A model generated the notes under the pieces. That model ran no database searches, had not been told where the DNA came from, and saw nothing but the letters and a program-made list of their open reading frames with translations. A stretch of DNA of 64,000 nucleotides from Nautilus pompilius (Eukaryota > Mollusca > Cephalopoda > Nautilida > Nautilidae), in contig JACATO010000059.1 in assembly GCA_018389105.1 (NCBI GenBank), positions 558,001 through 622,000 on the forward strand. The letters run 5' to 3'. The position numbers and the translations under genes are program-made. How positions within the stretch are numbered: position 1 is the first letter of the stretch; the number at the start of each line of letters is the position of its first letter. Shown here in pieces: positions 1-64,000 of this stretch.

Positions 1-1862
1 GTTATAGAACTGAGAGTTTTACTTGTTGATAAGCTTTATGAAGCAAGTTAAGAGCCATTTTAATGTTTTCTTATATATATATATATATGCACCTCAACCT
101 AAGTACCATCATATTTTCCATAAACAAAGTTTTTGCAGAACTATATAATGAATTGCTGTCTAAAAGGGATACAACAGTGTATGAATATTTTGGAAAGGAA
201 CAGAGGATTAGATGATGGCATTTGTGTATTTAAGCACTTTTTATAATGAAATGGAAAAAGTAGAAACTGGACTGTTGAAAAACTATCACCATATTACTTA
301 TTGTACAGGAATCTTGATCGTGTTTAATGTTAATATCAAGTGTAATCACTCATACGGATGATTTGCTCTTGCGTACTCACTAGACGTCAGATTTGCATCC
401 CACGTATTCTCTGCCACTTATGGTGCAAACAAAGTCTGGCCAGTTTAGCAATACTTTGAAGTATGCACTATACCCAATTTGATCCTAAAGGTGTCCTGTT
501 ATTTTCAAGTCAGTGCACATAGCAGGCCAGCAAGGGATTCATTTGTATTGTGCTGGTGATACTGCACCATTGCAGGCATATGGTGTGGTCTGGCATTATC
601 TTCTATGGATGCTGCTGTAGTAGCCATTGGATGAATTTCAAAATGAGGAATGATGATGGACTTAAAAATGTTTTCATGTGCTTGTTGGTATTTTATTTTT
701 CTTACAGTACCAGAAAATCTATCTTGTAGTCATAAGATGCACATTCTCACCCTATGATGGATCCATCACCACAAGGATTATAAGATTGTTTCCTGCAACT
801 CTAAATTTTCATTCGTACCATCAGACGGTCAAACAGATGTCTTAAAACTTCTGGCCCATTTAAGTTTAATTTTCTTGTTGATTTGACTACCTTCAGGATG
901 ATGGTGCATGTCATCTAAAGTAATTTGTTCTTCACAGTTTTCTCTCATCATTTGCTTTGGTGAAGGGATTATGGTGATGTCACGAATAACTAAACATTGT
1001 TTTTTTCTCAGTCATTTTATAGGATGTCCACTATATGCTTTATCAACAACATTTTTATAAACTTAGTGTTTAGTAAGAAAAAAAACGACTGTTGAGAGAG
1101 TGGTATATTGTGAAGTTGCTTTTACCATGTCTCTGCAGGAAATTCAAGCATTATAAAAATCCATTTGTCTACCATTTTTGGGTTTTTGTAATAGCATCTC
1201 CATGCCAGTTTTATACTTGCAATACCCTAAATTTATACTTCTTCGCTCAAGTACAGATCATGCTGTCACTCTTTCCAAAACCAACCAACCCTATGTGCAT
1301 ATGCAATCAAGATGCAGCAAATACACGATGCCTGTGAGAGTATGAGCAGCATAATCAGAGTTTAGATTTGATTTCACTCGACTATAAAAATGCTTTGTTT
1401 TATGTTTTGCTTTTGGTTAATATGATGGTTTTTAACATGTCAACACTGTGCTATATATATATATATTTATGTCCTTAGGTAAATGACATTTTGTAGTACT
1501 GATCCACTTGTCACTAACTAGCATACAAGTGCACAATTTAGCCAGTGATGAACTGTACCATAGCATTTCTGAAATCTGCATAACTTGTCACTTCCAAAAT
1601 CTTTTAAGTTTTGTAAAAGAGAAAATGAAACTGAAGATTTTTTTTTTTTGTTTGCTTTTGGTGATGGTGTGAGCAGAATAAATGAAAAGAAGCATAAAAT
1701 AAGCCGTTCTGAAAAATATTTATTATTGCAAAGACACTAAGTGATAAAGTCCTGAATGTTTTTAATGTTATTTGCAAGAATGACAACTGATATTTGTACT
1801 ATAACATAAATAGACTTCTGGAGTTGTTCGGACTTCTTTAAATGCATTCCTGTCTTCTTCAG
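1..1862. other. Upstream intron (partial)
   Basis: This is the 3' part of an intron whose donor lies before the window. It ends in the acceptor ttcttcag before the first visible exon. No exon for the start of the CRAL-TRIO domain is seen here. It contains a Tc1-like remnant (about 380-1010) and short (TA)n runs near 77 and 1451; the rest is unremarkable AT-rich sequence. Confidence 0.7.
380..1010 (-). mobile_element. Tc1/mariner-like transposase remnant
   Basis: Read on the - strand, bases about 580-603 give DNARPHH, matching the 'DNARPH' block around the second catalytic Asp of Tc1-type DDE transposases. Further weak Tc1-like pieces lie on the higher-coordinate side, as expected for a - strand element. 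The frame is interrupted many times and no inverted terminal repeats could be fixed, so the borders are approximate. Confidence 0.55.
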
Positions 1863-1977
1863 GAGGTAAGGCCAAGAATGGCGCCCCTATTCTCACCTTT
1901 CCCGACAACCCTGGTTTGCCAGAGGTGACAGATGAACAATATCAGAAAGTGATCTCTTACCTTTGTAGTGTACCAGC
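1863..1977 (+). CDS. MCF2L: MCF2L exon A (CRAL-TRIO, N-terminal part visible)
   Basis: The acceptor is ttcttcag|ga and the donor gc|gtaagt. The exon starts with the last two bases of a Gly/Arg codon and ends with two bases of an Ala codon. It encodes [16 protein letters not shown] followed by a helix ending ISYLCSVPA. The 'PILTFPD' strand is the same as 'PVITFPDYP' in vertebrate DBS and places the exon in the middle of the Sec14-like fold. The residues before it must come from an exon outside the window. Confidence 0.93.
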
Positions 1978-4900
1978 GTAAGTTATTTCTTTTTCCTCTT
2001 GCAATCACACCATTGCATATCTATATTATTTTTTTATTTTTTTGGATGTTAGTTTTGTTTGTAATTATCATAAATAAATATAACAACTTATTTATATTTT
2101 GTTCTGTTGTTTTCTGTATAATTAATGCTGCTGCATATCTCAGTAGAATACAAATTAGGTTTGGATAAAATTCAGTTATATAACAATAGCCTTAAATAAA
2201 TTCTTAAAGAAAAAATTATCTCAGTTTGTGTAACAAATATATACAGGTTTGATGCCTATATTTCAAATTACAATGCATATTGGGGAAAGTGGTTTATATT
2301 TAGATACACAAATACATGCAATGCAAATCTGATAAATTAATATTTTGTAGAAAAGTTACTGTATTTGACAAATTTAGAACATTTGGAAGTTTAAATAAAT
2401 TACAGTATTATCTAATATATTCTTTTAAAGTAACTTATATACAGTATTTGTATTATGAAAAAAATCAGTTTTGAAGTTTTGCTTATAAAGTAAAAGAGAA
2501 AAAGTCAGAATACATGTACAGTACAAGCCCAAATATAGAAGAATGGCATAATATAGAAACTATTTTTCTGCAATTTTGAAAGAGCAAAACTGGTGCATTG
2601 TCAAAAATGAACAACTAGGGAGAAAAATCTTTTATTGAACGCTTCCTAGACATTAACATTTTTCTTGACTTAAGGTTCCCAAGTTTTAGAATATGAGTCC
2701 ATGAAGTCACTGGCATTAAGCTGGCCCATGATATAACTTTTCACATTTTCTAATGCATGTGAAAATTCAGAAAATAAAGGTATTATCACTGATATACCTC
2801 ATTATCCTTGTCATCTTTGTCAGGGTGATTTACAATGACATCTTTGACAATTTTCCAGTGATTAAATTGTTTACGGGTGATTAAGCCATCATCAAACATC
2901 AGGAATTATTCAAAGTTGACTTCATAATGAACTTGTTTAGTTGCTGAAGGAACAGTTTTTCAATAGTGTGATTTGAAATTTTTGATAACCATGGTCCATA
3001 GATTGCAGTTTGCTGGTGGTGTTGATGGATGGAGGAAAACAATTCCTAACACTGTAAAGTTCATTAATGATTACAAGCTGTACAATTGTCAAGAATTAAG
3101 ATGATATTTCACTGTTTACAAGCCATCTTTGAGAACTTACTGATCCATTTTTTTGAATAATTATATAGTCATCAATGCCCATTTATTAGCTTCTTAGTCA
3201 TATGGAAGAGCTTTCAAATTTTTGAAACAAGGCTGTTTCAAGTTTTTATGACAAAGAGTAGTAACTTTTTACCTGTCATGCAGACATGTACAGTAATTTG
3301 GTCCTCTGCTTTTTTGCCACCAGAACACTTAATTTTTAAAACACTCTGCAATTTGGTTGGAGTTTGATTTGAGGCAAGTAGGTTTTAAGAGTTTTATTTG
3401 ACTACTTATTATTATACATTTAACTGTTCACTGATTTCTTTTCTCCACAAATTCTCTTATGAGTTATTCCATATGAAATTTGAAATGCTCATTAAATCCA
3501 TTCATTGCTGAAAAGTCTACAATTAGTAGTAGTTCTGCGAGTTTGTTAGCCTTTTCTCTCAAAAAGGACCACTTATTGATATTCCAGCTTTACTTAATTG
3601 CCTGAATCAGCTTAATAATGTGTTCTCAAGATCCACGTGCACAGATGTCTTTCCTTTTCACCTTTTCACATCTTGAATCTAATGGCGACTTTTCCAAATC
3701 ATATTGGTTGTAGTCTTCAGATATTTAGCTTCTATACAGATGCCTGACTTGTGTTTTGAAATTTTGAAAATAACGTAGAGCTTTTTTTCATAGAGATTAA
3801 TGAACAAGATCTCTTAGAACTAGCCATGATGATAGAAGAAATTCCCAGCACGGGTATCTAAACCACGGGCATGATTTAACAGAGACAATGCTTATATTGT
3901 AGTGAACATACCAGCATAGTCAGTAAGCTGATTGCACACTGTAAGGCCCACTGGCCACTCACTATCAGACATCCTTTACTTACAGACACAGGATCAATAG
4001 CAGAATTGAACTGTAAACTTCCTCTTTATATATAAACTGATTCTTTTCCTTTTTCCCAATGTATTTTTTTGCTCCATACCCGTCTGAGTTATTTTAGTTA
4101 TGTTAGGTACAATAAAATACACTTTGTTGACAATCAGTAATAATTACAAAAAATTTTGAAAATAAGTGATTCCAAAGGTAACTAATATATACTTATGTTT
4201 GCTTGTTTATGCAATTCTTCAAAAGGCTGCAGAATTTAATCAGATTTTCTCAGAAATAATATAAAATATTAGTGATGCCAACAATTGAAGTGCAGTGTAC
4301 AGTGATGTTTATTGTTCCTTAAAACTGTTGTGTATGCAATATGATTGGTTTTTATTTGTTATAATTTAGAACAACTTTCCCACAATGAAATGCTACAAAA
4401 AACTGATGATTAGGTTCTGGTCTTTACCATTTTACTTTCGAACATTTAGTTATCAAATAAATTTGACATGAATTAAAACACTAAAAATAAATATAAAACT
4501 TTGCTGAAAAGCAATTGTACTACAAAACTTAGTGGCTTTTGAAGATTGGCAGTCATTTTACTGCCATTTAGTTGAATTTTCATGGTGCTTTAATGTGGGA
4601 ATAGTTATTACATTCGGATGGCATGGTTTCTGAAGCTTCGCATTGTGTTCAAATATAAATACTTTGATGCTTATTATTAAAATTTTGGTTTATTTGAGAG
4701 ATTGTTTTTTGACAAATTATTGTTACACTTTTACCCATAGTACATTTTTTTTTCTTCCAAAATACATTGCAGATATCTTACTGCTTGGTTCTTGAACATT
4801 TCTAGAGTATGTTATTGAGAGTATTTTGATGACTGGAATTACTGTAGGACCATATAACTTTAAAACTTGAAATTTTATCACTAATTTGGTCACTCACTGT

Positions 4901-7900
4901 CTCTTACTTTTTATCATGAACTTTTACTTTGAATTAACATTTTTGTTTTATACATTTTTGTTTTTCTTTTCACCAGTTATTTAAGGTAAGTACTTCATTT
5001 TTTACCTTAATGCATGCCTTTTGTTGACAAAAGTCTAATAAGAATAATATTGTGAAGGGATATGATGCCTGCATACATGACTGCTATTAATAGTTGTTTC
5101 AATACAAGAATTACTTATCACAAATTATCAACTGCATATAAGAAATGATTAATCATGTGTTCTTATATCAATATTTCAGAGATTGCAATTTTTTATTTTT
5201 AGCTCTTGATAGCTAGAGTAGAAAAGTAATGACATGAGAGTCATTATGAATGTGACGAACACCATGATGCAAATATAGTCTGTATATTTTAAGCAGGAGA
5301 GCTACAAAATTCCCCAAACGTATCAAAAGTTTTAAATTTAATGATAATTTCTCCTTGGAATTAATGATAGAGGTAAATTATTTTTTAAAAAAATGTTTTT
5401 ATTTATGGAGTGAATCAAGTCTATATTAACAGTATTCCTTTAATTAGATATTCAGATTTTGATTTATTCTTTTCTTGACTTGATGGAAGCAGGTGTTTCT
5501 ATTAGCATGGCCGACAACTCTTTTTTTTTTTTGCATACAGCATGTGATTTTCATATTACATAATACATATTATCAAATTACATCTTATGATGCTAACATA
5601 TTCTGTTATCTTTTACTGCTTCTTATCTCACTTCACCACTTTACATTAACAGGCCATTTGAAAAGTGCAATTTTGTTTAATTTTAGCTATTTGATATTGG
5701 GTTAGAGCTGTTTGAGAAAAATACATAGTATAACAAATTACACTGAGCTTTGTTGCCTGGGAGAAAATATTAAGGATACACACACCTTTGATATTTTTTC
5801 ATTGATCAGTACAAATTTATGCATGTGCACAAAACAAAAAAGCTGGCACTGGTTGATTTTGCAATGACTTTGCCAGTGATGTATCTGACTGCTGCTTTGC
5901 TGCTTTACTCTTATTTTAACACAGTATTTGGGCATAAAAGAACCATTTTTGTCTATATGTTGTTTATTAAATTCTGAATTTTTTTTAAAAGAGAATCTCT
6001 TTGCAGAAATAATAAAAGCTGCTTTTGAAATGGTATTAACCACAGCACTCCAATATCTAATAAATGTTTTCCAAGTTTTTTTCTGAGCACTATTAATTAA
6101 TTTCACTTTATTTTGAATAACAGTAAATTTACATGTTTACTTATAATATCTTTTGATTTATGTAGAAATTTGTGAACCTTCGAGAAAATCTTTATAGAAA
6201 AACATGAAAGTTAGTGAAAACATTTTTTAAAATTAAAAAAAAAAAATAATGATTGTACAAGTGTTCTTTTATTTAATTCTACTTAAAAATGAATAAACAT
6301 AATTTACAGGCTAGATAGCTGTTTTTTTCTCTTTACAGACTTGTTGAATTAGAGAAGGGATTTGTGATAGTTGTTGACAGAAGAAATGATGGATGGGGTG
6401 CTGTTAAGACAATACTCCTCAAACTTGCAGTAAGTCAGCATATCCCTACCTATTCTATCATCATTATATTCACAAGACAACTAATGCAGTAGAGTTGGTG
6501 TTTGATGGATAGAAGTTACCACTTTTTGATTGGCAGATGTTTTCCTTAAAACAGTTTCTAGCAGTAAATGTGAATTTCCCCTGACTATACCTCTGCAATG
6601 TTCAAAATGGCGGTTAGATTTTTGTTGTCTTAATGAACAGCCTTCCATAAAAATTGGTTGGCTGTGAATGCTTAGGTAACATTAAATTTTAAATCTTCAA
6701 CTAAGGAGCTAATTAAACAACATTCTTTTTAATTCTGAAATTAAATTATTTTCAGGTTTCTTCTTTTACACATGGTATTTATATTAATATTTTATTATAT
6801 ACATTTTTATATTTGAATAATTTAAAATTTAGTTCATGTTGAGAAATTATTTTATTAGATCTATGTACATATATTTAAAGAAGTATTTGTTAAATGAAGG
6901 GCACTGTTGTTCAACATCCTAGTGAAACTGCTTTTTAAAAAAAAAATTATGCACTGCCAGAACTTTAAAAATGCCATTACAAATAAAGCAAATTTTTTTT
7001 CAGATGTATTTCCCTACTCATATTCAAGTAGTGTTTTTGCTACAGCCTATGGGTTTTTTCCAAAGAGCTTTTGCTGATTTTAGATCCAAGTTTGTCAAGG
7101 AAGAACTTGAATTTAAAGTGAGTCTTTTTCTTTATATTTATTATAATTTGAAACTTGGATTTTGTTATTTCTTCTATTTCCAAGTTTTTGATAAAATTGT
7201 GAAATCTAATCTTTGAAAGTTGAGGAAGAAAAAATATTTTGGTTTAGCTACATAATACTGAAGTCTTTGCATTCAGTTTTACCATTTAATCAAAATATAT
7301 CTTCAGATGTTTTTAACTGGTCCTTTATATGACATATGTTTCCTGTAGTTGAAACCTAACATTATCTCTTGAATTGTATTCACTTATCAAGGTCAGTGAG
7401 TGCATATTGTATAAAATGCAGTTATGTCTAAAATACTCATTATTTCTGCAAGAAAGACCTGGTAAGCTAAAGGGAGTCTTGCTGTAGCCATGCTCAGGTT
7501 AACACATATGAAATTATAAATGCCTCGTGCTAAATTCAAACAGCAATTAAGTTTATGCCTTTTTATAAAGAAGAGAATTATTAAAATTTTGCATTGTGGG
7601 AAGGTTTTTAAAGTTATCAGGAGGTAAAAAAAAATAGATTTAGATACTAACAGTAACTTTAACTTTGGGCATATATGGAGTGTATCAGTGAAATGATTAA
7701 GAAATGCCTTGAGTCTTCTGCTTAATTTGAAACTAGAATGTTGTTTTCTTGTTTACTTTTTAAATTTGGTCATTTTATTGTTGAAGAATGTTTGAATTGA
7801 TTCAGGTTGTTATGTGCAATAGTCCCAGTGAACTTCACCAGCACATTGATCGCGCTCAGTTGACCAAAGATGTGGGAGGGGACATCAACTATGATTACAA

Positions 7901-10900
7901 TGAGTGGATTGAACAGAGAGCTGTAAGTAGTGATACAGTTGAATGATCAACAAGATTTCAACTTTGGACCATGATTTTTGTAGAATTTGATTAATACTTA
8001 ATTGAAAGAATCCAGAGAAAAAACAAAATTTAATTGATTTGTTCTGAGTTAATTACACATTAAAGAGCTTGTATTTTACCTCAGAATTATTTGTGTAAAG
8101 ACTGTTAATTTAATTTGTTTTATTAAAAACGTATGGGGTATTTTGTTTGAAGTTAAATTGAATTATTTTTCTATTTTTTAAACTTTCAACAACATTTAGG
8201 CCATTGAAAAATTTTCTGCTAACACCATTTCAATTTCACAAGCCTTAAAAAGACTGGCTGCACGGTTTGAGGAGACTGAGGTGCCAAATGATGTTGCTGG
8301 AACGGAAACCCTTATTAAGGATCACATCATGGGAAGGAAAGAACTATTGGAGGATCTTACGAGTGCCACAAAACATGGAGAAACATTACTTAGTTGTATT
8401 AAAGGAGTTGACCAAGAGACTTCTGCGGTGAAAATCATTCATGTTGTTGCTCTTGAAAGGTACATTACTTGTAGCTTTTCTAGTTTGGCTATTTATTTTT
8501 TATGTAAATATCATCCATAATTTTTCTGCAGAAGTCTTGATAAAAATACTATGAAGGAATGGAGATTGCATGCATAATGAAAGCTTTTATTAGACTTGTT
8601 TGTCAAAATATCTGCTTCAAAATGATTTAAAAGCATTTATTAAAGTCAGTAAAATTTCTTTGACCCTTTGCAATTCTACTTCCGATACTGCCACATATCT
8701 TGTTTGGATATACTTATGGTTTAAAATGTATAGTTTGTGAAATAATTTTGGTCACAAACAAAGAATTAAAAGTATTTAATATGGGAAAACAAATGTTCTT
8801 GTGTTCAAGCAACTGTGGGATGAGATTGGGTAGTGGGTTAAGCAGCATTGGAATATCAGAAGTTTGCAGCAGCTTCAATAAGTCCTTGTTTGCAAGTGAA
8901 CAAAAAATTTCAAAACCTTGTGGGAACATTGTGAAGATGCCGCACAGCATATGTCTTGGTCATCTGTGGCACTGCCTGCTTTTGATTTTAGAATATCATA
9001 TATGTTGTTCAGTGTAATTTTTTCAACATTCATGGATTTTCATTCCTTGTTTTATTGTTTGCTGAAAATGTTAATTTTTTTAATGGCACTTAAACAAAAC
9101 TGTTAATGAAAATCATAATAACAAGTTGTTTTTAATGACTCATCTTATATATGCAGTAATGAAAATCAATAAGGAAACAGTCATTATTCAGTTAATAAGT
9201 GCATTAATTTAATTTAATTTAATGGCTAATATGATGAAAAAATATTTTCAATTATAATGAACAAGGTAAACATAAAATACTTGAGATTTAATGCTTCTTA
9301 ATACAGTGTGTTCTTTTGCAGTACATATGTCTTTGATTCTGCATTCCATACTTTTATAAATCTTGATGAATTCTTTTGGAATTGCTTGTCAGATTTCCTA
9401 TAAAGCTTCACAAAGGTCTTTCTTAATTGTGATATTCTTTTCATACATTCACAATCCATATTATTATTTTATTTATTCTATTAAATTTATGTCTGAGAGA
9501 ACTATTCCAAAACCACTGCTACCACCACTTGTTTTTTGTTTCCTTTGCAAATATGATGCAACCACTTGTGTGTTTAGAGTCATTATCTTGTTTTAGAACA
9601 AACTTTTTGCCAAACAATTGGTTTCACTGGCCAAGGCATGTTACTATCTGCTTGTTGTTTGTGATGTAAGAATTTCTTAGATTCTTACCAAGTTCCTTAT
9701 TCCTATGTTACTTATATAATACATCTCAAACCATGACAGATCCACCGCTTGGTGTTAAACATTTTCGGTCTCCAAAATCTCAAACATTGACATTCAAAAC
9801 ATTACCTTAGGCCATTGATTCAAGGTCTACGACTTGAATTTAACTGCTCATTTATTTATACCTTTAGTTTTTATTTTATTTTTGCAGAAGAGGTTTGTAG
9901 GCAGAAATTCCACTGTTAAGACTACATTTACTAAGGTGTAATATAACAAGTTTTGGGCTGGCTTCTGTACCTGTGCCTATAAGATTGCATGCCCATTCTT
10001 TGCTAGATTTTCTCATATCCTTTAAAGATAATGACATTGTTTATCATTTTAAATAAGCATTTTTCCTCCTCTACATTTCTGTTTTCAATGCTGCTACCTT
10101 ATTCTTTATTTTCTTGGATATATCACTCACAGAAATTCTAAATTTAGAAGCTATGCTTCACAGAAAAGACTTCTTCGTGCAAACACAATGTCATGTTATA
10201 GATCTTCTAGAACTTCTCCATTTGGAGCCATGTTTTCAAAGGTGGAGATACCAAATTATAAACTTAAAATTCACAATGCACTTTGTTTGGTTCAGTGTGA
10301 CACCACCTTCAACAGAAGGGTTCTATTGGTCATAAGTGTTTACTAACAATCTTGTTGAGATACTACATGTTTTACATATTGTATATTTATGTAGACCTAT
10401 AAAGTTATCTGAAATCTATGTATGATAAAGGGACAGCTTTTTCAGAATAAAGAAAATGTCTACACCAGTACATTTTCTGTAATAATTTTATATATTTACA
10501 TGTATTTGAGGCTAATCTACATTACAGTACTATAATATAGACCATATGTCAGAACATTGCTATCAAATGAATCAAAATGCATATATTTCCATGCCAATTT
10601 TCATTACTGTGTGTGTGTGTGTGCGTGTACGTGCACAATTTTTTTTCCCCACAGACTACTAATTCAGCTAGAAGAGAGAAAACTCCAATTTGATGTTTTC
10701 TGGGTCAGGCACGAACAACGACTTCAGCAGTGCTTACAGCTACGTCAGTTTGAAGAAGAATTTAAACTTGTAAGTAGATCCTTCATTACCAATGACTGAC
10801 TGAACCTTCACTATTGGATGTGGTATTACTGTAATTCTGCGCAGTTGATTCTCAGGTCTCTTCTTTTTATCTATTTATTGATAAAAGTAACAGTACTTTA

Positions 10901-13900
10901 ATTCATGATAAGTATCTCAGCCAATATCAGTAATGTGTAACTTTCTATTAAAGAACTGGTAATGTAAAGAGAAGAAAGTTAGTAAAATTATCAAAATATC
11001 AGTAAACTCAGATCTACTTCTTGATTTTATGTTGTTGAAAATAATGTCACTGCTACTAATATAATAAAGCAAGCTGTTAATATTACGTCTGATATCAGTT
11101 TGCCTGTCAGAAGACAAAGATCATCATCATCATCATCATCAACAGACCTCCAATGCAGGAGGGATGCCTCCTTTCCAGTGAGAAACTAGAAAGGGATGCA
11201 GTCAAGTTCTTTTATAGGGACCATTTCTGGAGTAGAAGAGTAGGTGTCAACCCCAGCAGAGAAGCCCTTCTAGAACCCTTCATTGTTAGATATGTGAAGA
11301 AACCCCACATGGCCAGCTGGGGAAGAAGAGAAACCATGCCAAAAGGTACACCAAATTGAGCTGACCCCAACTGGGAGTCAAACTCAACAACTCAACCATG
11401 GCAGTCCAGTAGCCTACCAGTGCACCATTCAAAGTTTGATAAACTTCAGTATTTGAAAAAGAGAAATTTGTTGATTGAAATGAAGTGACTAGAATTATGT
11501 AAAAAAAAAAAATCTTAATTTAAGTTTGAAAATCGATGTATCTAAATTAAGCATTTGCTCATAAAGGGGATTACCAGAAGCAAATAGGGTAAAGAAGCCA
11601 ATTTCTCTGTAATTTTATAGGTACAGAAAAACTATTGCTGTGATCACTGCTTAGTGGATCTGCTTCCTTTATGCAGTTGGCTGTATGTCATGTATTTTTT
11701 GATTGGCAATTATTTCAGTGTTGCAGGATGATAGACTCCAATTCTTCCTGAAAGTTCATATCTGATGATTCAGAAAGCCATAGGGGAGTTCTAATGTTTA
11801 TTTCACTAATAATATGGGTGGAGGTGGCATCATTCAAGAAACTGGGGCTTGTTTTGAAAGTTATTGATGGTCAACACTGGAAGAAAAACTTCTTTGAAAA
11901 TATTGATTTGTTTGATTCGCATTTGGGTTGCAAGTAACTTTACATTGACCAATGTCTGACCATCAGCTGCTGTTGCACAGTATGTGAATCACAACCAGAG
12001 CCAATTTGGAAAGTATTGTAATTTTTTATCCTACATTTCGGTCAGCTTAATACTTTGCTATTGAATGCATCAGATATTTAGTGTCTCTACAAATTATTAG
12101 TACACTTACTCATATTATGATCATTACTGTTTCTTAATTTTAGTAAGAAAAAAACATTTTTAAAGTAATTTTCAAAAGATTCATTCATCAGACAAGACAG
12201 GATGAATTAGTTTTTTATGTAGTAATTTATTAATCAAAGATGTGCTGATTATTAGGATAAATAAGACGTTTAGAAATTTCCTAAAATCACTCCCAGAACA
12301 TCCATGCTTGAGCTTCGTGATCAGCCACTAATTTAAAAGCTACAATACAACACGAATATAGAATTCTTCAGTTCAGTGATCAGAGGAGCTGGTTCTGTAT
12401 TGTCTACAAATCAATAATTTAGCAGCTTATCTGCAGTGCCTTGAATCAGTTTTTCAACAGTGCATGTCTGAAACTATCCTGACTCTCCTCTGTTGCTGAC
12501 ACCATTAGCTAGCTCTCACACACCTGATAATGATCAATAACTATCTTTGTTTACCTTTTTCTGTAGGAGTTAAGAACGGCTCTTGATTATTCTTCACTTG
12601 TTTGCAGTTTTATGTCTCATTCATGATTGTCTACAAACCTCTCAAGTAATTTTAAAAAGTAGGTTAGAGATGCCGAAGTAAAACTAATTAAAGCTAAACA
12701 TTAGTTTACTAAAATAATTTGTGAATAAAATCTTTCTCTCACAGGAGTCTTGGTGATCTAAAGAAATGAGCTGAAATGAAAATCAGGCTTTCATGTATTC
12801 AGGCATATTTCTAAAGTTTACACCTAATTGAGAAATTTAGAAAATTAAGTGAAATTTATAAGTTGTCAATGTAAGAATTGATAAATATTTATTATTTGAA
12901 GTTCATGAACTAGACAGGTGGGTTTTTGTGAATATAATTGATGATAGTTCATGAAGAACAGAGAACTGAGTTTAATAAAAGCTTATGACTTTGTTTATGT
13001 TGCATAATAATAGCTTGAATCTAAAATGAGAATAAGACTTAATTTTATTTCAGAAATTACTGACAGGATTTCTAGAATCCTTAATAAGCCAAGAATAGCA
13101 GATATTTTTCTTTCCTTCACAGACAGAATTTGAGATCTCTTCTCTGTCACGCACACCCTGTAGATAATAAATGTATCAATTGTGTATTTATTCCATTCCC
13201 ATGTAGTTTTAAACAAGTTTACATCGGTGAGACACTGTGCCTTTTGTACATCAGGGTTTCTGAGCACAAAATGTCAGATATATGTTTCTGTCACACACAC
13301 ACATCGACTGTACACCAATTCCTAAAATAATTGGATAGCCAATTCATAACATACAAAACTAACAAAAGGCTTACAAAAGTAAAATAGTTTTTTTGTTCGC
13401 TTTTTGCAGTAACATAATTAATATGAACAAAGATCTTAGAATTGTTAACATTGGTTTTCTTCTTTAAGGAACACACACAAACACATTTCTTTTACAGCAG
13501 AAGTTCCAGACTGTTTGTAAGCAAACATCACATGCTGCTGTTTAATTTTTAAAAAAATCAATCTTTACTGTGTTTCACCATTCATTCAGGTTAGTCTATA
13601 ACAGATACGTAATTTTTCCTATTTATTGAATATAACTTCAGCAAAAAGTTTGTTTTTTTTTCAAAAGCTTTGTGTTGTAAATGCAAACTATGAACACTTT
13701 CTTCTTCCTGGGTCACATCATCATTTTTTATAATAAATGCTTTACACACTGTCTCATTTTCAGCTTAGTACTTCAAATTAACCAGCTAAGGAAATCTTCT
13801 GTAGAGAATTTAAAATGGATCACTCTGAACAAGTTCTCATTGCTTATTACTGCAGCTTTCATTTTTTTTTCTGCTGAACGTCATGGAATTTCTCTAGTTA

Positions 13901-16900
13901 GATATCAGCAAATGTACGGATGATTCTGAGTGTAAGAAAATAAGAGATGAAAAAAGTGAGGAAGTATTAGGCTTTATATAATGACGACAAGACAACAACT
14001 TCCAATATTGAAAAGAAAGTTTTTAAAATGTCAAGAAATCAGTAAACTATTTCTATACTTGGATATCAAATAGTAGATGCAGTGAGATTCAGACAAAATA
14101 ATTTTAAAATGCCATCACTGTGTAACCTTTCAATAGTGCTGATATTGAGAAATGGCAGATAGTTTTGTATTACTCATATAGTGCTTCACAATGTAAATTT
14201 GGAATGGTTTATACTTAGCTGTTAATTATAGTAGGAAATAGCATTAGGATTAGATAAAAATGTTCATAAATCAGTATAAGTTGTTTGGTTGTCCATTCAG
14301 TAAGGGCATTCAAGAATGCATTCACCAGTCTAATTTTCCAGCTTTACATTTATCCTATCTATGTTAGTTTTCTGTCTATTTTCCAATACTGAACTTTACA
14401 TCTAGTTTATTAGTCAAATTAAAATGTTTTTTAAAAGAAAAGTCTTTAAAATATGTACTGTGAAAATAAAAAAATTAAAATTCTGTAAATTTTAATAAAA
14501 AAAACATATTAGAGATATATATAATATCTAAATTCCATCTTATATTAAAAATACTTTTTCTCTCTTATTTTTTTGATAGCTTCAGTATGGAGCAGAACGT
14601 AATCTTGAATGGTTGCAGTCATCAGTGTCTGATGTGGGGGATTCCTACCAAAGAATAGAAACACTTATTTTTGAGTTTGAAGATTTTGGAAAAAAAGCTT
14701 TGGTAAGTATTTATTGTTTTGTGTAAATTAGTTCTACCTTCTGTTAAGTGGAAGATAAAGTACTTAAAATTTTATATATAGTACATATCCAAAGGATGCC
14801 ATTTCAAAGATGTGAATTCACAAAAAAAGCAAGGATATCTGGAAAAACAGCTGGCTTGGCTACAAAAGTTAGATAAGCATAATTTAGACTGATTTTAGAA
14901 CAAAACATTAATGACAGTGAGTGAACCTAGCTTATAAAGGAACTGCAGGCTAGCATATAATCATAATAGCTAGCCAGCCATTTTCACCAAACTATAATGT
15001 ATTTGAGGTTTAGTTTTTAAAACATACTGTAACAATTTAACATTCAGTACTGACTCCAAGAACATAGTAACAGAATAGAGTACTGTGACAGACCCCTGAT
15101 GACAATTTAACTTGCTCAGTAGGACTTGATATATTCCAAGATGCTAAGTGTGTTGAGTACAGTAAAAGGCTGTGTTATCTAGCTCAAAAGCTGTACTAAC
15201 AAATGAGCAGCTACATTGAACACTATAGAAGTGGCAAACCCCCAAAAAACTTGTGTGGGTTGATTGTAAAATCAAGCATCTATCTGAAATGGGCCAGCCT
15301 AAAACATCCCATCCATTGACATTTTATAGGATTTGGAGAACTTATCAATCTCTGCATGAACTGTCCAAAGACAGCTTTGTGATTTTGAATTGATGGGGTG
15401 TGTTGCCAGGAAAGAAGAAATCATTTTTTTTTTTTTTTGAGGAATCAAAGGATGTGACTTCAGTTTGCCAAGGACTATCTCTGTTGGATCCCAGAAATAT
15501 GAGCCAGTATGCTTTGGTTTGATGAATCATGGTTTCGCAGGTTTGGATCAGACGGTTATAGTAAAGATTTGATGAAGGATTGTACTAAAGTGTACTAAAC
15601 AGACAATCACTGGTTGGAGCAGGTCCATTATTGTATAGGGTTGTTTTTTCTGAAAAGAGACAGGGCCTATTTATTGAATCCAGGGAATAACGAATCAGTT
15701 TGTTTACCTGGACATTGACAAATATACTAGAACCACATTCTGAAATTCTGAGTTACCTCTTTCTCATCTGGATTTTTCAATATGATAATGATTCAAATCA
15801 TTTGGCTGCCATAATCAAACACTATCTCTCAAATTATAAAGATATAGTTCTACAGTGCAGACTCAAAGTTATAATTTGAATCAAATAGTGAATCTATGGA
15901 ACAATATAGACAGAGTTATTAAAAATGAAAAATCCAAGAAATTTGTATTGTTTCAAATTGTTGTAGACTTGGGTCAATATTTGCATAGATTGCTTTTATA
16001 TTGTGGACTCCAACATAAGTGTTATAATTAATGTTTATGGCCTTGCAATCAAATACTGACACTTCCTTAATCTGTTTATTTCATGTAATGTCTAAAAATT
16101 TGGTTTTTGTGACAAAATTTTGAATATGCTTGATTTGTTTTTGAACTTTTGTCACTAAGGAATTTTTTTATAATGTAAGAGAAGTAAGCATGTGCAAAAT
16201 ATTTACTGATGCTCATGTTTCTGTATATGTCAATTGAAAGAACAAGAAATTGCCTTTTTATCAGGAATACCCATGCTGGAATGTCTATTTTTACATATTT
16301 TACTTGTCAATTTATGTTTTTACTGCTATCATTCTTAAATTTTTGTTCACCACTGTATTTAACAAACTTCAAGCTAAAATGTGTATAACAATAAACCACT
16401 CATCTTGAATGTAATGATAGTCAATCGAATTAATTTTGGCTGTCATAGATAATTTCCTCTCCAATCAACTACACTTCTAAAATAAGGTGAATGCAGTTAT
16501 ACATATATAATTGCAAAAAAATAAATATTTTAAATGCAGTTTAAGAACAACAAGGATTTAGAGAGTTTTAAATAACTACATAAAGCAGCTTTGCATGCAA
16601 TCTTAATTTGCTTTCTATCTGCCAGTAATTTAGGAAAATTTACCACATTGCAATGTTACAAAACTAACAGTTGCTAAGCTTAGGTCAGTAAAATGTCAGA
16701 CAATCTTAAAAAGCAGATTCAAGGTTAATTTTGTCGTCATACTTTTTTTGATACTTTTTGTTCAGTTTTGTAGTTTCTTTTCATATGATTTACTGCTTTG
16801 TCATCTATCATTTTGATTTGATAGGTTAATATTTGGAAGCAGTTGGTGATAAACAGAACAATCATGAATTTTTGTGGTGTTGCATTGCAGGTACAGTTAA

Positions 16901-19900
16901 TCTATAACCAAAATCAGATTGAATGCATGATTCAGATTGTAGGCTCTGTTCTTTTTCTTTCAAATCCTTTTAGAAAACTCTCAGTTAATAATATAATAAG
17001 AGTACCTTGGGCTTGAAAATTGATTTATTAAACTGACATAAATCAAACATACCAAAAGCATATACAAAATGCCACTGGACCTGAATTTTGCTTTATTTTT
17101 GGCTTTATCTCAGATGTTAGGATTTGAGGGGCTACTTGTAAAAGTGGAGCCTAGACATATCTAATTTTTCTGTACAATAGGCTACTGCCAAAAGACTCTA
17201 GGGATGGTGGAATCCAGTTTTACTACAGGTGATTTAAGTATTGGCAGTCTACAGTTAGGAGAGTCACAACATATTCAAGTAACTGGCACAAGTAGAGACC
17301 AGTCATGAAACAACACAGCCATGCTGTATCAAGACCTTATTGTCAGCTGTCACTCTTGGGACAAATTCATTTTAGCAGCAAGAACATTTTCTGGTTTTAT
17401 AAGACAACACAAATGGCTATTTACACTAATGTTAATGACATCAGTAAGAAAATACCAGAAAGTATTAAAGAAGCCTGTTTCATGGATCTTTTGATTGCTT
17501 TGTCTGGACATTGTTCATATTCACTGTTCTTCATTATGAACAACTAATTTGTCATTTTAGAAATATCCACAGGCATTATTAAGGTTAAGTCTCCAAATAA
17601 AGTAAGCACAATCAAAAATGCTGTATTCTGTAAATGCAATTTCTATGGAAAATGAGCATTTATTTTTTTCACTGTTAAGTATAGGTGTATTTGTTAAGCA
17701 GTTATTATGTTTAATACACCACAGTTTGTTGGAAAATTTTAAAATTCATTTAGTTTACAAATAAGATGTGAAAATTGAAATAACTGTATATATAGTTTAA
17801 AGAAAAGAATTAAAATGAAGATTACAATCTGTGGGAAATTAGCATTCTTACTTGTAGGCTAACCAATTTATTCATTTATTATTCATTAAACAAACCATAG
17901 TTTTGTTTGTTTACATTTTTGTTTTTAAATTATAATGTCAATCTACAATTTAAATATTTCAATGTTAGATGTACAAATATAACATTATCCATTAATTCAT
18001 TAAGTTGTTTTTTTTTTCATTTTAAGTTTGTTTTGTGCCAAAGCATTAGGGCCACAATGGCATTTGTAGATTAACTTCAGTATGTTCTGAAGTGTTTCAA
18101 GTATGTCACTCCTCATATGGAAAATTCTTTGAAAACATACACCTGAATGTTTTTCGTTGTTTTTAAATTTGTTATCTAGAATTTTTTTGTTTTTTTTTAA
18201 ATATTAAAATATTGTTGATTAGAATCAAATCATGAGTTTTACTGTATGGAAGCTTGCCGATTAAAATGAATCATACAATCCAGAGTTTAAGTAGAACAGC
18301 CTGAAATTTTTACTTTCTCAATGAAATCTTAAAATGTATTGCAGGCTTTTGAAATTTCAATCTGAATGCCAATGAATCTTTGTTTTAAGTTGCTTAAACC
18401 TCAGGTGAGACTAAGCATTTGGAAATAGTGATTCTTTATTAACAGAAGGAGGCTGATGATAGCAGCATTGTTGGCATTATGCAGGTAAAGAGTTGAAGGA
18501 GTCTGTTTAAGCTATGATGGCTCTTTTAATCTTTTTTGTTACTGCTGTACATAATACGTTATACATTAGTAGCTAGATGCTGATCATTGTATATCTTTTG
18601 ATTGTTTAGCAGTATACAAAAAAAGGCAATTAGAAAATAATCTGAACTACCATACTTAGCAGGAAGTTAGAAACATCAGTTATTAATTGCAGTTGAATGT
18701 TTTAAGTGATAAAAACTCATCTGAAAATGATACTTGTTTACATAGGATTGCCTACTTTTGGTTGCTTATTAATTGTTTAAGTGAATTGTTGTAAGAGGCA
18801 AGGCATGAAACATGTCTGATGGCAGTCATGTGTTTACTGGTGTGATGAAGGTCTTTTTTATCTTGCTGTAGATTACTACATTCAGAGAGGAGTCATCACA
18901 ATTCCTGTCACTTAACAACAGTATAGGGATAGTAACAATGAAAATAAGTTTGAAAATGTTTTGATCTGATTAGAGAAGTATTGTCAAAAGTGAAACCTGG
19001 ATGTTTTGTAATTGCTCTGCTGACCAGTACTGGAAGATTATGGTACTAGATGTGCTTTTAGCTGTATTCAGTATTTAAAACCTACAAAATCTACATTGAT
19101 GGGTTTCACAAATTGTAATGTATCAATTTCATCAAGTAAGTTTTTGGATGATTGCTAGTGAAACAGATGAATGGTGGTGACTACAAAGTATTTTATGATC
19201 TTCCTGGTGTACTGCCAGAGCATAATATATTTTATGCAAGCTTTATACTTATTTGATTATAACAGAACCAAGCAATAAAACTGATTTCTATAATAATCAG
19301 CTCTCAAATGTTTATTTTTGCTTGTTTGTTTCATCATGTTGCTTAGAAACCGTGTTTTAAGTGCTAAAAGGATGAATGATTTGGTGTCATTGTTATCTGT
19401 GTTGGTTATTAGAGTAGTTGATATGGTAACAGTGTTAAATTGATATTGATGTCATTGTTATCTGTGTTGGTTATTAGAGTAGTTGATATGGTAACAGTGT
19501 TAAATTGATATTGATGTCATTGTTATCTGTGTTGGTTATTAGAGTAGTTGATATGGTAACAGTGTTAAATTGATCTTGATGTCATTGTTATCTGTGTTGG
19601 TTATTAGAGTAGTTGATATGGTAACAGTGTTAAATTGATCTTGATGTCATTGTTATCTGTGTTGGTTATTAGAGTAGTTGATATGGCAGCAGTGATAACT
19701 TAATTGTTACAACTGGTGTTGTACATAATAATTTTAACTTTGTAATTTTGGTTTATGTTGGTTAGTATATTTTTTAAATGTTAATGTATAGTAATTATGA
19801 ATTAGATGGATGATACTATTAATTAATTACTAGGTACATAATCTTTCCTTTGGGTTTGGGTGCATTTTTTGATTAGGTAATCTGATTTGTGCTGTTATCA

Positions 19901-22900
19901 GTGATGTGGCTGTTGGTAAGAAATTCCATTCATCAACCTTTAATAAGGATCAAAATCTAAGATACTGCTGTCTGCCAGGAAATTCTCATAGTTATTTAAA
20001 ATAGTAAAAATTTAAAAGGATAAAAGAATTTAGCTCATGTCAGTATAGATGAAACCATTACAAAATTAAGGCAAGTTTACTGCTGGTTTTTGCTAACACT
20101 TTTTTTAACAAGAGGCATATTGTAAAATCATTGATGCACAGATAGTAATGGAACTAAAGTTTCATAGTGGGACACTGTCCAATTATTGGTTAACATTTCA
20201 GAATTGTAGCTCATTAGGGTTGTGAACATTTCCAGATACTGTGATTCTCAGGGACTTGGCCTAAAAAAAGAGAAAATAATAATTAGTAAATTTCTGCATG
20301 CATTGTGTACACTTCTGGTCAAAAATAGTGGATTAAAATTTTTGCTGATAAATATTTTAGTAAACAAAGTTGAATGTCTGTCATAAACAGAATCTTCATG
20401 AGTGAACAGTCTGGCATTTGTGTTTGATAGAGGCCACCACATGTACCAGACGCCTTTATCTTACTGCGTGTCTTTTCCCTGCGGAAGGTAAGCTTCCTTT
20501 CCAATGTGAAATTAGAAAGGGGTGTGGGTAAAACCCTCTTTGATGATGATCCATTCTGGTATTGTAGGAAGTGTCTGAATAAATCCCTACTAGAATTTTT
20601 CTTTTTCAGATGTGGAAGGAAACTGGAGTAACCAGAGGAAACCTACATAGCTGAGTAGAGAAGAAGGGAGAGTAAGAAGAAATCATGCTAGAGATATGCT
20701 AAACACCAGTTCCCAACTGAGATTTGAACTTAGGCTCTTGACTTTAGCATTCTAGTATAACCATTAGACTACTGTACAGAGATTAGCTCGTGGAAATCAA
20801 AGCACTGAAATCAGAGTTATCTTAATTTTGAAATCAAGGTTAGGTTCTATTTTGCCATATTTTCAGTCATGTCAGTTTATTATCAGTGGAGACAGCCTAC
20901 AAGTGCTCCAATCTTCTTGATGCAGGTGAGTGTTCAGAAAATGTAAGCATTATACACAATTAACAGCACTGTCTTAACTGGGTTTTATTTTGTGCTGTTC
21001 TGTTGAAAAATCACATGTTTGGTCAACTTACGGCACAAGCTGCTTCAGTGATGAAAGAGATTTTAGATTATTGTTTGTATCAGCCTTGTTGCTTTGTTTG
21101 ATAGAAAAACACCATTATTAGAAAACATATCAGGTTTTTGTTAGTGAACATTATATATTGCCTTGATGGATATTAGCTGTATTATAGCAATATCAGAAAA
21201 CTTAACTCTTCTTGAACTAAGATTTCTATTTGTTTTTGTGGTTAATAGCTGTCATATCAGCTGGACTGGCCCTGGTAGACAAGTACATCTACTTTGCTCG
21301 CTGGATCATCTGTTTTTATCCACACGCAGTTAAATAACACAGGGAACTCTTGAATCTACTGACCTAGTGTGATGAATCTTGATAGATATTTGATCTTTTC
21401 TGAACCAGGTACACTAGCTGTTTCAGGGTAAACTTCATGTTCACACCTTTAACTTATCCCATTGCTCTTGTGTGTTGACAGACAATCCATCTCTCCTCAT
21501 CTCTGGACATCTGTTATATTTTAATTAAATATTGTAACTTGGTACTATGTTAATTTTTGTGCAACATCTAAAATATTATCATTTTTGTACTGCTAAAGCA
21601 TTTTTTAAATGTAAAATATTGCTCGGTAAAAAACTGTATAGAAACATGAACATTCATTTAATCTCTTAATAATATGCATAATAAAAAAACATACCTTTAT
21701 TTGAGTTATTCACATAATAAGATAAAATTGTAATATTGTACTAAGATATGGTTTTACTGAAATGGGACAGCATCAAGCTTCCAGATACAATTAACAAAAA
21801 CCACAATTTAAGTTAGTACTTAGATATAAATGTTACTTTTACAAAGGACTTACTTAGAGTAAGCACAATTGTTTAAATAATTTTGAGAATAAAATAGGGT
21901 GGCTATCAGCCAACTTTAAAAGTATAAAGAGAAATATGGTTTTGGTACAGTGTAAACAATAGTCCTAAATATCGTTTATTTGTATCTTTTCTCTCATTTT
22001 TTTCAGAAAGACACTGAACATGCAGAACGATTACATCAGTCTGGAGAACAACTTATTAAAGATGACCACTATGCTGTGGACAGCATCCGACCAAAATGCA
22101 TCGAATTGCAGTGCATTTGTGACCAATACAAGCAGCTTCTTAGACAGAGAAGGGAGCATCTTAACAAATCCCTTGATCTTCATGTTAGGATAGATCGGGT
22201 AATCTTTTATTTTATGCTTGTAACTTATCTGTGTTTCATTGGCTACTGTGCAGACTTTACTACTGTTGCTTGTTGGTTTCTCTAAGTTAAAAATATATAT
22301 GGTTTATATTGATGTCCTGTGAAAGTAACAGCAATGACAAACAAGCAATTTAACCAGATATGAAAACAAATTTTGTATGTGTGTATGTGTGCATGCAGTG
22401 CGCGCACAAAATAAGCAGAGAAAATTTATAATGTTAGTTGTTTCAATCTAAATAGAAAACATTTCTTTATTTTTGTTTTTCTATATATGGATTAGGTGAT
22501 TCATGGTGTTTTCTGATTCATTTGCTTTCATTTGTTCTCAGAGTACAGTAGATTATCTTTATTCCATTAAAATTAAATATATTTGTTTTATTGATGCAAG
22601 GAAATCCATAAATTAAACAAGAACTTACACTAACATGAGCTTATTTTTAATATGGAATAGATGAAAATGAAAAAACTTTATAAAATATTTTAGAACCCTC
22701 ATATTTCTTAAACTTTGCTAAAAACGGGTCAAGACATTTGCTTTAGACAGTAGTTTAGAATTAACTGTGATTGTTTTTTTTAAAACTGATTTACTGTTAA
22801 AACATTTTGCTGGCAAATTGTTCACTTGCTGTACACTAAAACTGGACTTCAGTTTTTTAATATGAATTTTGGTTCACCATGTAACTTATTCATTGGCATG

Positions 22901-25900
22901 GTGTTGTATGCTTAAGGATATGAACTCTATGACTTACATACGTATAGCTCCTCTAAACACAAAATGCTTATCAAGTTTGATGTTAATAATAATTATTAAG
23001 CTGGATTTCATAACCCACCCAAGAAGATTCTTATTTGCTTTAAAAAACATTAATAAAGAAAATAACTGCAACTGTTGGCTGCTTCTACCAGATTCAGTTG
23101 CTGCTACAAAAAGGTTTCAAAATTAACATGTTGAAATCTTTTAAATACTTTAAATGTCTCTATCAAATCACCTGTTTTCTATATACAAATTTTCCAACTC
23201 TGATGTTTCCAGGCCATCTATATCAATTTTTCAAACATGGACACCATGCCTGTAATGTTACCTAAATTAGTAGAAAGGACTTGTAATTTTTTTGCTTTTA
23301 TGCTTTAATCCTATTTAGCATCTCCAAAGTGTGTTTTTTTGCTGTCTTTGCAACATGATATTGTCACTGACATTCTAAATTTATAGAAATAAATAGCATG
23401 TGTTCAAGGAATTACACTGTACCCTAATGTATAACCCATTTCCTCATTACCATGTCCAAAACTAACACATTTTCATTCAGAAGTGTTAAATTGCATCTTC
23501 CATGTAGATGCCCATTTGTCAAAGATTTTAAGTGATTCTTGAATTTGTCCTATTTTGTACATTATTCACTCTTACATACACCTTAGTAAAAAAGCAAACT
23601 TTTTAATACCTCATGTTGCTTTTGTCAATATGCATAATGAATAGGAAAAAACAAAATATATCAAAATCTAATATAAAACCATTTAAAACAAATAATTTTT
23701 CTGGGTGAGGTTATCTCCAGACCATGTTAACAGTTTACAAAAGTAGATGGTTCAATCAGTTTTTATCACTTTATTAGCAGTAATAACTTATTAATGTTTC
23801 AGTGATCTTTCTATTTTCACCTTTTTTTAAGGACAATTATATCATGTTTCCATACATGTTGTGTGGTAGCATTGTTAATTTTTGGATTGTACAAGTGGTT
23901 TAAGCTGGTCTTGAACCTGTAGGAACCTATTAGTGGTTAAGTTTTGATATGGTTTTTACCCACACTTAAGTCTACAGCATCTGCCCACAACTAACTTCCC
24001 TCTTTAATAGTTTGACATCTATACTTAACCCCTTACTTTTGCCAGTATTTTTTACCTCATTGAAAAACTTAGTCTTTAACATCTAATTTCTCACCATTAG
24101 CCAGCTTTTGAGTGATATCCAAAAAAAATATAAATGATTGCTGAGGATTTTTTTACTGAAATTCATATCAACTGTTGTGCAAAAGGCACTGGCTACTAGG
24201 CCATCTATATCCTTTTTTAATAAATGATTTGTGGAGGGTAAGACAGGCTTCAAGTTCATTTCCTGTTTGAGACTGACTTGGTTTGGAAAAATTCCCATAG
24301 TATACTTTTTTGTTTTTCTGTACCAATCCATTGTCATGGGCTTCCTCCAGACAGCCAGTTTATTCCCACAGTTAAAAGAGGAGTTTGTAGGAACTTTCTA
24401 TTTCCTGGTCAAGACAGAAGTGCCAAGTCCTACAAGGGTCAAGAATGGCTACACTTCTCATTGATAACCGTGACACTATTCAACATCAAGTATGTCTACA
24501 GTTGTAGATGACAGTTTTCTTAGAAGAAGAAAAGATAACTGACTGTAATAGCACCTGTCCTTTTAGCTTAATTGTTGGTAACTGAAAGAATTTATTTTTA
24601 TTTATCTGTTCAGAAGCTTTGATTATCTGGAATCCAAATTAAACACAAGACCTGAAAAGAGTTTATAAATTTTGCCTGGGTCTTTCCACAATACTTTACT
24701 TTTAATATAAAAGTAAAGTATTTTATACCTTTACAGCTTCTCTCCATTTTAGTTGAGCTGTACTATGTGGTATAGGGTGTTTTCTTTTAAAAAGTGGTGT
24801 AGCACTATTATTTTGGTTTCAAGGCAAACAAATGGTGCACAAGAGGAGTTGATCTTCTAGCCAATCAGCAGATAGAGAAATGTCAGACACAGGGTGGAGC
24901 AGACTGTGCCATGAGAGATATAGAACATTTCCTTGCCACAGCTAAAGAACTGAAGTTAAACAATCCAAAGGAGTTCCGAATGTTGTTTGACAGTGTAATA
25001 ACTCCAGAGACAAGGGTAGGTGGATTGGTTGGCTTTATTTACTTAAAGAATTTGTAATGCTCTCCTCTTATTGCTGTTTAGTACAGACTAGATTATTCAT
25101 ATATTTTACAGTATTTTAGCAAAACCCAAACACATGTGAAACTCTTTACTACATTAAATATTCACTGATTACAATTATTTTTAAGAAATAAAAGATAAAA
25201 TTCAAAATGGAACAAATAGAAATAACTTTAATTTCAACAAAAATAATGATACAGAAATGGCAGCAAATAATGACAATTAAAAAATATAAACTATAATATT
25301 TCAAATTCATCAAATTTATTTCCAATTAAACACAAAACCAACCAAGACACAAAACAAAAAAATGCTGCAGATAATTATGGCACTGCCTGCTTTTATAATT
25401 CTAGTTGGAAAAAAACTTGCGAATTAAAGAGAGAAAGAAAATGGAATTGAAGTTTTGGTGTTATGAAGAATAGACAAAATGTTTAATAAAAAAGAACATT
25501 CTTCAATTTCAAGAAATCTGTGTAAGATGTAGCCAGTAATTTGACATCATTCAAATTAAATGCACAATTTTCATTTAAAGCTATGATTGATTTTAGTAAA
25601 GACAAATTATCTCTGCCAGATAAATGTACAGTGGATTTTTAGTGGACTCACCTGATGATGGTCTTGTCCATAGACAGCCTCACAAAATGACACTTTTGAA
25701 AGTAAACCACATGCAATCTATCCAGCACGAATATAGAAAAACTGCTTTGATTCCATTAGAGATAGGAAAGTAAAATTTTAAGTTTCAAATAAGACTAGAG
25801 AAATGAATGGACAAGTTTAGTTAAGCATTTCTTTAATCAGTTCAAATAAATTTCTAAATAAATAATGGCGAGGTGAATAGATTTTTAGAGATGCTTTATC

Positions 25901-28900
25901 TACGCAACTGAGATACATACAGTTTTGAAGGAACCTTCTCTAAATTGTTTTGAACAATGTAATTAGAGAGGCCTTGGGTTCTAATGGGACTTTGGTTATG
26001 AAAATCAATAAACGATGAATATATTTTGTAAGTTTTAAAGTGCAAAATAAAAAACATGATTAAAGTTGTATGAAAATGGAATGAAACTCTTCTATTCATG
26101 GTAAGATCAATGAATGTTGATATACAAATGAAAGAAGTGCAAATATGATCATTACTTCAAGTACAGAGGGAGAGGGAGGGGTGTGGGTGGATATCTAGGA
26201 AGGGTATTGAATCATGATGTAATTGTTTGGATCAACATCAGTGGTAAGGCACATTTGCAAATAAGAATAGAGCTGCATGTTATTTGATTACTCATAGTAA
26301 TATTACTACTTTGAAACAAAAAATATGGATCATTTATGAAATTATTTATATATATATAAATAATCAATTGTGATATATACTTACTGGCAGCCATAATTGT
26401 GGAATCACTAAAAAAATTATCCTTGAATATTTTGATAGAAATAATCTTGTACATTCAAAGTTTCAACATAAACTTATTGTAACAGGTTTTGTTATGTATA
26501 TATTTTTGCATGTAGCTATATACTGCACTGATAAATTAATTAGATATTGCATTTTTCATCAGTGAGTTTACAATTATGGTTATCATTGTGTCTATATAAG
26601 ATCTTTATTGGTAATGTGATGTGGTGATTATCAACATGATGCAGAAATTGTGAGTAGGAACTAGAATAAGAAGGTCCATTTGAAGTGTGAAACCCACTCT
26701 TTTTATAATTGTAAGATTTAAAGACTTTTCTTTCACCTGTCATACACAGGTTATGGTTCAGCAGGTTCTGAAGCGGATTGAAGATGTGCAGGGGATGTGT
26801 GAAAAGCGGATGAGCAGCTTGCAGAAGGTAACTAACAAACAGACACGGCCTGTACAGTTAGTCCAACCCAAGCCAGCCAGGCAGGCTGACACCAAGCTCC
26901 AAAAATCCCAGCACACTGAAGAGTCTAAGAAGCCCGCAGGATTAGAGAAATCAGCGAGGGTAGGAGAGATGGTTCATAAGGATCGCCTGCTTCTTGTTGG
27001 TCAGCCTGCTTCTTGTTGGTCAGCCTGCTTGCTTGTGGTCAAGCTTTCAGTTGGTGTCTGTTGCTAGCCAGCACATGCTGAAACCCATCTCTCCTCTCTT
27101 TATCTCTCAACAGTGGTACAACAAACACCTGCTCTGCAGTAAATAGTGCTCTGGTGTTCTGTTTTAAACTCATTAAGGATCCCGATCATTTAGAAGCTCT
27201 CTTTTAGGGATTGTTTGCATTATTTTAAACACAACTTAACTTTCCTGATGGCAATCACAAGCCGATAGTGTTGCTTGCCTACTTAACCATATGGTTCCAA
27301 ATGACTAAAGCTGGGTGTAAGTTGATGCTTCATATTGAAGACCCATGAAGATGAAGACATGGTTGACAGTAAAGGATGCATTATTTTATATTCTTAGTTT
27401 CATGAAGGCAGATTATAGAATGGAACACATGAAAATAAACCATTTATCAAATCTGAAAAATGTATTATTTAATTTTTGTAGACATTTTAAAACTAAAAGA
27501 ATACACTGAAGTAAAATTATCCCTATGCAGCAAAATGATATCATTTACCCCTAAAAATCTATCAGTAGATTTTACAATTCTACTAAAAAAAGGTGTATTT
27601 TTCCACTTTTTTCATAGAATTTTGTGCTATTTTCTAGAAAATGTGTAAATAAATTTCAAATTTAAAGTATGGCAGTTACTTTTTTGTTTTAATTCTTAGG
27701 TGCACGTTACATAATTTTAGTTATATCTGATACGCTACCCTGTTTGTTGATTTGAAAAATTTAGAAAAAAGTGAATCCCAATGTACTTAACTGACCTGGA
27801 TGCTGTGGTAATCAGCCAACTGCTTTCTATAAAAGCTTTTCTAGCAAAAACTGGTGGCTACAAAATGAAATACTTTGTGTTGTATTTATCATTAATTATA
27901 TCTTTTGTTTATTTTAAATGGCATGTGAGAATTGGCTAGTTCTTCATGTGTGCATATGCAAAGGTTGAATGGATTACGTTATTTGCAATGAATAATCATG
28001 GAAAATTGCACAATTAAAACTCAGTCATTACCAAACAATGGTTGGTATGAAGGAAAATATTAAAGCAAATATTTCTTGTCCATGAAAGCTTGTATAAGCT
28101 ATTATGGCTTTCTGTCTCCTTGTAGCAGTTAAACTATAGTAAAATGGAGCAATTAGACACTTGTGTATTTTTCATCGCAGGCTTACATTTAACAGAACAG
28201 ACCATTAAGCTTTACCTGCAAGATGAGTCAGGTTGTGAAAGGTTGAAAGAAAGCATTTATTGATGGGAAGAGGGTGAAAATCAAGAAACAGTAGTGGAAT
28301 GAGAGGCCTCATTTATTGAACACCAAATCTTGAGAAAGTTGGTACAATAAGTGTAAGGCCAGCACAGAGGAAAACTTGTTTGAATGCATTTTTATCAAAT
28401 GAGTAGTACTATAGTGTATGTGTATGTAGTCATTAAACAGTAAATTAGTAAGCTGTTTATTTAAAGTAGTTTGTTTATTGATTTCTTATGTTTCCTTGTG
28501 AGATGCATACTTTTCAGGTAGTTATGAATTACAATGAAATTGTAGGTGTGCTTTTACATTAAAAAGAAAATACTTTAATATACCCCATGCACCTGCACAC
28601 ACATACAAAATTCATACATTCTAATAATGACAGCATTTAGCCTCAGTTATATGAATAAAATTATTAAATTATGTATTAATTGATTTACAACTTAAACATG
28701 TTGCATTTTTCTAGCATAATTACACCAGAAAAACTCTTTGAAAAGCTAAATTTGAAATATATCTGAAAGAGCATCTATTGATGTTTAAAAATGTTAACAT
28801 TGTTTGAATTTTGTGCTACAAAGAAATATTTGTTGTACCACTGTATTCCCCTCCAAATGCCTACCTACCCTTTAGAAGGTTTAACACACATTCTCAACTA

Positions 28901-31900
28901 TTCCTAGCTGCTTCTTTACCTGTCTATTCAGTAAAAACACTATAATACAGAACAACTTTACTCTGTTTTGTATTATTATTTTTCACCTGCTTTGACTTGC
29001 ACTTTTTTATGTACTCTGTAGAGTTTATATTGGAACTTGTGTAGTCTATATCTAAATTATACAAATGCAAATGTGTTTCAAGTTAAATTAATTTTTTTTA
29101 AAGTTTCTTTGCAACAAAACTTCTGAACAATATTTGTTTTCTATTTTGAAGAAAGTAGTTGACATAAAGGATTAGATTACTCTTGATAGAGCATTAATAA
29201 AAGTCTCTACACTGTTTTCTGGATCAGATATGAATTTCAGCAGTCTAAAACAAAGCCATGGAACATTAGCATCTTATCAGTACCAATTAATAAAAGGTAA
29301 TGTGTTCATTGATTTGATTTTCTTGCTTGCATCAGAATAGATGATGTGCAGCTTAGTTAGGGTTAGCAAAAGGATTTTTTTTTTTAAAATCTTTGATTTG
29401 AATGCCGATGATAATATTTTTTTTCTTTTTTAAAAAACATTTGCTTATTGTATAATCTTTTAAAATTTGAGGAATAAATATTACACACCTTTACTTAAAT
29501 AGTTTGCTGAGTATTAAGAATATTTATGTTTCATTTCAGACTAATTTAATTTCAAATGTTATCAAATTTAATGTCAATTTAAAATTATTAATAATATAAA
29601 GGAAAGTATTATAACTGTTGAATTTAAAATACTATTTCAGAAAGGAAAGATGTAGTTTGGTATAAGATGATGCTTGGTCTAAAGAGATAAAAGATTGAGA
29701 AGAATTAAGAAGCTATTAAAAATCCTAGTTGTCATGTAGTGATTTATACCTATTGTTTAATCCTGGGGTATTGTTGCAGAGTGCATTGATGTCAATTTTC
29801 TGTTTTTGCAGCAGGAATTTCTGTAGAAGTGGCCTGAGCTAGTCTTGAACTCTCACTCTTTAGCTTATTGTACAACTAGGGCTACTGAAAAATATTGCTG
29901 CACATTAATCTCATTGCAGTCTAAAACAATTGTCTCTAAGATAAAACTCTGGTGACAGAGGAAAAATGTTTCTATATTACTAATATGGTAAACTAATATT
30001 TTGCTTTTTGTAAATAAACACTACCAATAATTTTTTGCTCTTTTATTCGTCCATCCTCTTATTCCCAGTCTACCCTTTACTATCTGATAGATGTCTGTTT
30101 TATTGGTTACTTCAAGTTCGGTATCTCGCTGTATTGAACCACACAACACGATGTTGGAATTAGCGGTGATCTAGAGTTGTTTTATGTTTTTATTGATTTC
30201 TGTTTATCATGGGTGTTGAATTTCACTTGATTATGACTGGACTTCAAATATAACTAGTTAATGTATTCAAATATTATTGTTACAGATTACTCAATGTATT
30301 TATTATCTTAAAAAATACTGTTTTTACAGCACAGATGGGATTTCTGAAGGAGCTACAACAATACAATTAAATTAGTTCACATGTACAATGAAAGTACAGC
30401 TCTGGGTGAATGTGGTAATGAACTGGTTAACATTCAGAATTTATTGTTGCCATGGTGTTTACCTTGTGAGTACATGATGTAATTCTCCACTACATAATAC
30501 ATGTGACTTGCAGTATGGAACTTGTTTGTATCTGCCCATTAGTATCACATTGAAAGATTTTGTCAGACTATGCTAAATAAATTGAACCTTTCTTTGTGTA
30601 TTTATTTTCAGCATCATGCAGAAGCACAACAAAACATGCAGCAGCAACATCAACCAAAAACTGTTGCAAGTTCATCTGAATCTCTTCATAAGTATTCAGC
30701 TAGAAATTTTCAATATATATCTTCAGATGCTGATATGCAGGACAGACAGAGGTTAGTCGCCTATATTCGCAATCCTGTTTGAATGTTTTCTACCCCTCGT
30801 ACATAATTTTAATGATAAATATCAACATTTATCTGTGGTACAAGAAATTACTAACATCACTGCTAATTTGGTGTGCAAAGATCTTAAAATTTTAAATAAA
30901 AGACTGATAATCATATTTTGTTAGCAATTAACCATTTATTACAGATTTGTGTTCTTTCTTCAGATAATGATAGCTTCTTTCTTTCATGTGATGTTTAATT
31001 ACACCAGTTTATGTTCATGCATATAGTAACTCCTTAATTTTCTTGTGTTGATTCAAGATAGACAAAGTGAATTAAACAGTTTAGACATTATGCTAGTGGA
31101 AAAAGGGTTATCAACACTGCTCAGAAATTGGACTTGTTATTACTTTGTAGTGGTGAAGAAGTTCATGACTAATATGATCTGCTGATAAAGTAAGATCTGG
31201 TTCAGGGTGAGTATCATGAGGGAGGAGCTATAGCTAAAGGTTCAGAACCTGACATGCAAACAGACTATCTTACTACTTATTGATTACAATGCCCTTCTCA
31301 GGTAAATGGTACATATGAGATGATGTAAGATGACACAGATAGATGCTGAAACAATAGACCAGTATATTACTAGGCTACAGGAAATGGCAGAACACTATAA
31401 TTTTACAGACACAGATGACCAAATAAGAGATCAAGTCATTTAGATATGTCACATTACTTAACTACATCATAAGTTACTATGAGTTGATGTTGCAAGAATT
31501 ATAGTGAAGATCCTGTGCAGTTAAAAATGTTGAACAGCAGATGTAGGCTGTACATATCCAGGAAAAGGAAGAAATGCATAAGATTGCAAGTAGGCATCAG
31601 ACCTCATCAAGAGGAAGCTGTAGATAAGAGACATATACAGCAAAAGACCCTAGCATAAGGTAGAAACTATAAGTACTGTGGTCATTGGGGACACTTTTCA
31701 AGCAGGTGTAAGGCCAAGAACAGTGCACTTCATTCAGAATGATACCAAGGTTGATAAAGAGGCTGCCTTTTCTGTATATTCTGTGAAAGTAAAGATTGGT
31801 TACATTGATGGCATCAAAATGAATATTGATGCCAATCAAGTACAAATATAATAGATAAGCATATACTGAAGAGTATTGGGATGAAGTGCCAACTACAACA

Positions 31901-34900
31901 GTTCTAAGCAACATTTTTTGTCTATGTTTCAAAAAAAAAACCCACCAATCTTTAAAAGCATCTTTACAGCCATGATAACAGTGTGATGACAGAGGTTGTG
32001 GTCATTGATGGAAAAAAGGTGAGCCTTTGCTGGGTAAGAAAACAGCTACAGAATTGAAAATTTTGAAGATTGATTCACCGGTGAATTTAGTAATATCACA
32101 AGAAGTCTGACAAATTTGAAAAGTTATTTGCATTTGTTAGTAAATTGAATGATAGACAAATAGACATTCACATCAACAAAGATTGCATAGAGTAGTTTAA
32201 TCTTTTAGGTGTTTGGCATTAAGTCTTAAGAAGAAAATAGAAGCAAAATAAGATAAGTATCTAGAAAGAGATTATGAGCCTATATCAGATTTTTCAAATT
32301 TGGTAAACTCTATTTAGCCGTTCCACAACCAAATGGGGAGATAAGACTAAGTGTGGAAATGAGGAAACTGAATGAGGCAGTGATTAGGGGAAGACTCCCT
32401 ATGCTCACCATTGATGAAATCTTACACATTCTCAACCAAAGCAGCATATTTTTTTGGTGGGGGGGGGGGCTACCAGATTGAGTTGACTCCAGAAACCAGG
32501 ATAATCACTACTTTTAACACCCATACATAAAAGATTGTTCTGATTTAAGAAATTAATGTTTGGGATAAGTGCAGTTCCAGAAGTAAATAAATAAAAATAA
32601 TCCAAATTGTGCTTCAGGATTATGAAGTTGTCCAGAATACATCTGATGACAATAGTGCAAGCTTGTAATAGAGAAGAACATGACTAAAGACTTGAAGCTG
32701 GCTTCACATTGAACAAAACCAAAATGTGAGTTTCATGTTCCTCAAGAAGGTCAATTTGGTCATGTCCTGTCAAGAAGAGGCATTGGTCCTTGTGAAGAAA
32801 AAGTGAAAGCTATCAAAGACCCTTGAAAATCTGAATGTGCAAGGGGTGTAAATTTTTTTGGTCTTGTAAACTTTTCAGCATGCTTAATTCCAGATTTAGC
32901 TGCAGTTTCTGAGCTTCTGACAATATTCGTTAGGAAAGGTGTCATTTGTTTTGGAGGGGAATAGATGAAAGCCTTTAATGAATTGAAACAAAGACTTTCT
33001 GATGCCAAAACATTAGCAAATTTTCAGCTAGGAGCCAAAATGAGTGTAATTACAAATATCAGCCCAGTAGGATATGGCATACTGCTAGTCTGAGGACAAG
33101 ATACAGATAATTATTAGTTATGCAAGTTGCAGCCCTGCAGATGTAGAGAGAAGATATTTACAGATTGAGAGAGAGATGTGTGGGGACCTGTGAAAGTTTT
33201 CATACCCATCTTTATGGTACTGAACATGATTTAGTCTCAAGCAGCTTATGATCTAACACTACCTACTTACCATAATCAAAATATTCTGCAAGGAGAGATG
33301 GATACTCAAGACTCTTGTCTTATTCCTTCATAGTGAAAGATATCTCAGGGTCAAAGAACATAGCAGGCTCACTTTCAAGATTATTGAGACAGAAATCCAA
33401 GTCAGTAGCATTCACAGCAGAGTGGCTGAAAATGGATTCAAAACAGAGAAAGTTTTGCCAATAACAGTATTAATTAATTAAAGAAGTTGACAAGGCCTTA
33501 GCTAATGAACCAGAATTGATGGAATTCTGAAGTGGTTTCAGCTCAGGTAAGTGGATGAAATTACTGACAGAAAATACCTGTCTGTCAAGGATAATTTGTG
33601 TGCAATTGGGAAAGTATTACTCTGTAGAGCAAAGATTGTGGTCCCAAGAGAACTCTCTCAGTATGTTGCTAAACTTACAAATGGAGGTCATATGAGGATT
33701 CTCCATACCAAACAAATACAGCATACAGCAAAGTAAAGTCTGGTGACCTGGGATTGATAAGAATGCTGAGAAACTTTCCAACTTTTGCCATGATTGTCAA
33801 GCTGTAGAGAAGTGCAGCATACCTTAGCTCTCACCCGGAAAATGGTAAGATCTGGTAGTAAACATCCTGGGCCTTTGCTTTTTAGTCATTGTATCTTTAT
33901 TGTATTGGACTACTGCAGCAGATGCTATGAAGTCAGGGTTAGGGTATTGAACAAGCTGAACATGCAGATATCTGAAAAACTTATTGAGAGTGAACCAGAT
34001 AAGTCCAACATTATAGATATTCCCAGTGAGCATGACCTTGTGATCTCAGTTCCAAATACTTTTGAGAGGACTTCTGTCAAAGCCAGACCTCAGAGAACTA
34101 GAGTCATGCCAAGAAATTTTAAAAACCATGCTAGTCTAAGAAAGTGTCCAAATTGAACACTACAAGTTACTTAAAATTATTTTTTTGAAATGTATTAATG
34201 TCATTTTAAAGGTGATTTATGTATTGTCAGAGTAGCTTGTCTTTCATATAGCTATTTCACTTAGCTTGAACTAACATTTCATAAGGTTAGAATATATTTT
34301 ATTTGATAGCCATTAATTATAACCACAGAGTAATATGAGTTAATCTTGAAAACTTAGGGGTATAATGCTTTCAATTATCTCATTTTAAAGAAAAGAAATA
34401 AAATGTCAATGCCAAAGTCCAGCAGAAACTATTAGTAAATAAAGACATTGTAGAACTATCAAAACATAAGTTCATAGACTTCTAGTTGGTTATCAAAAAT
34501 TTGTTTAACTTACATTTAATTGTTTTGTCCGTTCTGTAGTAATTTAAGATTACTGCAAGTGCAGAATTATCACAGACATGTTGAAATCAATACATCTTTC
34601 TTTCAATTCATCTGACAAAATTCCTGTGTTCTTATTTTTAAAAGTAGAAAGAAATGTGATGCAATTTTACCGTTTTAGTTAAGTGCCAGATGCTTTTGTT
34701 TATAATATGAATATGGACTAATGTTTTGTGAGATGATATAGATTAATAAAGATGGCGGAAGCAAGTTAGTTGTCTTTTTATATTGTGGTTGAAACTATAC
34801 ATCTTAAAGTACAGTGAGGTGAAAGATATTACAGTAATAGATGCAGTAAAAATGTATATATAGATATATGAAGCCAATCTATGAGATTAAGTTATTTTTA

Positions 34901-37900
34901 AAAATTTTTAGTAAATTACATTCTTAGCCAGATAATTACATGTTCTTTAAATATGACATGGCAAAAAAAAAAAAAAAAAATTTTCATGAGATTCTTCAAA
35001 TTTATGTGAAATTGTCATTTGTTTTCTAAATATCATGCTAAAAGATTATTCCAGTTCATATATTTCTAGGAAGGAATGCAGAATAGTTAGAAAAAATTCT
35101 AGAAAGAAATACAAAGAATGATAAATGATTTAATTCAGTGGTAATTCTAGGGAATCTAAATATTTTTGTGCATATGTTCAGATAATTAGGTAATATCTGT
35201 GTAGCTAACAAATAATAATGGAAAGATTTGCTTTTAATGAATTAAAATGTATTTTCATGTATCAAAGAGATTAAAGTATTTTTATTAAGACATCTTGGTA
35301 AGAAGCAATATTTTAATTAATTCTAGGAAATAAAAAAACATGAATAAGGACATGACAATAGGATAAATTAACAAATAAAACTATACCTGTATAGCTGAAA
35401 GGATGGTCTAGTTTGTAGTGCCGTAGTTTATGGCAGAAGGATCCAGCAAAATTGATTGCTGCAGCTGGGTTTGGTTAACCTCATTTAGTATAACTTTTTA
35501 CTCTTCTATATCATCACCATATAGACATGATTTTCCCCAGATATTCTGCTTATTCCCACAACTAAACAGAACAGTTCATGTACTAACAACAGAATTTCCA
35601 TGGATGTTCTTAAAATGAATATCACCTGTTTAGCCAGCATAGCTGACACACTCCAAACTCTCTCGATTGATTCCACAGTTCCCTTGGAAGTAGTGGGCAG
35701 TGCTACTATGCGAGATAGACTAGCCTAGGGATTGCAAGAAAGAAAGAAGCATCATGTACAGGGTTAATATTATGTACACTTGAGACTTATACGAAGTTCT
35801 TTTTTTTTGTTTGCTAGAAGAAGTAAATGCTCTGACTGATTTTTTTTTTGATTTAGGAGATACAAAAAAAAAAGAGTTGATGTAATCAGAAAGAAAAAAT
35901 AGGCAATGTTTTAAACAAAAAAATAGCACTCCAATGTGTTATAACTACAAATAAATACTGATATAGTATGAAATTACTCAGGTTACTGATGCAGTATCAA
36001 CTATTTTCTTCTTGGGGTAAATTGATAAGTTCCATCCCCATTAAAAGAAAACTGCTAAAGCCATGCTGTTCAGCTGATCATGTTAAGCTTTGTTATTATT
36101 TAGATCTTAGACAATGTACACTTGAGAAATAAGGTTTAAAAAATAGATTTAGGAGAGCAGCATTACATTAAAAAGGGAAATCAAACTTTTAATAACAAAA
36201 TACATGTAAGATCAATTAAGGATGTTAGGTTTTTAAAAATTAAGCTGGCCATTAATTTTATTATTGGTATAGAATTTCTATGGATGCACCTATGCAGCTA
36301 TGAATTACTATTTTAAAAGGAAAATATTCAGTTCATATTTTTGGATACATAAGATGCTTTGTACTAGTTATTAGTGAAGTAACAAGTTGAAGATTCACAT
36401 TGATTATTTAAAAAAAACTATTTATTGATAGCAAATTAGGCAACATCATACAAAATATCAAACATGAAATGTTGCTGCTCACCTTGGACAGATCCTAGCA
36501 AAGGAAAAGAAATGTAAAACTATTTCTTAAATGATAATAAGTTAATCTACACTTAGACTACTCAAATTTTATACAGAGTCCTACCAGAAGAAAATGTGTA
36601 TACTTGATACTTGTACAAAATAGCAGAAAACATGAAAGTAATATATAGTAGCTTTTTCCATTTGCCTCATGAAGGGCTGGGACATTGTGGCATGGATACA
36701 TTGAGAGTTTGTATGATAGCATGGTCCATAATTTCTTAAAGTTCAGTCAATTTTTGCTTTAAATCTGTTGCAGATGTGAGGGGAAATCTTGTTTTACACA
36801 TTTGGTGATTAAGATGCTCCCAGTTGTTTAATCTTATTAATGTCAGGGCTCCTAGCTGCCCAGTGAAGAACCAGCAGTCCCTTTTTGTATCTACCACAGG
36901 GTAGTTATTTTGGAAGTGTGATGAATTGCACAATCTTCTTGCAGAAAATGTGTCTTGGACTGCAAAACTCTTTGTTGGAAAAGTGATATGAGATGATTAT
37001 TATGAACAGAATTCAGACATGCTTCTATGAACACCAGGTCAATCTTTTCAGCATCCTAAACTGATACACCATTACACTAAAACCACTGTGCTGAACCAGA
37101 TAGTCAGCAAACAGTCTCCTAAAATACTTGACTGACCAGAGGACAGAACAGACATTCACAATGCCATAGGTATTTGTCTGAGACTTTACTGCTTTCATAA
37201 GCGAGGGTTTGTACTGAGCCACAGGTCCACTGTAGCCCATTTTACGCAAACAATACTAAGCTGTACATTGTGACACATTTACAGCATTGGCAATGTCTGC
37301 AAGTTGCCACATGCATTATATCTCATAGCAAGCAGGTTATTTTGGTTCTTTAAACACTGATGGCTGTCCTGGTTGATGGTTAGCTGTTTCGTTTGCCTGT
37401 CAAAAATTAACAATGCTGTTATGTACTATCTCATTTGTAAGTTGAAGATTTTGTGCTATCACTGTCACTTTAACTATAGTTGCATTGTCCAATCATTGGA
37501 CCTTGTATAAATGATGATATATCAGGATCATCTACTCTACGAGGCATCTTTAACATTCTACCAGCTATATTGCCTTATGATATGCTCTGCACATTTAACC
37601 TATAGGTAATACAGGCTGTTCTTGGGTGCTTATTTTATTCTGACAGTGCTCTGTACTAAAAGAAGATTCTATATACTGCATTTTTTCCATGTTTCTCAAG
37701 TGTTTGCATTTTGTCAGAACCTTATGACCGTTTAATAATTATTTTAAAACACTACAGGTCTGAAAATAAGCCAGAAAGTAGTGATTATTTTTATCATTTA
37801 ATCTTTTGTTTACTAAATCCAACTTTCACTGCTTTTATAAAAAGCCTGTTTGTAACCATAGCCTAATTGGTTTTTTTTTTTCTTTTTCTAGGCATGTTTT

Positions 37901-40900
37901 CAAAGAACTTATTGACACAGAAAAGACATATGTTGCAGAATTGCATGATATTCTTTGGGTAAGAAAGTCTCTTCTTATTCATAGTAAAGTTTGGAGCTTT
38001 GCTGATAATAGTGAATAAATGACCTTTAAACATTGCTTAGTGATAATCTGTACTTTCTGCTGTTATGTCAAAATTCTAAAGGAGAGATTGGCCCATATTT
38101 TAAAAATTATATATATATATATAATTTTAAAACAATTTTCTGGTATGCAGGTGTTGCCAATCAACTTTATTTCAGATGTCACCAATTTTTAAAAAAGTAT
38201 TCTCTTAATAATATTAATTAGTTGCAAGTGATCTCTTTCCAAAAAAAATTGAAAAAATATAAACAGAAGCTTTATTAAAGATCCATGTGTTTGTTGTTCA
38301 AATACTGGTGATTAATGGATTAAATCACCTACTTATTATGGATAATTTGACCCTAAGAAGTCTGTTCTATGGACTTTACTATTTTAGAAAATTCTTTTTT
38401 GACTATTAGATAGATAATTAATATGAAAACTGAATTAATGACAATCACTGTAAATCTTTTCTTCCATTTATTAAAAGTTAGTCAAAAATAATATCTGAAG
38501 TTTTAGAATTTAATTTTCTCCAATGATAATATTTTAGTATGCGAAATGTTGCAGCTGTAATGTTTGAGATAGTAGCATACCTGCATGAAAAAACAACATA
38601 CATATTTGGTTTTGTTTCTTTAATAGATTCCTACTTGACTGTATTTTAGATTTTCTTTTAGAAGTTTTTAAGTGTAGTAATAAGAATGTTCAAAATATCA
38701 TGATGAAAAATTATTTAATGACTGCCATAAAGAACCAAAACACCTCTTTACATAATAATGCATGCATGATAAATACAGTCATTATACCAATATGGCTGAC
38801 TAACCAAGTCACTTATCCTTTGTACCCTTTTTTATTATTGACTGAAGCAGTGCAACTAAGATCAGAGGATAGTGTGCATGGCATACTCATATTTCACAGG
38901 GAGGAATTTCCATTTTATTTGTAATATTGGAAGATATTTCTTTCTCTTTAAAACTTGCAATGTATCCAAATGTCCCAGTAAAGACTTGATACCAACTTTA
39001 CAAGAACATTAATCACTCATAAACAAGCCAATAGACGGCAGTGTTTTTTTTTTTTTAGCAAAAAACCACTAAAATAAATGTGTGTATATGTCACATGCAC
39101 AGGGCGCATTAATAGATTACAGAAAGTCTACAGTGTGGCATCAAGATCTATCTATACATAGAAAATGCATAATTTTAGTTTTATCAAGTATATTGATATT
39201 ACATAAAGATGATCTTTTGGTTGTTTATGTCAGTCATCAAACATGAAATAAAGATGACATTCTGTCCAGTGTATCTTTAAATAATTAACTGCTATCTTAG
39301 AGAGATGATTAATTCTTAACCAATTAAGACAAAAAGATCTGCGCCAATAATTGGTATGTTTTACATTTGTTGCTTTATATATGTTTATTTTAATCTTCAA
39401 TCTTTTACCTTTTAGTATTATACTGTTATAATTTCTGGATCCTGTTTTTGAAAGTGCTTTAATAACAAATATTTATACAGTGCCCTACTATATTAATTTG
39501 ATCACCCTCATAAATAAATGTTTCTGAATGAAATTTACATACATCGGATGTGGTTATGTACATATTGGATGTTTAGTTGGAAGAATTACCATTGCTCCCC
39601 AAAACAGATGTTTTCTTTGATAGGACATGTTTTAGCCAATTTAGAGTGGCCAGAATTAATGACAAAGATCTCAACTTGTCAATTTGTGGCCAATATTACT
39701 GCAGCATTCACCAAGTCAAATGTCACTAATGCAGCAGAGTGACCTGGAAGGTCTTGGACAGTGACACCACCACAAGAAGAACTTACTGCTATTACTGTTC
39801 ATGTCTGCACTCACTGTCAGGATTCTCTTGCTGTAGTCATCCTTCAAGCAAAAATGACTCAAAGACTTGTCCAACATTATTTCCACTGACTTGGTTACAG
39901 AGGTTGTGTAGCATGTTTAAAAAACTCTTCTGTCTATTGGGAATAAAACCATGTTGAAAAGTCTAATCAGATGCCATGTACTCTTCTCCAATAAATCCAA
40001 ATTTCACCTATTCATGTAGTTGCAACTGGATTTGGAGAATACAGGTTTTCCTTGCTTTTCATCAATGTTGCATTTCTTAAAAATGCTACCTAAAATTAAA
40101 CCAATATTATCATAAACTTAATGTTATAAGTTGGGGTTAAATTCCTGGGAGTTATTTTTGGACAAAAGTTTCTCATGAACAATGCTGTACTCTTCTTAAA
40201 TTACTTTAAACTTTATTTAATGAGGTAAATAATGTAAACAATAATAGGCTGCTGGATGAGATTGGGATGGTTAAGTTATTCAGATGAGAAGACAAATATA
40301 TTTTCTGCCTTTTCATCTATGGTTGAAACTGGGTCATTTTCCTTTCTCTTGAAGAACACATCAAGAGCCTGCAGAACTGCTGCTGCCTTTTCTGCTGGTA
40401 AAGTTCTTTCTAGCATTCAATGTTACTGAATAGCTCTCTTTCTGGATCATTATTGGTGAAGATAGCTATGGCTTTGTCGATGTACTGAAAGGCCTCAGAC
40501 AGTTTTGTGGTTAACATTTGATCCAACGACATTAAATTTTCAGTATATAATGGCTGTGTGTGGAACTTAGTAATTTCACTATGTTTAGAATCAACATTGT
40601 CAAACCAAACTTGATGGGCCAGCCCCACAATGTTGTGTCAAACCTTTCTGCCACACACCTCAAGCTCTCGGAATTCATTGACGCATTCTGACCAGACATT
40701 GCACTAAGCACTGTTTATTTTGTCTATTGAAACTTCCTTCTACAAATCCCTGATGTTATTAATGGCATTCATGATATACATTATTGCAGCCATGCCAAAA
40801 GTCTCTCTCAGATGGCTTGTCCTCACTGTCTAATGGTTTAATGAGTTTCCTGAATGTATGGCATAAATATACACTTTAAAGATGGCTGTGACCTTCTGGT

Positions 40901-43900
40901 CCATTGGCTACAGTAAGAGAGAGATGTTTGGTGTAAAAAAAAATATATTACCTGAACATGTTCCAATAAATTGCCAAGATTTAAAGGATGACCTTGGGGA
41001 TTATCCAGCACAAGCAATGTGTCATGAGGGTATCTTATTTTGGCTTATATTCCTCTTTACTGCAGGGCAAAACTGTAAGGTAAACCATTCATTAAAGATA
41101 TCCTAAGGGTTAGGCATTCTTTTGAAACTTTAAAACTGGGTGCAAATTTTTCATCTTTGGAAAGGTGTATCTTTTGGGACATACATTTCTAGTAGAGATC
41201 AGTCTCATCCACATTGAACACCAGATGTGTAGTCACCTTCAACTATTTCTTTCAAAATAGGTGGATAATGTTCAGCAGCTTTTTTGATGGCACTTGGTCT
41301 TTCATCAGTCACTTTCAGGTTATGTTGATAATGGTGCTTCTTGAATTTGTCAAACTATCTGCAAAAGGTTTCACCTCTGAGCTCTCAACTTGCTCTGACT
41401 TCAGATCCTTTTATAGGCTCAAGTTTTCATCTGAACTACTCCCAAGCTTAGATTTGAATCACATTGCTTTATTTCATTCATCCATATCACTAACAGTCTC
41501 CATCTTTTCCATGTTGTCACTATGAATCCTAGTAAAATAAGGAGTATCTCAAGATGTAATGCTTTCAGACTTTTCTTAATCTTTTCAGCATTTTCTCGAA
41601 TTGATCTTACTTGTTGTTGGTAGCAGGTGTAGTGCTTTGCCATCATTCACAAGCCTATTCCTCTTTATCAAAGAGTTTTAATACATTTTTACATCTAATC
41701 TAACACTTCTTGTTTGCTGCTTCTATTGGCAGGAGCTACTACTACATGCTGAATGTTTATAACTCATTTTGCTAGAGGCTTAATGTAATTTCAGTGCTGA
41801 CTCAACACATTGTTTGCTTAATGCTAGCACTGAATTATTAGTTTACAAAAGCTGGGTACTTTTCCATAGCTTGTGTAGTTTTAGAGTACTGTGGTTTTAC
41901 TTATTTAAAAAAATGTATTGTTTATTACTTACTTTTTGTCAACAACATGAAAGCAAAACAACAAATAAAGAGGTAACGAAAAGCATGGAAGGCCTGTACT
42001 TAATGTAGACCTTCCACATTGATGTTTTCAGCCCACAATAAAAAAATGAGATGGGAATGTCAGGGACAATGGTGAAAAGACAATTTGTTTTACAAAGGTT
42101 GGCTCAATTCTACTTGGTACACTGCCATTTTAAATACACATCTACCATTGTACCAACAAGTTGGCATACTCAGATTTGATGCTCATATTCTTCAGGAAGT
42201 ACCTAAGAGCCCTATTGCACATCTGTTATGGCATCTGGATTGTTAGCTGAGAGCATCCCATCTCATCAAAATGATGGAATTAAAGGAAGTTCTCCAGATA
42301 TGAGAAAACTTGGATAAAACAAAATCTAGTGACAAATAGGATAGAGGTCCTTATGCTGCAAAATGTGGCTCAGCCAACTTACAGCATAAAGAATTTTACC
42401 CTATGGCTTGTCTTTATTTTATGTTTTACACAACAAACTAAACAGTTGGACAAATTATTATGACAGGACACCATCTCAACATATTTTTATTAGATTAAAA
42501 CATTTTAAGATTTCTTTGCGTTTGGGTTGTTTTTGTTTTAAGATTACATTTAGTTTGTACTAGACTGAATCTCTCTCTTTGATACTACATTTGACTGCAA
42601 AGGCATTTTAATTACATAAATAGATTTGCCTTGTTTCAGGGTTACTATTATGAACTGGACAACAAATCATTACAACATCTCATCCCATCACCACTGAAAG
42701 AAGAAAGTGATGTTTTGTTTGGAAATCTTGCTGACATTTATGTATTTCACAATGAGTAAGTACTGCACTAGTGAAGTAAGGATCAATGAAGTACGCTACT
42801 ATTGCATTAATTATGCTTTACATATGTAATAGAGCCTAAAATTAAGTTAAATATATCTGTTGGAGAATCTGTACTTGATATATTAGACTGATTTGTATAG
42901 TCACACTGATACTGATACAGATGAATAATGGATAGTAAAGGGATAGAGAGGGCAGAGTATCATTCCAACACTGCAGAAGTAATGTACATTTCAGGAATTA
43001 TTATTCATATTGTCTCTTAATCTCACATCTGCTGGTTTCTGGCTATGGCAATATCTTCAATTAAAAATTTACCAGCTGAGAGGCTATTACTACACACAGC
43101 AGTCATTTGAAAACACACCTTTTTAGAGCAATGTATTATGTTCAATTTTGCTTGTAAGCTGATGTTGGTGATGTAGCATATTGAATACTCTTCTATCATC
43201 TTGTTTTTTTACCGTGACAAATGCATTCAGCACCACTGGTACTGACAAGGGAAAATGGAGATGTCTACTGTTTATACTTGATTCAAATGAATTTGTATTA
43301 ACTGGAGGAAACATTTCAGTCAAGACTCTCCCTCTGGAATCCCGATTAAAGATTTTAATTAAATTTTTTGGTGTGCTAAATGAGTACTGTACTGCACAAA
43401 GCTTTTAAACTTGATGAACTGAAACTGTTGTCAGGGACAGTTTATTTTATGAAACCATTGGTTTATCATGGTGAAAATGGATTATTTTTTAAAATTAAAA
43501 TTTCACCAAAACCAGAAACATGGTTTGTAAAAGACATAAAAAAATTGTGTATACTGGCTGCGTGTAGGATGTAAGTTTCTCTGTCAGCAGAGTTGCTGCT
43601 TGTTGAGAAGCGATATTTTTGCTGGCTTTCTCCATCTATAAGGACGACACCATCTGGCCTGTACATTGCCAAATTAGTCACCTGTCCATGTAGTTAAATA
43701 ACCGCATACAAAAAAGTCAGGGTCAGCCACATTAATACATAAGCATAATTGATCTTTTCAGGCTCTGAAGGTACATTGTGGAAACTTTGTTATTAGTATA
43801 TACAAAATTTTTTCTAATTAGAAATTATCTAAGTCAGGTAGGAATAGTAGTATCGATTTTTGCATGTGAATCAGTGCTGAGTGAAGGTCATTTATCATCT

Positions 43901-46900
43901 CTTGAAAAAGTGTGATTGGTGATGGCACTGCAGACTTTTTTGCAATCTATTAACATACCTTGTGTTGTAGTACACATTTATTTTACTAATTCCCTTTATC
44001 AGTATATTGAAAAACTATCAGCAACAAAAAGAATTTTCTACCTTTTAATGGCTCTTGTATGAGTAGCTGATGTTTTTCATCTAGGTCAAGTGTAAGCGTG
44101 ATGGTATTTGGATGTATTATAATGTTTATTTGTTCACATTTTTAAAGTTTAAATAAATGAATTTTTAAAAATATTGTATGTTAACACTCAGTATGCTGTG
44201 TACACTAAATCAACCGGTTCCAGTTACATGTTACTGGTTAAAAAAAACAGAAAGAAAGCAAGAAGGAAACTGAAGTCATTTATTTAGTAATGCATTGGTC
44301 AGCTACATGCTGATTTGCATACTTTTAGTGTTATTGACTGTTGATTGTAATTATAGACTTTTAACAACATAAAATAATAGTAGTTATATTTCCATGCTAC
44401 AATAGCAGTAATTAATCAGGAAAAACTTTTTAAAATGATATTCACTTTTATTTTCCTGTGGTACTGTGCTGCATTAGAATTACAAGACAGCACCATAAAT
44501 ATTTTAGGCTTTTTCGATGACATCTTTTTTCTGTTTAGAGATGCCAAAAATAAAAGATTTAGTTTATTTGATTAACAAACCTATTAGTCTTGACTGGATT
44601 TCATTAACTATCTGCTGAATATATGATTTTTTCTGTTTTGTTTTATCACTAATGAGTTTGTGTTTTTGCAAATTGGTAAATGTAAACCACATGTCATGAA
44701 ACAGCAAGTGGGTATTTTGTTGTTTGTGATATTTACCCACTATTTGCTGACATGCTGTATTATTTCTGATGCTTGAAATTCAAAATTGTCAGTGGCTCCT
44801 TGTTCAAAGTTTTACAGTAATTTTGAGCAGGAAATGGCATTTATTTAAACAGTTGACAAGAATGGCAGCTGCAGTTTACAACTATTATTACTATATCCAG
44901 AAAGATTGTGGTTTGTCACTGTTTTGATGATTAAGTTGCATACTTTTATTATTGACTTTTGGTTATATGTATGACTTGGAAGATTCATACATGTAAAATA
45001 TTTTAAAAAGTGAATTTTTAAATTTTTGTCACAACCAGGAGCCTCTGCAGGATTTTTTCAGGGTGGAGGAATTGACAAAATAATATCAAGTGCAGAAAAT
45101 GTGTCTAGTGATGAAAGCATCTTAATATCAAAAAAATAAAAAGATACAAATTTGTGTTTTTTTATTAAAGGTATTTGATTTTGATCAATAATTTTTTTTG
45201 CTTAGAAATATTTCTTGTGATTTATTTAGAAATGTTTTAAATTTAATTTTCAATGTTAGTATGCTTCCTCCTCTGCTATTTTACTCCCCCATCAGAGCTC
45301 TCAATACAAATTGTCAATGTCTCTGGTCTTGTCCAAATCTATCCATACTTTTCAGATATGTTTGTGCTTGTTAGCTGTAACTTTTTTGCTTTATGAACAC
45401 TTATCATACAAAGTCCAGACAAACAATCATCTGCCATTGTTTACCTCTCATCGTGCTAAACGACCTTTCTGCTGTGCAGGTTGTTACTGGTTATGTAAGA
45501 GCGATATTAGTTGCTTAATGAATGGAAGGGAATAGATCGGTGCACTCTAACAACTCAATCAGTCAATTTTTTAATTTGCTAACACATTGTTCTCCCTCTC
45601 TGGATCACATCTCAAACCAGGTGATAGCTTCAGCTCCAAAATTTCAATTTCGTGCATTTATTTTTACAATTTTTTTTTTTTTTTAATTTTTATCATCCAA
45701 TATGCACCATTTGTACAGGATAAAGGCAAAAAAAGAGAAAAATTTTGTTTATTTTCTGCAGAAAACCAGCTTTCTAGTGATGAAATGATTGAGTCCAAAT
45801 ATGGTATAAGCAATATATTTCTTCATGATTGGACCACCAACATCAGATTGGAATGTCTGCCATCTACATTATCTGGGGATAGTGAAAGTGGCTCCTAGTT
45901 CTTAGAAGCGCTTCTAGGGTCACTAACTAACTAATCAAAACACAGTTACAACCCCCCTTCATTTCTTAATTAACCTATCAGCTTATTTTTCAAAACTAGA
46001 CAAACAGATGATTTAGCTTTTCACTTTGACCTAAGTAGTTCTCTGCCAGTGCTTTATATTGTATTTTCCTGTATTGTTACTCCCTTCCTGGCCTTTGACC
46101 TTTTGACCTTTCGCCAGGTGCTCTCAAACTCATTATTTCCAGATTGACTATGCACCAGTGAGAATGGTGAATCAGGCAAAAAATAGTTCCATCATTATCC
46201 TATTATCACCAACTTTCCATGCAGGTCCCCCCCCCCTGCTTGCAAATGCTCATGGTCACAACATTTTTCATCAGAATATTTTCTTTATATTTGATAAATA
46301 TTATTGAGTTCATAATCATGGCTGCCAGCATATATACAGAAATGGACACAAAATTTAAATTTTGTTTTTTCAGTCTTTTCCTACAAGAATTACAGAGCTG
46401 TAGAGAGACACCTGCCAAAGTTGGGAAATGTTTTGTAAATAGGGTAAGTTTGTGATCTTGATGATATAGGTCTATTCCTTTCACAAATATCATTTAGTTA
46501 TTGTAGAAAATATGTATTTGTACGTCTACTGAAAAATCTCCAGTATCTTTCTCACCTTAAGAATGATACATATTTGAGAATACCATAATTCTGATTCAAT
46601 GGATTGCCTAAATGGATTTTAATTTTTTTTTTTTAATGTTCTGTATGTTAATGCTTATTCTCCCCCTTCCCCCCCTTTTTTTTTTTATTTTATTAGATGG
46701 AAGAATTTCAAATGTACAGTATTTACTGCCAAAACAAACCAAGATCTGAAAATCTACGGACAGAAGTTGGTGATGATAACCCATTTTTCAAGGTAGCATG
46801 TTGAATACATTTATTATTTTTTTTTTAAGCAGGGGAAATAATTATTAATATTTTTCTGTTTTATATTATCCCCCTTTAAGTAACCAGCATTTGAACAATC

Positions 46901-49900
46901 AATCTGATAGGAACATTTTAAGAATGCATTGAGAGGTTTACTATACTGTATATTTCAATAGAACTGAGAATAGAGCTGCATCTATTCATTATTATTCCAG
47001 GAGTGCCAGAGAAGACTTGGTCATAAATTGCCCCTTGGTGCCTATTTGCTGAAACCTGTTCAGCGGATTACAAAGTATCAACTTCTTTTAAAGGTAAAAT
47101 GAACTGAATTGAACATTTAAAGTGCACTATAGGCCATCAAAACTCTGACTAGTGCTCAAGTTTTTTTGTTTTTTTTTCTGTCTGAGCTGTGATTATGTGC
47201 TGACACTATTTACAGTAATGATAAAAAATGTACTAGTTTGATTAAGGTTAAAATTAGATTAACTACAATTAGAAATATTTGCAGAATCTTACTGGTGCTC
47301 TTACTACTGTATTAAATGACTTTACATGCTTTAATCACCAATTAAAACTGATATTTCCAGGCCATTGTCTCACAAAGCCAAAATGACTTTGTCAGGAATA
47401 TCTTGAAGATATAGCAGGCCAAGTTTTTCTAAACATTTATCAATTATCATATTAATATAGTATAAAAAACAGAGATGCAGTTTTAATTTCTTTTCATTTT
47501 TAGTGTGTAGATTGAAACAATTTTATTTTCTATTTCTTTCTTTCAGGAAATGCTCAAATACACAGAAAATGATCCACCATGCTATGGACTGTTGCAAGAT
47601 GCTCTCAATGCTATGCTGAGTGTTATAAAATATGTCAATGACATAATGCATCAAGTCTCTATTGTGGGATTTGAGGTGAGAAAGAAGTTACAATTAGTCA
47701 TCACTAAAGACTTTAACAATAATATCTGGTGGCCATTTGTACAATATTTTCTGTAACTTTGATTTTATATTGATGTTAAAAGGGAAAGAAACCTGTATGT
47801 TTTCATTGCATTATGATTAACTTTGTTGTACACATGGAGTTGATCTATTAATCATGTCACTACAGTAGCAGAGATTGGATATAGGGAGTGAGATATTAGC
47901 CAGTTTATTTTAATTTTCTCATTTCCAAGAAAAAAGTAGATTTTTCAAAAAGGCAATCTGATTTTATATAAGTATCCAAAAATTGCATTTATTGAATCAC
48001 TTAACCAAATTATTGAAAATGTATTTTAACACTATCATGAGAGATTTTTGTCAGTTCTCTTTTTTCTATTTTTTGTGCCTTTGGTAATTATTCAGTAAGA
48101 TTAATTCATCAGCTTGAAAATAATTAAACTTTATTTTGTGTATGTTACATAAGCAGAAGTTAGAAAATAAACATCTTGCTTTTCATTTGAGTTTTAACTA
48201 ACTTTGTTTAGTAATTACTAATTCCGATACTGTAAACAATAGTTTGCTTTAGTACCTGGTGACCTTTACTGTAACCCACTGGCTTTAGCAGCTAGATCAA
48301 ACATTCTGTATCTGTCCATTCAGAGTATTCTTAATTCTTATTTAAATGTGAAGAATTTGTTTACTACTTGAAAATCTATTGGTGGTTTAACCTGACCATC
48401 ATCTAGGGAAGATTAAAGTGGCACTGCTCATCAAGGAATGAGCAAATCTGACAACAAATAACTATACTGTACATGAGTTAACTGAAGTCAAATAGGTTTT
48501 GTAATTGTTGTTAAGACTGATCAGTTTAATGATTTATATGCTAATTTCACAGCTGCATGTAATCAGCTCTACCTTGTATCTATCAGGCAAGTTCTGGTTT
48601 TGCACAGGGAAAACTGGAGGACCAAGGCAAGCTGCTAATGCAGGACAGCTTTAACATGTGGACAGAGCATAAGAAGGACAAAATCAGGGACTTCCGCTTC
48701 AAGCCCATGCAGCGGCATATGTTCCTGTATGAGAAGTCCATTTTGCTGAGTAAAAAGAAGGATGACAATCAGACATCTGGAAAGGCTATCTACATATTTA
48801 AAACATTGTTAAAGGTGGGTGTCATTTATAAAATTTTAATTTTAATGCAATTTATATGATCATCAGTCAACTAATGAAAAACAAAGAATTTTCTTTAGAA
48901 AATGCTTCTGTTGTAGAATCATGTGAATTTTTAATGAGTTTTTGTTGGATTATTTAAGCCAGTAAGTGGTGGTAGTTTTATTACTTTCCAAGAGTCCAGG
49001 GATGATGTGTAAAGATGCTTCTTTCGGTCACTATTCCTCTCTTTAGGATAGATTTGAATTCAAACTGCTTTTTTATTGAAACATTCAAATAGGCACCTTT
49101 TTATGGATATCTATTAACATTCTACATTCATCTGATATACAGTAAATTAATAAACATTTGATTTTCAAGATGGTTAAAAAGGAAGTAGAACTGCTTTTTC
49201 TCTTAGTAGTAACAAAACAGATATTAAGGAATACTGGAGGCAAAATATTTGTACATTCTATAGAGGTTTAGCTAACTATCAGAGTTTTGCTCCAGGTAAA
49301 GTAAACATTACATGTATTATTTTATAGTCATCTTTTGTTCTCTTTCTTTAGACATCACAGGTGGGTTTGACTGAAAATGTGAAAGGAGACAAAAAAAAGT
49401 TTGAGTTGTGGTTAAGAGGACGTGAAGAAGTTTATATTTTTCAAGTGAGTTTTTTTGTTTTACTTTGATGGGTTAATACATTTTTATTTGATGAACTTTC
49501 AGAAATGTACAGTAGAATACATAATTATTAATCCACCTTATGCTGTTGTAATAAAATATTAACTGTTTTATTAAATTACAATATGCAAAAAAATTATATT
49601 TGAAAGTAAAATTTACTCTAAACAGCTTATAAATAATCAGAGTTCCAGCTAGTCCTTTTTAGCATGGCGCCACGCCATGCCTCTGGTCTACAGCGCCATG
49701 CCTCTTTGTACAATGACATGCCCTAAATTTACAATGCCATGCCCCAAATGGTGCAAAACACAAAGCCCGATTTTCCTTTTTGTACAGGTATACAACCGCC
49801 GCATGCAGAACGTTTTGAGCGTCCCCTGGCGGGAATTTTCCAGCCGCTCTGCGGAGTTGTAACTTGTGCGCGTGCGCATTATACGCATTTAGTTTACGCT

Positions 49901-52900
49901 TCGAAGCATAGCACGAGTACACAAAAGACCTAACAAAAGAGCGGCAGTCTTAAGAGTATTTTTCTTCAACGTTTTAACATACAATCTAGCCTAATTCAAG
50001 GTCGTCAATTAAAGCTATTGCATTTCATTATATTATGAGAACTTGTAAATGTATATATACATGCATTGACTTTGTTGCAAATAAATGTGAACTTGTAGGT
50101 TTGTATGATTGCATAAGTTAGTAATACTTCACTTAACACCTACATCATACTAGTATTAAACTGTTATTTATCAAATTTGTCTTGTCATTAATGCAAATAA
50201 ATGTGCCCACAATACCATGCTTCGCACCGTGACTGCACGCGATGTGCCCTGTTTTATAATATTTATGATGCCCGTTTGAAAACCTAGCTGTAACACTGAT
50301 AATGTTTTCCATTTGCCTTCAAAACTTCTCAAATACTTATTGGCACTGATTCCATTAAATTTGTTATAACTTTTTGCCCAATATGCTCCCTTCTTTTTTC
50401 AATTTATCCCTTAAATTTTTAATTTGTTTAAAATCAGGAAACTGAGAAGATCAAAACATAACTTTGAGGATTTTTTCCATTTCGATAATAGCTTGGCTGT
50501 ATGCATTGGGTCGTGTTGTTCTTGAAGGAGAGAATCAACTCCCATTGGGTACAGCCTGCTGTCTTGCTGAGGTTTTCTTCCTTTTAATGATGCCACTGAA
50601 AGAAGCTCAAACCATCAGGGATACTGACTGTGTTTAACTGAAGAGAGGAGGGGATATGCATTGGGTTTAATTTCCCATCTGAATTACAACTAACATACTG
50701 CTTTTATCATAACCAAACAATTCAAATTTTGTTTCATCTGAAACAATATTTTTTTTCAATCTTCAGCCATATTTTCTTTGTAGAGTTTGGCTCAGTCTAA
50801 GCATTTCAGAATTTTCTGCTTACACAGCAAAGGCTTTCTTACAGTTTGATTCTAACCCTTTTCCCTTTAATCAGCAAATCTCTTGATGATAGCTTTGCTT
50901 CATTAGAATATTCTTACTAGAATTGATATCAAGGAGAATACTATTATTGACAAATTTCTTTCTTTTTCATAATAATGATAAAAGGTGAATGTAATGGTCT
51001 TCCTGTGCTGTATTTTTCTTTTTTCTACCTTAATATCAAGGTGTAAAAGATTGTGGACTATGTTAGCACTATTAGCAGTATTTTAGCTATTTGGAAACTC
51101 TTCTGTTTGTATCATGCCATACACAATGTGACCATCATATGGCTAGCAGTAATATGTATAGTTGTAGTATTGATAAAATAAGAAATCATATTTCATAGGA
51201 AGGGCAAGCAGTCAGATTGTGGCTTCCAAACTCCAACCATTCTCCCCTTTTTTCAAAATACTGGATCTGCTCCTGATAGCTCTCTTAGTCTACTTTGTTT
51301 TGCAGCTGCTTATGTAACAGAAGAATTTGACTCTTTTAGCTACAAATACCTCCTTAGGAGGCATTTTGCATTGTTCTGAAATAATAAAGTATAGATGAAC
51401 TGCAAATATTCTACAAACTTTCTTAAATTAATGAGCAACTATCTATGGCTGCTTGGATAAATCATAATAAATTTGGAAAAAAACAAACTGATTATAAGGC
51501 ATAAATTATGATACCAAAGAACTTTTTTTAAAGTTTGGAGAATGTAAATTTCTTCAACATCCATGTTTTACATAAATATTCATTACAAGAACTTTGCTGT
51601 TTTATTTTAATATTGTTGCAATATGAATAATACTAAATTTGTTGAAATTTAAATAGTAGTTTACATTTTTTTTATTTTTGAAAATATTGAAATTTACCAA
51701 GGTGGATAATAGTTATGGACCCCAATGTATATATTGTAGAATTGATATTGATATTTGTCTGTAAACATATTTTTATTTTTATTATCATTTCAGGCCCACA
51801 GTGTTGATTTAAAGGATATTTGGGTAAAAGAGATCAAGAAAGTTTTGTTGAACCAGTTTGATAAGCTAAGAGGTTTGTAATATTTTTTCTTTATGCTCAT
51901 CAGAATTAAATGTGACATGCCTACAATATACACTACATGACTGCAAAGCATCTTTATCATCTTTGTCTTGTGAATTCTTGAAAATCTTGTCTAATTAATA
52001 ACTGAGAATACAGAGTTTACTTACTTTTTGGAAACTTTCAGCAGGAATTCTTAAAATTATTTTGATATTTCATTAATGGTGGCCAGTAAGACTATAGTTA
52101 CTATCATTAGTATTAAAGATTCTTCCTAAAAACCTATGTAAAGGAAGTTTTTTTTATCTGTTTAGAAGGAAAATTAGCTTAAAAATGTTACATTTGAAAA
52201 CTTTTATTTATTATTTTTAAAATTAATTTGATTAAAATGAATAAATTAGGAAAGATTAAATGTTATCTTCAGCTAGATCAAGCATTAAAACAATTGTACA
52301 TTTTTTACTTCTATCTCTACATTCACAAAAACAACCTAAAGTTTGGTACCAGTGTAAACACAAATTCAAGCCACTTGTCTTACAGTGTTAATTATTTGTG
52401 CAAACTCAAGTTAAGAAAACAGATAATCTTTCTTTTGTGTATTGATTAACATGCTTTAAAATTCTAAAAATTGACAAGCATTTTTTTCTCTCATTTCTAG
52501 TGCATAGACTTAGTATTTCTCACAAGTCTCAAGAAGATATTAGCAAGTTGGTCCGACTCTCTGAGTCTGTGGAAGGCAGGTAGGTAACTGTTCTGCAAAG
52601 ATACCCAAGCTGAAACCATGAAAGAGAGATTATTCTGCAGTTAATAATTGTTCATTTTCAGAGAAATACTAAATACTTTCATGCCAATTTAACACAATAA
52701 CTCATTTTATGGCTAAGTATTTCAAATTGTTTTCTGTATTACAAAATGATTTAAGAAAAGCCTGGGTGACAGAAAAAAAAATCATAATGAATTACTTTGT
52801 TGTTAGAAAATACATTACAAGAGGAGTTAAAAAACAGAAATTAGATGATATTCGTGTTTGGGATTTCATCAGTAAAACTATATTAAACATTTCTGACATA

Positions 52901-55900
52901 CCTTAGTACATTCAGATATCAAAACTTTGCTAGTATTTAATGTAAGCATATCCAATTACTTAAGGAAATTAAAATTGCAATTATATTATCATAGCAAAAA
53001 AGAGATATGTGGCAACCTCTGGAATATGCTGAAAAATTTTAAAAATAAGATCTACCAATGATGTCCTGTCTATTTGGAACTACTAAACTAAACTAAGCTA
53101 AACTTGCTCTTGTGACCTCTAATCAGATTACTCTAGATCATGTTGGAATTGTTTATAGGATTGTGTGAAGACACATAAATAGTCCTTGCCTTTTACTGCT
53201 GTTTTCCTTTGTAGCAATCTTTAAAAAATTTAATCAACTTTTGATATTTGTTTTTAAACTGTTACTACTGTTCCTCTCTGCAGCAGTGGTGACAGCTGGC
53301 GAACCAGGTCATCAATTAGTCAGACTTCATCTAGCAGTGGACCTACTATTCCTATTGGCTTAGAAATGAATTCACCACTTGAGTCTCCTCCTGGTATGGA
53401 CAGTGTTGTTGATGAAGGCTGGTCAAGTGGGGAATTTTCTAATAGCGAAGAGGAAGAAAATTTCTCCAACCACCTTTATGCAGCAAGCAAAGTAGAGGTA
53501 AGAGCACGCATGCGCACACACACTCTCTCTCTCTCTCTCTCTTTCTCTAAGGATATAACTTCATATTTTGGAGTTCCTAGGAAAAAAAATCCTATTGGGC
53601 TTTCATACTCCAAAATTCATATTCATATTGTGCATTGCACAGTTGTTCCCTCAAAGCTGAACATCACATTATTTACCAATGAAGTAGTTTGTTCATCTTG
53701 CTTTAATTGTTAATATTTTGTAATTTATTTTTGGACTACTAGCTTACTAGCTCAGTAAATTTATCTGTTTATAATATTGCTCTATTATTAGTTAGTAATT
53801 TATATGAAACCTAATTATAAAGAGCTTTGAAGGAGATGTACTTCAGTGAGATATTGTAGAAAAAATATTTTGGTACCCCAGAAGAGGATTTGTGGTCTAT
53901 CCCAAAACCTCAGGGCTGCTAGGCACTTGCCTACCCCTACCTTACAGATGTTATGACACCACGCGCGTGCCCACACCCCAGCACACATTTGCTCATCACA
54001 TGCACTTGTAACCATTAGGATTCAACACTCAATCATACAGCTGCATAATGTAAATATTTATTTCTATGGACTAATTTGCAGTGTTGTTTTTATAACTTAC
54101 ATGCATATATTTTCCTAGTGTTTCTTTGGAATTTTTACTTACAGTATGTCTTGGTTTTAGCCTTCTTATCTGCAGCAGTTTTCTGTTCTTGCTGACTACA
54201 TGGCAATGGATGAAGCTGAACTTAACCTTCAGGAGGGAGACATCATTGAGATTTTACGTATAGGAAACAATGGTTGGTGGTACGCACATCACTTAGCCAC
54301 CCATGGGGAAGGCTGGGTGCCATCCACATACCTTGAGCCAGCTGTAGCTAAAAGACCACCACGATCCTCCACATCTAGCATAGGTAAATAATTTTCAAAA
54401 AGCTAGAATTTCATGTCTGTTTTAATAGTCATAACAGTATGCAGTATTGCATTTACTGTCAGTTTAATTCACCAATATGCAAATGATGCCAGTTTTTTTT
54501 TTAATCCCTCATTTTAATATCTGTCTGAATTTTTCAATTAAATATTTGTTTTGATAATTTTGTAATTTAAATGAGATTTTAAAAAAATTAATTAAAAATA
54601 ATCCAATTTTGAAAGCTAAACACATTTTGTTGTTGATTGAGTTTATTCACAGCTCCTGAATCATCAAGTGAGGATATACTATACAAACCTGAAACATCTT
54701 TTCAAATAGGGACATTCTGTAATACGTAAGACTTTGTCCTTCATTAAAAAACAAGTGGTAATAAAAATATATGGAATCTTTTTTTTTAAAGATCAGTCTC
54801 GTCTTTCAGCATAATATGATGAGCATATTTTTTTCAATTTCTAAACTGATGTACTCATAAGAGGGCACCTTCTATCCAATGTGGCATGCACAAATGATTG
54901 GCACTGCTGACGAAGGACTTTTGATATGACATGAGTTCTGATATCACCACTTTTTCTACTCCCATTTCAAAATAGCACAAAAACACAAATATTAATTGCT
55001 AGAGTATTCATGTAAGAATATCTAATTAATTAATTTTTAACTCTATTTGATTGACATTAAATTATAGATATTCATGATGCACTAAAACTGTGGACTTTAG
55101 TGAGTTTTTAACAGTAATGTGCCCTTTCTCTTGGAATATTGTTAATTAAATGGCTATTATCCATCCTCCTATCAGGGAGACTTGAAATTAATGAAATGAC
55201 TTATTATAGTAGTGCCAGAAGTACTGGTTGAGATATCACTTCATGTTGACATTTATCCAACATTATACCATTTCCTTCTATTGCTGTACAATTAGATGGC
55301 GGTGCATATAGTTAAATAGCAGCTTGAAGTTTCAAAGGAATACTTATATATGTATTTTTTTATCTTTCTCTACCAATTAATGATGTAGCTTTTGTGAATT
55401 TCTGATATGATTGGTGCTAAGATATTTCATAGGGAGTTATGGATGTCAAATTTACTGTGTTTTTATTCTAACAAGAATGCTGATATAAAGGTCTTGTATT
55501 AAACATAAGTTGGTTTGCAAGTATGTTATTTTTTCAGTTTTTCCATAACATTTGTACTTAGGACTGATTTACTACATTGTTTGTAAAATTGTTTTAAAAT
55601 TGAAGATGAAAATGTATACAGTGTTTAATATAAAGGTGGTTTTAGTCTTTGATTTTTAAAAATTCTTAGTCTTTGTAAAAATCATCATCTACATGTGTCA
55701 ACAAGTCATTAAATACGTTTAAAATGTCACTTTAATCTAAAACAAGTAGAATCCAAAATCTACTTACTTAAGATGTTTAGTATTAAATTGTATCAGTATG
55801 CTTAAAGACAAGTGTGATAAGAGTCAGTGATGCCGTATTTGTTGAGTGTACCTCAATATTTCTTTTCTCTATCTTAAACCATTTCCTGATTATGTGTATA

Positions 55901-58900
55901 ATTTATTTTTGAATGCTTTCACTTTTACCATAATCATTTAATCTAAACCTGCTATGACTGAATAGCTTTGTTATGGTGAGAAAAACGTATTACTAGATCT
56001 CAGAATGCTAAGAAACCCTAACAAAAATTCTTATCTACATCATAAAATTGTTGAACACAGAGTGAAGGCCAACAGGTAGCTAGAATAACTATTACCACCT
56101 TTATGATTTAAAGTATTCCTCTCCCAGCTCTAGTTTGTAAAATTGTGCTTTTAAAAAAATTATGCTGTAAATGAAGTTGTTGAGGGAGAATTTGTAGAGT
56201 GGTCTGTAGTTATGGTTGGCTAACAGACATTTTGACTGTTTTCAGTGAAAGCAGTGGGAGGGGATTCCGACGAGATATTTAAGTGCTGATGTCCCAGTGA
56301 GACCGCCATCTACTGTTTGAAGGGATTACTGCAGAGGTGTTGCTAATTTAACAATCCATTGGACATAAAATGGATTATTTTGCTTTTGAAAATTCCATGT
56401 ATCTAAATAGTATTTTTCACAGAATTTCTGTTTTCAAACTGGTGAGAAGAGAAGATATTTCTAAGATGATTTTCTGCTGATTTCACATTTTGCTGATAAA
56501 GGAAAATGCATTTGATGCATTTAGAATACACTAAAAAATACAAATAAATACCTGTCTTATTACCAGAGATGTATTAAAATTTTTTTTCTGTATCAGATAA
56601 GACGACTAGAACATGCAACAAATAGTTTTGTCCTTGTCTTGATTTTACCAGACGACATCAGCATTGTCAGTATTTTGCACTTTAGTTAACCAAACAGAAA
56701 ACAAATTTACACTGCTATTTTATCACTACAAATGTACACATGTTCCTAGACCAATATTCTTTCACTGCACTGTGTACCATTACTATTCTATTATTAGTGA
56801 CAGAATTTTATACTTATCATAAAGTTTGAATTTTAATTTGGTAGAAGCTACATTTTTATTTATTTTTTTCAGTTTTTAAGGATCTAATAGCTGAACAATT
56901 TTAAAGTAATTCTGAATCAACCCAATTGTGTAATTCAGAATTCTGGGCTCCTTAAAATGTAGAAAATGAACTTTTATAAGCATGGCTGCATTAAGTTTGT
57001 TTTAAAAACTGTCAGCTGGCAGCATCCACCCATCTACTGACTGATAGTAAACTTATTGTCATGATGTTTGCGTTTGTTAATCACCAAATACTTTTGGAAA
57101 AGTTAGCTATCTCCAGATTTGACACAACTTGTTTGAGCTAGTTTTATATTACAAATATGTGTGGTAGGCCCTCTACCCAGGAATAGTATCACCATTCATT
57201 ACTCAGCAATTAATATACTTTTTTTTCTTTTTTTAAGATCTAGAACTGATTAGTATGCATCATTAAAAGAATCACAAGGCTTAAAGAGTTTCTCACTCAC
57301 TCTCAGTTCTGGTCTGAAAGAGCGTCTCTCTTAAAGCAGACTAACTCACCTGCACCTGGTGATCATCTGCTGTAGCTGGCTGGCTAAGACCGAAAACTCC
57401 GAGGCATCCTTCCCTGAAGGTACCGGCTGGGGAAGTGATCGCCTGAGACACTGTCTCGTTTTACAGGATGTCAGGGCATTTCGGTCCTGAATGAAGCCTT
57501 CTCTTGTAGTCGGCTTCATACTACATGGGTTTCGCACCCAAACACCGGAGCTCGTCCCACTCCCTTCTCTTTGGAGATAAACAGTATCCCCGAACTTTCA
57601 CGCCTGCAAACACAACCCCCCCCAAAGAACACAATCTAAAGAAAATCTCTCTGTACTACCACTTTGCAGCCTAGATTAATAGGTGCCATTGAGTAAAGTT
57701 ATGTATAATCACAAATGAAAGGAATATTGTATAAAGGAAAATTTCAAAGAAGTAAAAGTAAATCCACAATAATTAACACATTCACTCATGAAGCTTTTCC
57801 AGTTTTTTTAAAATAAGTTTTCATTTGTTATTATTAGGAGCAGTAGACCCTTATTTACTCCTATACTAAAATTGTTAAACTGCAAATGGTTCAGTGAGCA
57901 ATACCTTGCATGACTCTGTTTCATAGCATGGCACCTGAACTGCTTTTTACTGCAGTCCATTGAATAGTTTCAAAATGCTTTCTAGACTACTTGATATATA
58001 GTAAATTAGAAATTCAAGCCTTTTCTACCTTCATATTGCTGGTACATACAATGTGTGCTCATCCACCATTTCTGTTAGTAAATCAATTTGATTTTCAGTG
58101 TCTTTTGCACATGGCATGGTTAATCTGGCTCAACCGTGGAATAATACATAGGTATGTAATTGAACCTAACTTTTCCATGGTTATTGCTACCACAATATTG
58201 ATTGTCTAACATGGTGATGGTAGATTGCATCAATACTAACACAACCTTCTACATATGTAGAGTACAGGATCTAGTAGACTAATACCATATTAATACTAAC
58301 ATCTTTCTATGGTGGTATGGTGGTATCGAACAGGATCTGAATAATACTTTGTGGGAGACTAGATTATTTAATTACTAACAATCTGAAGTTATAATTTTTG
58401 GCTTTGTATTAAATTTTGAATTTTATTGTCTCAGATTCTTGATCTATGAAAATGGAAATGTGTTACTTGACTTATAGTTTGTCCTTAAAACTATAATTTT
58501 CAACTTTCAATTGTATACATCCATGTGTTCTTAAAGGCCTTCCATTTTATTATAGAAGATAGAGAAGAGTGAACTTCAAATCATTTTTCTCTTTTTTTAT
58601 TTGTTTCCAGTTAGTGTTTTGAGTGAGGTATTATCCTGAGATCATCAAAATATAATTTTTGGATTTGATATAAATTAATTTTTAATTAATGATGAATAAA
58701 GTTAATCTGGCTGGAAGAGCATAATAAAATTTATTTAAACTGCTAGAATGTCAAGTTAGTTAAAGCCACAGGCTTTTTAATTACACTGTACACCTACTCT
58801 GAATTATTATCTGGGAAAGAAACAGACTTAATCTAAAATGTAATCTTTTACGCTAGAGATTAATTTGTTTCTGCAAAATTAGACCAGTTGATAAAGTTAT

Positions 58901-61900
58901 GACGTTGCTATGTTTTTTCCTTTCTTCTATTATATAGCTGGAATATTACCTATAGATTTTTATTTGTATATAAATATGGATTGTTTTATTTTGCTGACAA
59001 AAATCTTACTGAAAATTTCTTACCTTTTAGTGAAGGTGAAAGTCAGTAGTGACTAAATAGTAGAGAGATTTTGATTCATTTCTTCCTTACATAGGAAGGA
59101 ACAAAAAGAGGGATGGAAAATACCACAAGTACATTTTATGATAAAGAAATCACACAAAATGCCTTTCACTGTATTTTTCTATTTTAATCTTTTGTTGTAT
59201 CACATTAGAAATTAATGTGCTGCTAAGTCAAACAGTATTTTGATGATTTATTTTTATGAAGTTCCACACACAATTTGCTTTCATGTAACTATTACAAATG
59301 CCATTTACTTTAGCAACCAGTGCTTTTTTTTCAATGGTATATTTTATTAAGTAATTTTCATTGATTCTTAATCAAACTGGATTTATCAATTAAGGCTAGA
59401 AATTTCACACAAAATGATTTCATAGACAAAAGCAGATTGTTTTTGCTGTTTCATGGCTATTGTAGGTAAGTAAAGAAATCTATCATCTTCCTACTCTAAG
59501 AAATAAATAAGTAATTTTTGAAATTAGTTATTTTGGAATTTTTTTAAAACTCATATATCATAATGCTTCATTCATCAGCATTAATTATTGTTGTTTATTA
59601 CAGAAGAATCTTGCAGTTTAATATAGGAATCTAATTTTTCCAGTTGAAAGAATTAAAAAATTTTCATTTTTTTTTTCCAGATATGTCTGTTCATGACCAT
59701 TATTCATCAACCAAAAGATCAAATCCTTACAGGGAATACTTGACTGGTCTGGCAGATGAAACTACAGTATGATAGATAGGGACAGACACTACTGCCAATG
59801 GCTGTGATATTAGAGGGTTCATTTCATATGTTGATTTTTAACATCATATTTATTGTAGTATGCAATTACTAATGTCATTATGCAACAACAGTAAGTGTTG
59901 ATGGTTCAGCCTGTGTAATATATAGCACACATGATCTATGGTCAGTTAGTCCACAATCATAGAAGGTCCACACACTGTGCCATTCATCATCTTTCACACA
60001 CAAACCTGGCTTTGACAGTTTGTACATTTAACACTGAAATCATTTTTTTTCACAATTTGATGTACAATTTTTTCATAAATATGCAAACTTGTGGAGCTAT
60101 ATGCAGAAGGCTAAATATTTGTTCATATTTAATCTGTAAATGCTGTAGAAGAAATTCTTTAGACCAAAAATGCTGATTATTTTATAAGCAAAAAAAATCT
60201 AACAAAAATTCCAGTATCAGTAAGACATGAAAACGGTTCCATGTTTAGTTTAAAAAATGTACCCAAGTGTCTGTATATTGTTTTGTTTCTCTTTTCTTGT
60301 GCATGTCTTGTCTTTATTGTATAGTTTTTAAAAACATGATCATCACTATTTTTTACTAAAAATGTGGTAGTTTTCATATAAAAATGTTTATTTTTACTAC
60401 TATATAATTAGCAAGAAATGTCAACATTAATAGATTTTAATGTAAATTTATTTCACTGCTGAATATCAGTTATTTGCAAACTTCTATCACTGATTCACAG
60501 CACTAAGATCTCAGGGTGAATTCTCGCTAGACACTAGAATTTATTATACCAACTTTCCACTTTGTTTTTTTTTCTTCTTAGAGTGATGTCCAGGTATGGA
60601 TGCTTGCTGTTGTATACTGATGTTATTTACGTTTTTTAGTTGTAATATTTAGTATACAACCCATAAAAATCTTATAAAAGAATACTTTTTTCTGTAATTT
60701 ATTTTGATATTATCATCACCGTCTTCTGTTTTTAGTTACCAGCATTTATCTCTGTCAATTTAGTTTTAACATAATTCTTCCTCAAAAATGGAAGGGTGAA
60801 TATTTCAATTCTGTCTTCTCAGGGTTTTAGATGTAAGATATCAAAAATAAAATGGTAAATGTTCTGTGAATTCCATGTTGCTCACAAGTGTTATTACTGC
60901 ATATAGCTTCATGAATTTGTCCTATAGTACATTGGACTTTTTTCAAGGTTAATCTCCATGTTATCTTTTTCTTCCCACCTTTTATATTTTTTAACTCATC
61001 CAAAGAAATTATTATTTTTAAAAATTTATAATGATCAACATTTCCATTAGGTTAATTCCATTACTGGCATTTTTATAATAATTTTTTTATACATAATGCA
61101 ATGTTTTGGGAAGACAAAGAAATTGGTATTGCAAATGGTTCATACTCATTGTTTTGACTATTCCAACTTTATGGTTATGTTGTGTCATGGCACCAACTAC
61201 AACAACATCACTAATTAAGAATTCAGTCCTTTTGGTCCCTCACTTTATTAATGGGTTCCCTTAGCAAGATTAAATGTCCAGTTCATGAACATTTGATATC
61301 TTTTTTTAAATGAACTCCACAGCTTTTAAATGTTTATAAAAATTACCTAGCATAGTTTATCATGAATATCAAATAGATGGAATTATTGGCAAGCAGATCA
61401 CTGAATGATTATTTTCTTGAGTCCATAAAGCTTGTTCACTGAAATCACATTTAGATGAAATCTGATTATAAAATTTCTTGAACTTCAAAATTAAAAGAAT
61501 TAATGTGTTATAGTTCAGGAATCAACCAAATATGATATTTTGGTAAGATGATGGATTATAAACTCGCTGCTATTTAAAAGGGGAGTTAATTAATGAAATT
61601 GTCAAACTGAATTTATATTATATTCTCGGTTTTAGTTTACACCCTTGTTCTTAGCAGATCCACATCACCGGTACATCCTTCAGGAATTTGGTTTTAGAAT
61701 GAGTTAAGCATAAAAAGTTAACTAATTAATACCTACATTTGTTTTTTGACAACAATGGTATGGTGCGAAAACTTCAAAATACTTTTTTTTTTGAGCCATC
61801 AAAAAAATATTCTCACTATCATTCTGTTTAGCTTGCTTTAATTTTTTATTTATTTATTTTAGTATTTTACAGTAAATACTTTAAATAAACTTAATCACTG

Positions 61901-62917
61901 ATGAGAAAAATGCACTTAAAATGTGTTTATATATCCTTTTTTACTGAAGCCTCTGTTACTCTTGTAGTTACAAAAATAGATGCTGTTAGAATTTGTTTTA
62001 AATTTTATTTAAATTATGAAGTTGTAAATTACTTATCAATTTTCTGTAAATATGTTAACTTTTTAGAGAACACTAAGTGACCTTTATTTTATATCATCAG
62101 TTCTGTTTTATTATTAAATCAGCAAAAAATTTTTTTGCACTGCTATGTTTGGATGGAGCCTCTGAATCTTATACCCTGACTGACACCAGCCAAATCAGTC
62201 AGTTGTTCTAACTGTATGAGGCATTTACAAATGAGCATTGCGAAATGCTCTATGGTAACACTATTAGATTACTTGGTGTTTTGTAACTGTACTCATCATT
62301 GTTCTTACATGTTCAACATCCTTCACTAATACATACTTTAAATTTATGAAACACTATACTGGTTTCAGAAATTTTCCTGTGCATGTCATGTAGATAGTCT
62401 TTTTTTCTGGGGTTTTAAGTTGTACATTTTTATGAGAATCTTTGTATTAAAAGAAATATCTAATAACTGAATTACTATAATGTGTATTGAGCTAACAGTT
62501 TACATTTAAACAAACGGGATTTTAGCCCAAGGCATTATTTGAGCGACTATCCTGATCTTCTATCAGAGCACAAAATCATTTGATCATTTGCTGGAAGAGG
62601 ATTTGGTAACAACATAAATTTCATTGTCTTTTTTTCGTGTTTGTATTATCAGTTAAAATGATAGAGCAAGAGAGTTGGTGTAATGCAAGTTACATAAATC
62701 TAATAATTCATCATATTATGGACTTATAATACTAGTAAATATTTTTACTGCAGTATTGTAAAATATACATCGTTTATGTCTGTTATGTTAGATCTTGCAT
62801 TATGTACACATTTGGCTATATTTTTTAACTTTTCAGGAATTGTGTGCAAACTATCTTTCTGTGATTGAGAAATATGAAATTTTACCTGAAATTCAATTTC
62901 CAGAATATTTAAACTGA
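1863..62917 (+). CDS. MCF2L: DBS/MCF2L-family Rho guanine-nucleotide exchange factor (whole gene span, 5' end outside window)
   Basis: Twenty-three exons plus alternative 3' exons join in frame into a protein with CRAL-TRIO (residues about 1-146 of the visible part), spectrin-type helices (147-500), Gln/Ser-rich linker (510-555), DH (557-747), PH (about 755-873), acidic linker (874-971) and SH3 (about 976-1030). This order is diagnostic of the MCF2/MCF2L/MCF2L2 group. Signature stretches are [10 protein letters not shown] and LTKDVGG (CRAL-TRIO), [11 protein letters not shown] (spectrin region), [20 protein letters not shown] (DH conserved region 3) and [10 protein letters not shown] (SH3). 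Family knowledge: DBS proteins load GTP onto Rho GTPases such as RhoA and Cdc42 at membranes, with phosphoinositide binding by PH and autoinhibition through the N-terminal half. The start codon and the first part of CRAL-TRIO are missing because they lie upstream of base 1. The symbol denotes the family; one-to-one orthology with a particular vertebrate paralogue cannot be claimed. Confidence 0.93.
1978..6338. other. Intron 1
   Basis: This 4.4-kb AT-rich intron contains a degraded pogo/Tigger-like transposon at about 2600-3990. A 122-codon open frame on the - strand at 5738-6106 matches nothing I recognise and is probably chance or old repeat. No in-frame cassette exon was seen. Confidence 0.7.
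2600..3990 (-). mobile_element. pogo/Tigger-like DNA transposon remnant (copy 1)
   Basis: On the - strand, bases about 3077-3106 read [10 protein letters not shown], the block around a catalytic Asp in Tigger/Jerky-type transposases. Immediately before it in element order lie [13 protein letters not shown]-like and KKLLLFVI-like pieces in the expected order, and after it a [12 protein letters not shown]-like piece that corresponds to the family's 'PPNTTS...QPMDQG'. Stops and shifts are numerous, so it is inactive. Ends are estimated; terminal repeats were not identified. Confidence 0.7.
6339..6429 (+). CDS. MCF2L: MCF2L exon B (CRAL-TRIO)
   Basis: The acceptor ctctttacag|a and donor gca|gtaagt give a 91-base exon that completes the Ala codon and ends in phase 0. 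It encodes [17 protein letters not shown] followed by [13 protein letters not shown]. The 'GFVIVVDRR' beta strand and following helix match 'GFILVIDRRRDKW' of vertebrate DBS, part of the CRAL-TRIO ligand-binding core. Confidence 0.94.
6430..7003. other. Intron 2
   Basis: AT-rich intron with a polypyrimidine tract (aatttttttt) before the cag acceptor. No repeat or additional exon is apparent. Confidence 0.75.
7004..7117 (+). CDS. MCF2L: MCF2L exon C (CRAL-TRIO)
   Basis: The exon is 38 whole codons, phase 0 to phase 0, with borders ttttcag|atg and aaa|gtgagt. It encodes [20 protein letters not shown] and [18 protein letters not shown]. '[12 protein letters not shown]' corresponds to 'PTGFFQRTLSDI' in vertebrate DBS. 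The ATG at the first codon is an ordinary internal Met, not a start. Confidence 0.95.
7118..7805. other. Intron 3
   Basis: AT-rich intron; nothing recognisable beyond the splice signals. Confidence 0.75.
7806..7922 (+). CDS. MCF2L: MCF2L exon D (CRAL-TRIO, C-terminal part)
   Basis: Thirty-nine whole codons with borders gattcag|gtt and gct|gtaagt. The exon encodes [20 protein letters not shown] then [19 protein letters not shown]. The 'LT.D.GG' motif followed by a Trp-containing segment is the conserved end of Sec14-like domains in this family. The following intron is only 277 bases. Confidence 0.95.
8200..8459 (+). CDS. MCF2L: MCF2L exon E (end of CRAL-TRIO, first spectrin-type helices)
   Basis: At 260 bases this is the longest single exon, with borders acatttag|gcc and gaaag|gtacat. 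It starts in phase 0 and ends with two bases of an Arg codon. It encodes [20 protein letters not shown], then [20 protein letters not shown] and [16 protein letters not shown]. The 'ETE.PNDV' motif is shared with vertebrate DBS ('ETELPNDV'), and the rest is amphipathic helix typical of the spectrin-repeat region. Confidence 0.94.
8460..10654. other. Intron 5
   Basis: This 2.2-kb intron holds a degraded Tc1-like transposon at about 9290-10340, a (GT)n run near 10608-10622 and a pyrimidine/C-rich tract before its acceptor. The 8700-9110 segment has several open frames but no recognisable family. Confidence 0.7.
9290..10240 (-). mobile_element. Tc1-like transposon remnant, nearly full-length transposase region
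   Basis: On the - strand a start-like MAPNGEV lies at about 10211-10231 and resembles Tc1 transposase N-termini. [10 protein letters not shown] at 9564-9593 is the Tc1 'QDNDPKHT' catalytic block, and a C-terminal [12 protein letters not shown]-like piece lies near 9330-9370. The order and spacing fit one element of about 1 kb. It is interrupted many times and inactive. The terminal inverted repeats were not resolved. Confidence 0.72.
10655..10769 (+). CDS. MCF2L: MCF2L exon F (spectrin-type region)
   Basis: The acceptor ccccacag|a and donor ctt|gtaagt leave an exon that completes an Arg codon and ends in phase 0. It encodes [20 protein letters not shown] and [18 protein letters not shown]. 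'FD.FW..H...L.QCLQLR.FE' is almost identical to vertebrate DBS, one of the best-conserved helices of the spectrin region. Confidence 0.96.
11123..11430 (-). mobile_element. tRNA-type SINE (copy 1)
   Basis: The copy begins with a (cat)n run and has a body around cctttccagtgagaaactag that recurs at 20490 (cctttccaatgtgaaattag). At the right end, the reverse complement contains agtttgactccc, resembling a pol III B box, so the tRNA-like head is at high coordinates and the element is on the - strand. The internal 'agaaaccc..agctggg' piece resembles central domains of widespread metazoan SINEs. The family name is unknown to me. Confidence 0.6.
13130..13360 (+). mobile_element. Penelope-like element fragment (GIY-YIG endonuclease)
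   Basis: Bases 13217-13270 read [18 protein letters not shown], preceded by a Cys-containing FPCSFKQ. This fits the C-terminal GIY-YIG endonuclease of Penelope-like retroelements (typical pattern 'C..C...YVGET...L..R..EH'). Only this short piece is recognisable; no reverse transcriptase was found upstream. Confidence 0.55.
14580..14702 (+). CDS. MCF2L: MCF2L exon G (spectrin-type region)
   Basis: Forty-one whole codons, phase 0 at both ends, with borders tttgatag|ctt and ttg|gtaagt. It encodes [40 protein letters not shown] and L. It aligns with the DBS helix 'FTDIGNSLAHVEHLLRDLASFEEK'. Because both ends are phase 0, cassette exons of whole codons could be inserted after it; see 18446-18484. 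Confidence 0.95.
15340..16060 (+). mobile_element. Tc1-like transposon remnant
   Basis: Bases 15515-15556 read [14 protein letters not shown], the Tc1 'SDESRF..FGSDG' block around the first catalytic Asp. Further along, pieces like KETGPIY and YLDI follow as in Tc1 transposases ('GTGPLYRIEGIMN...YLDIL'). The reading frame is broken repeatedly. This is the only clear Tc1 copy on the + strand here. Confidence 0.72.
18446..18484 (+). CDS. MCF2L: Candidate cassette exon, 39 nt, phase 0 (MCF2L spectrin region)
   Basis: The segment has an acceptor tttattaacag|aag and a donor atgcag|gtaaag. It is exactly 13 codons, [13 protein letters not shown], with no stop, and sits between exons that end and start in phase 0. 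Inclusion would give [22 protein letters not shown] without disturbing the frame. The upstream pyrimidine tract is modest and I know no homologous insert in vertebrate DBS, so this is an inference from splice signals and phase. Confidence 0.42.
19386..19710. repeat. 65-bp tandem repeat, about 5 copies
   Basis: The block gtcattgttatctgtgttgg recurs at 19386, 19451, 19516, 19581 and 19646, exactly 65 bases apart. Copies 2 and 3 carry gatattgatgtc and copies 4 and 5 gatcttgatgtc at their start. The last unit diverges after about 40 bases. Near-identity between copies indicates recent expansion. Confidence 0.95.
20440..20780 (-). mobile_element. tRNA-type SINE (copy 2)
   Basis: This copy shares the body of the copy at 11123 (cctttccaatgtgaaattag, then an aaaccc-containing segment). 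Its reverse complement at the right end contains agttcaaatctcag, an excellent pol III B box, preceded by an A-box-like tagtctaatggttat. That marks the tRNA-derived head and puts the element on the - strand. A gtggaaggaaactggagtaa segment resembles central SINE domains known from several animal phyla. Confidence 0.7.
20887..20925 (+). CDS. MCF2L: Second exon-like 39-nt segment (MCF2L, tentative)
   Basis: After the acceptor-like ttattatcag and before the strong donor atgcag|gtgagt lie 13 open codons, [13 protein letters not shown], in phase 0. It has the same length, phase and ending (MQ, cag|gt) as the segment at 18446. It may be an alternative or a chance pairing of splice-like signals; other AGs upstream would give lengths that break the frame. 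Confidence 0.22.
22007..22198 (+). CDS. MCF2L: MCF2L exon H (spectrin-type region)
   Basis: Sixty-four whole codons, borders tttttcag|aaa and cgg|gtaatc. It encodes [40 protein letters not shown] and a further basic helix with [13 protein letters not shown]. 'GEQLI...[17 protein letters not shown]' is nearly invariant in DBS/MCF2 proteins, making this one of the most diagnostic exons. The donor gtaatc is weaker than average. Confidence 0.97.
22199..24823. other. Intron 8
   Basis: AT-rich intron of 2.6 kb. A (GT/GC)n run lies near 22376-22408. A 24200-24480 segment has overlapping open frames and shares a 'cttattcccaca' piece with 35540, perhaps an old repeat, but no family can be named. Confidence 0.65.
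24824..25015 (+). CDS. MCF2L: MCF2L exon I (spectrin-type region)
   Basis: Sixty-four whole codons, borders ggtttcaag|gca and agg|gtaggt. It encodes [20 protein letters not shown], a Gly-rich turn, and [20 protein letters not shown] followed by [15 protein letters not shown]. It aligns with DBS 'MKWCDEGIYLLASQPVDKCQSQDGAE.AL.EIEKFLETG'. Confidence 0.96.
25016..26749. other. Intron 9
   Basis: AT-rich intron of 1.7 kb with a purine run near 26166-26185 and an AT palindrome at 26341-26364. No exon or transposon was recognised. Confidence 0.7.
26750..26959 (+). CDS. MCF2L: MCF2L exon J (last spectrin helix and basic linker)
   Basis: Seventy whole codons, borders catacacag|gtt and agg|gtagga. 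It encodes [40 protein letters not shown] and a Lys/Gln-rich tail. The 'R..SL.K....QTRPVQ.V.P.P' motif is shared with vertebrate DBS ('RRQASLKKLAARQTRPVQPVAPRP') and marks the passage from spectrin region to linker. The exon is clearly richer in G+C than its surroundings. Confidence 0.96.
26960..30611. other. Intron 10
   Basis: This 3.7-kb intron begins with a 19-bp unit repeated about three times (26985-27041). The open frame of the exon runs through the donor to 27064. The remainder is AT-rich, with no repeat family or exon recognised. Confidence 0.7.
26985..27041. repeat. 19-bp short tandem repeat, 3 units
   Basis: The unit gcctgcttcttgttggtca starts at 26985 and 27004, with an imperfect third unit from 27023. 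It lies 26 bases beyond the exon J donor in a G+C-rich stretch. Confidence 0.85.
30612..30751 (+). CDS. MCF2L: MCF2L exon K (Gln/Ser-rich linker)
   Basis: The acceptor ttattttcag|cat and donor cagag|gttagt enclose 140 bases, phase 0 to phase 2. It encodes [20 protein letters not shown], then [20 protein letters not shown] and DMQDRQR. It joins directly to the DH domain ([11 protein letters not shown]). The low-complexity linker is poorly conserved in the family, so support rests on borders, phase and open frame. Confidence 0.88.
31200..34160 (+). mobile_element. Gypsy-family LTR retrotransposon fossil (broken)
   Basis: Pieces of a Gypsy polyprotein occur in the correct order on the + strand: a gag part with a CCHC-type zinc knuckle (near 31670-31730), reverse transcriptase (about 32300-32900), RNase H (about 33000-33420), the integrase zinc-binding region (about 33590-33830) and a C-terminal pol tail (about 34020-34156). 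It is broken, with many breaks and parts missing. No convincing LTR pair was found, although an aataaagatggcgg piece near 34745 looks like the kind of sequence found in LTRs. The decay suggests an old insertion. Confidence 0.8.
36650..37560 (-). mobile_element. Tc1-like transposon remnant
   Basis: On the - strand a start-like MPRRVDDPD (near 37525-37553) is followed by pieces with the Tc1 order. These include [11 protein letters not shown] around 36910-36945 (equivalent to 'QEDNAPIHTA') and a C-terminal [14 protein letters not shown] at 36739-36780. Many stops and shifts show it is inactive. Terminal inverted repeats were not identified. Confidence 0.7.
37892..37958 (+). CDS. MCF2L: MCF2L exon L (start of DH domain)
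   Basis: The acceptor tttttctag|g follows a long T tract; the donor is tgg|gtaaga. The exon is 67 bases, completing an Arg codon and ending in phase 0. It encodes [20 protein letters not shown] and LW. This is conserved region 1 of the DH domain: 'EL..TE..YV.EL' contains the conserved Glu that contacts switch I of the GTPase in Dbl GEFs. Confidence 0.96.
38098..38132. repeat. AT-rich palindrome
   Basis: The 35 bases read ttttaaaaa, an alternating (AT)n core, then ataattttaaaa, nearly self-complementary about the core. It may form a hairpin or cruciform; it lies 140 bases after the exon L donor. Confidence 0.85.
40050..41720 (-). mobile_element. pogo/Tigger-like DNA transposon remnant (copy 2)
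   Basis: On the - strand NVDET (41201-41215) is the Tigger catalytic block, followed in order by [28 protein letters not shown] (about 40985-41015) and [13 protein letters not shown] (about 40870-40910), which correspond to Tigger 'DNAPGHP' and 'PMDQGVIATFKAY'. [10 protein letters not shown]-like C-terminal part lies near 40610. Low-coordinate sequence (ttataagttggggttaaatt, 40126) resembles the non-coding end of such elements. The frames are broken repeatedly. Confidence 0.78.
42640..42755 (+). CDS. MCF2L: MCF2L exon M (DH domain)
   Basis: The borders are ttgtttcag|ggt and aatga|gtaagt; 116 bases, phase 0 to phase 2. It encodes [20 protein letters not shown] and [20 protein letters not shown]. 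'LFGN...IY.FHN' matches the DBS segment 'DVLFGNMEEIYHFHNR'. Confidence 0.96.
42756..46373. other. Intron 13
   Basis: AT-rich intron of 3.6 kb. The 43120-43700 and 45240-45960 parts have longer open frames on both strands but no recognisable family. A tgaccttttgacct pair lies near 46098. No exon was seen. Confidence 0.65.
46374..46443 (+). CDS. MCF2L: MCF2L exon N (DH domain)
   Basis: Borders gttttttcag|t and agg|gtaagt; 70 bases that complete an Asp codon and end in phase 0. It encodes [20 protein letters not shown] and VNR, equivalent to 'IFLRELENYTDCPELVGRCFLER' in vertebrate DBS. Confidence 0.96.
46697..46792 (+). CDS. MCF2L: MCF2L exon O (DH domain)
   Basis: Thirty-two whole codons, borders ttattag|atg and aag|gtagca. 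It encodes [20 protein letters not shown] and [12 protein letters not shown]; '[15 protein letters not shown]' is nearly identical to vertebrate DBS. The acceptor follows a 40-base C/T-rich tract. Confidence 0.97.
47001..47093 (+). CDS. MCF2L: MCF2L exon P (DH domain, conserved region 3)
   Basis: Thirty-one whole codons, borders attattccag|gag and aag|gtaaaa. It encodes [20 protein letters not shown] then [11 protein letters not shown]. '[17 protein letters not shown]' is the catalytic helix shared by nearly all Dbl-family GEFs; it packs against the switch regions of the GTPase. Confidence 0.98.
47094..47546. other. Intron 16
   Basis: Short AT-rich intron ending in a good tttctttcag acceptor; nothing else noted. 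Confidence 0.75.
47547..47675 (+). CDS. MCF2L: MCF2L exon Q (end of DH domain)
   Basis: Forty-three whole codons, borders tttctttcag|gaa and gag|gtgaga. It encodes [20 protein letters not shown] and a last DH helix [20 protein letters not shown] then GFE. It matches DBS 'EMLKYSRN..G..DLQEALSSILGILKAVNDSMH...I.GY'. Confidence 0.97.
47676..48607. other. Intron 17
   Basis: AT-rich intron of 0.9 kb. It contains an upstream alternative acceptor (tatctatcag|gca at 48586/48587), in frame with the one used for exon R. Confidence 0.7.
48608..48814 (+). CDS. MCF2L: MCF2L exon R (DH-PH junction, first PH strands)
   Basis: Sixty-nine whole codons with borders tttgcacag|gga and aag|gtgggt. It encodes [20 protein letters not shown], then [20 protein letters not shown] and [11 protein letters not shown]. 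'LGKLLMQ.SF.VWT.HK' and '[16 protein letters not shown]' of DBS are both present. An alternative acceptor 21 bases upstream would add seven residues (ASSGFAQ) without changing frame, so the start may be 48587 in some transcripts. Confidence 0.95.
48815..49351. other. Intron 18
   Basis: AT-rich intron of 0.5 kb ending in ttctctttctttag; nothing else recognised. Confidence 0.75.
49352..49444 (+). CDS. MCF2L: MCF2L exon S (PH domain)
   Basis: Thirty-one whole codons, borders tctttctttag|aca and caa|gtgagt. It encodes [20 protein letters not shown] and [11 protein letters not shown], matching DBS 'VGITENVKGDAKKFEIWYNAREEVYIVQ', the later beta strands of the PH domain. Confidence 0.97.
49650..50280. 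other. G+C/CpG-rich insert of unknown origin
   Basis: The left part carries irregular repeats of (g)ccatgcc at about 49670-49745, then CpG-rich sequence with gggaattttcc (49831-49841, resembling a Rel/NF-kB site) and tgcgcgtgcgca (49867-49878, resembling an NRF1 site). The right part is AT-rich with another CpG cluster (gcttcgcaccgtgactgcac) near 50219. It could be a solo terminal repeat, a non-autonomous transposon or a regulatory element; no family can be named. Confidence 0.45.
50280..51010 (-). mobile_element. Tc1-like transposon remnant
   Basis: On the - strand [13 protein letters not shown] at about 50707-50745 is the Tc1 '[10 protein letters not shown]' block, and [13 protein letters not shown] at about 50478-50516 corresponds to 'NDPKHTAK...KW'. 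An [12 protein letters not shown]-like piece follows. The order fits one - strand element; it has multiple interruptions. Confidence 0.75.
51794..51872 (+). CDS. MCF2L: MCF2L exon T (PH domain C-terminal helix)
   Basis: Borders tatcatttcag|gcc and aagag|gtttgt; 79 bases, phase 0 to phase 1. It encodes [20 protein letters not shown] then QFDKLR. '[10 protein letters not shown]' is the closing alpha helix of the PH domain with its invariant Trp ('AWVNEIRKVL' in DBS). The donor gtttgt is unusually weak, but the phase 1 join to the next exon keeps the frame open. Confidence 0.94.
51873..52500. other. Intron 20
   Basis: AT-rich intron of 0.6 kb with a strong tttttctctcatttctag acceptor; nothing else recognised. 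Confidence 0.75.
52501..52579 (+). CDS. MCF2L: MCF2L exon U (PH-SH3 linker)
   Basis: Borders catttctag|tg and ggcag|gtaggt; phase 1 to phase 2. It completes a Val codon and encodes [20 protein letters not shown] then ESVEG. Hydrophilic, helix-forming linker; support is from splice signals, phase and open frame. Confidence 0.87.
52580..53283. other. Intron 21
   Basis: AT-rich intron of 0.7 kb that ends in a tandem ctgcagcag acceptor. No repeat family recognised. Confidence 0.75.
53284..53497 (+). CDS. MCF2L: MCF2L exon V (Ser-rich/acidic linker)
   Basis: The acceptor is cctctctgcag|cag with a second AG three bases on; the donor gag|gtaaga. The 214 bases complete a Ser codon and end in phase 0. 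It encodes [20 protein letters not shown], then a stretch with [20 protein letters not shown]. The acidic '[14 protein letters not shown]' block corresponds to DBS 'DGGWSSAEEQINSSDAEED', a conserved motif before SH3. Confidence 0.95.
53498..54160. other. Intron 22
   Basis: Intron of 0.7 kb with a (CA)n(CT)n microsatellite just past the donor (53515-53545) and a slightly G+C-rich stretch with cgcgcgtg near 53962. No exon recognised. Confidence 0.75.
53515..53549. repeat. (CA)n/(CT)n microsatellite
   Basis: A run of cacacaca followed by about ten ct units, directly after the exon V donor. Confidence 0.9.
54161..54383 (+). CDS. MCF2L: MCF2L exon W (SH3 domain)
   Basis: Borders ttggttttag|cct and atag|gtaaat; 223 bases, phase 0 to phase 1. 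It encodes a complete SH3 domain: [20 protein letters not shown] (the ALYDY/RT-loop equivalent and diverging turn), [20 protein letters not shown] with the paired Trp, and [12 protein letters not shown] with the final GWVPS.Y motif. A Pro/Ser-rich tail [10 protein letters not shown] follows. The exon ends one base into a codon, and several downstream acceptors fit that phase. Confidence 0.97.
54653..54725 (+). CDS. MCF2L: MCF2L alternative exon X1 (C-terminal tail type 1)
   Basis: The acceptor tttattcacag|ct fits phase 1 from the SH3 exon and the donor aatac|gtaaga leaves phase 2. It encodes [20 protein letters not shown] then FCN. Ending in phase 2, it is compatible with the exon at 56246 and not with the one at 59681, where it would hit a stop after a few codons. 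If the donor is not used, a stop follows at 54727-54729. Confidence 0.72.
54726..56245. other. Intron between alternative tail exons
   Basis: AT-rich 1.5 kb without recognisable repeat or exon. Confidence 0.65.
56246..56282 (+). CDS. MCF2L: MCF2L alternative terminal exon X2, ends GFRRDI
   Basis: The acceptor gactgttttcag|t fits phase 2 from exon X1. The frame reads [12 protein letters not shown] and stops at 56280-56282. The 56245-56330 stretch is distinctly richer in G+C than its surroundings, as expected of exonic sequence. Some 260 bases further an aataaa (56543) could serve polyadenylation. I infer a short isoform ending here; no transcript supports it yet. Confidence 0.6.
56543..56548 (+). 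terminator. Candidate polyadenylation signal for tail type 1
   Basis: An aataaa hexamer about 260 bases after the GFRRDI stop codon. Such hexamers are frequent in AT-rich DNA, so its use is uncertain. Confidence 0.35.
57346..57630 (-). CDS. Possible first exon of a nested antisense gene in a CpG-containing island
   Basis: On the - strand an open frame of 63 codons runs from Met at 57537, with an inner Met at 57519. It contains [20 protein letters not shown], then [20 protein letters not shown] and [11 protein letters not shown]. It runs into tgcag|gtgagt, a perfect donor, at about 57351/57350. About ten CpGs and balanced base composition set it off from the AT-rich surroundings, as at an unmethylated promoter. 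I recognise no family and found no obvious next exon. The alternative is a piece of an inserted repeat or captured gene fragment. Confidence 0.35.
59681..59772 (+). CDS. MCF2L: MCF2L exon Y (C-terminal tail types 2 and 3; ends ETTV if read through)
   Basis: The acceptor, a T-rich tract ending ttccag|at, fits phase 1 directly from the SH3 exon and completes an Asp codon. It encodes [20 protein letters not shown] and LTGLADETT. Reading on gives Val and TGA (59767-59772), so the C-terminus is ETTV, a class I PDZ-ligand consensus (S/T-X-V). The same bases gtatga are a plausible donor at 59767, in phase 0, leading to the 12-nt exon at 60582. The same exon can thus end two ways. Confidence 0.75.
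59773..60581. other. 3' UTR of the ETTV form / intron of the longer form
   Basis: AT-rich 0.8 kb. It would be 3' UTR when the exon Y donor is unused and an intron when it is used. It ends in a strong polypyrimidine tract ttttttttcttcttag. Confidence 0.6.
60582..60593 (+). CDS. MCF2L: MCF2L candidate 12-nt microexon (SDVQ)
   Basis: Twelve bases, agtgatgtccag, lie between a very strong acceptor (tttttttttcttcttag) and a donor cag|gtatgg. They encode SDVQ in phase 0, matching the phase-0 donor of exon Y (ACA|GTATGA) and the phase-0 start of the last exon. Either inclusion or skipping keeps the frame. Long pyrimidine tracts are typical of regulated microexons. Confidence 0.55.
60594..62836. other. 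Last coding intron
   Basis: AT-rich 2.2 kb, no repeat family recognised. An aataaa at 60846 could end the ETTV transcript. Confidence 0.6.
60846..60851 (+). terminator. Candidate polyadenylation signal for the ETTV form
   Basis: An aataaa about 1.1 kb after the ETTV stop. Use is uncertain in this AT-rich context. Confidence 0.3.
62837..62917 (+). CDS. MCF2L: MCF2L candidate terminal exon Z, ends FPEYLN
   Basis: The acceptor acttttcag|gaa opens a phase-0 frame of 26 codons: [20 protein letters not shown] then FPEYLN, with stop TGA at 62915-62917. Joined to exon Y with the microexon it reads ...[16 protein letters not shown]. The frame is open from the acceptor, phase matches and the peptide is balanced in composition, unlike random translations here. 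A cag|gtaaat donor lies only 17 bases after the stop (62934), so the 3' UTR may be spliced. Confidence 0.6.
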   Translation, partial: ELCANYLSVIEKYEILPEIQFPEYLN

Positions 62918-64000
62918 TGTTTCATTCGTACAGGTAAATTTTAAAAATAACTTTGAAATTACTTGTTATCAGTGTTTCATTTTAAATTTCCAGCTTACAG
63001 TAAAGGACCTTTGTTATGGTACATATTGTGTAATTCAAAAACCTGTAGTAGTAGTAGTATCTTTTTTTACAAATACAGTATGTAAAAAGAATGTTTTTGA
63101 TTGAACCTTCGAGTTAGTTTTTCACACTTTTTACTGCCCCTCCTTTAAACGTTTCTTTCCCAAGTTCATTACTCTGCATCAGAAAGTGGATGATAAGAGC
63201 TGGTTGCTGTTCTAACAGATCAAAAAGAAAAAAGCTATAAAAGTTTTTAACATTATTAAGTTGTGATATTTTATATTCATTACAAATAGGGGTTTGTTTG
63301 GTTACTCTCTGGTTAAAGTGATTACTTTCCCAAAAAAATTTTAAAAGGGGGTATAAATCAATTTCAAGGTGAAAAAATTATTATAAAAGTATTTACTTAA
63401 AGAATACAAAAATTAAATATTTTTTCAATTAAAAAGATTCTATATGTAAATAAATTGTCTTAATGGTTAAAATATATGATGAATTTAAATTTATAGTCAC
63501 TTTTGCTATATTCTGTTATCTTAAAATAAAATATCAATTTTTTAATGTATAGCTTGTTGATTTGCTTTTATATATTGAAAAATAAAAAGGACTGTTACTT
63601 TATCTAGATCTGATGCTCATTCCTACAAGTCTTAGGAGAAATATCCTAAAGACCAAGATTATCAAACTTGCTGCTGCTATTATAGACACGCAAAATTGTA
63701 CTGGCTTGCTTTCATCAGATATTTATATTACATTAACTTGTAGAAAGGGAAAATTCCTTTTACTTGTTTAATAGCTGGTTGTGCAAGTGATAGATTAGGA
63801 ATTGATAATCAGGACAGATATCTCCCATTAAAATATGAAAAACTATGTAATAAATATCAAGTTTGTGTTGATGGAGCCTTCAAAATTCTTTTACCTGCCA
63901 GCATCAAATGTTTTTTCTGTGATAACATATTGTAGAAAAACTAAAATGGAAAACATTGTGATATTAATTAGGCAAAAGGTGTATAATTTTTTTTAAAAAG
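62918..64000. other. 3' flank / possible 3' UTR
   Basis: AT-rich 1.1 kb with an aataaa at 63525-63530. No further coding exon, RNA gene or second gene was recognised before the window ends. Confidence 0.6.
63525..63530 (+). terminator. Candidate polyadenylation signal for the FPEYLN form
   Basis: An aataaa about 610 bases after the last stop codon. It would be used only if the transcript is not spliced at 62934. Confidence 0.3.

What the first reader, a model, noticed from the sequence alone, without database searches (positions are those of the whole stretch)
59681..59772. A splice donor that doubles as Val-stop and creates a PDZ-ligand C-terminus (ETTV)
In exon Y the last bases aca|gtatga can be read in two ways. 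As coding sequence they give T-V-stop, so the protein ends ETTV, which fits the class I PDZ-binding consensus S/T-X-V. As a splice site, gtatga is a phase-0 donor that leads to an in-frame microexon and a longer tail. One splicing decision would therefore switch PDZ binding of a Rho GEF on or off. I know of no description of this arrangement in the DBS family.
Basis: partly seen in the sequence, partly recalled or inferred. Interest (0 to 1): 0.75.

Follow-up and report, generated by a model that had tools for sequence, protein, structure and literature searches.

The report
DBS RhoGEF tail with PDZ ligand
The last recognisable exon of an animal DBS-type Rho exchange factor gene ends in a good PDZ-docking tail (ETTV); the claimed overlapping splice donor is weak and comes automatically from the codon for valine, so a splice switch remains possible but unproven.

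Summary
Exon Y (59681-59766) joins in frame to the SH3 exon (54176-54383) of a gene that is clearly a DBS (MCF2L) orthologue. Read on, it ends ..LADETTV-stop, a class I PDZ-ligand sequence. Such endings are rare by chance: of 3107 + strand stops outside the modelled exons, 15 follow [ST]-x-V and 0 follow [DE][ST]-x-V.

The dual reading itself is no coincidence. Valine is GTN, so every C-terminal Val plus stop looks like a phase-0 GT donor, and every phase-0 donor reads as Val. As a donor, ACA|GTATGA is poor: below all 13 donors of the DH-PH-SH3 chain on PWM and U1 pairing; second lowest of 19 on a wider PWM.

Best reading: exon Y is the terminal coding exon and carries a PDZ ligand. The microexon and longer tail are unproven but not excluded: under one scoring both occurred together in only 1 of 300 shuffles, and the tail's codon score matches exon Y's. 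No RNA, own genome or orthologue was available. Splice-controlled PDZ tails are known in Rho GEFs (Kalirin-7, Syx2). Interest is low to moderate.

The parts
30612..42755 (+). Exons 30612-30751, 37892-37958, 42640-42755: linker and start of the DH domain
   Evidence: In-frame chain with consistent phases; Pfam RhoGEF E 4.5e-41 and best solved match DBS 1rj2 E 8.4e-111 for the joined protein
46374..47675 (+). Exons 46374-46443, 46697-46792, 47001-47093, 47547-47675: rest of the DH domain
48608..51872 (+). Exons 48608-48814, 49352-49444, 51794-51872: PH domain
   Evidence: Pfam SOS1_NGEF_PH E 6.3e-31; alignment to DBS
52501..53497 (+). Exons 52501-52579 and 53287-53497: linker between PH and SH3
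   Evidence: phases fit
54176..54383 (+). SH3 exon; donor TAG|GTAAAT in phase 1
   Evidence: Pfam SH3_1 E 1.8e-12; sequence
59681..59766 (+). Exon [30 protein letters not shown]
   Evidence: acceptor in the top 0.3% to 1.7% of AGs depending on PWM; joins the SH3 exon in frame; codon score inside the range of the core exons
59767..59772 (+). gta tga: Val and stop giving C-terminus ETTV; also the weak GT donor candidate
60582..60593 (+). Candidate 12-nt microexon (SDVQ), unproven
   Evidence: acceptor top 1.4%, donor CAG|GTATGG top 6.4% (core PWM); shuffles 2.7% or 14%
60846..60851 (+). First AATAAA after exon Y, followed by GU-rich DNA: possible poly(A) signal of the ETTV form
   Evidence: sequence
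62837..62913 (+). Candidate alternative last coding exon ([26 protein letters not shown] and stop), unproven
   Evidence: acceptor top 0.9%; GC 0.26, below all 13 core exons; no Pfam match up to E 1

Best explanation
Exon Y is the terminal coding exon of a DBS-family Rho GEF. The protein ends ..LADETTV, a class I PDZ ligand that would dock the GEF (DH-PH plus SH3) to a PDZ scaffold and so place Rho/Cdc42 activation at a membrane or junction site. The 'splice donor' is simply the GT of the valine codon followed by the stop codon and is probably not used. Shown here: the gene family, the in-frame exon chain, the ETTV reading and the weakness of the donor. Inferred: that exon Y is expressed as the last exon, that ETTV binds a PDZ domain, which scaffold it binds, and which GTPase is served (recalled for DBS, from no call).
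For: DBS identity: Pfam RhoGEF, SOS1_NGEF_PH, SH3 and the Spectrin_5 'DBS-like' domain; the four best solved structures are all named DBS. Thirteen core exons plus exon Y read through without a stop, every phase fitting. Class I endings are rare by chance (15 of 3107; with acidic -3, 0 of 3107), and none of the other 19 modelled donors (two of them doubtful) gives [ST]-x-V when read through. Donor: PWM 0.42 against 4.09 to 11.76 for the 13 core donors; U1 duplex -2.9 against -5.7 to -13.6 kcal/mol; 4 of 9 consensus matches against 5 to 8. None of the 18 donors kept has a stop triplet at +4 to +6 (list, omitting one script error). AATAAA at 60846 followed by GU-rich DNA gives the exon a possible 3' end.
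Against: In the wider sets exon Y's donor is not the lowest on the PWM: second lowest of 19 (2.01; one accepted donor scores 0.81) and third lowest of 21 in an earlier set that held two doubtful sites. The downstream chain is somewhat better than chance: both pieces in 1 of 300 shuffles with the core PWM. The tail exon's codon score (top 5% of random open frames) is no worse than exon Y's (top 7%); with another training set these were 8% and 14%. No AATAAA or ATTAAA lies between 59773 and 60582, only weaker variants. Exon Y by itself is not statistically proven (Y-like feature in 50% of resampled copies), and rival phase-1 terminal ORFs exist, for instance at 57467. The vertebrate DBS tail, as I recall it (no call), has no such ending.
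Confidence: 0.58

Rival explanations
1. Dual use: exon Y is a composite terminal exon. When its weak donor is skipped, the protein ends ETTV and the RNA is cut downstream (for example after 60846); when the donor is used, a 12-nt microexon and a last exon replace the PDZ ligand with [30 protein letters not shown].
For: Both downstream pieces are in frame with good acceptors. Microexon-like 2.7% and last-exon-like 18% of shuffles, both together 1 of 300. A weak donor is what a regulated site could look like. Tail codon score in the top 5%.
Against: Weakest donor of 14. With the other PWM the shuffle frequencies are 14% and 12%. Tail GC 0.26, below each of the 13 core exons, 0.33 to 0.48. No Pfam match to the tail. 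The candidates were chosen after looking. No RNA.
Confidence: 0.22
2. Exon Y is an ordinary internal exon, always spliced at GTATGA; ETTV is a chance read-through reading of intron sequence.
For: All phase-0 donors read as Val, so the V costs nothing; the downstream chain is in frame.
Against: Needs an immediate stop after Val (0 of the 14 other modelled phase-0 donors, two of them doubtful), Thr at -2, Glu at -3 and a very weak donor all at once.
Confidence: 0.08
3. Exon Y is not an exon; the true terminal exon after the SH3 exon lies elsewhere (57467, beyond 64000, or another site).
For: Nine other phase-1 acceptor plus ORF candidates of at least 20 codons lie in 54384-64000; Y-like features arise in 50% of resampled copies with the core PWM.
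Against: Exon Y has the best acceptor of the ten candidates (12.1; the next is 10.1), a codon score in the range of the core exons and a PDZ-ligand ending with a chance of about 0.5% or less.
Confidence: 0.12

Closest known systems
DBS / MCF2L (Dbl family Rho GEF)
   Same: Spectrin-like repeat of the DBS-like Pfam family, DH, PH and SH3 in the same order (order recalled for DBS); DH-PH aligns over about 320 residues to solved DBS chains.
   Different: The tail after the SH3 and its ETTV end; the vertebrate DBS tail, as I recall it (no call), has no class I PDZ ligand.
Kalirin-7 (Trio/Kalirin family)
   Same: A spectrin-repeat Rho GEF with a PDZ-binding C-terminus; its isoforms arise by alternative 3' exons and it has a terminal exon of its own (PMC3324156, passages).
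   Different: Kalirin uses distinct alternative 3' exons; here the proposed switch would be read-through against use of a donor at the stop codon.
Syx / PLEKHG5 and C. elegans RHGF-2
   Same: Rho GEFs with C-terminal PDZ ligands (class I SDV in RHGF-2, binding MPZ-1); a low-abundance Syx2 splice variant lacks the motif (PMC3282746, passages).
   Different: Another Dbl subfamily; the passages I saw do not describe a donor that overlaps the stop codon.
PMCA4b (ETSV tail)
   Same: A splice variant ending in the nearly identical class I ligand ETSV, which binds Dlg1 PDZ domains 1 and 2 (PMC11904214, passages).
   Different: A calcium pump, not a Rho GEF; the splice mechanism is not described in the passages I saw.
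Composite terminal exons / intronic polyadenylation
   Different: Not shown here to occur.

Membership tests
DBS/MCF2L Rho GEF | DH domain | tested here: met
   PF00621 E 4.5e-41, profile positions 1-180 of 180
DBS/MCF2L Rho GEF | PH domain directly after the DH | tested here: met
   PF22697 E 6.3e-31
DBS/MCF2L Rho GEF | DBS-type spectrin-like repeat upstream | tested here: met
   PF23289 Spectrin_5 'DBS-like' E 9.5e-29 in exons 24824-26827
DBS/MCF2L Rho GEF | N-terminal CRAL-TRIO (Sec14) domain | tested here: inconclusive
   Only a weak partial match, CRAL_TRIO_2 E 0.035, and none for the 37-residue exon at 1863; the 5' exons were not fully modelled
DBS/MCF2L Rho GEF | C-terminal SH3 | tested here: met
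   SH3_1 E 1.8e-12
DBS/MCF2L Rho GEF | Closest solved relatives are DBS rather than Trio/Kalirin | tested here: met
   DBS E about 1e-110, Trio 1.2e-66
Class I PDZ ligand | C-terminal [ST]-x-[hydrophobic] | tested here: met
   ETTV-stop, if exon Y is terminal
Class I PDZ ligand | Binding to a PDZ domain | not testable with these tools
   needs a pull-down or peptide assay
Composite terminal exon (dual donor/stop) | Donor competent for splicing | tested here: inconclusive
   Weakest of 14 by PWM and U1 energy, second lowest of 19 by the larger PWM; weak is not the same as dead
Composite terminal exon (dual donor/stop) | Spliced and read-through RNAs both present | not testable with these tools
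   no RNA data; own genome not held
Composite terminal exon (dual donor/stop) | Conservation of both readings in orthologues | not testable with these tools
   the one scan I ran, of prokaryote genome contigs, found no relative; no collection of animal genomes is offered

The most novel reading that the evidence does not exclude
A regulated switch in which the last six bases (gtatga) serve both as Val-stop completing a PDZ ligand and as a deliberately weak phase-0 donor, so that recruiting U1 in some tissues swaps the ETTV tail of DBS for a microexon plus 26-residue tail and releases the GEF from its PDZ scaffold.
Probability: 0.2. Interest if true: 0.5.

Novelty: new member of a known kind. 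Interest (0 to 1): 0.25.

Why it matters
If exon Y is the true C-terminus, DBS in this lineage joins the Rho GEFs that are localised by PDZ scaffolds, which points to where it activates its GTPase. If the switch were real, it would be a compact case of stop codon and donor sharing the same bases. There is also a general caution for sequence reading: because valine codons begin with GT, every protein ending in a valine PDZ ligand carries an apparent phase-0 donor at its stop codon, so such overlaps need RNA evidence.

Tried and rejected
Searching the window's own genome: not held. Searching for relatives of the SH3-tail peptide in prokaryote genome contigs, hoping for animal contamination: 195 pattern matches, none confirmed. 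PDB search with the exon Y peptide alone: nothing up to E 10. Pfam for the alternative tail: nothing up to E 1. Repeat origin of exon Y or of the last exon: no second copy in the window by blastn at E 0.01. Codon scoring cannot separate the readings: exon Y and the alternative tail score alike, and the 13 core exons range from -0.37 to 0.24 bits per codon when left out in turn.

Literature. MCF2L with PDZ: 41 papers hold both words; I saw the listing of 20 (titles and abstract starts), nothing relevant, and opened none of those 20. PDZ motif and alternative splicing in Rho GEFs: 12 of 12 listed. RhoGEF, PDZ-binding motif and 'Catching a GEF': 3 of 3. PMCA, PDZ-binding and splice variant: 9 of 9. 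Composite terminal exon, PDZ, intronic polyadenylation: 15 of 16. C-terminal PDZ-binding RhoGEFs: 10 of 10. Dbl family, MCF2L, splice variants: 4 of 4. RhoGEFs and PDZ-binding motif: 15 of 28. In these listings, and in passages of six papers (the passages of PMC7000694 and PMC7226772 bore little on the question), I saw no description of a stop-overlapping donor in DBS. That holds for this open-access library and these terms only. I looked for a published figure of how many Rho GEFs carry a PDZ ligand and found none in what I saw.

Corrections of my own. The first donor sets held a doubtful site (8427) and a probably wrong one (26827; the exon probably runs on to 26959). In one search exon Y scored below all 14; third lowest of 21. 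One search also placed the donor after the last exon one base off. One search's 19-donor list held a script error (a false site at position 11) and is not used, apart from its +4 to +6 list with that row left out; one search gives the 18-donor set, which leaves out 8427, 26827 and 26959.

Full report
What was checked. Exon Y begins at 59681 after a pyrimidine-rich acceptor; the last sense codon within the putative exon is aca (59764-59766), followed by gta tga. In the frame carried over from the SH3 exon the protein ends ETTV.

The gene. I rebuilt the 3' part of the gene from splice sites and reading frames, helped by recalled DBS motifs as search patterns. Thirteen exons from 30612 to 54383, plus exon Y, join without a stop and with every phase matching. 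The joined protein matches Pfam RhoGEF (E 4.5e-41), SOS1_NGEF_PH (6.3e-31) and SH3_1 (1.8e-12); upstream exons match Spectrin_5, a DBS-like spectrin repeat (9.5e-29). Against solved structures the four best hits are DBS DH-PH entries at E about 1e-110, well ahead of Trio at 1.2e-66. The N-terminal CRAL-TRIO domain was only weakly seen (E 0.035); I did not model those exons fully.

Why the double reading is not a coincidence. Valine is GTN and a splice donor is GT. Any protein that ends in Val-stop therefore shows a phase-0 GT at its end, and any phase-0 donor read through gives Val. In this gene all 14 other modelled phase-0 donors (two of them doubtful) read as Val; none is followed at once by a stop. 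On the + strand 227 of 3480 GTs are followed by a stop triplet in that frame, and GTATGA occurs 13 times, against 23.6 expected from base composition.

What is unusual is the ETTV ending. Among 3107 + strand stops outside the modelled exons with four open codons before them, 15 fit [ST]-x-V and 0 fit [DE][ST]-x-V. From the composition of this gene's own protein, the expected frequencies are 0.6% and 0.1%. None of the 19 other modelled donors gives [ST]-x-V on read-through. C-terminal PDZ ligands are established in other Rho GEFs (RHGF-2, Syx: PMC3282746, passages; Kalirin-7: PMC3324156, passages). This favours ETTV being a real C-terminus.

Strength of the donor. With a PWM from the 13 phase-checked donors of the DH-PH-SH3 chain, ACA|GTATGA scores 0.42, while the 13 score 4.09 to 11.76 when left out in turn. 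Its duplex with the U1 5' end is -2.9 kcal/mol against -5.7 to -13.6, and it matches 4 of 9 consensus bases against 5 to 8. Of all + strand GTs, 22% score as high on the PWM and 32% pair as well with U1. With 18 donors it is second lowest of 19 on the PWM (2.01; one accepted donor scores 0.81); in an earlier set of 20 that held two doubtful sites it was third lowest of 21. A weak donor is what a Val-stop constraint would leave by accident, but it is also what a regulated site could look like.

Evidence that leans towards a longer form. The microexon 60582-60593 and the candidate last exon 62837-62913 are both in frame. In 300 order-2 Markov copies of the region, a microexon-like pair as good as the observed one (3-30 nt, in frame) occurs in 2.7%, a last-exon-like feature in 18%, and both together in 1 of 300, with PWMs from the core exons. 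With the larger PWMs and 500 copies the first two are 14% and 12%. The thresholds were set at or near the observed values after the candidates had been picked, so these figures flatter the candidates. The tail's codon score lies in the top 5% of random open frames and exon Y's in the top 7% (8% and 14% with another training set); the core exons range from -0.37 to 0.24 bits per codon, so this measure does not decide. Against the tail: its GC is 0.26, below all 13 core exons (0.33 to 0.48), and it has no Pfam match. The first AATAAA after exon Y is at 60846, with GU-rich DNA behind it, so an ETTV transcript using it would have a 3'UTR of about 1.1 kb that runs over the microexon; only weaker variants lie before 60582.

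How sure exon Y itself is. Its acceptor is in the top 0.3% to 1.7% of AGs, depending on the PWM, and is the best of ten phase-1 terminal candidates. A feature of about that quality still arises in 11% to 50% of resampled copies. Its reality therefore rests on the acceptor, the phase and the PDZ-ligand ending together, not on any one of them.

Mechanism. I hold that exon Y is the terminal coding exon and that the ETTV tail docks the GEF to a PDZ scaffold (0.58). The dual switch gets 0.22, exon Y not being an exon 0.12, and constitutive splicing at GTATGA 0.08. These odds are my judgement, not a computed posterior. PDZ binding and the scaffold are inferred; the near-identical ETSV of PMCA4b binds Dlg1 PDZ domains 1 and 2 (PMC11904214, passages).

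Novelty. A Rho GEF with a PDZ-ligand tail, and RNA processing that includes or removes such a tail, are both known. Here the new part would be only that DBS has one in this lineage. From the searches named in Tried and rejected I found no description for DBS, but the library is open-access only and I saw listings and passages, not whole papers. No orthologue or RNA evidence was within reach.

Noticed in passing
window 62837-62933: A 97-nt exon-like stretch with a strong acceptor (top 0.9%) and a strong donor CAG|GTAAAT (top 0.9%), although each of its three frames holds a stop (one search lists no open frame); in the frame after exon Y the stop falls 20 bases before that donor.
   Followed up: partly
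window 57467-57640: A 57-codon open frame in the SH3 exon's phase, with a good acceptor and GC 0.51: a rival terminal exon, or a repeat fragment.
   Followed up: partly
window 26750-26959: The exon first ended at 26827 probably runs on to 26959 (..[18 protein letters not shown]..), which resembles vertebrate DBS as I recall it.
   Followed up: partly
window 19377-19698: Tandem array of five 65-bp units, 97% matches.
   Followed up: no
window 31200-34150: Broken retrotransposon-like open frames on the + strand inside an intron; one piece (32965-33090) matches RT_RNaseH_2 below the curated cut-off (E 5.9e-06); the other six pieces scanned in that call, from here and from 40.4-41.7 kb on the - strand, matched nothing up to E 0.01.
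   Followed up: no
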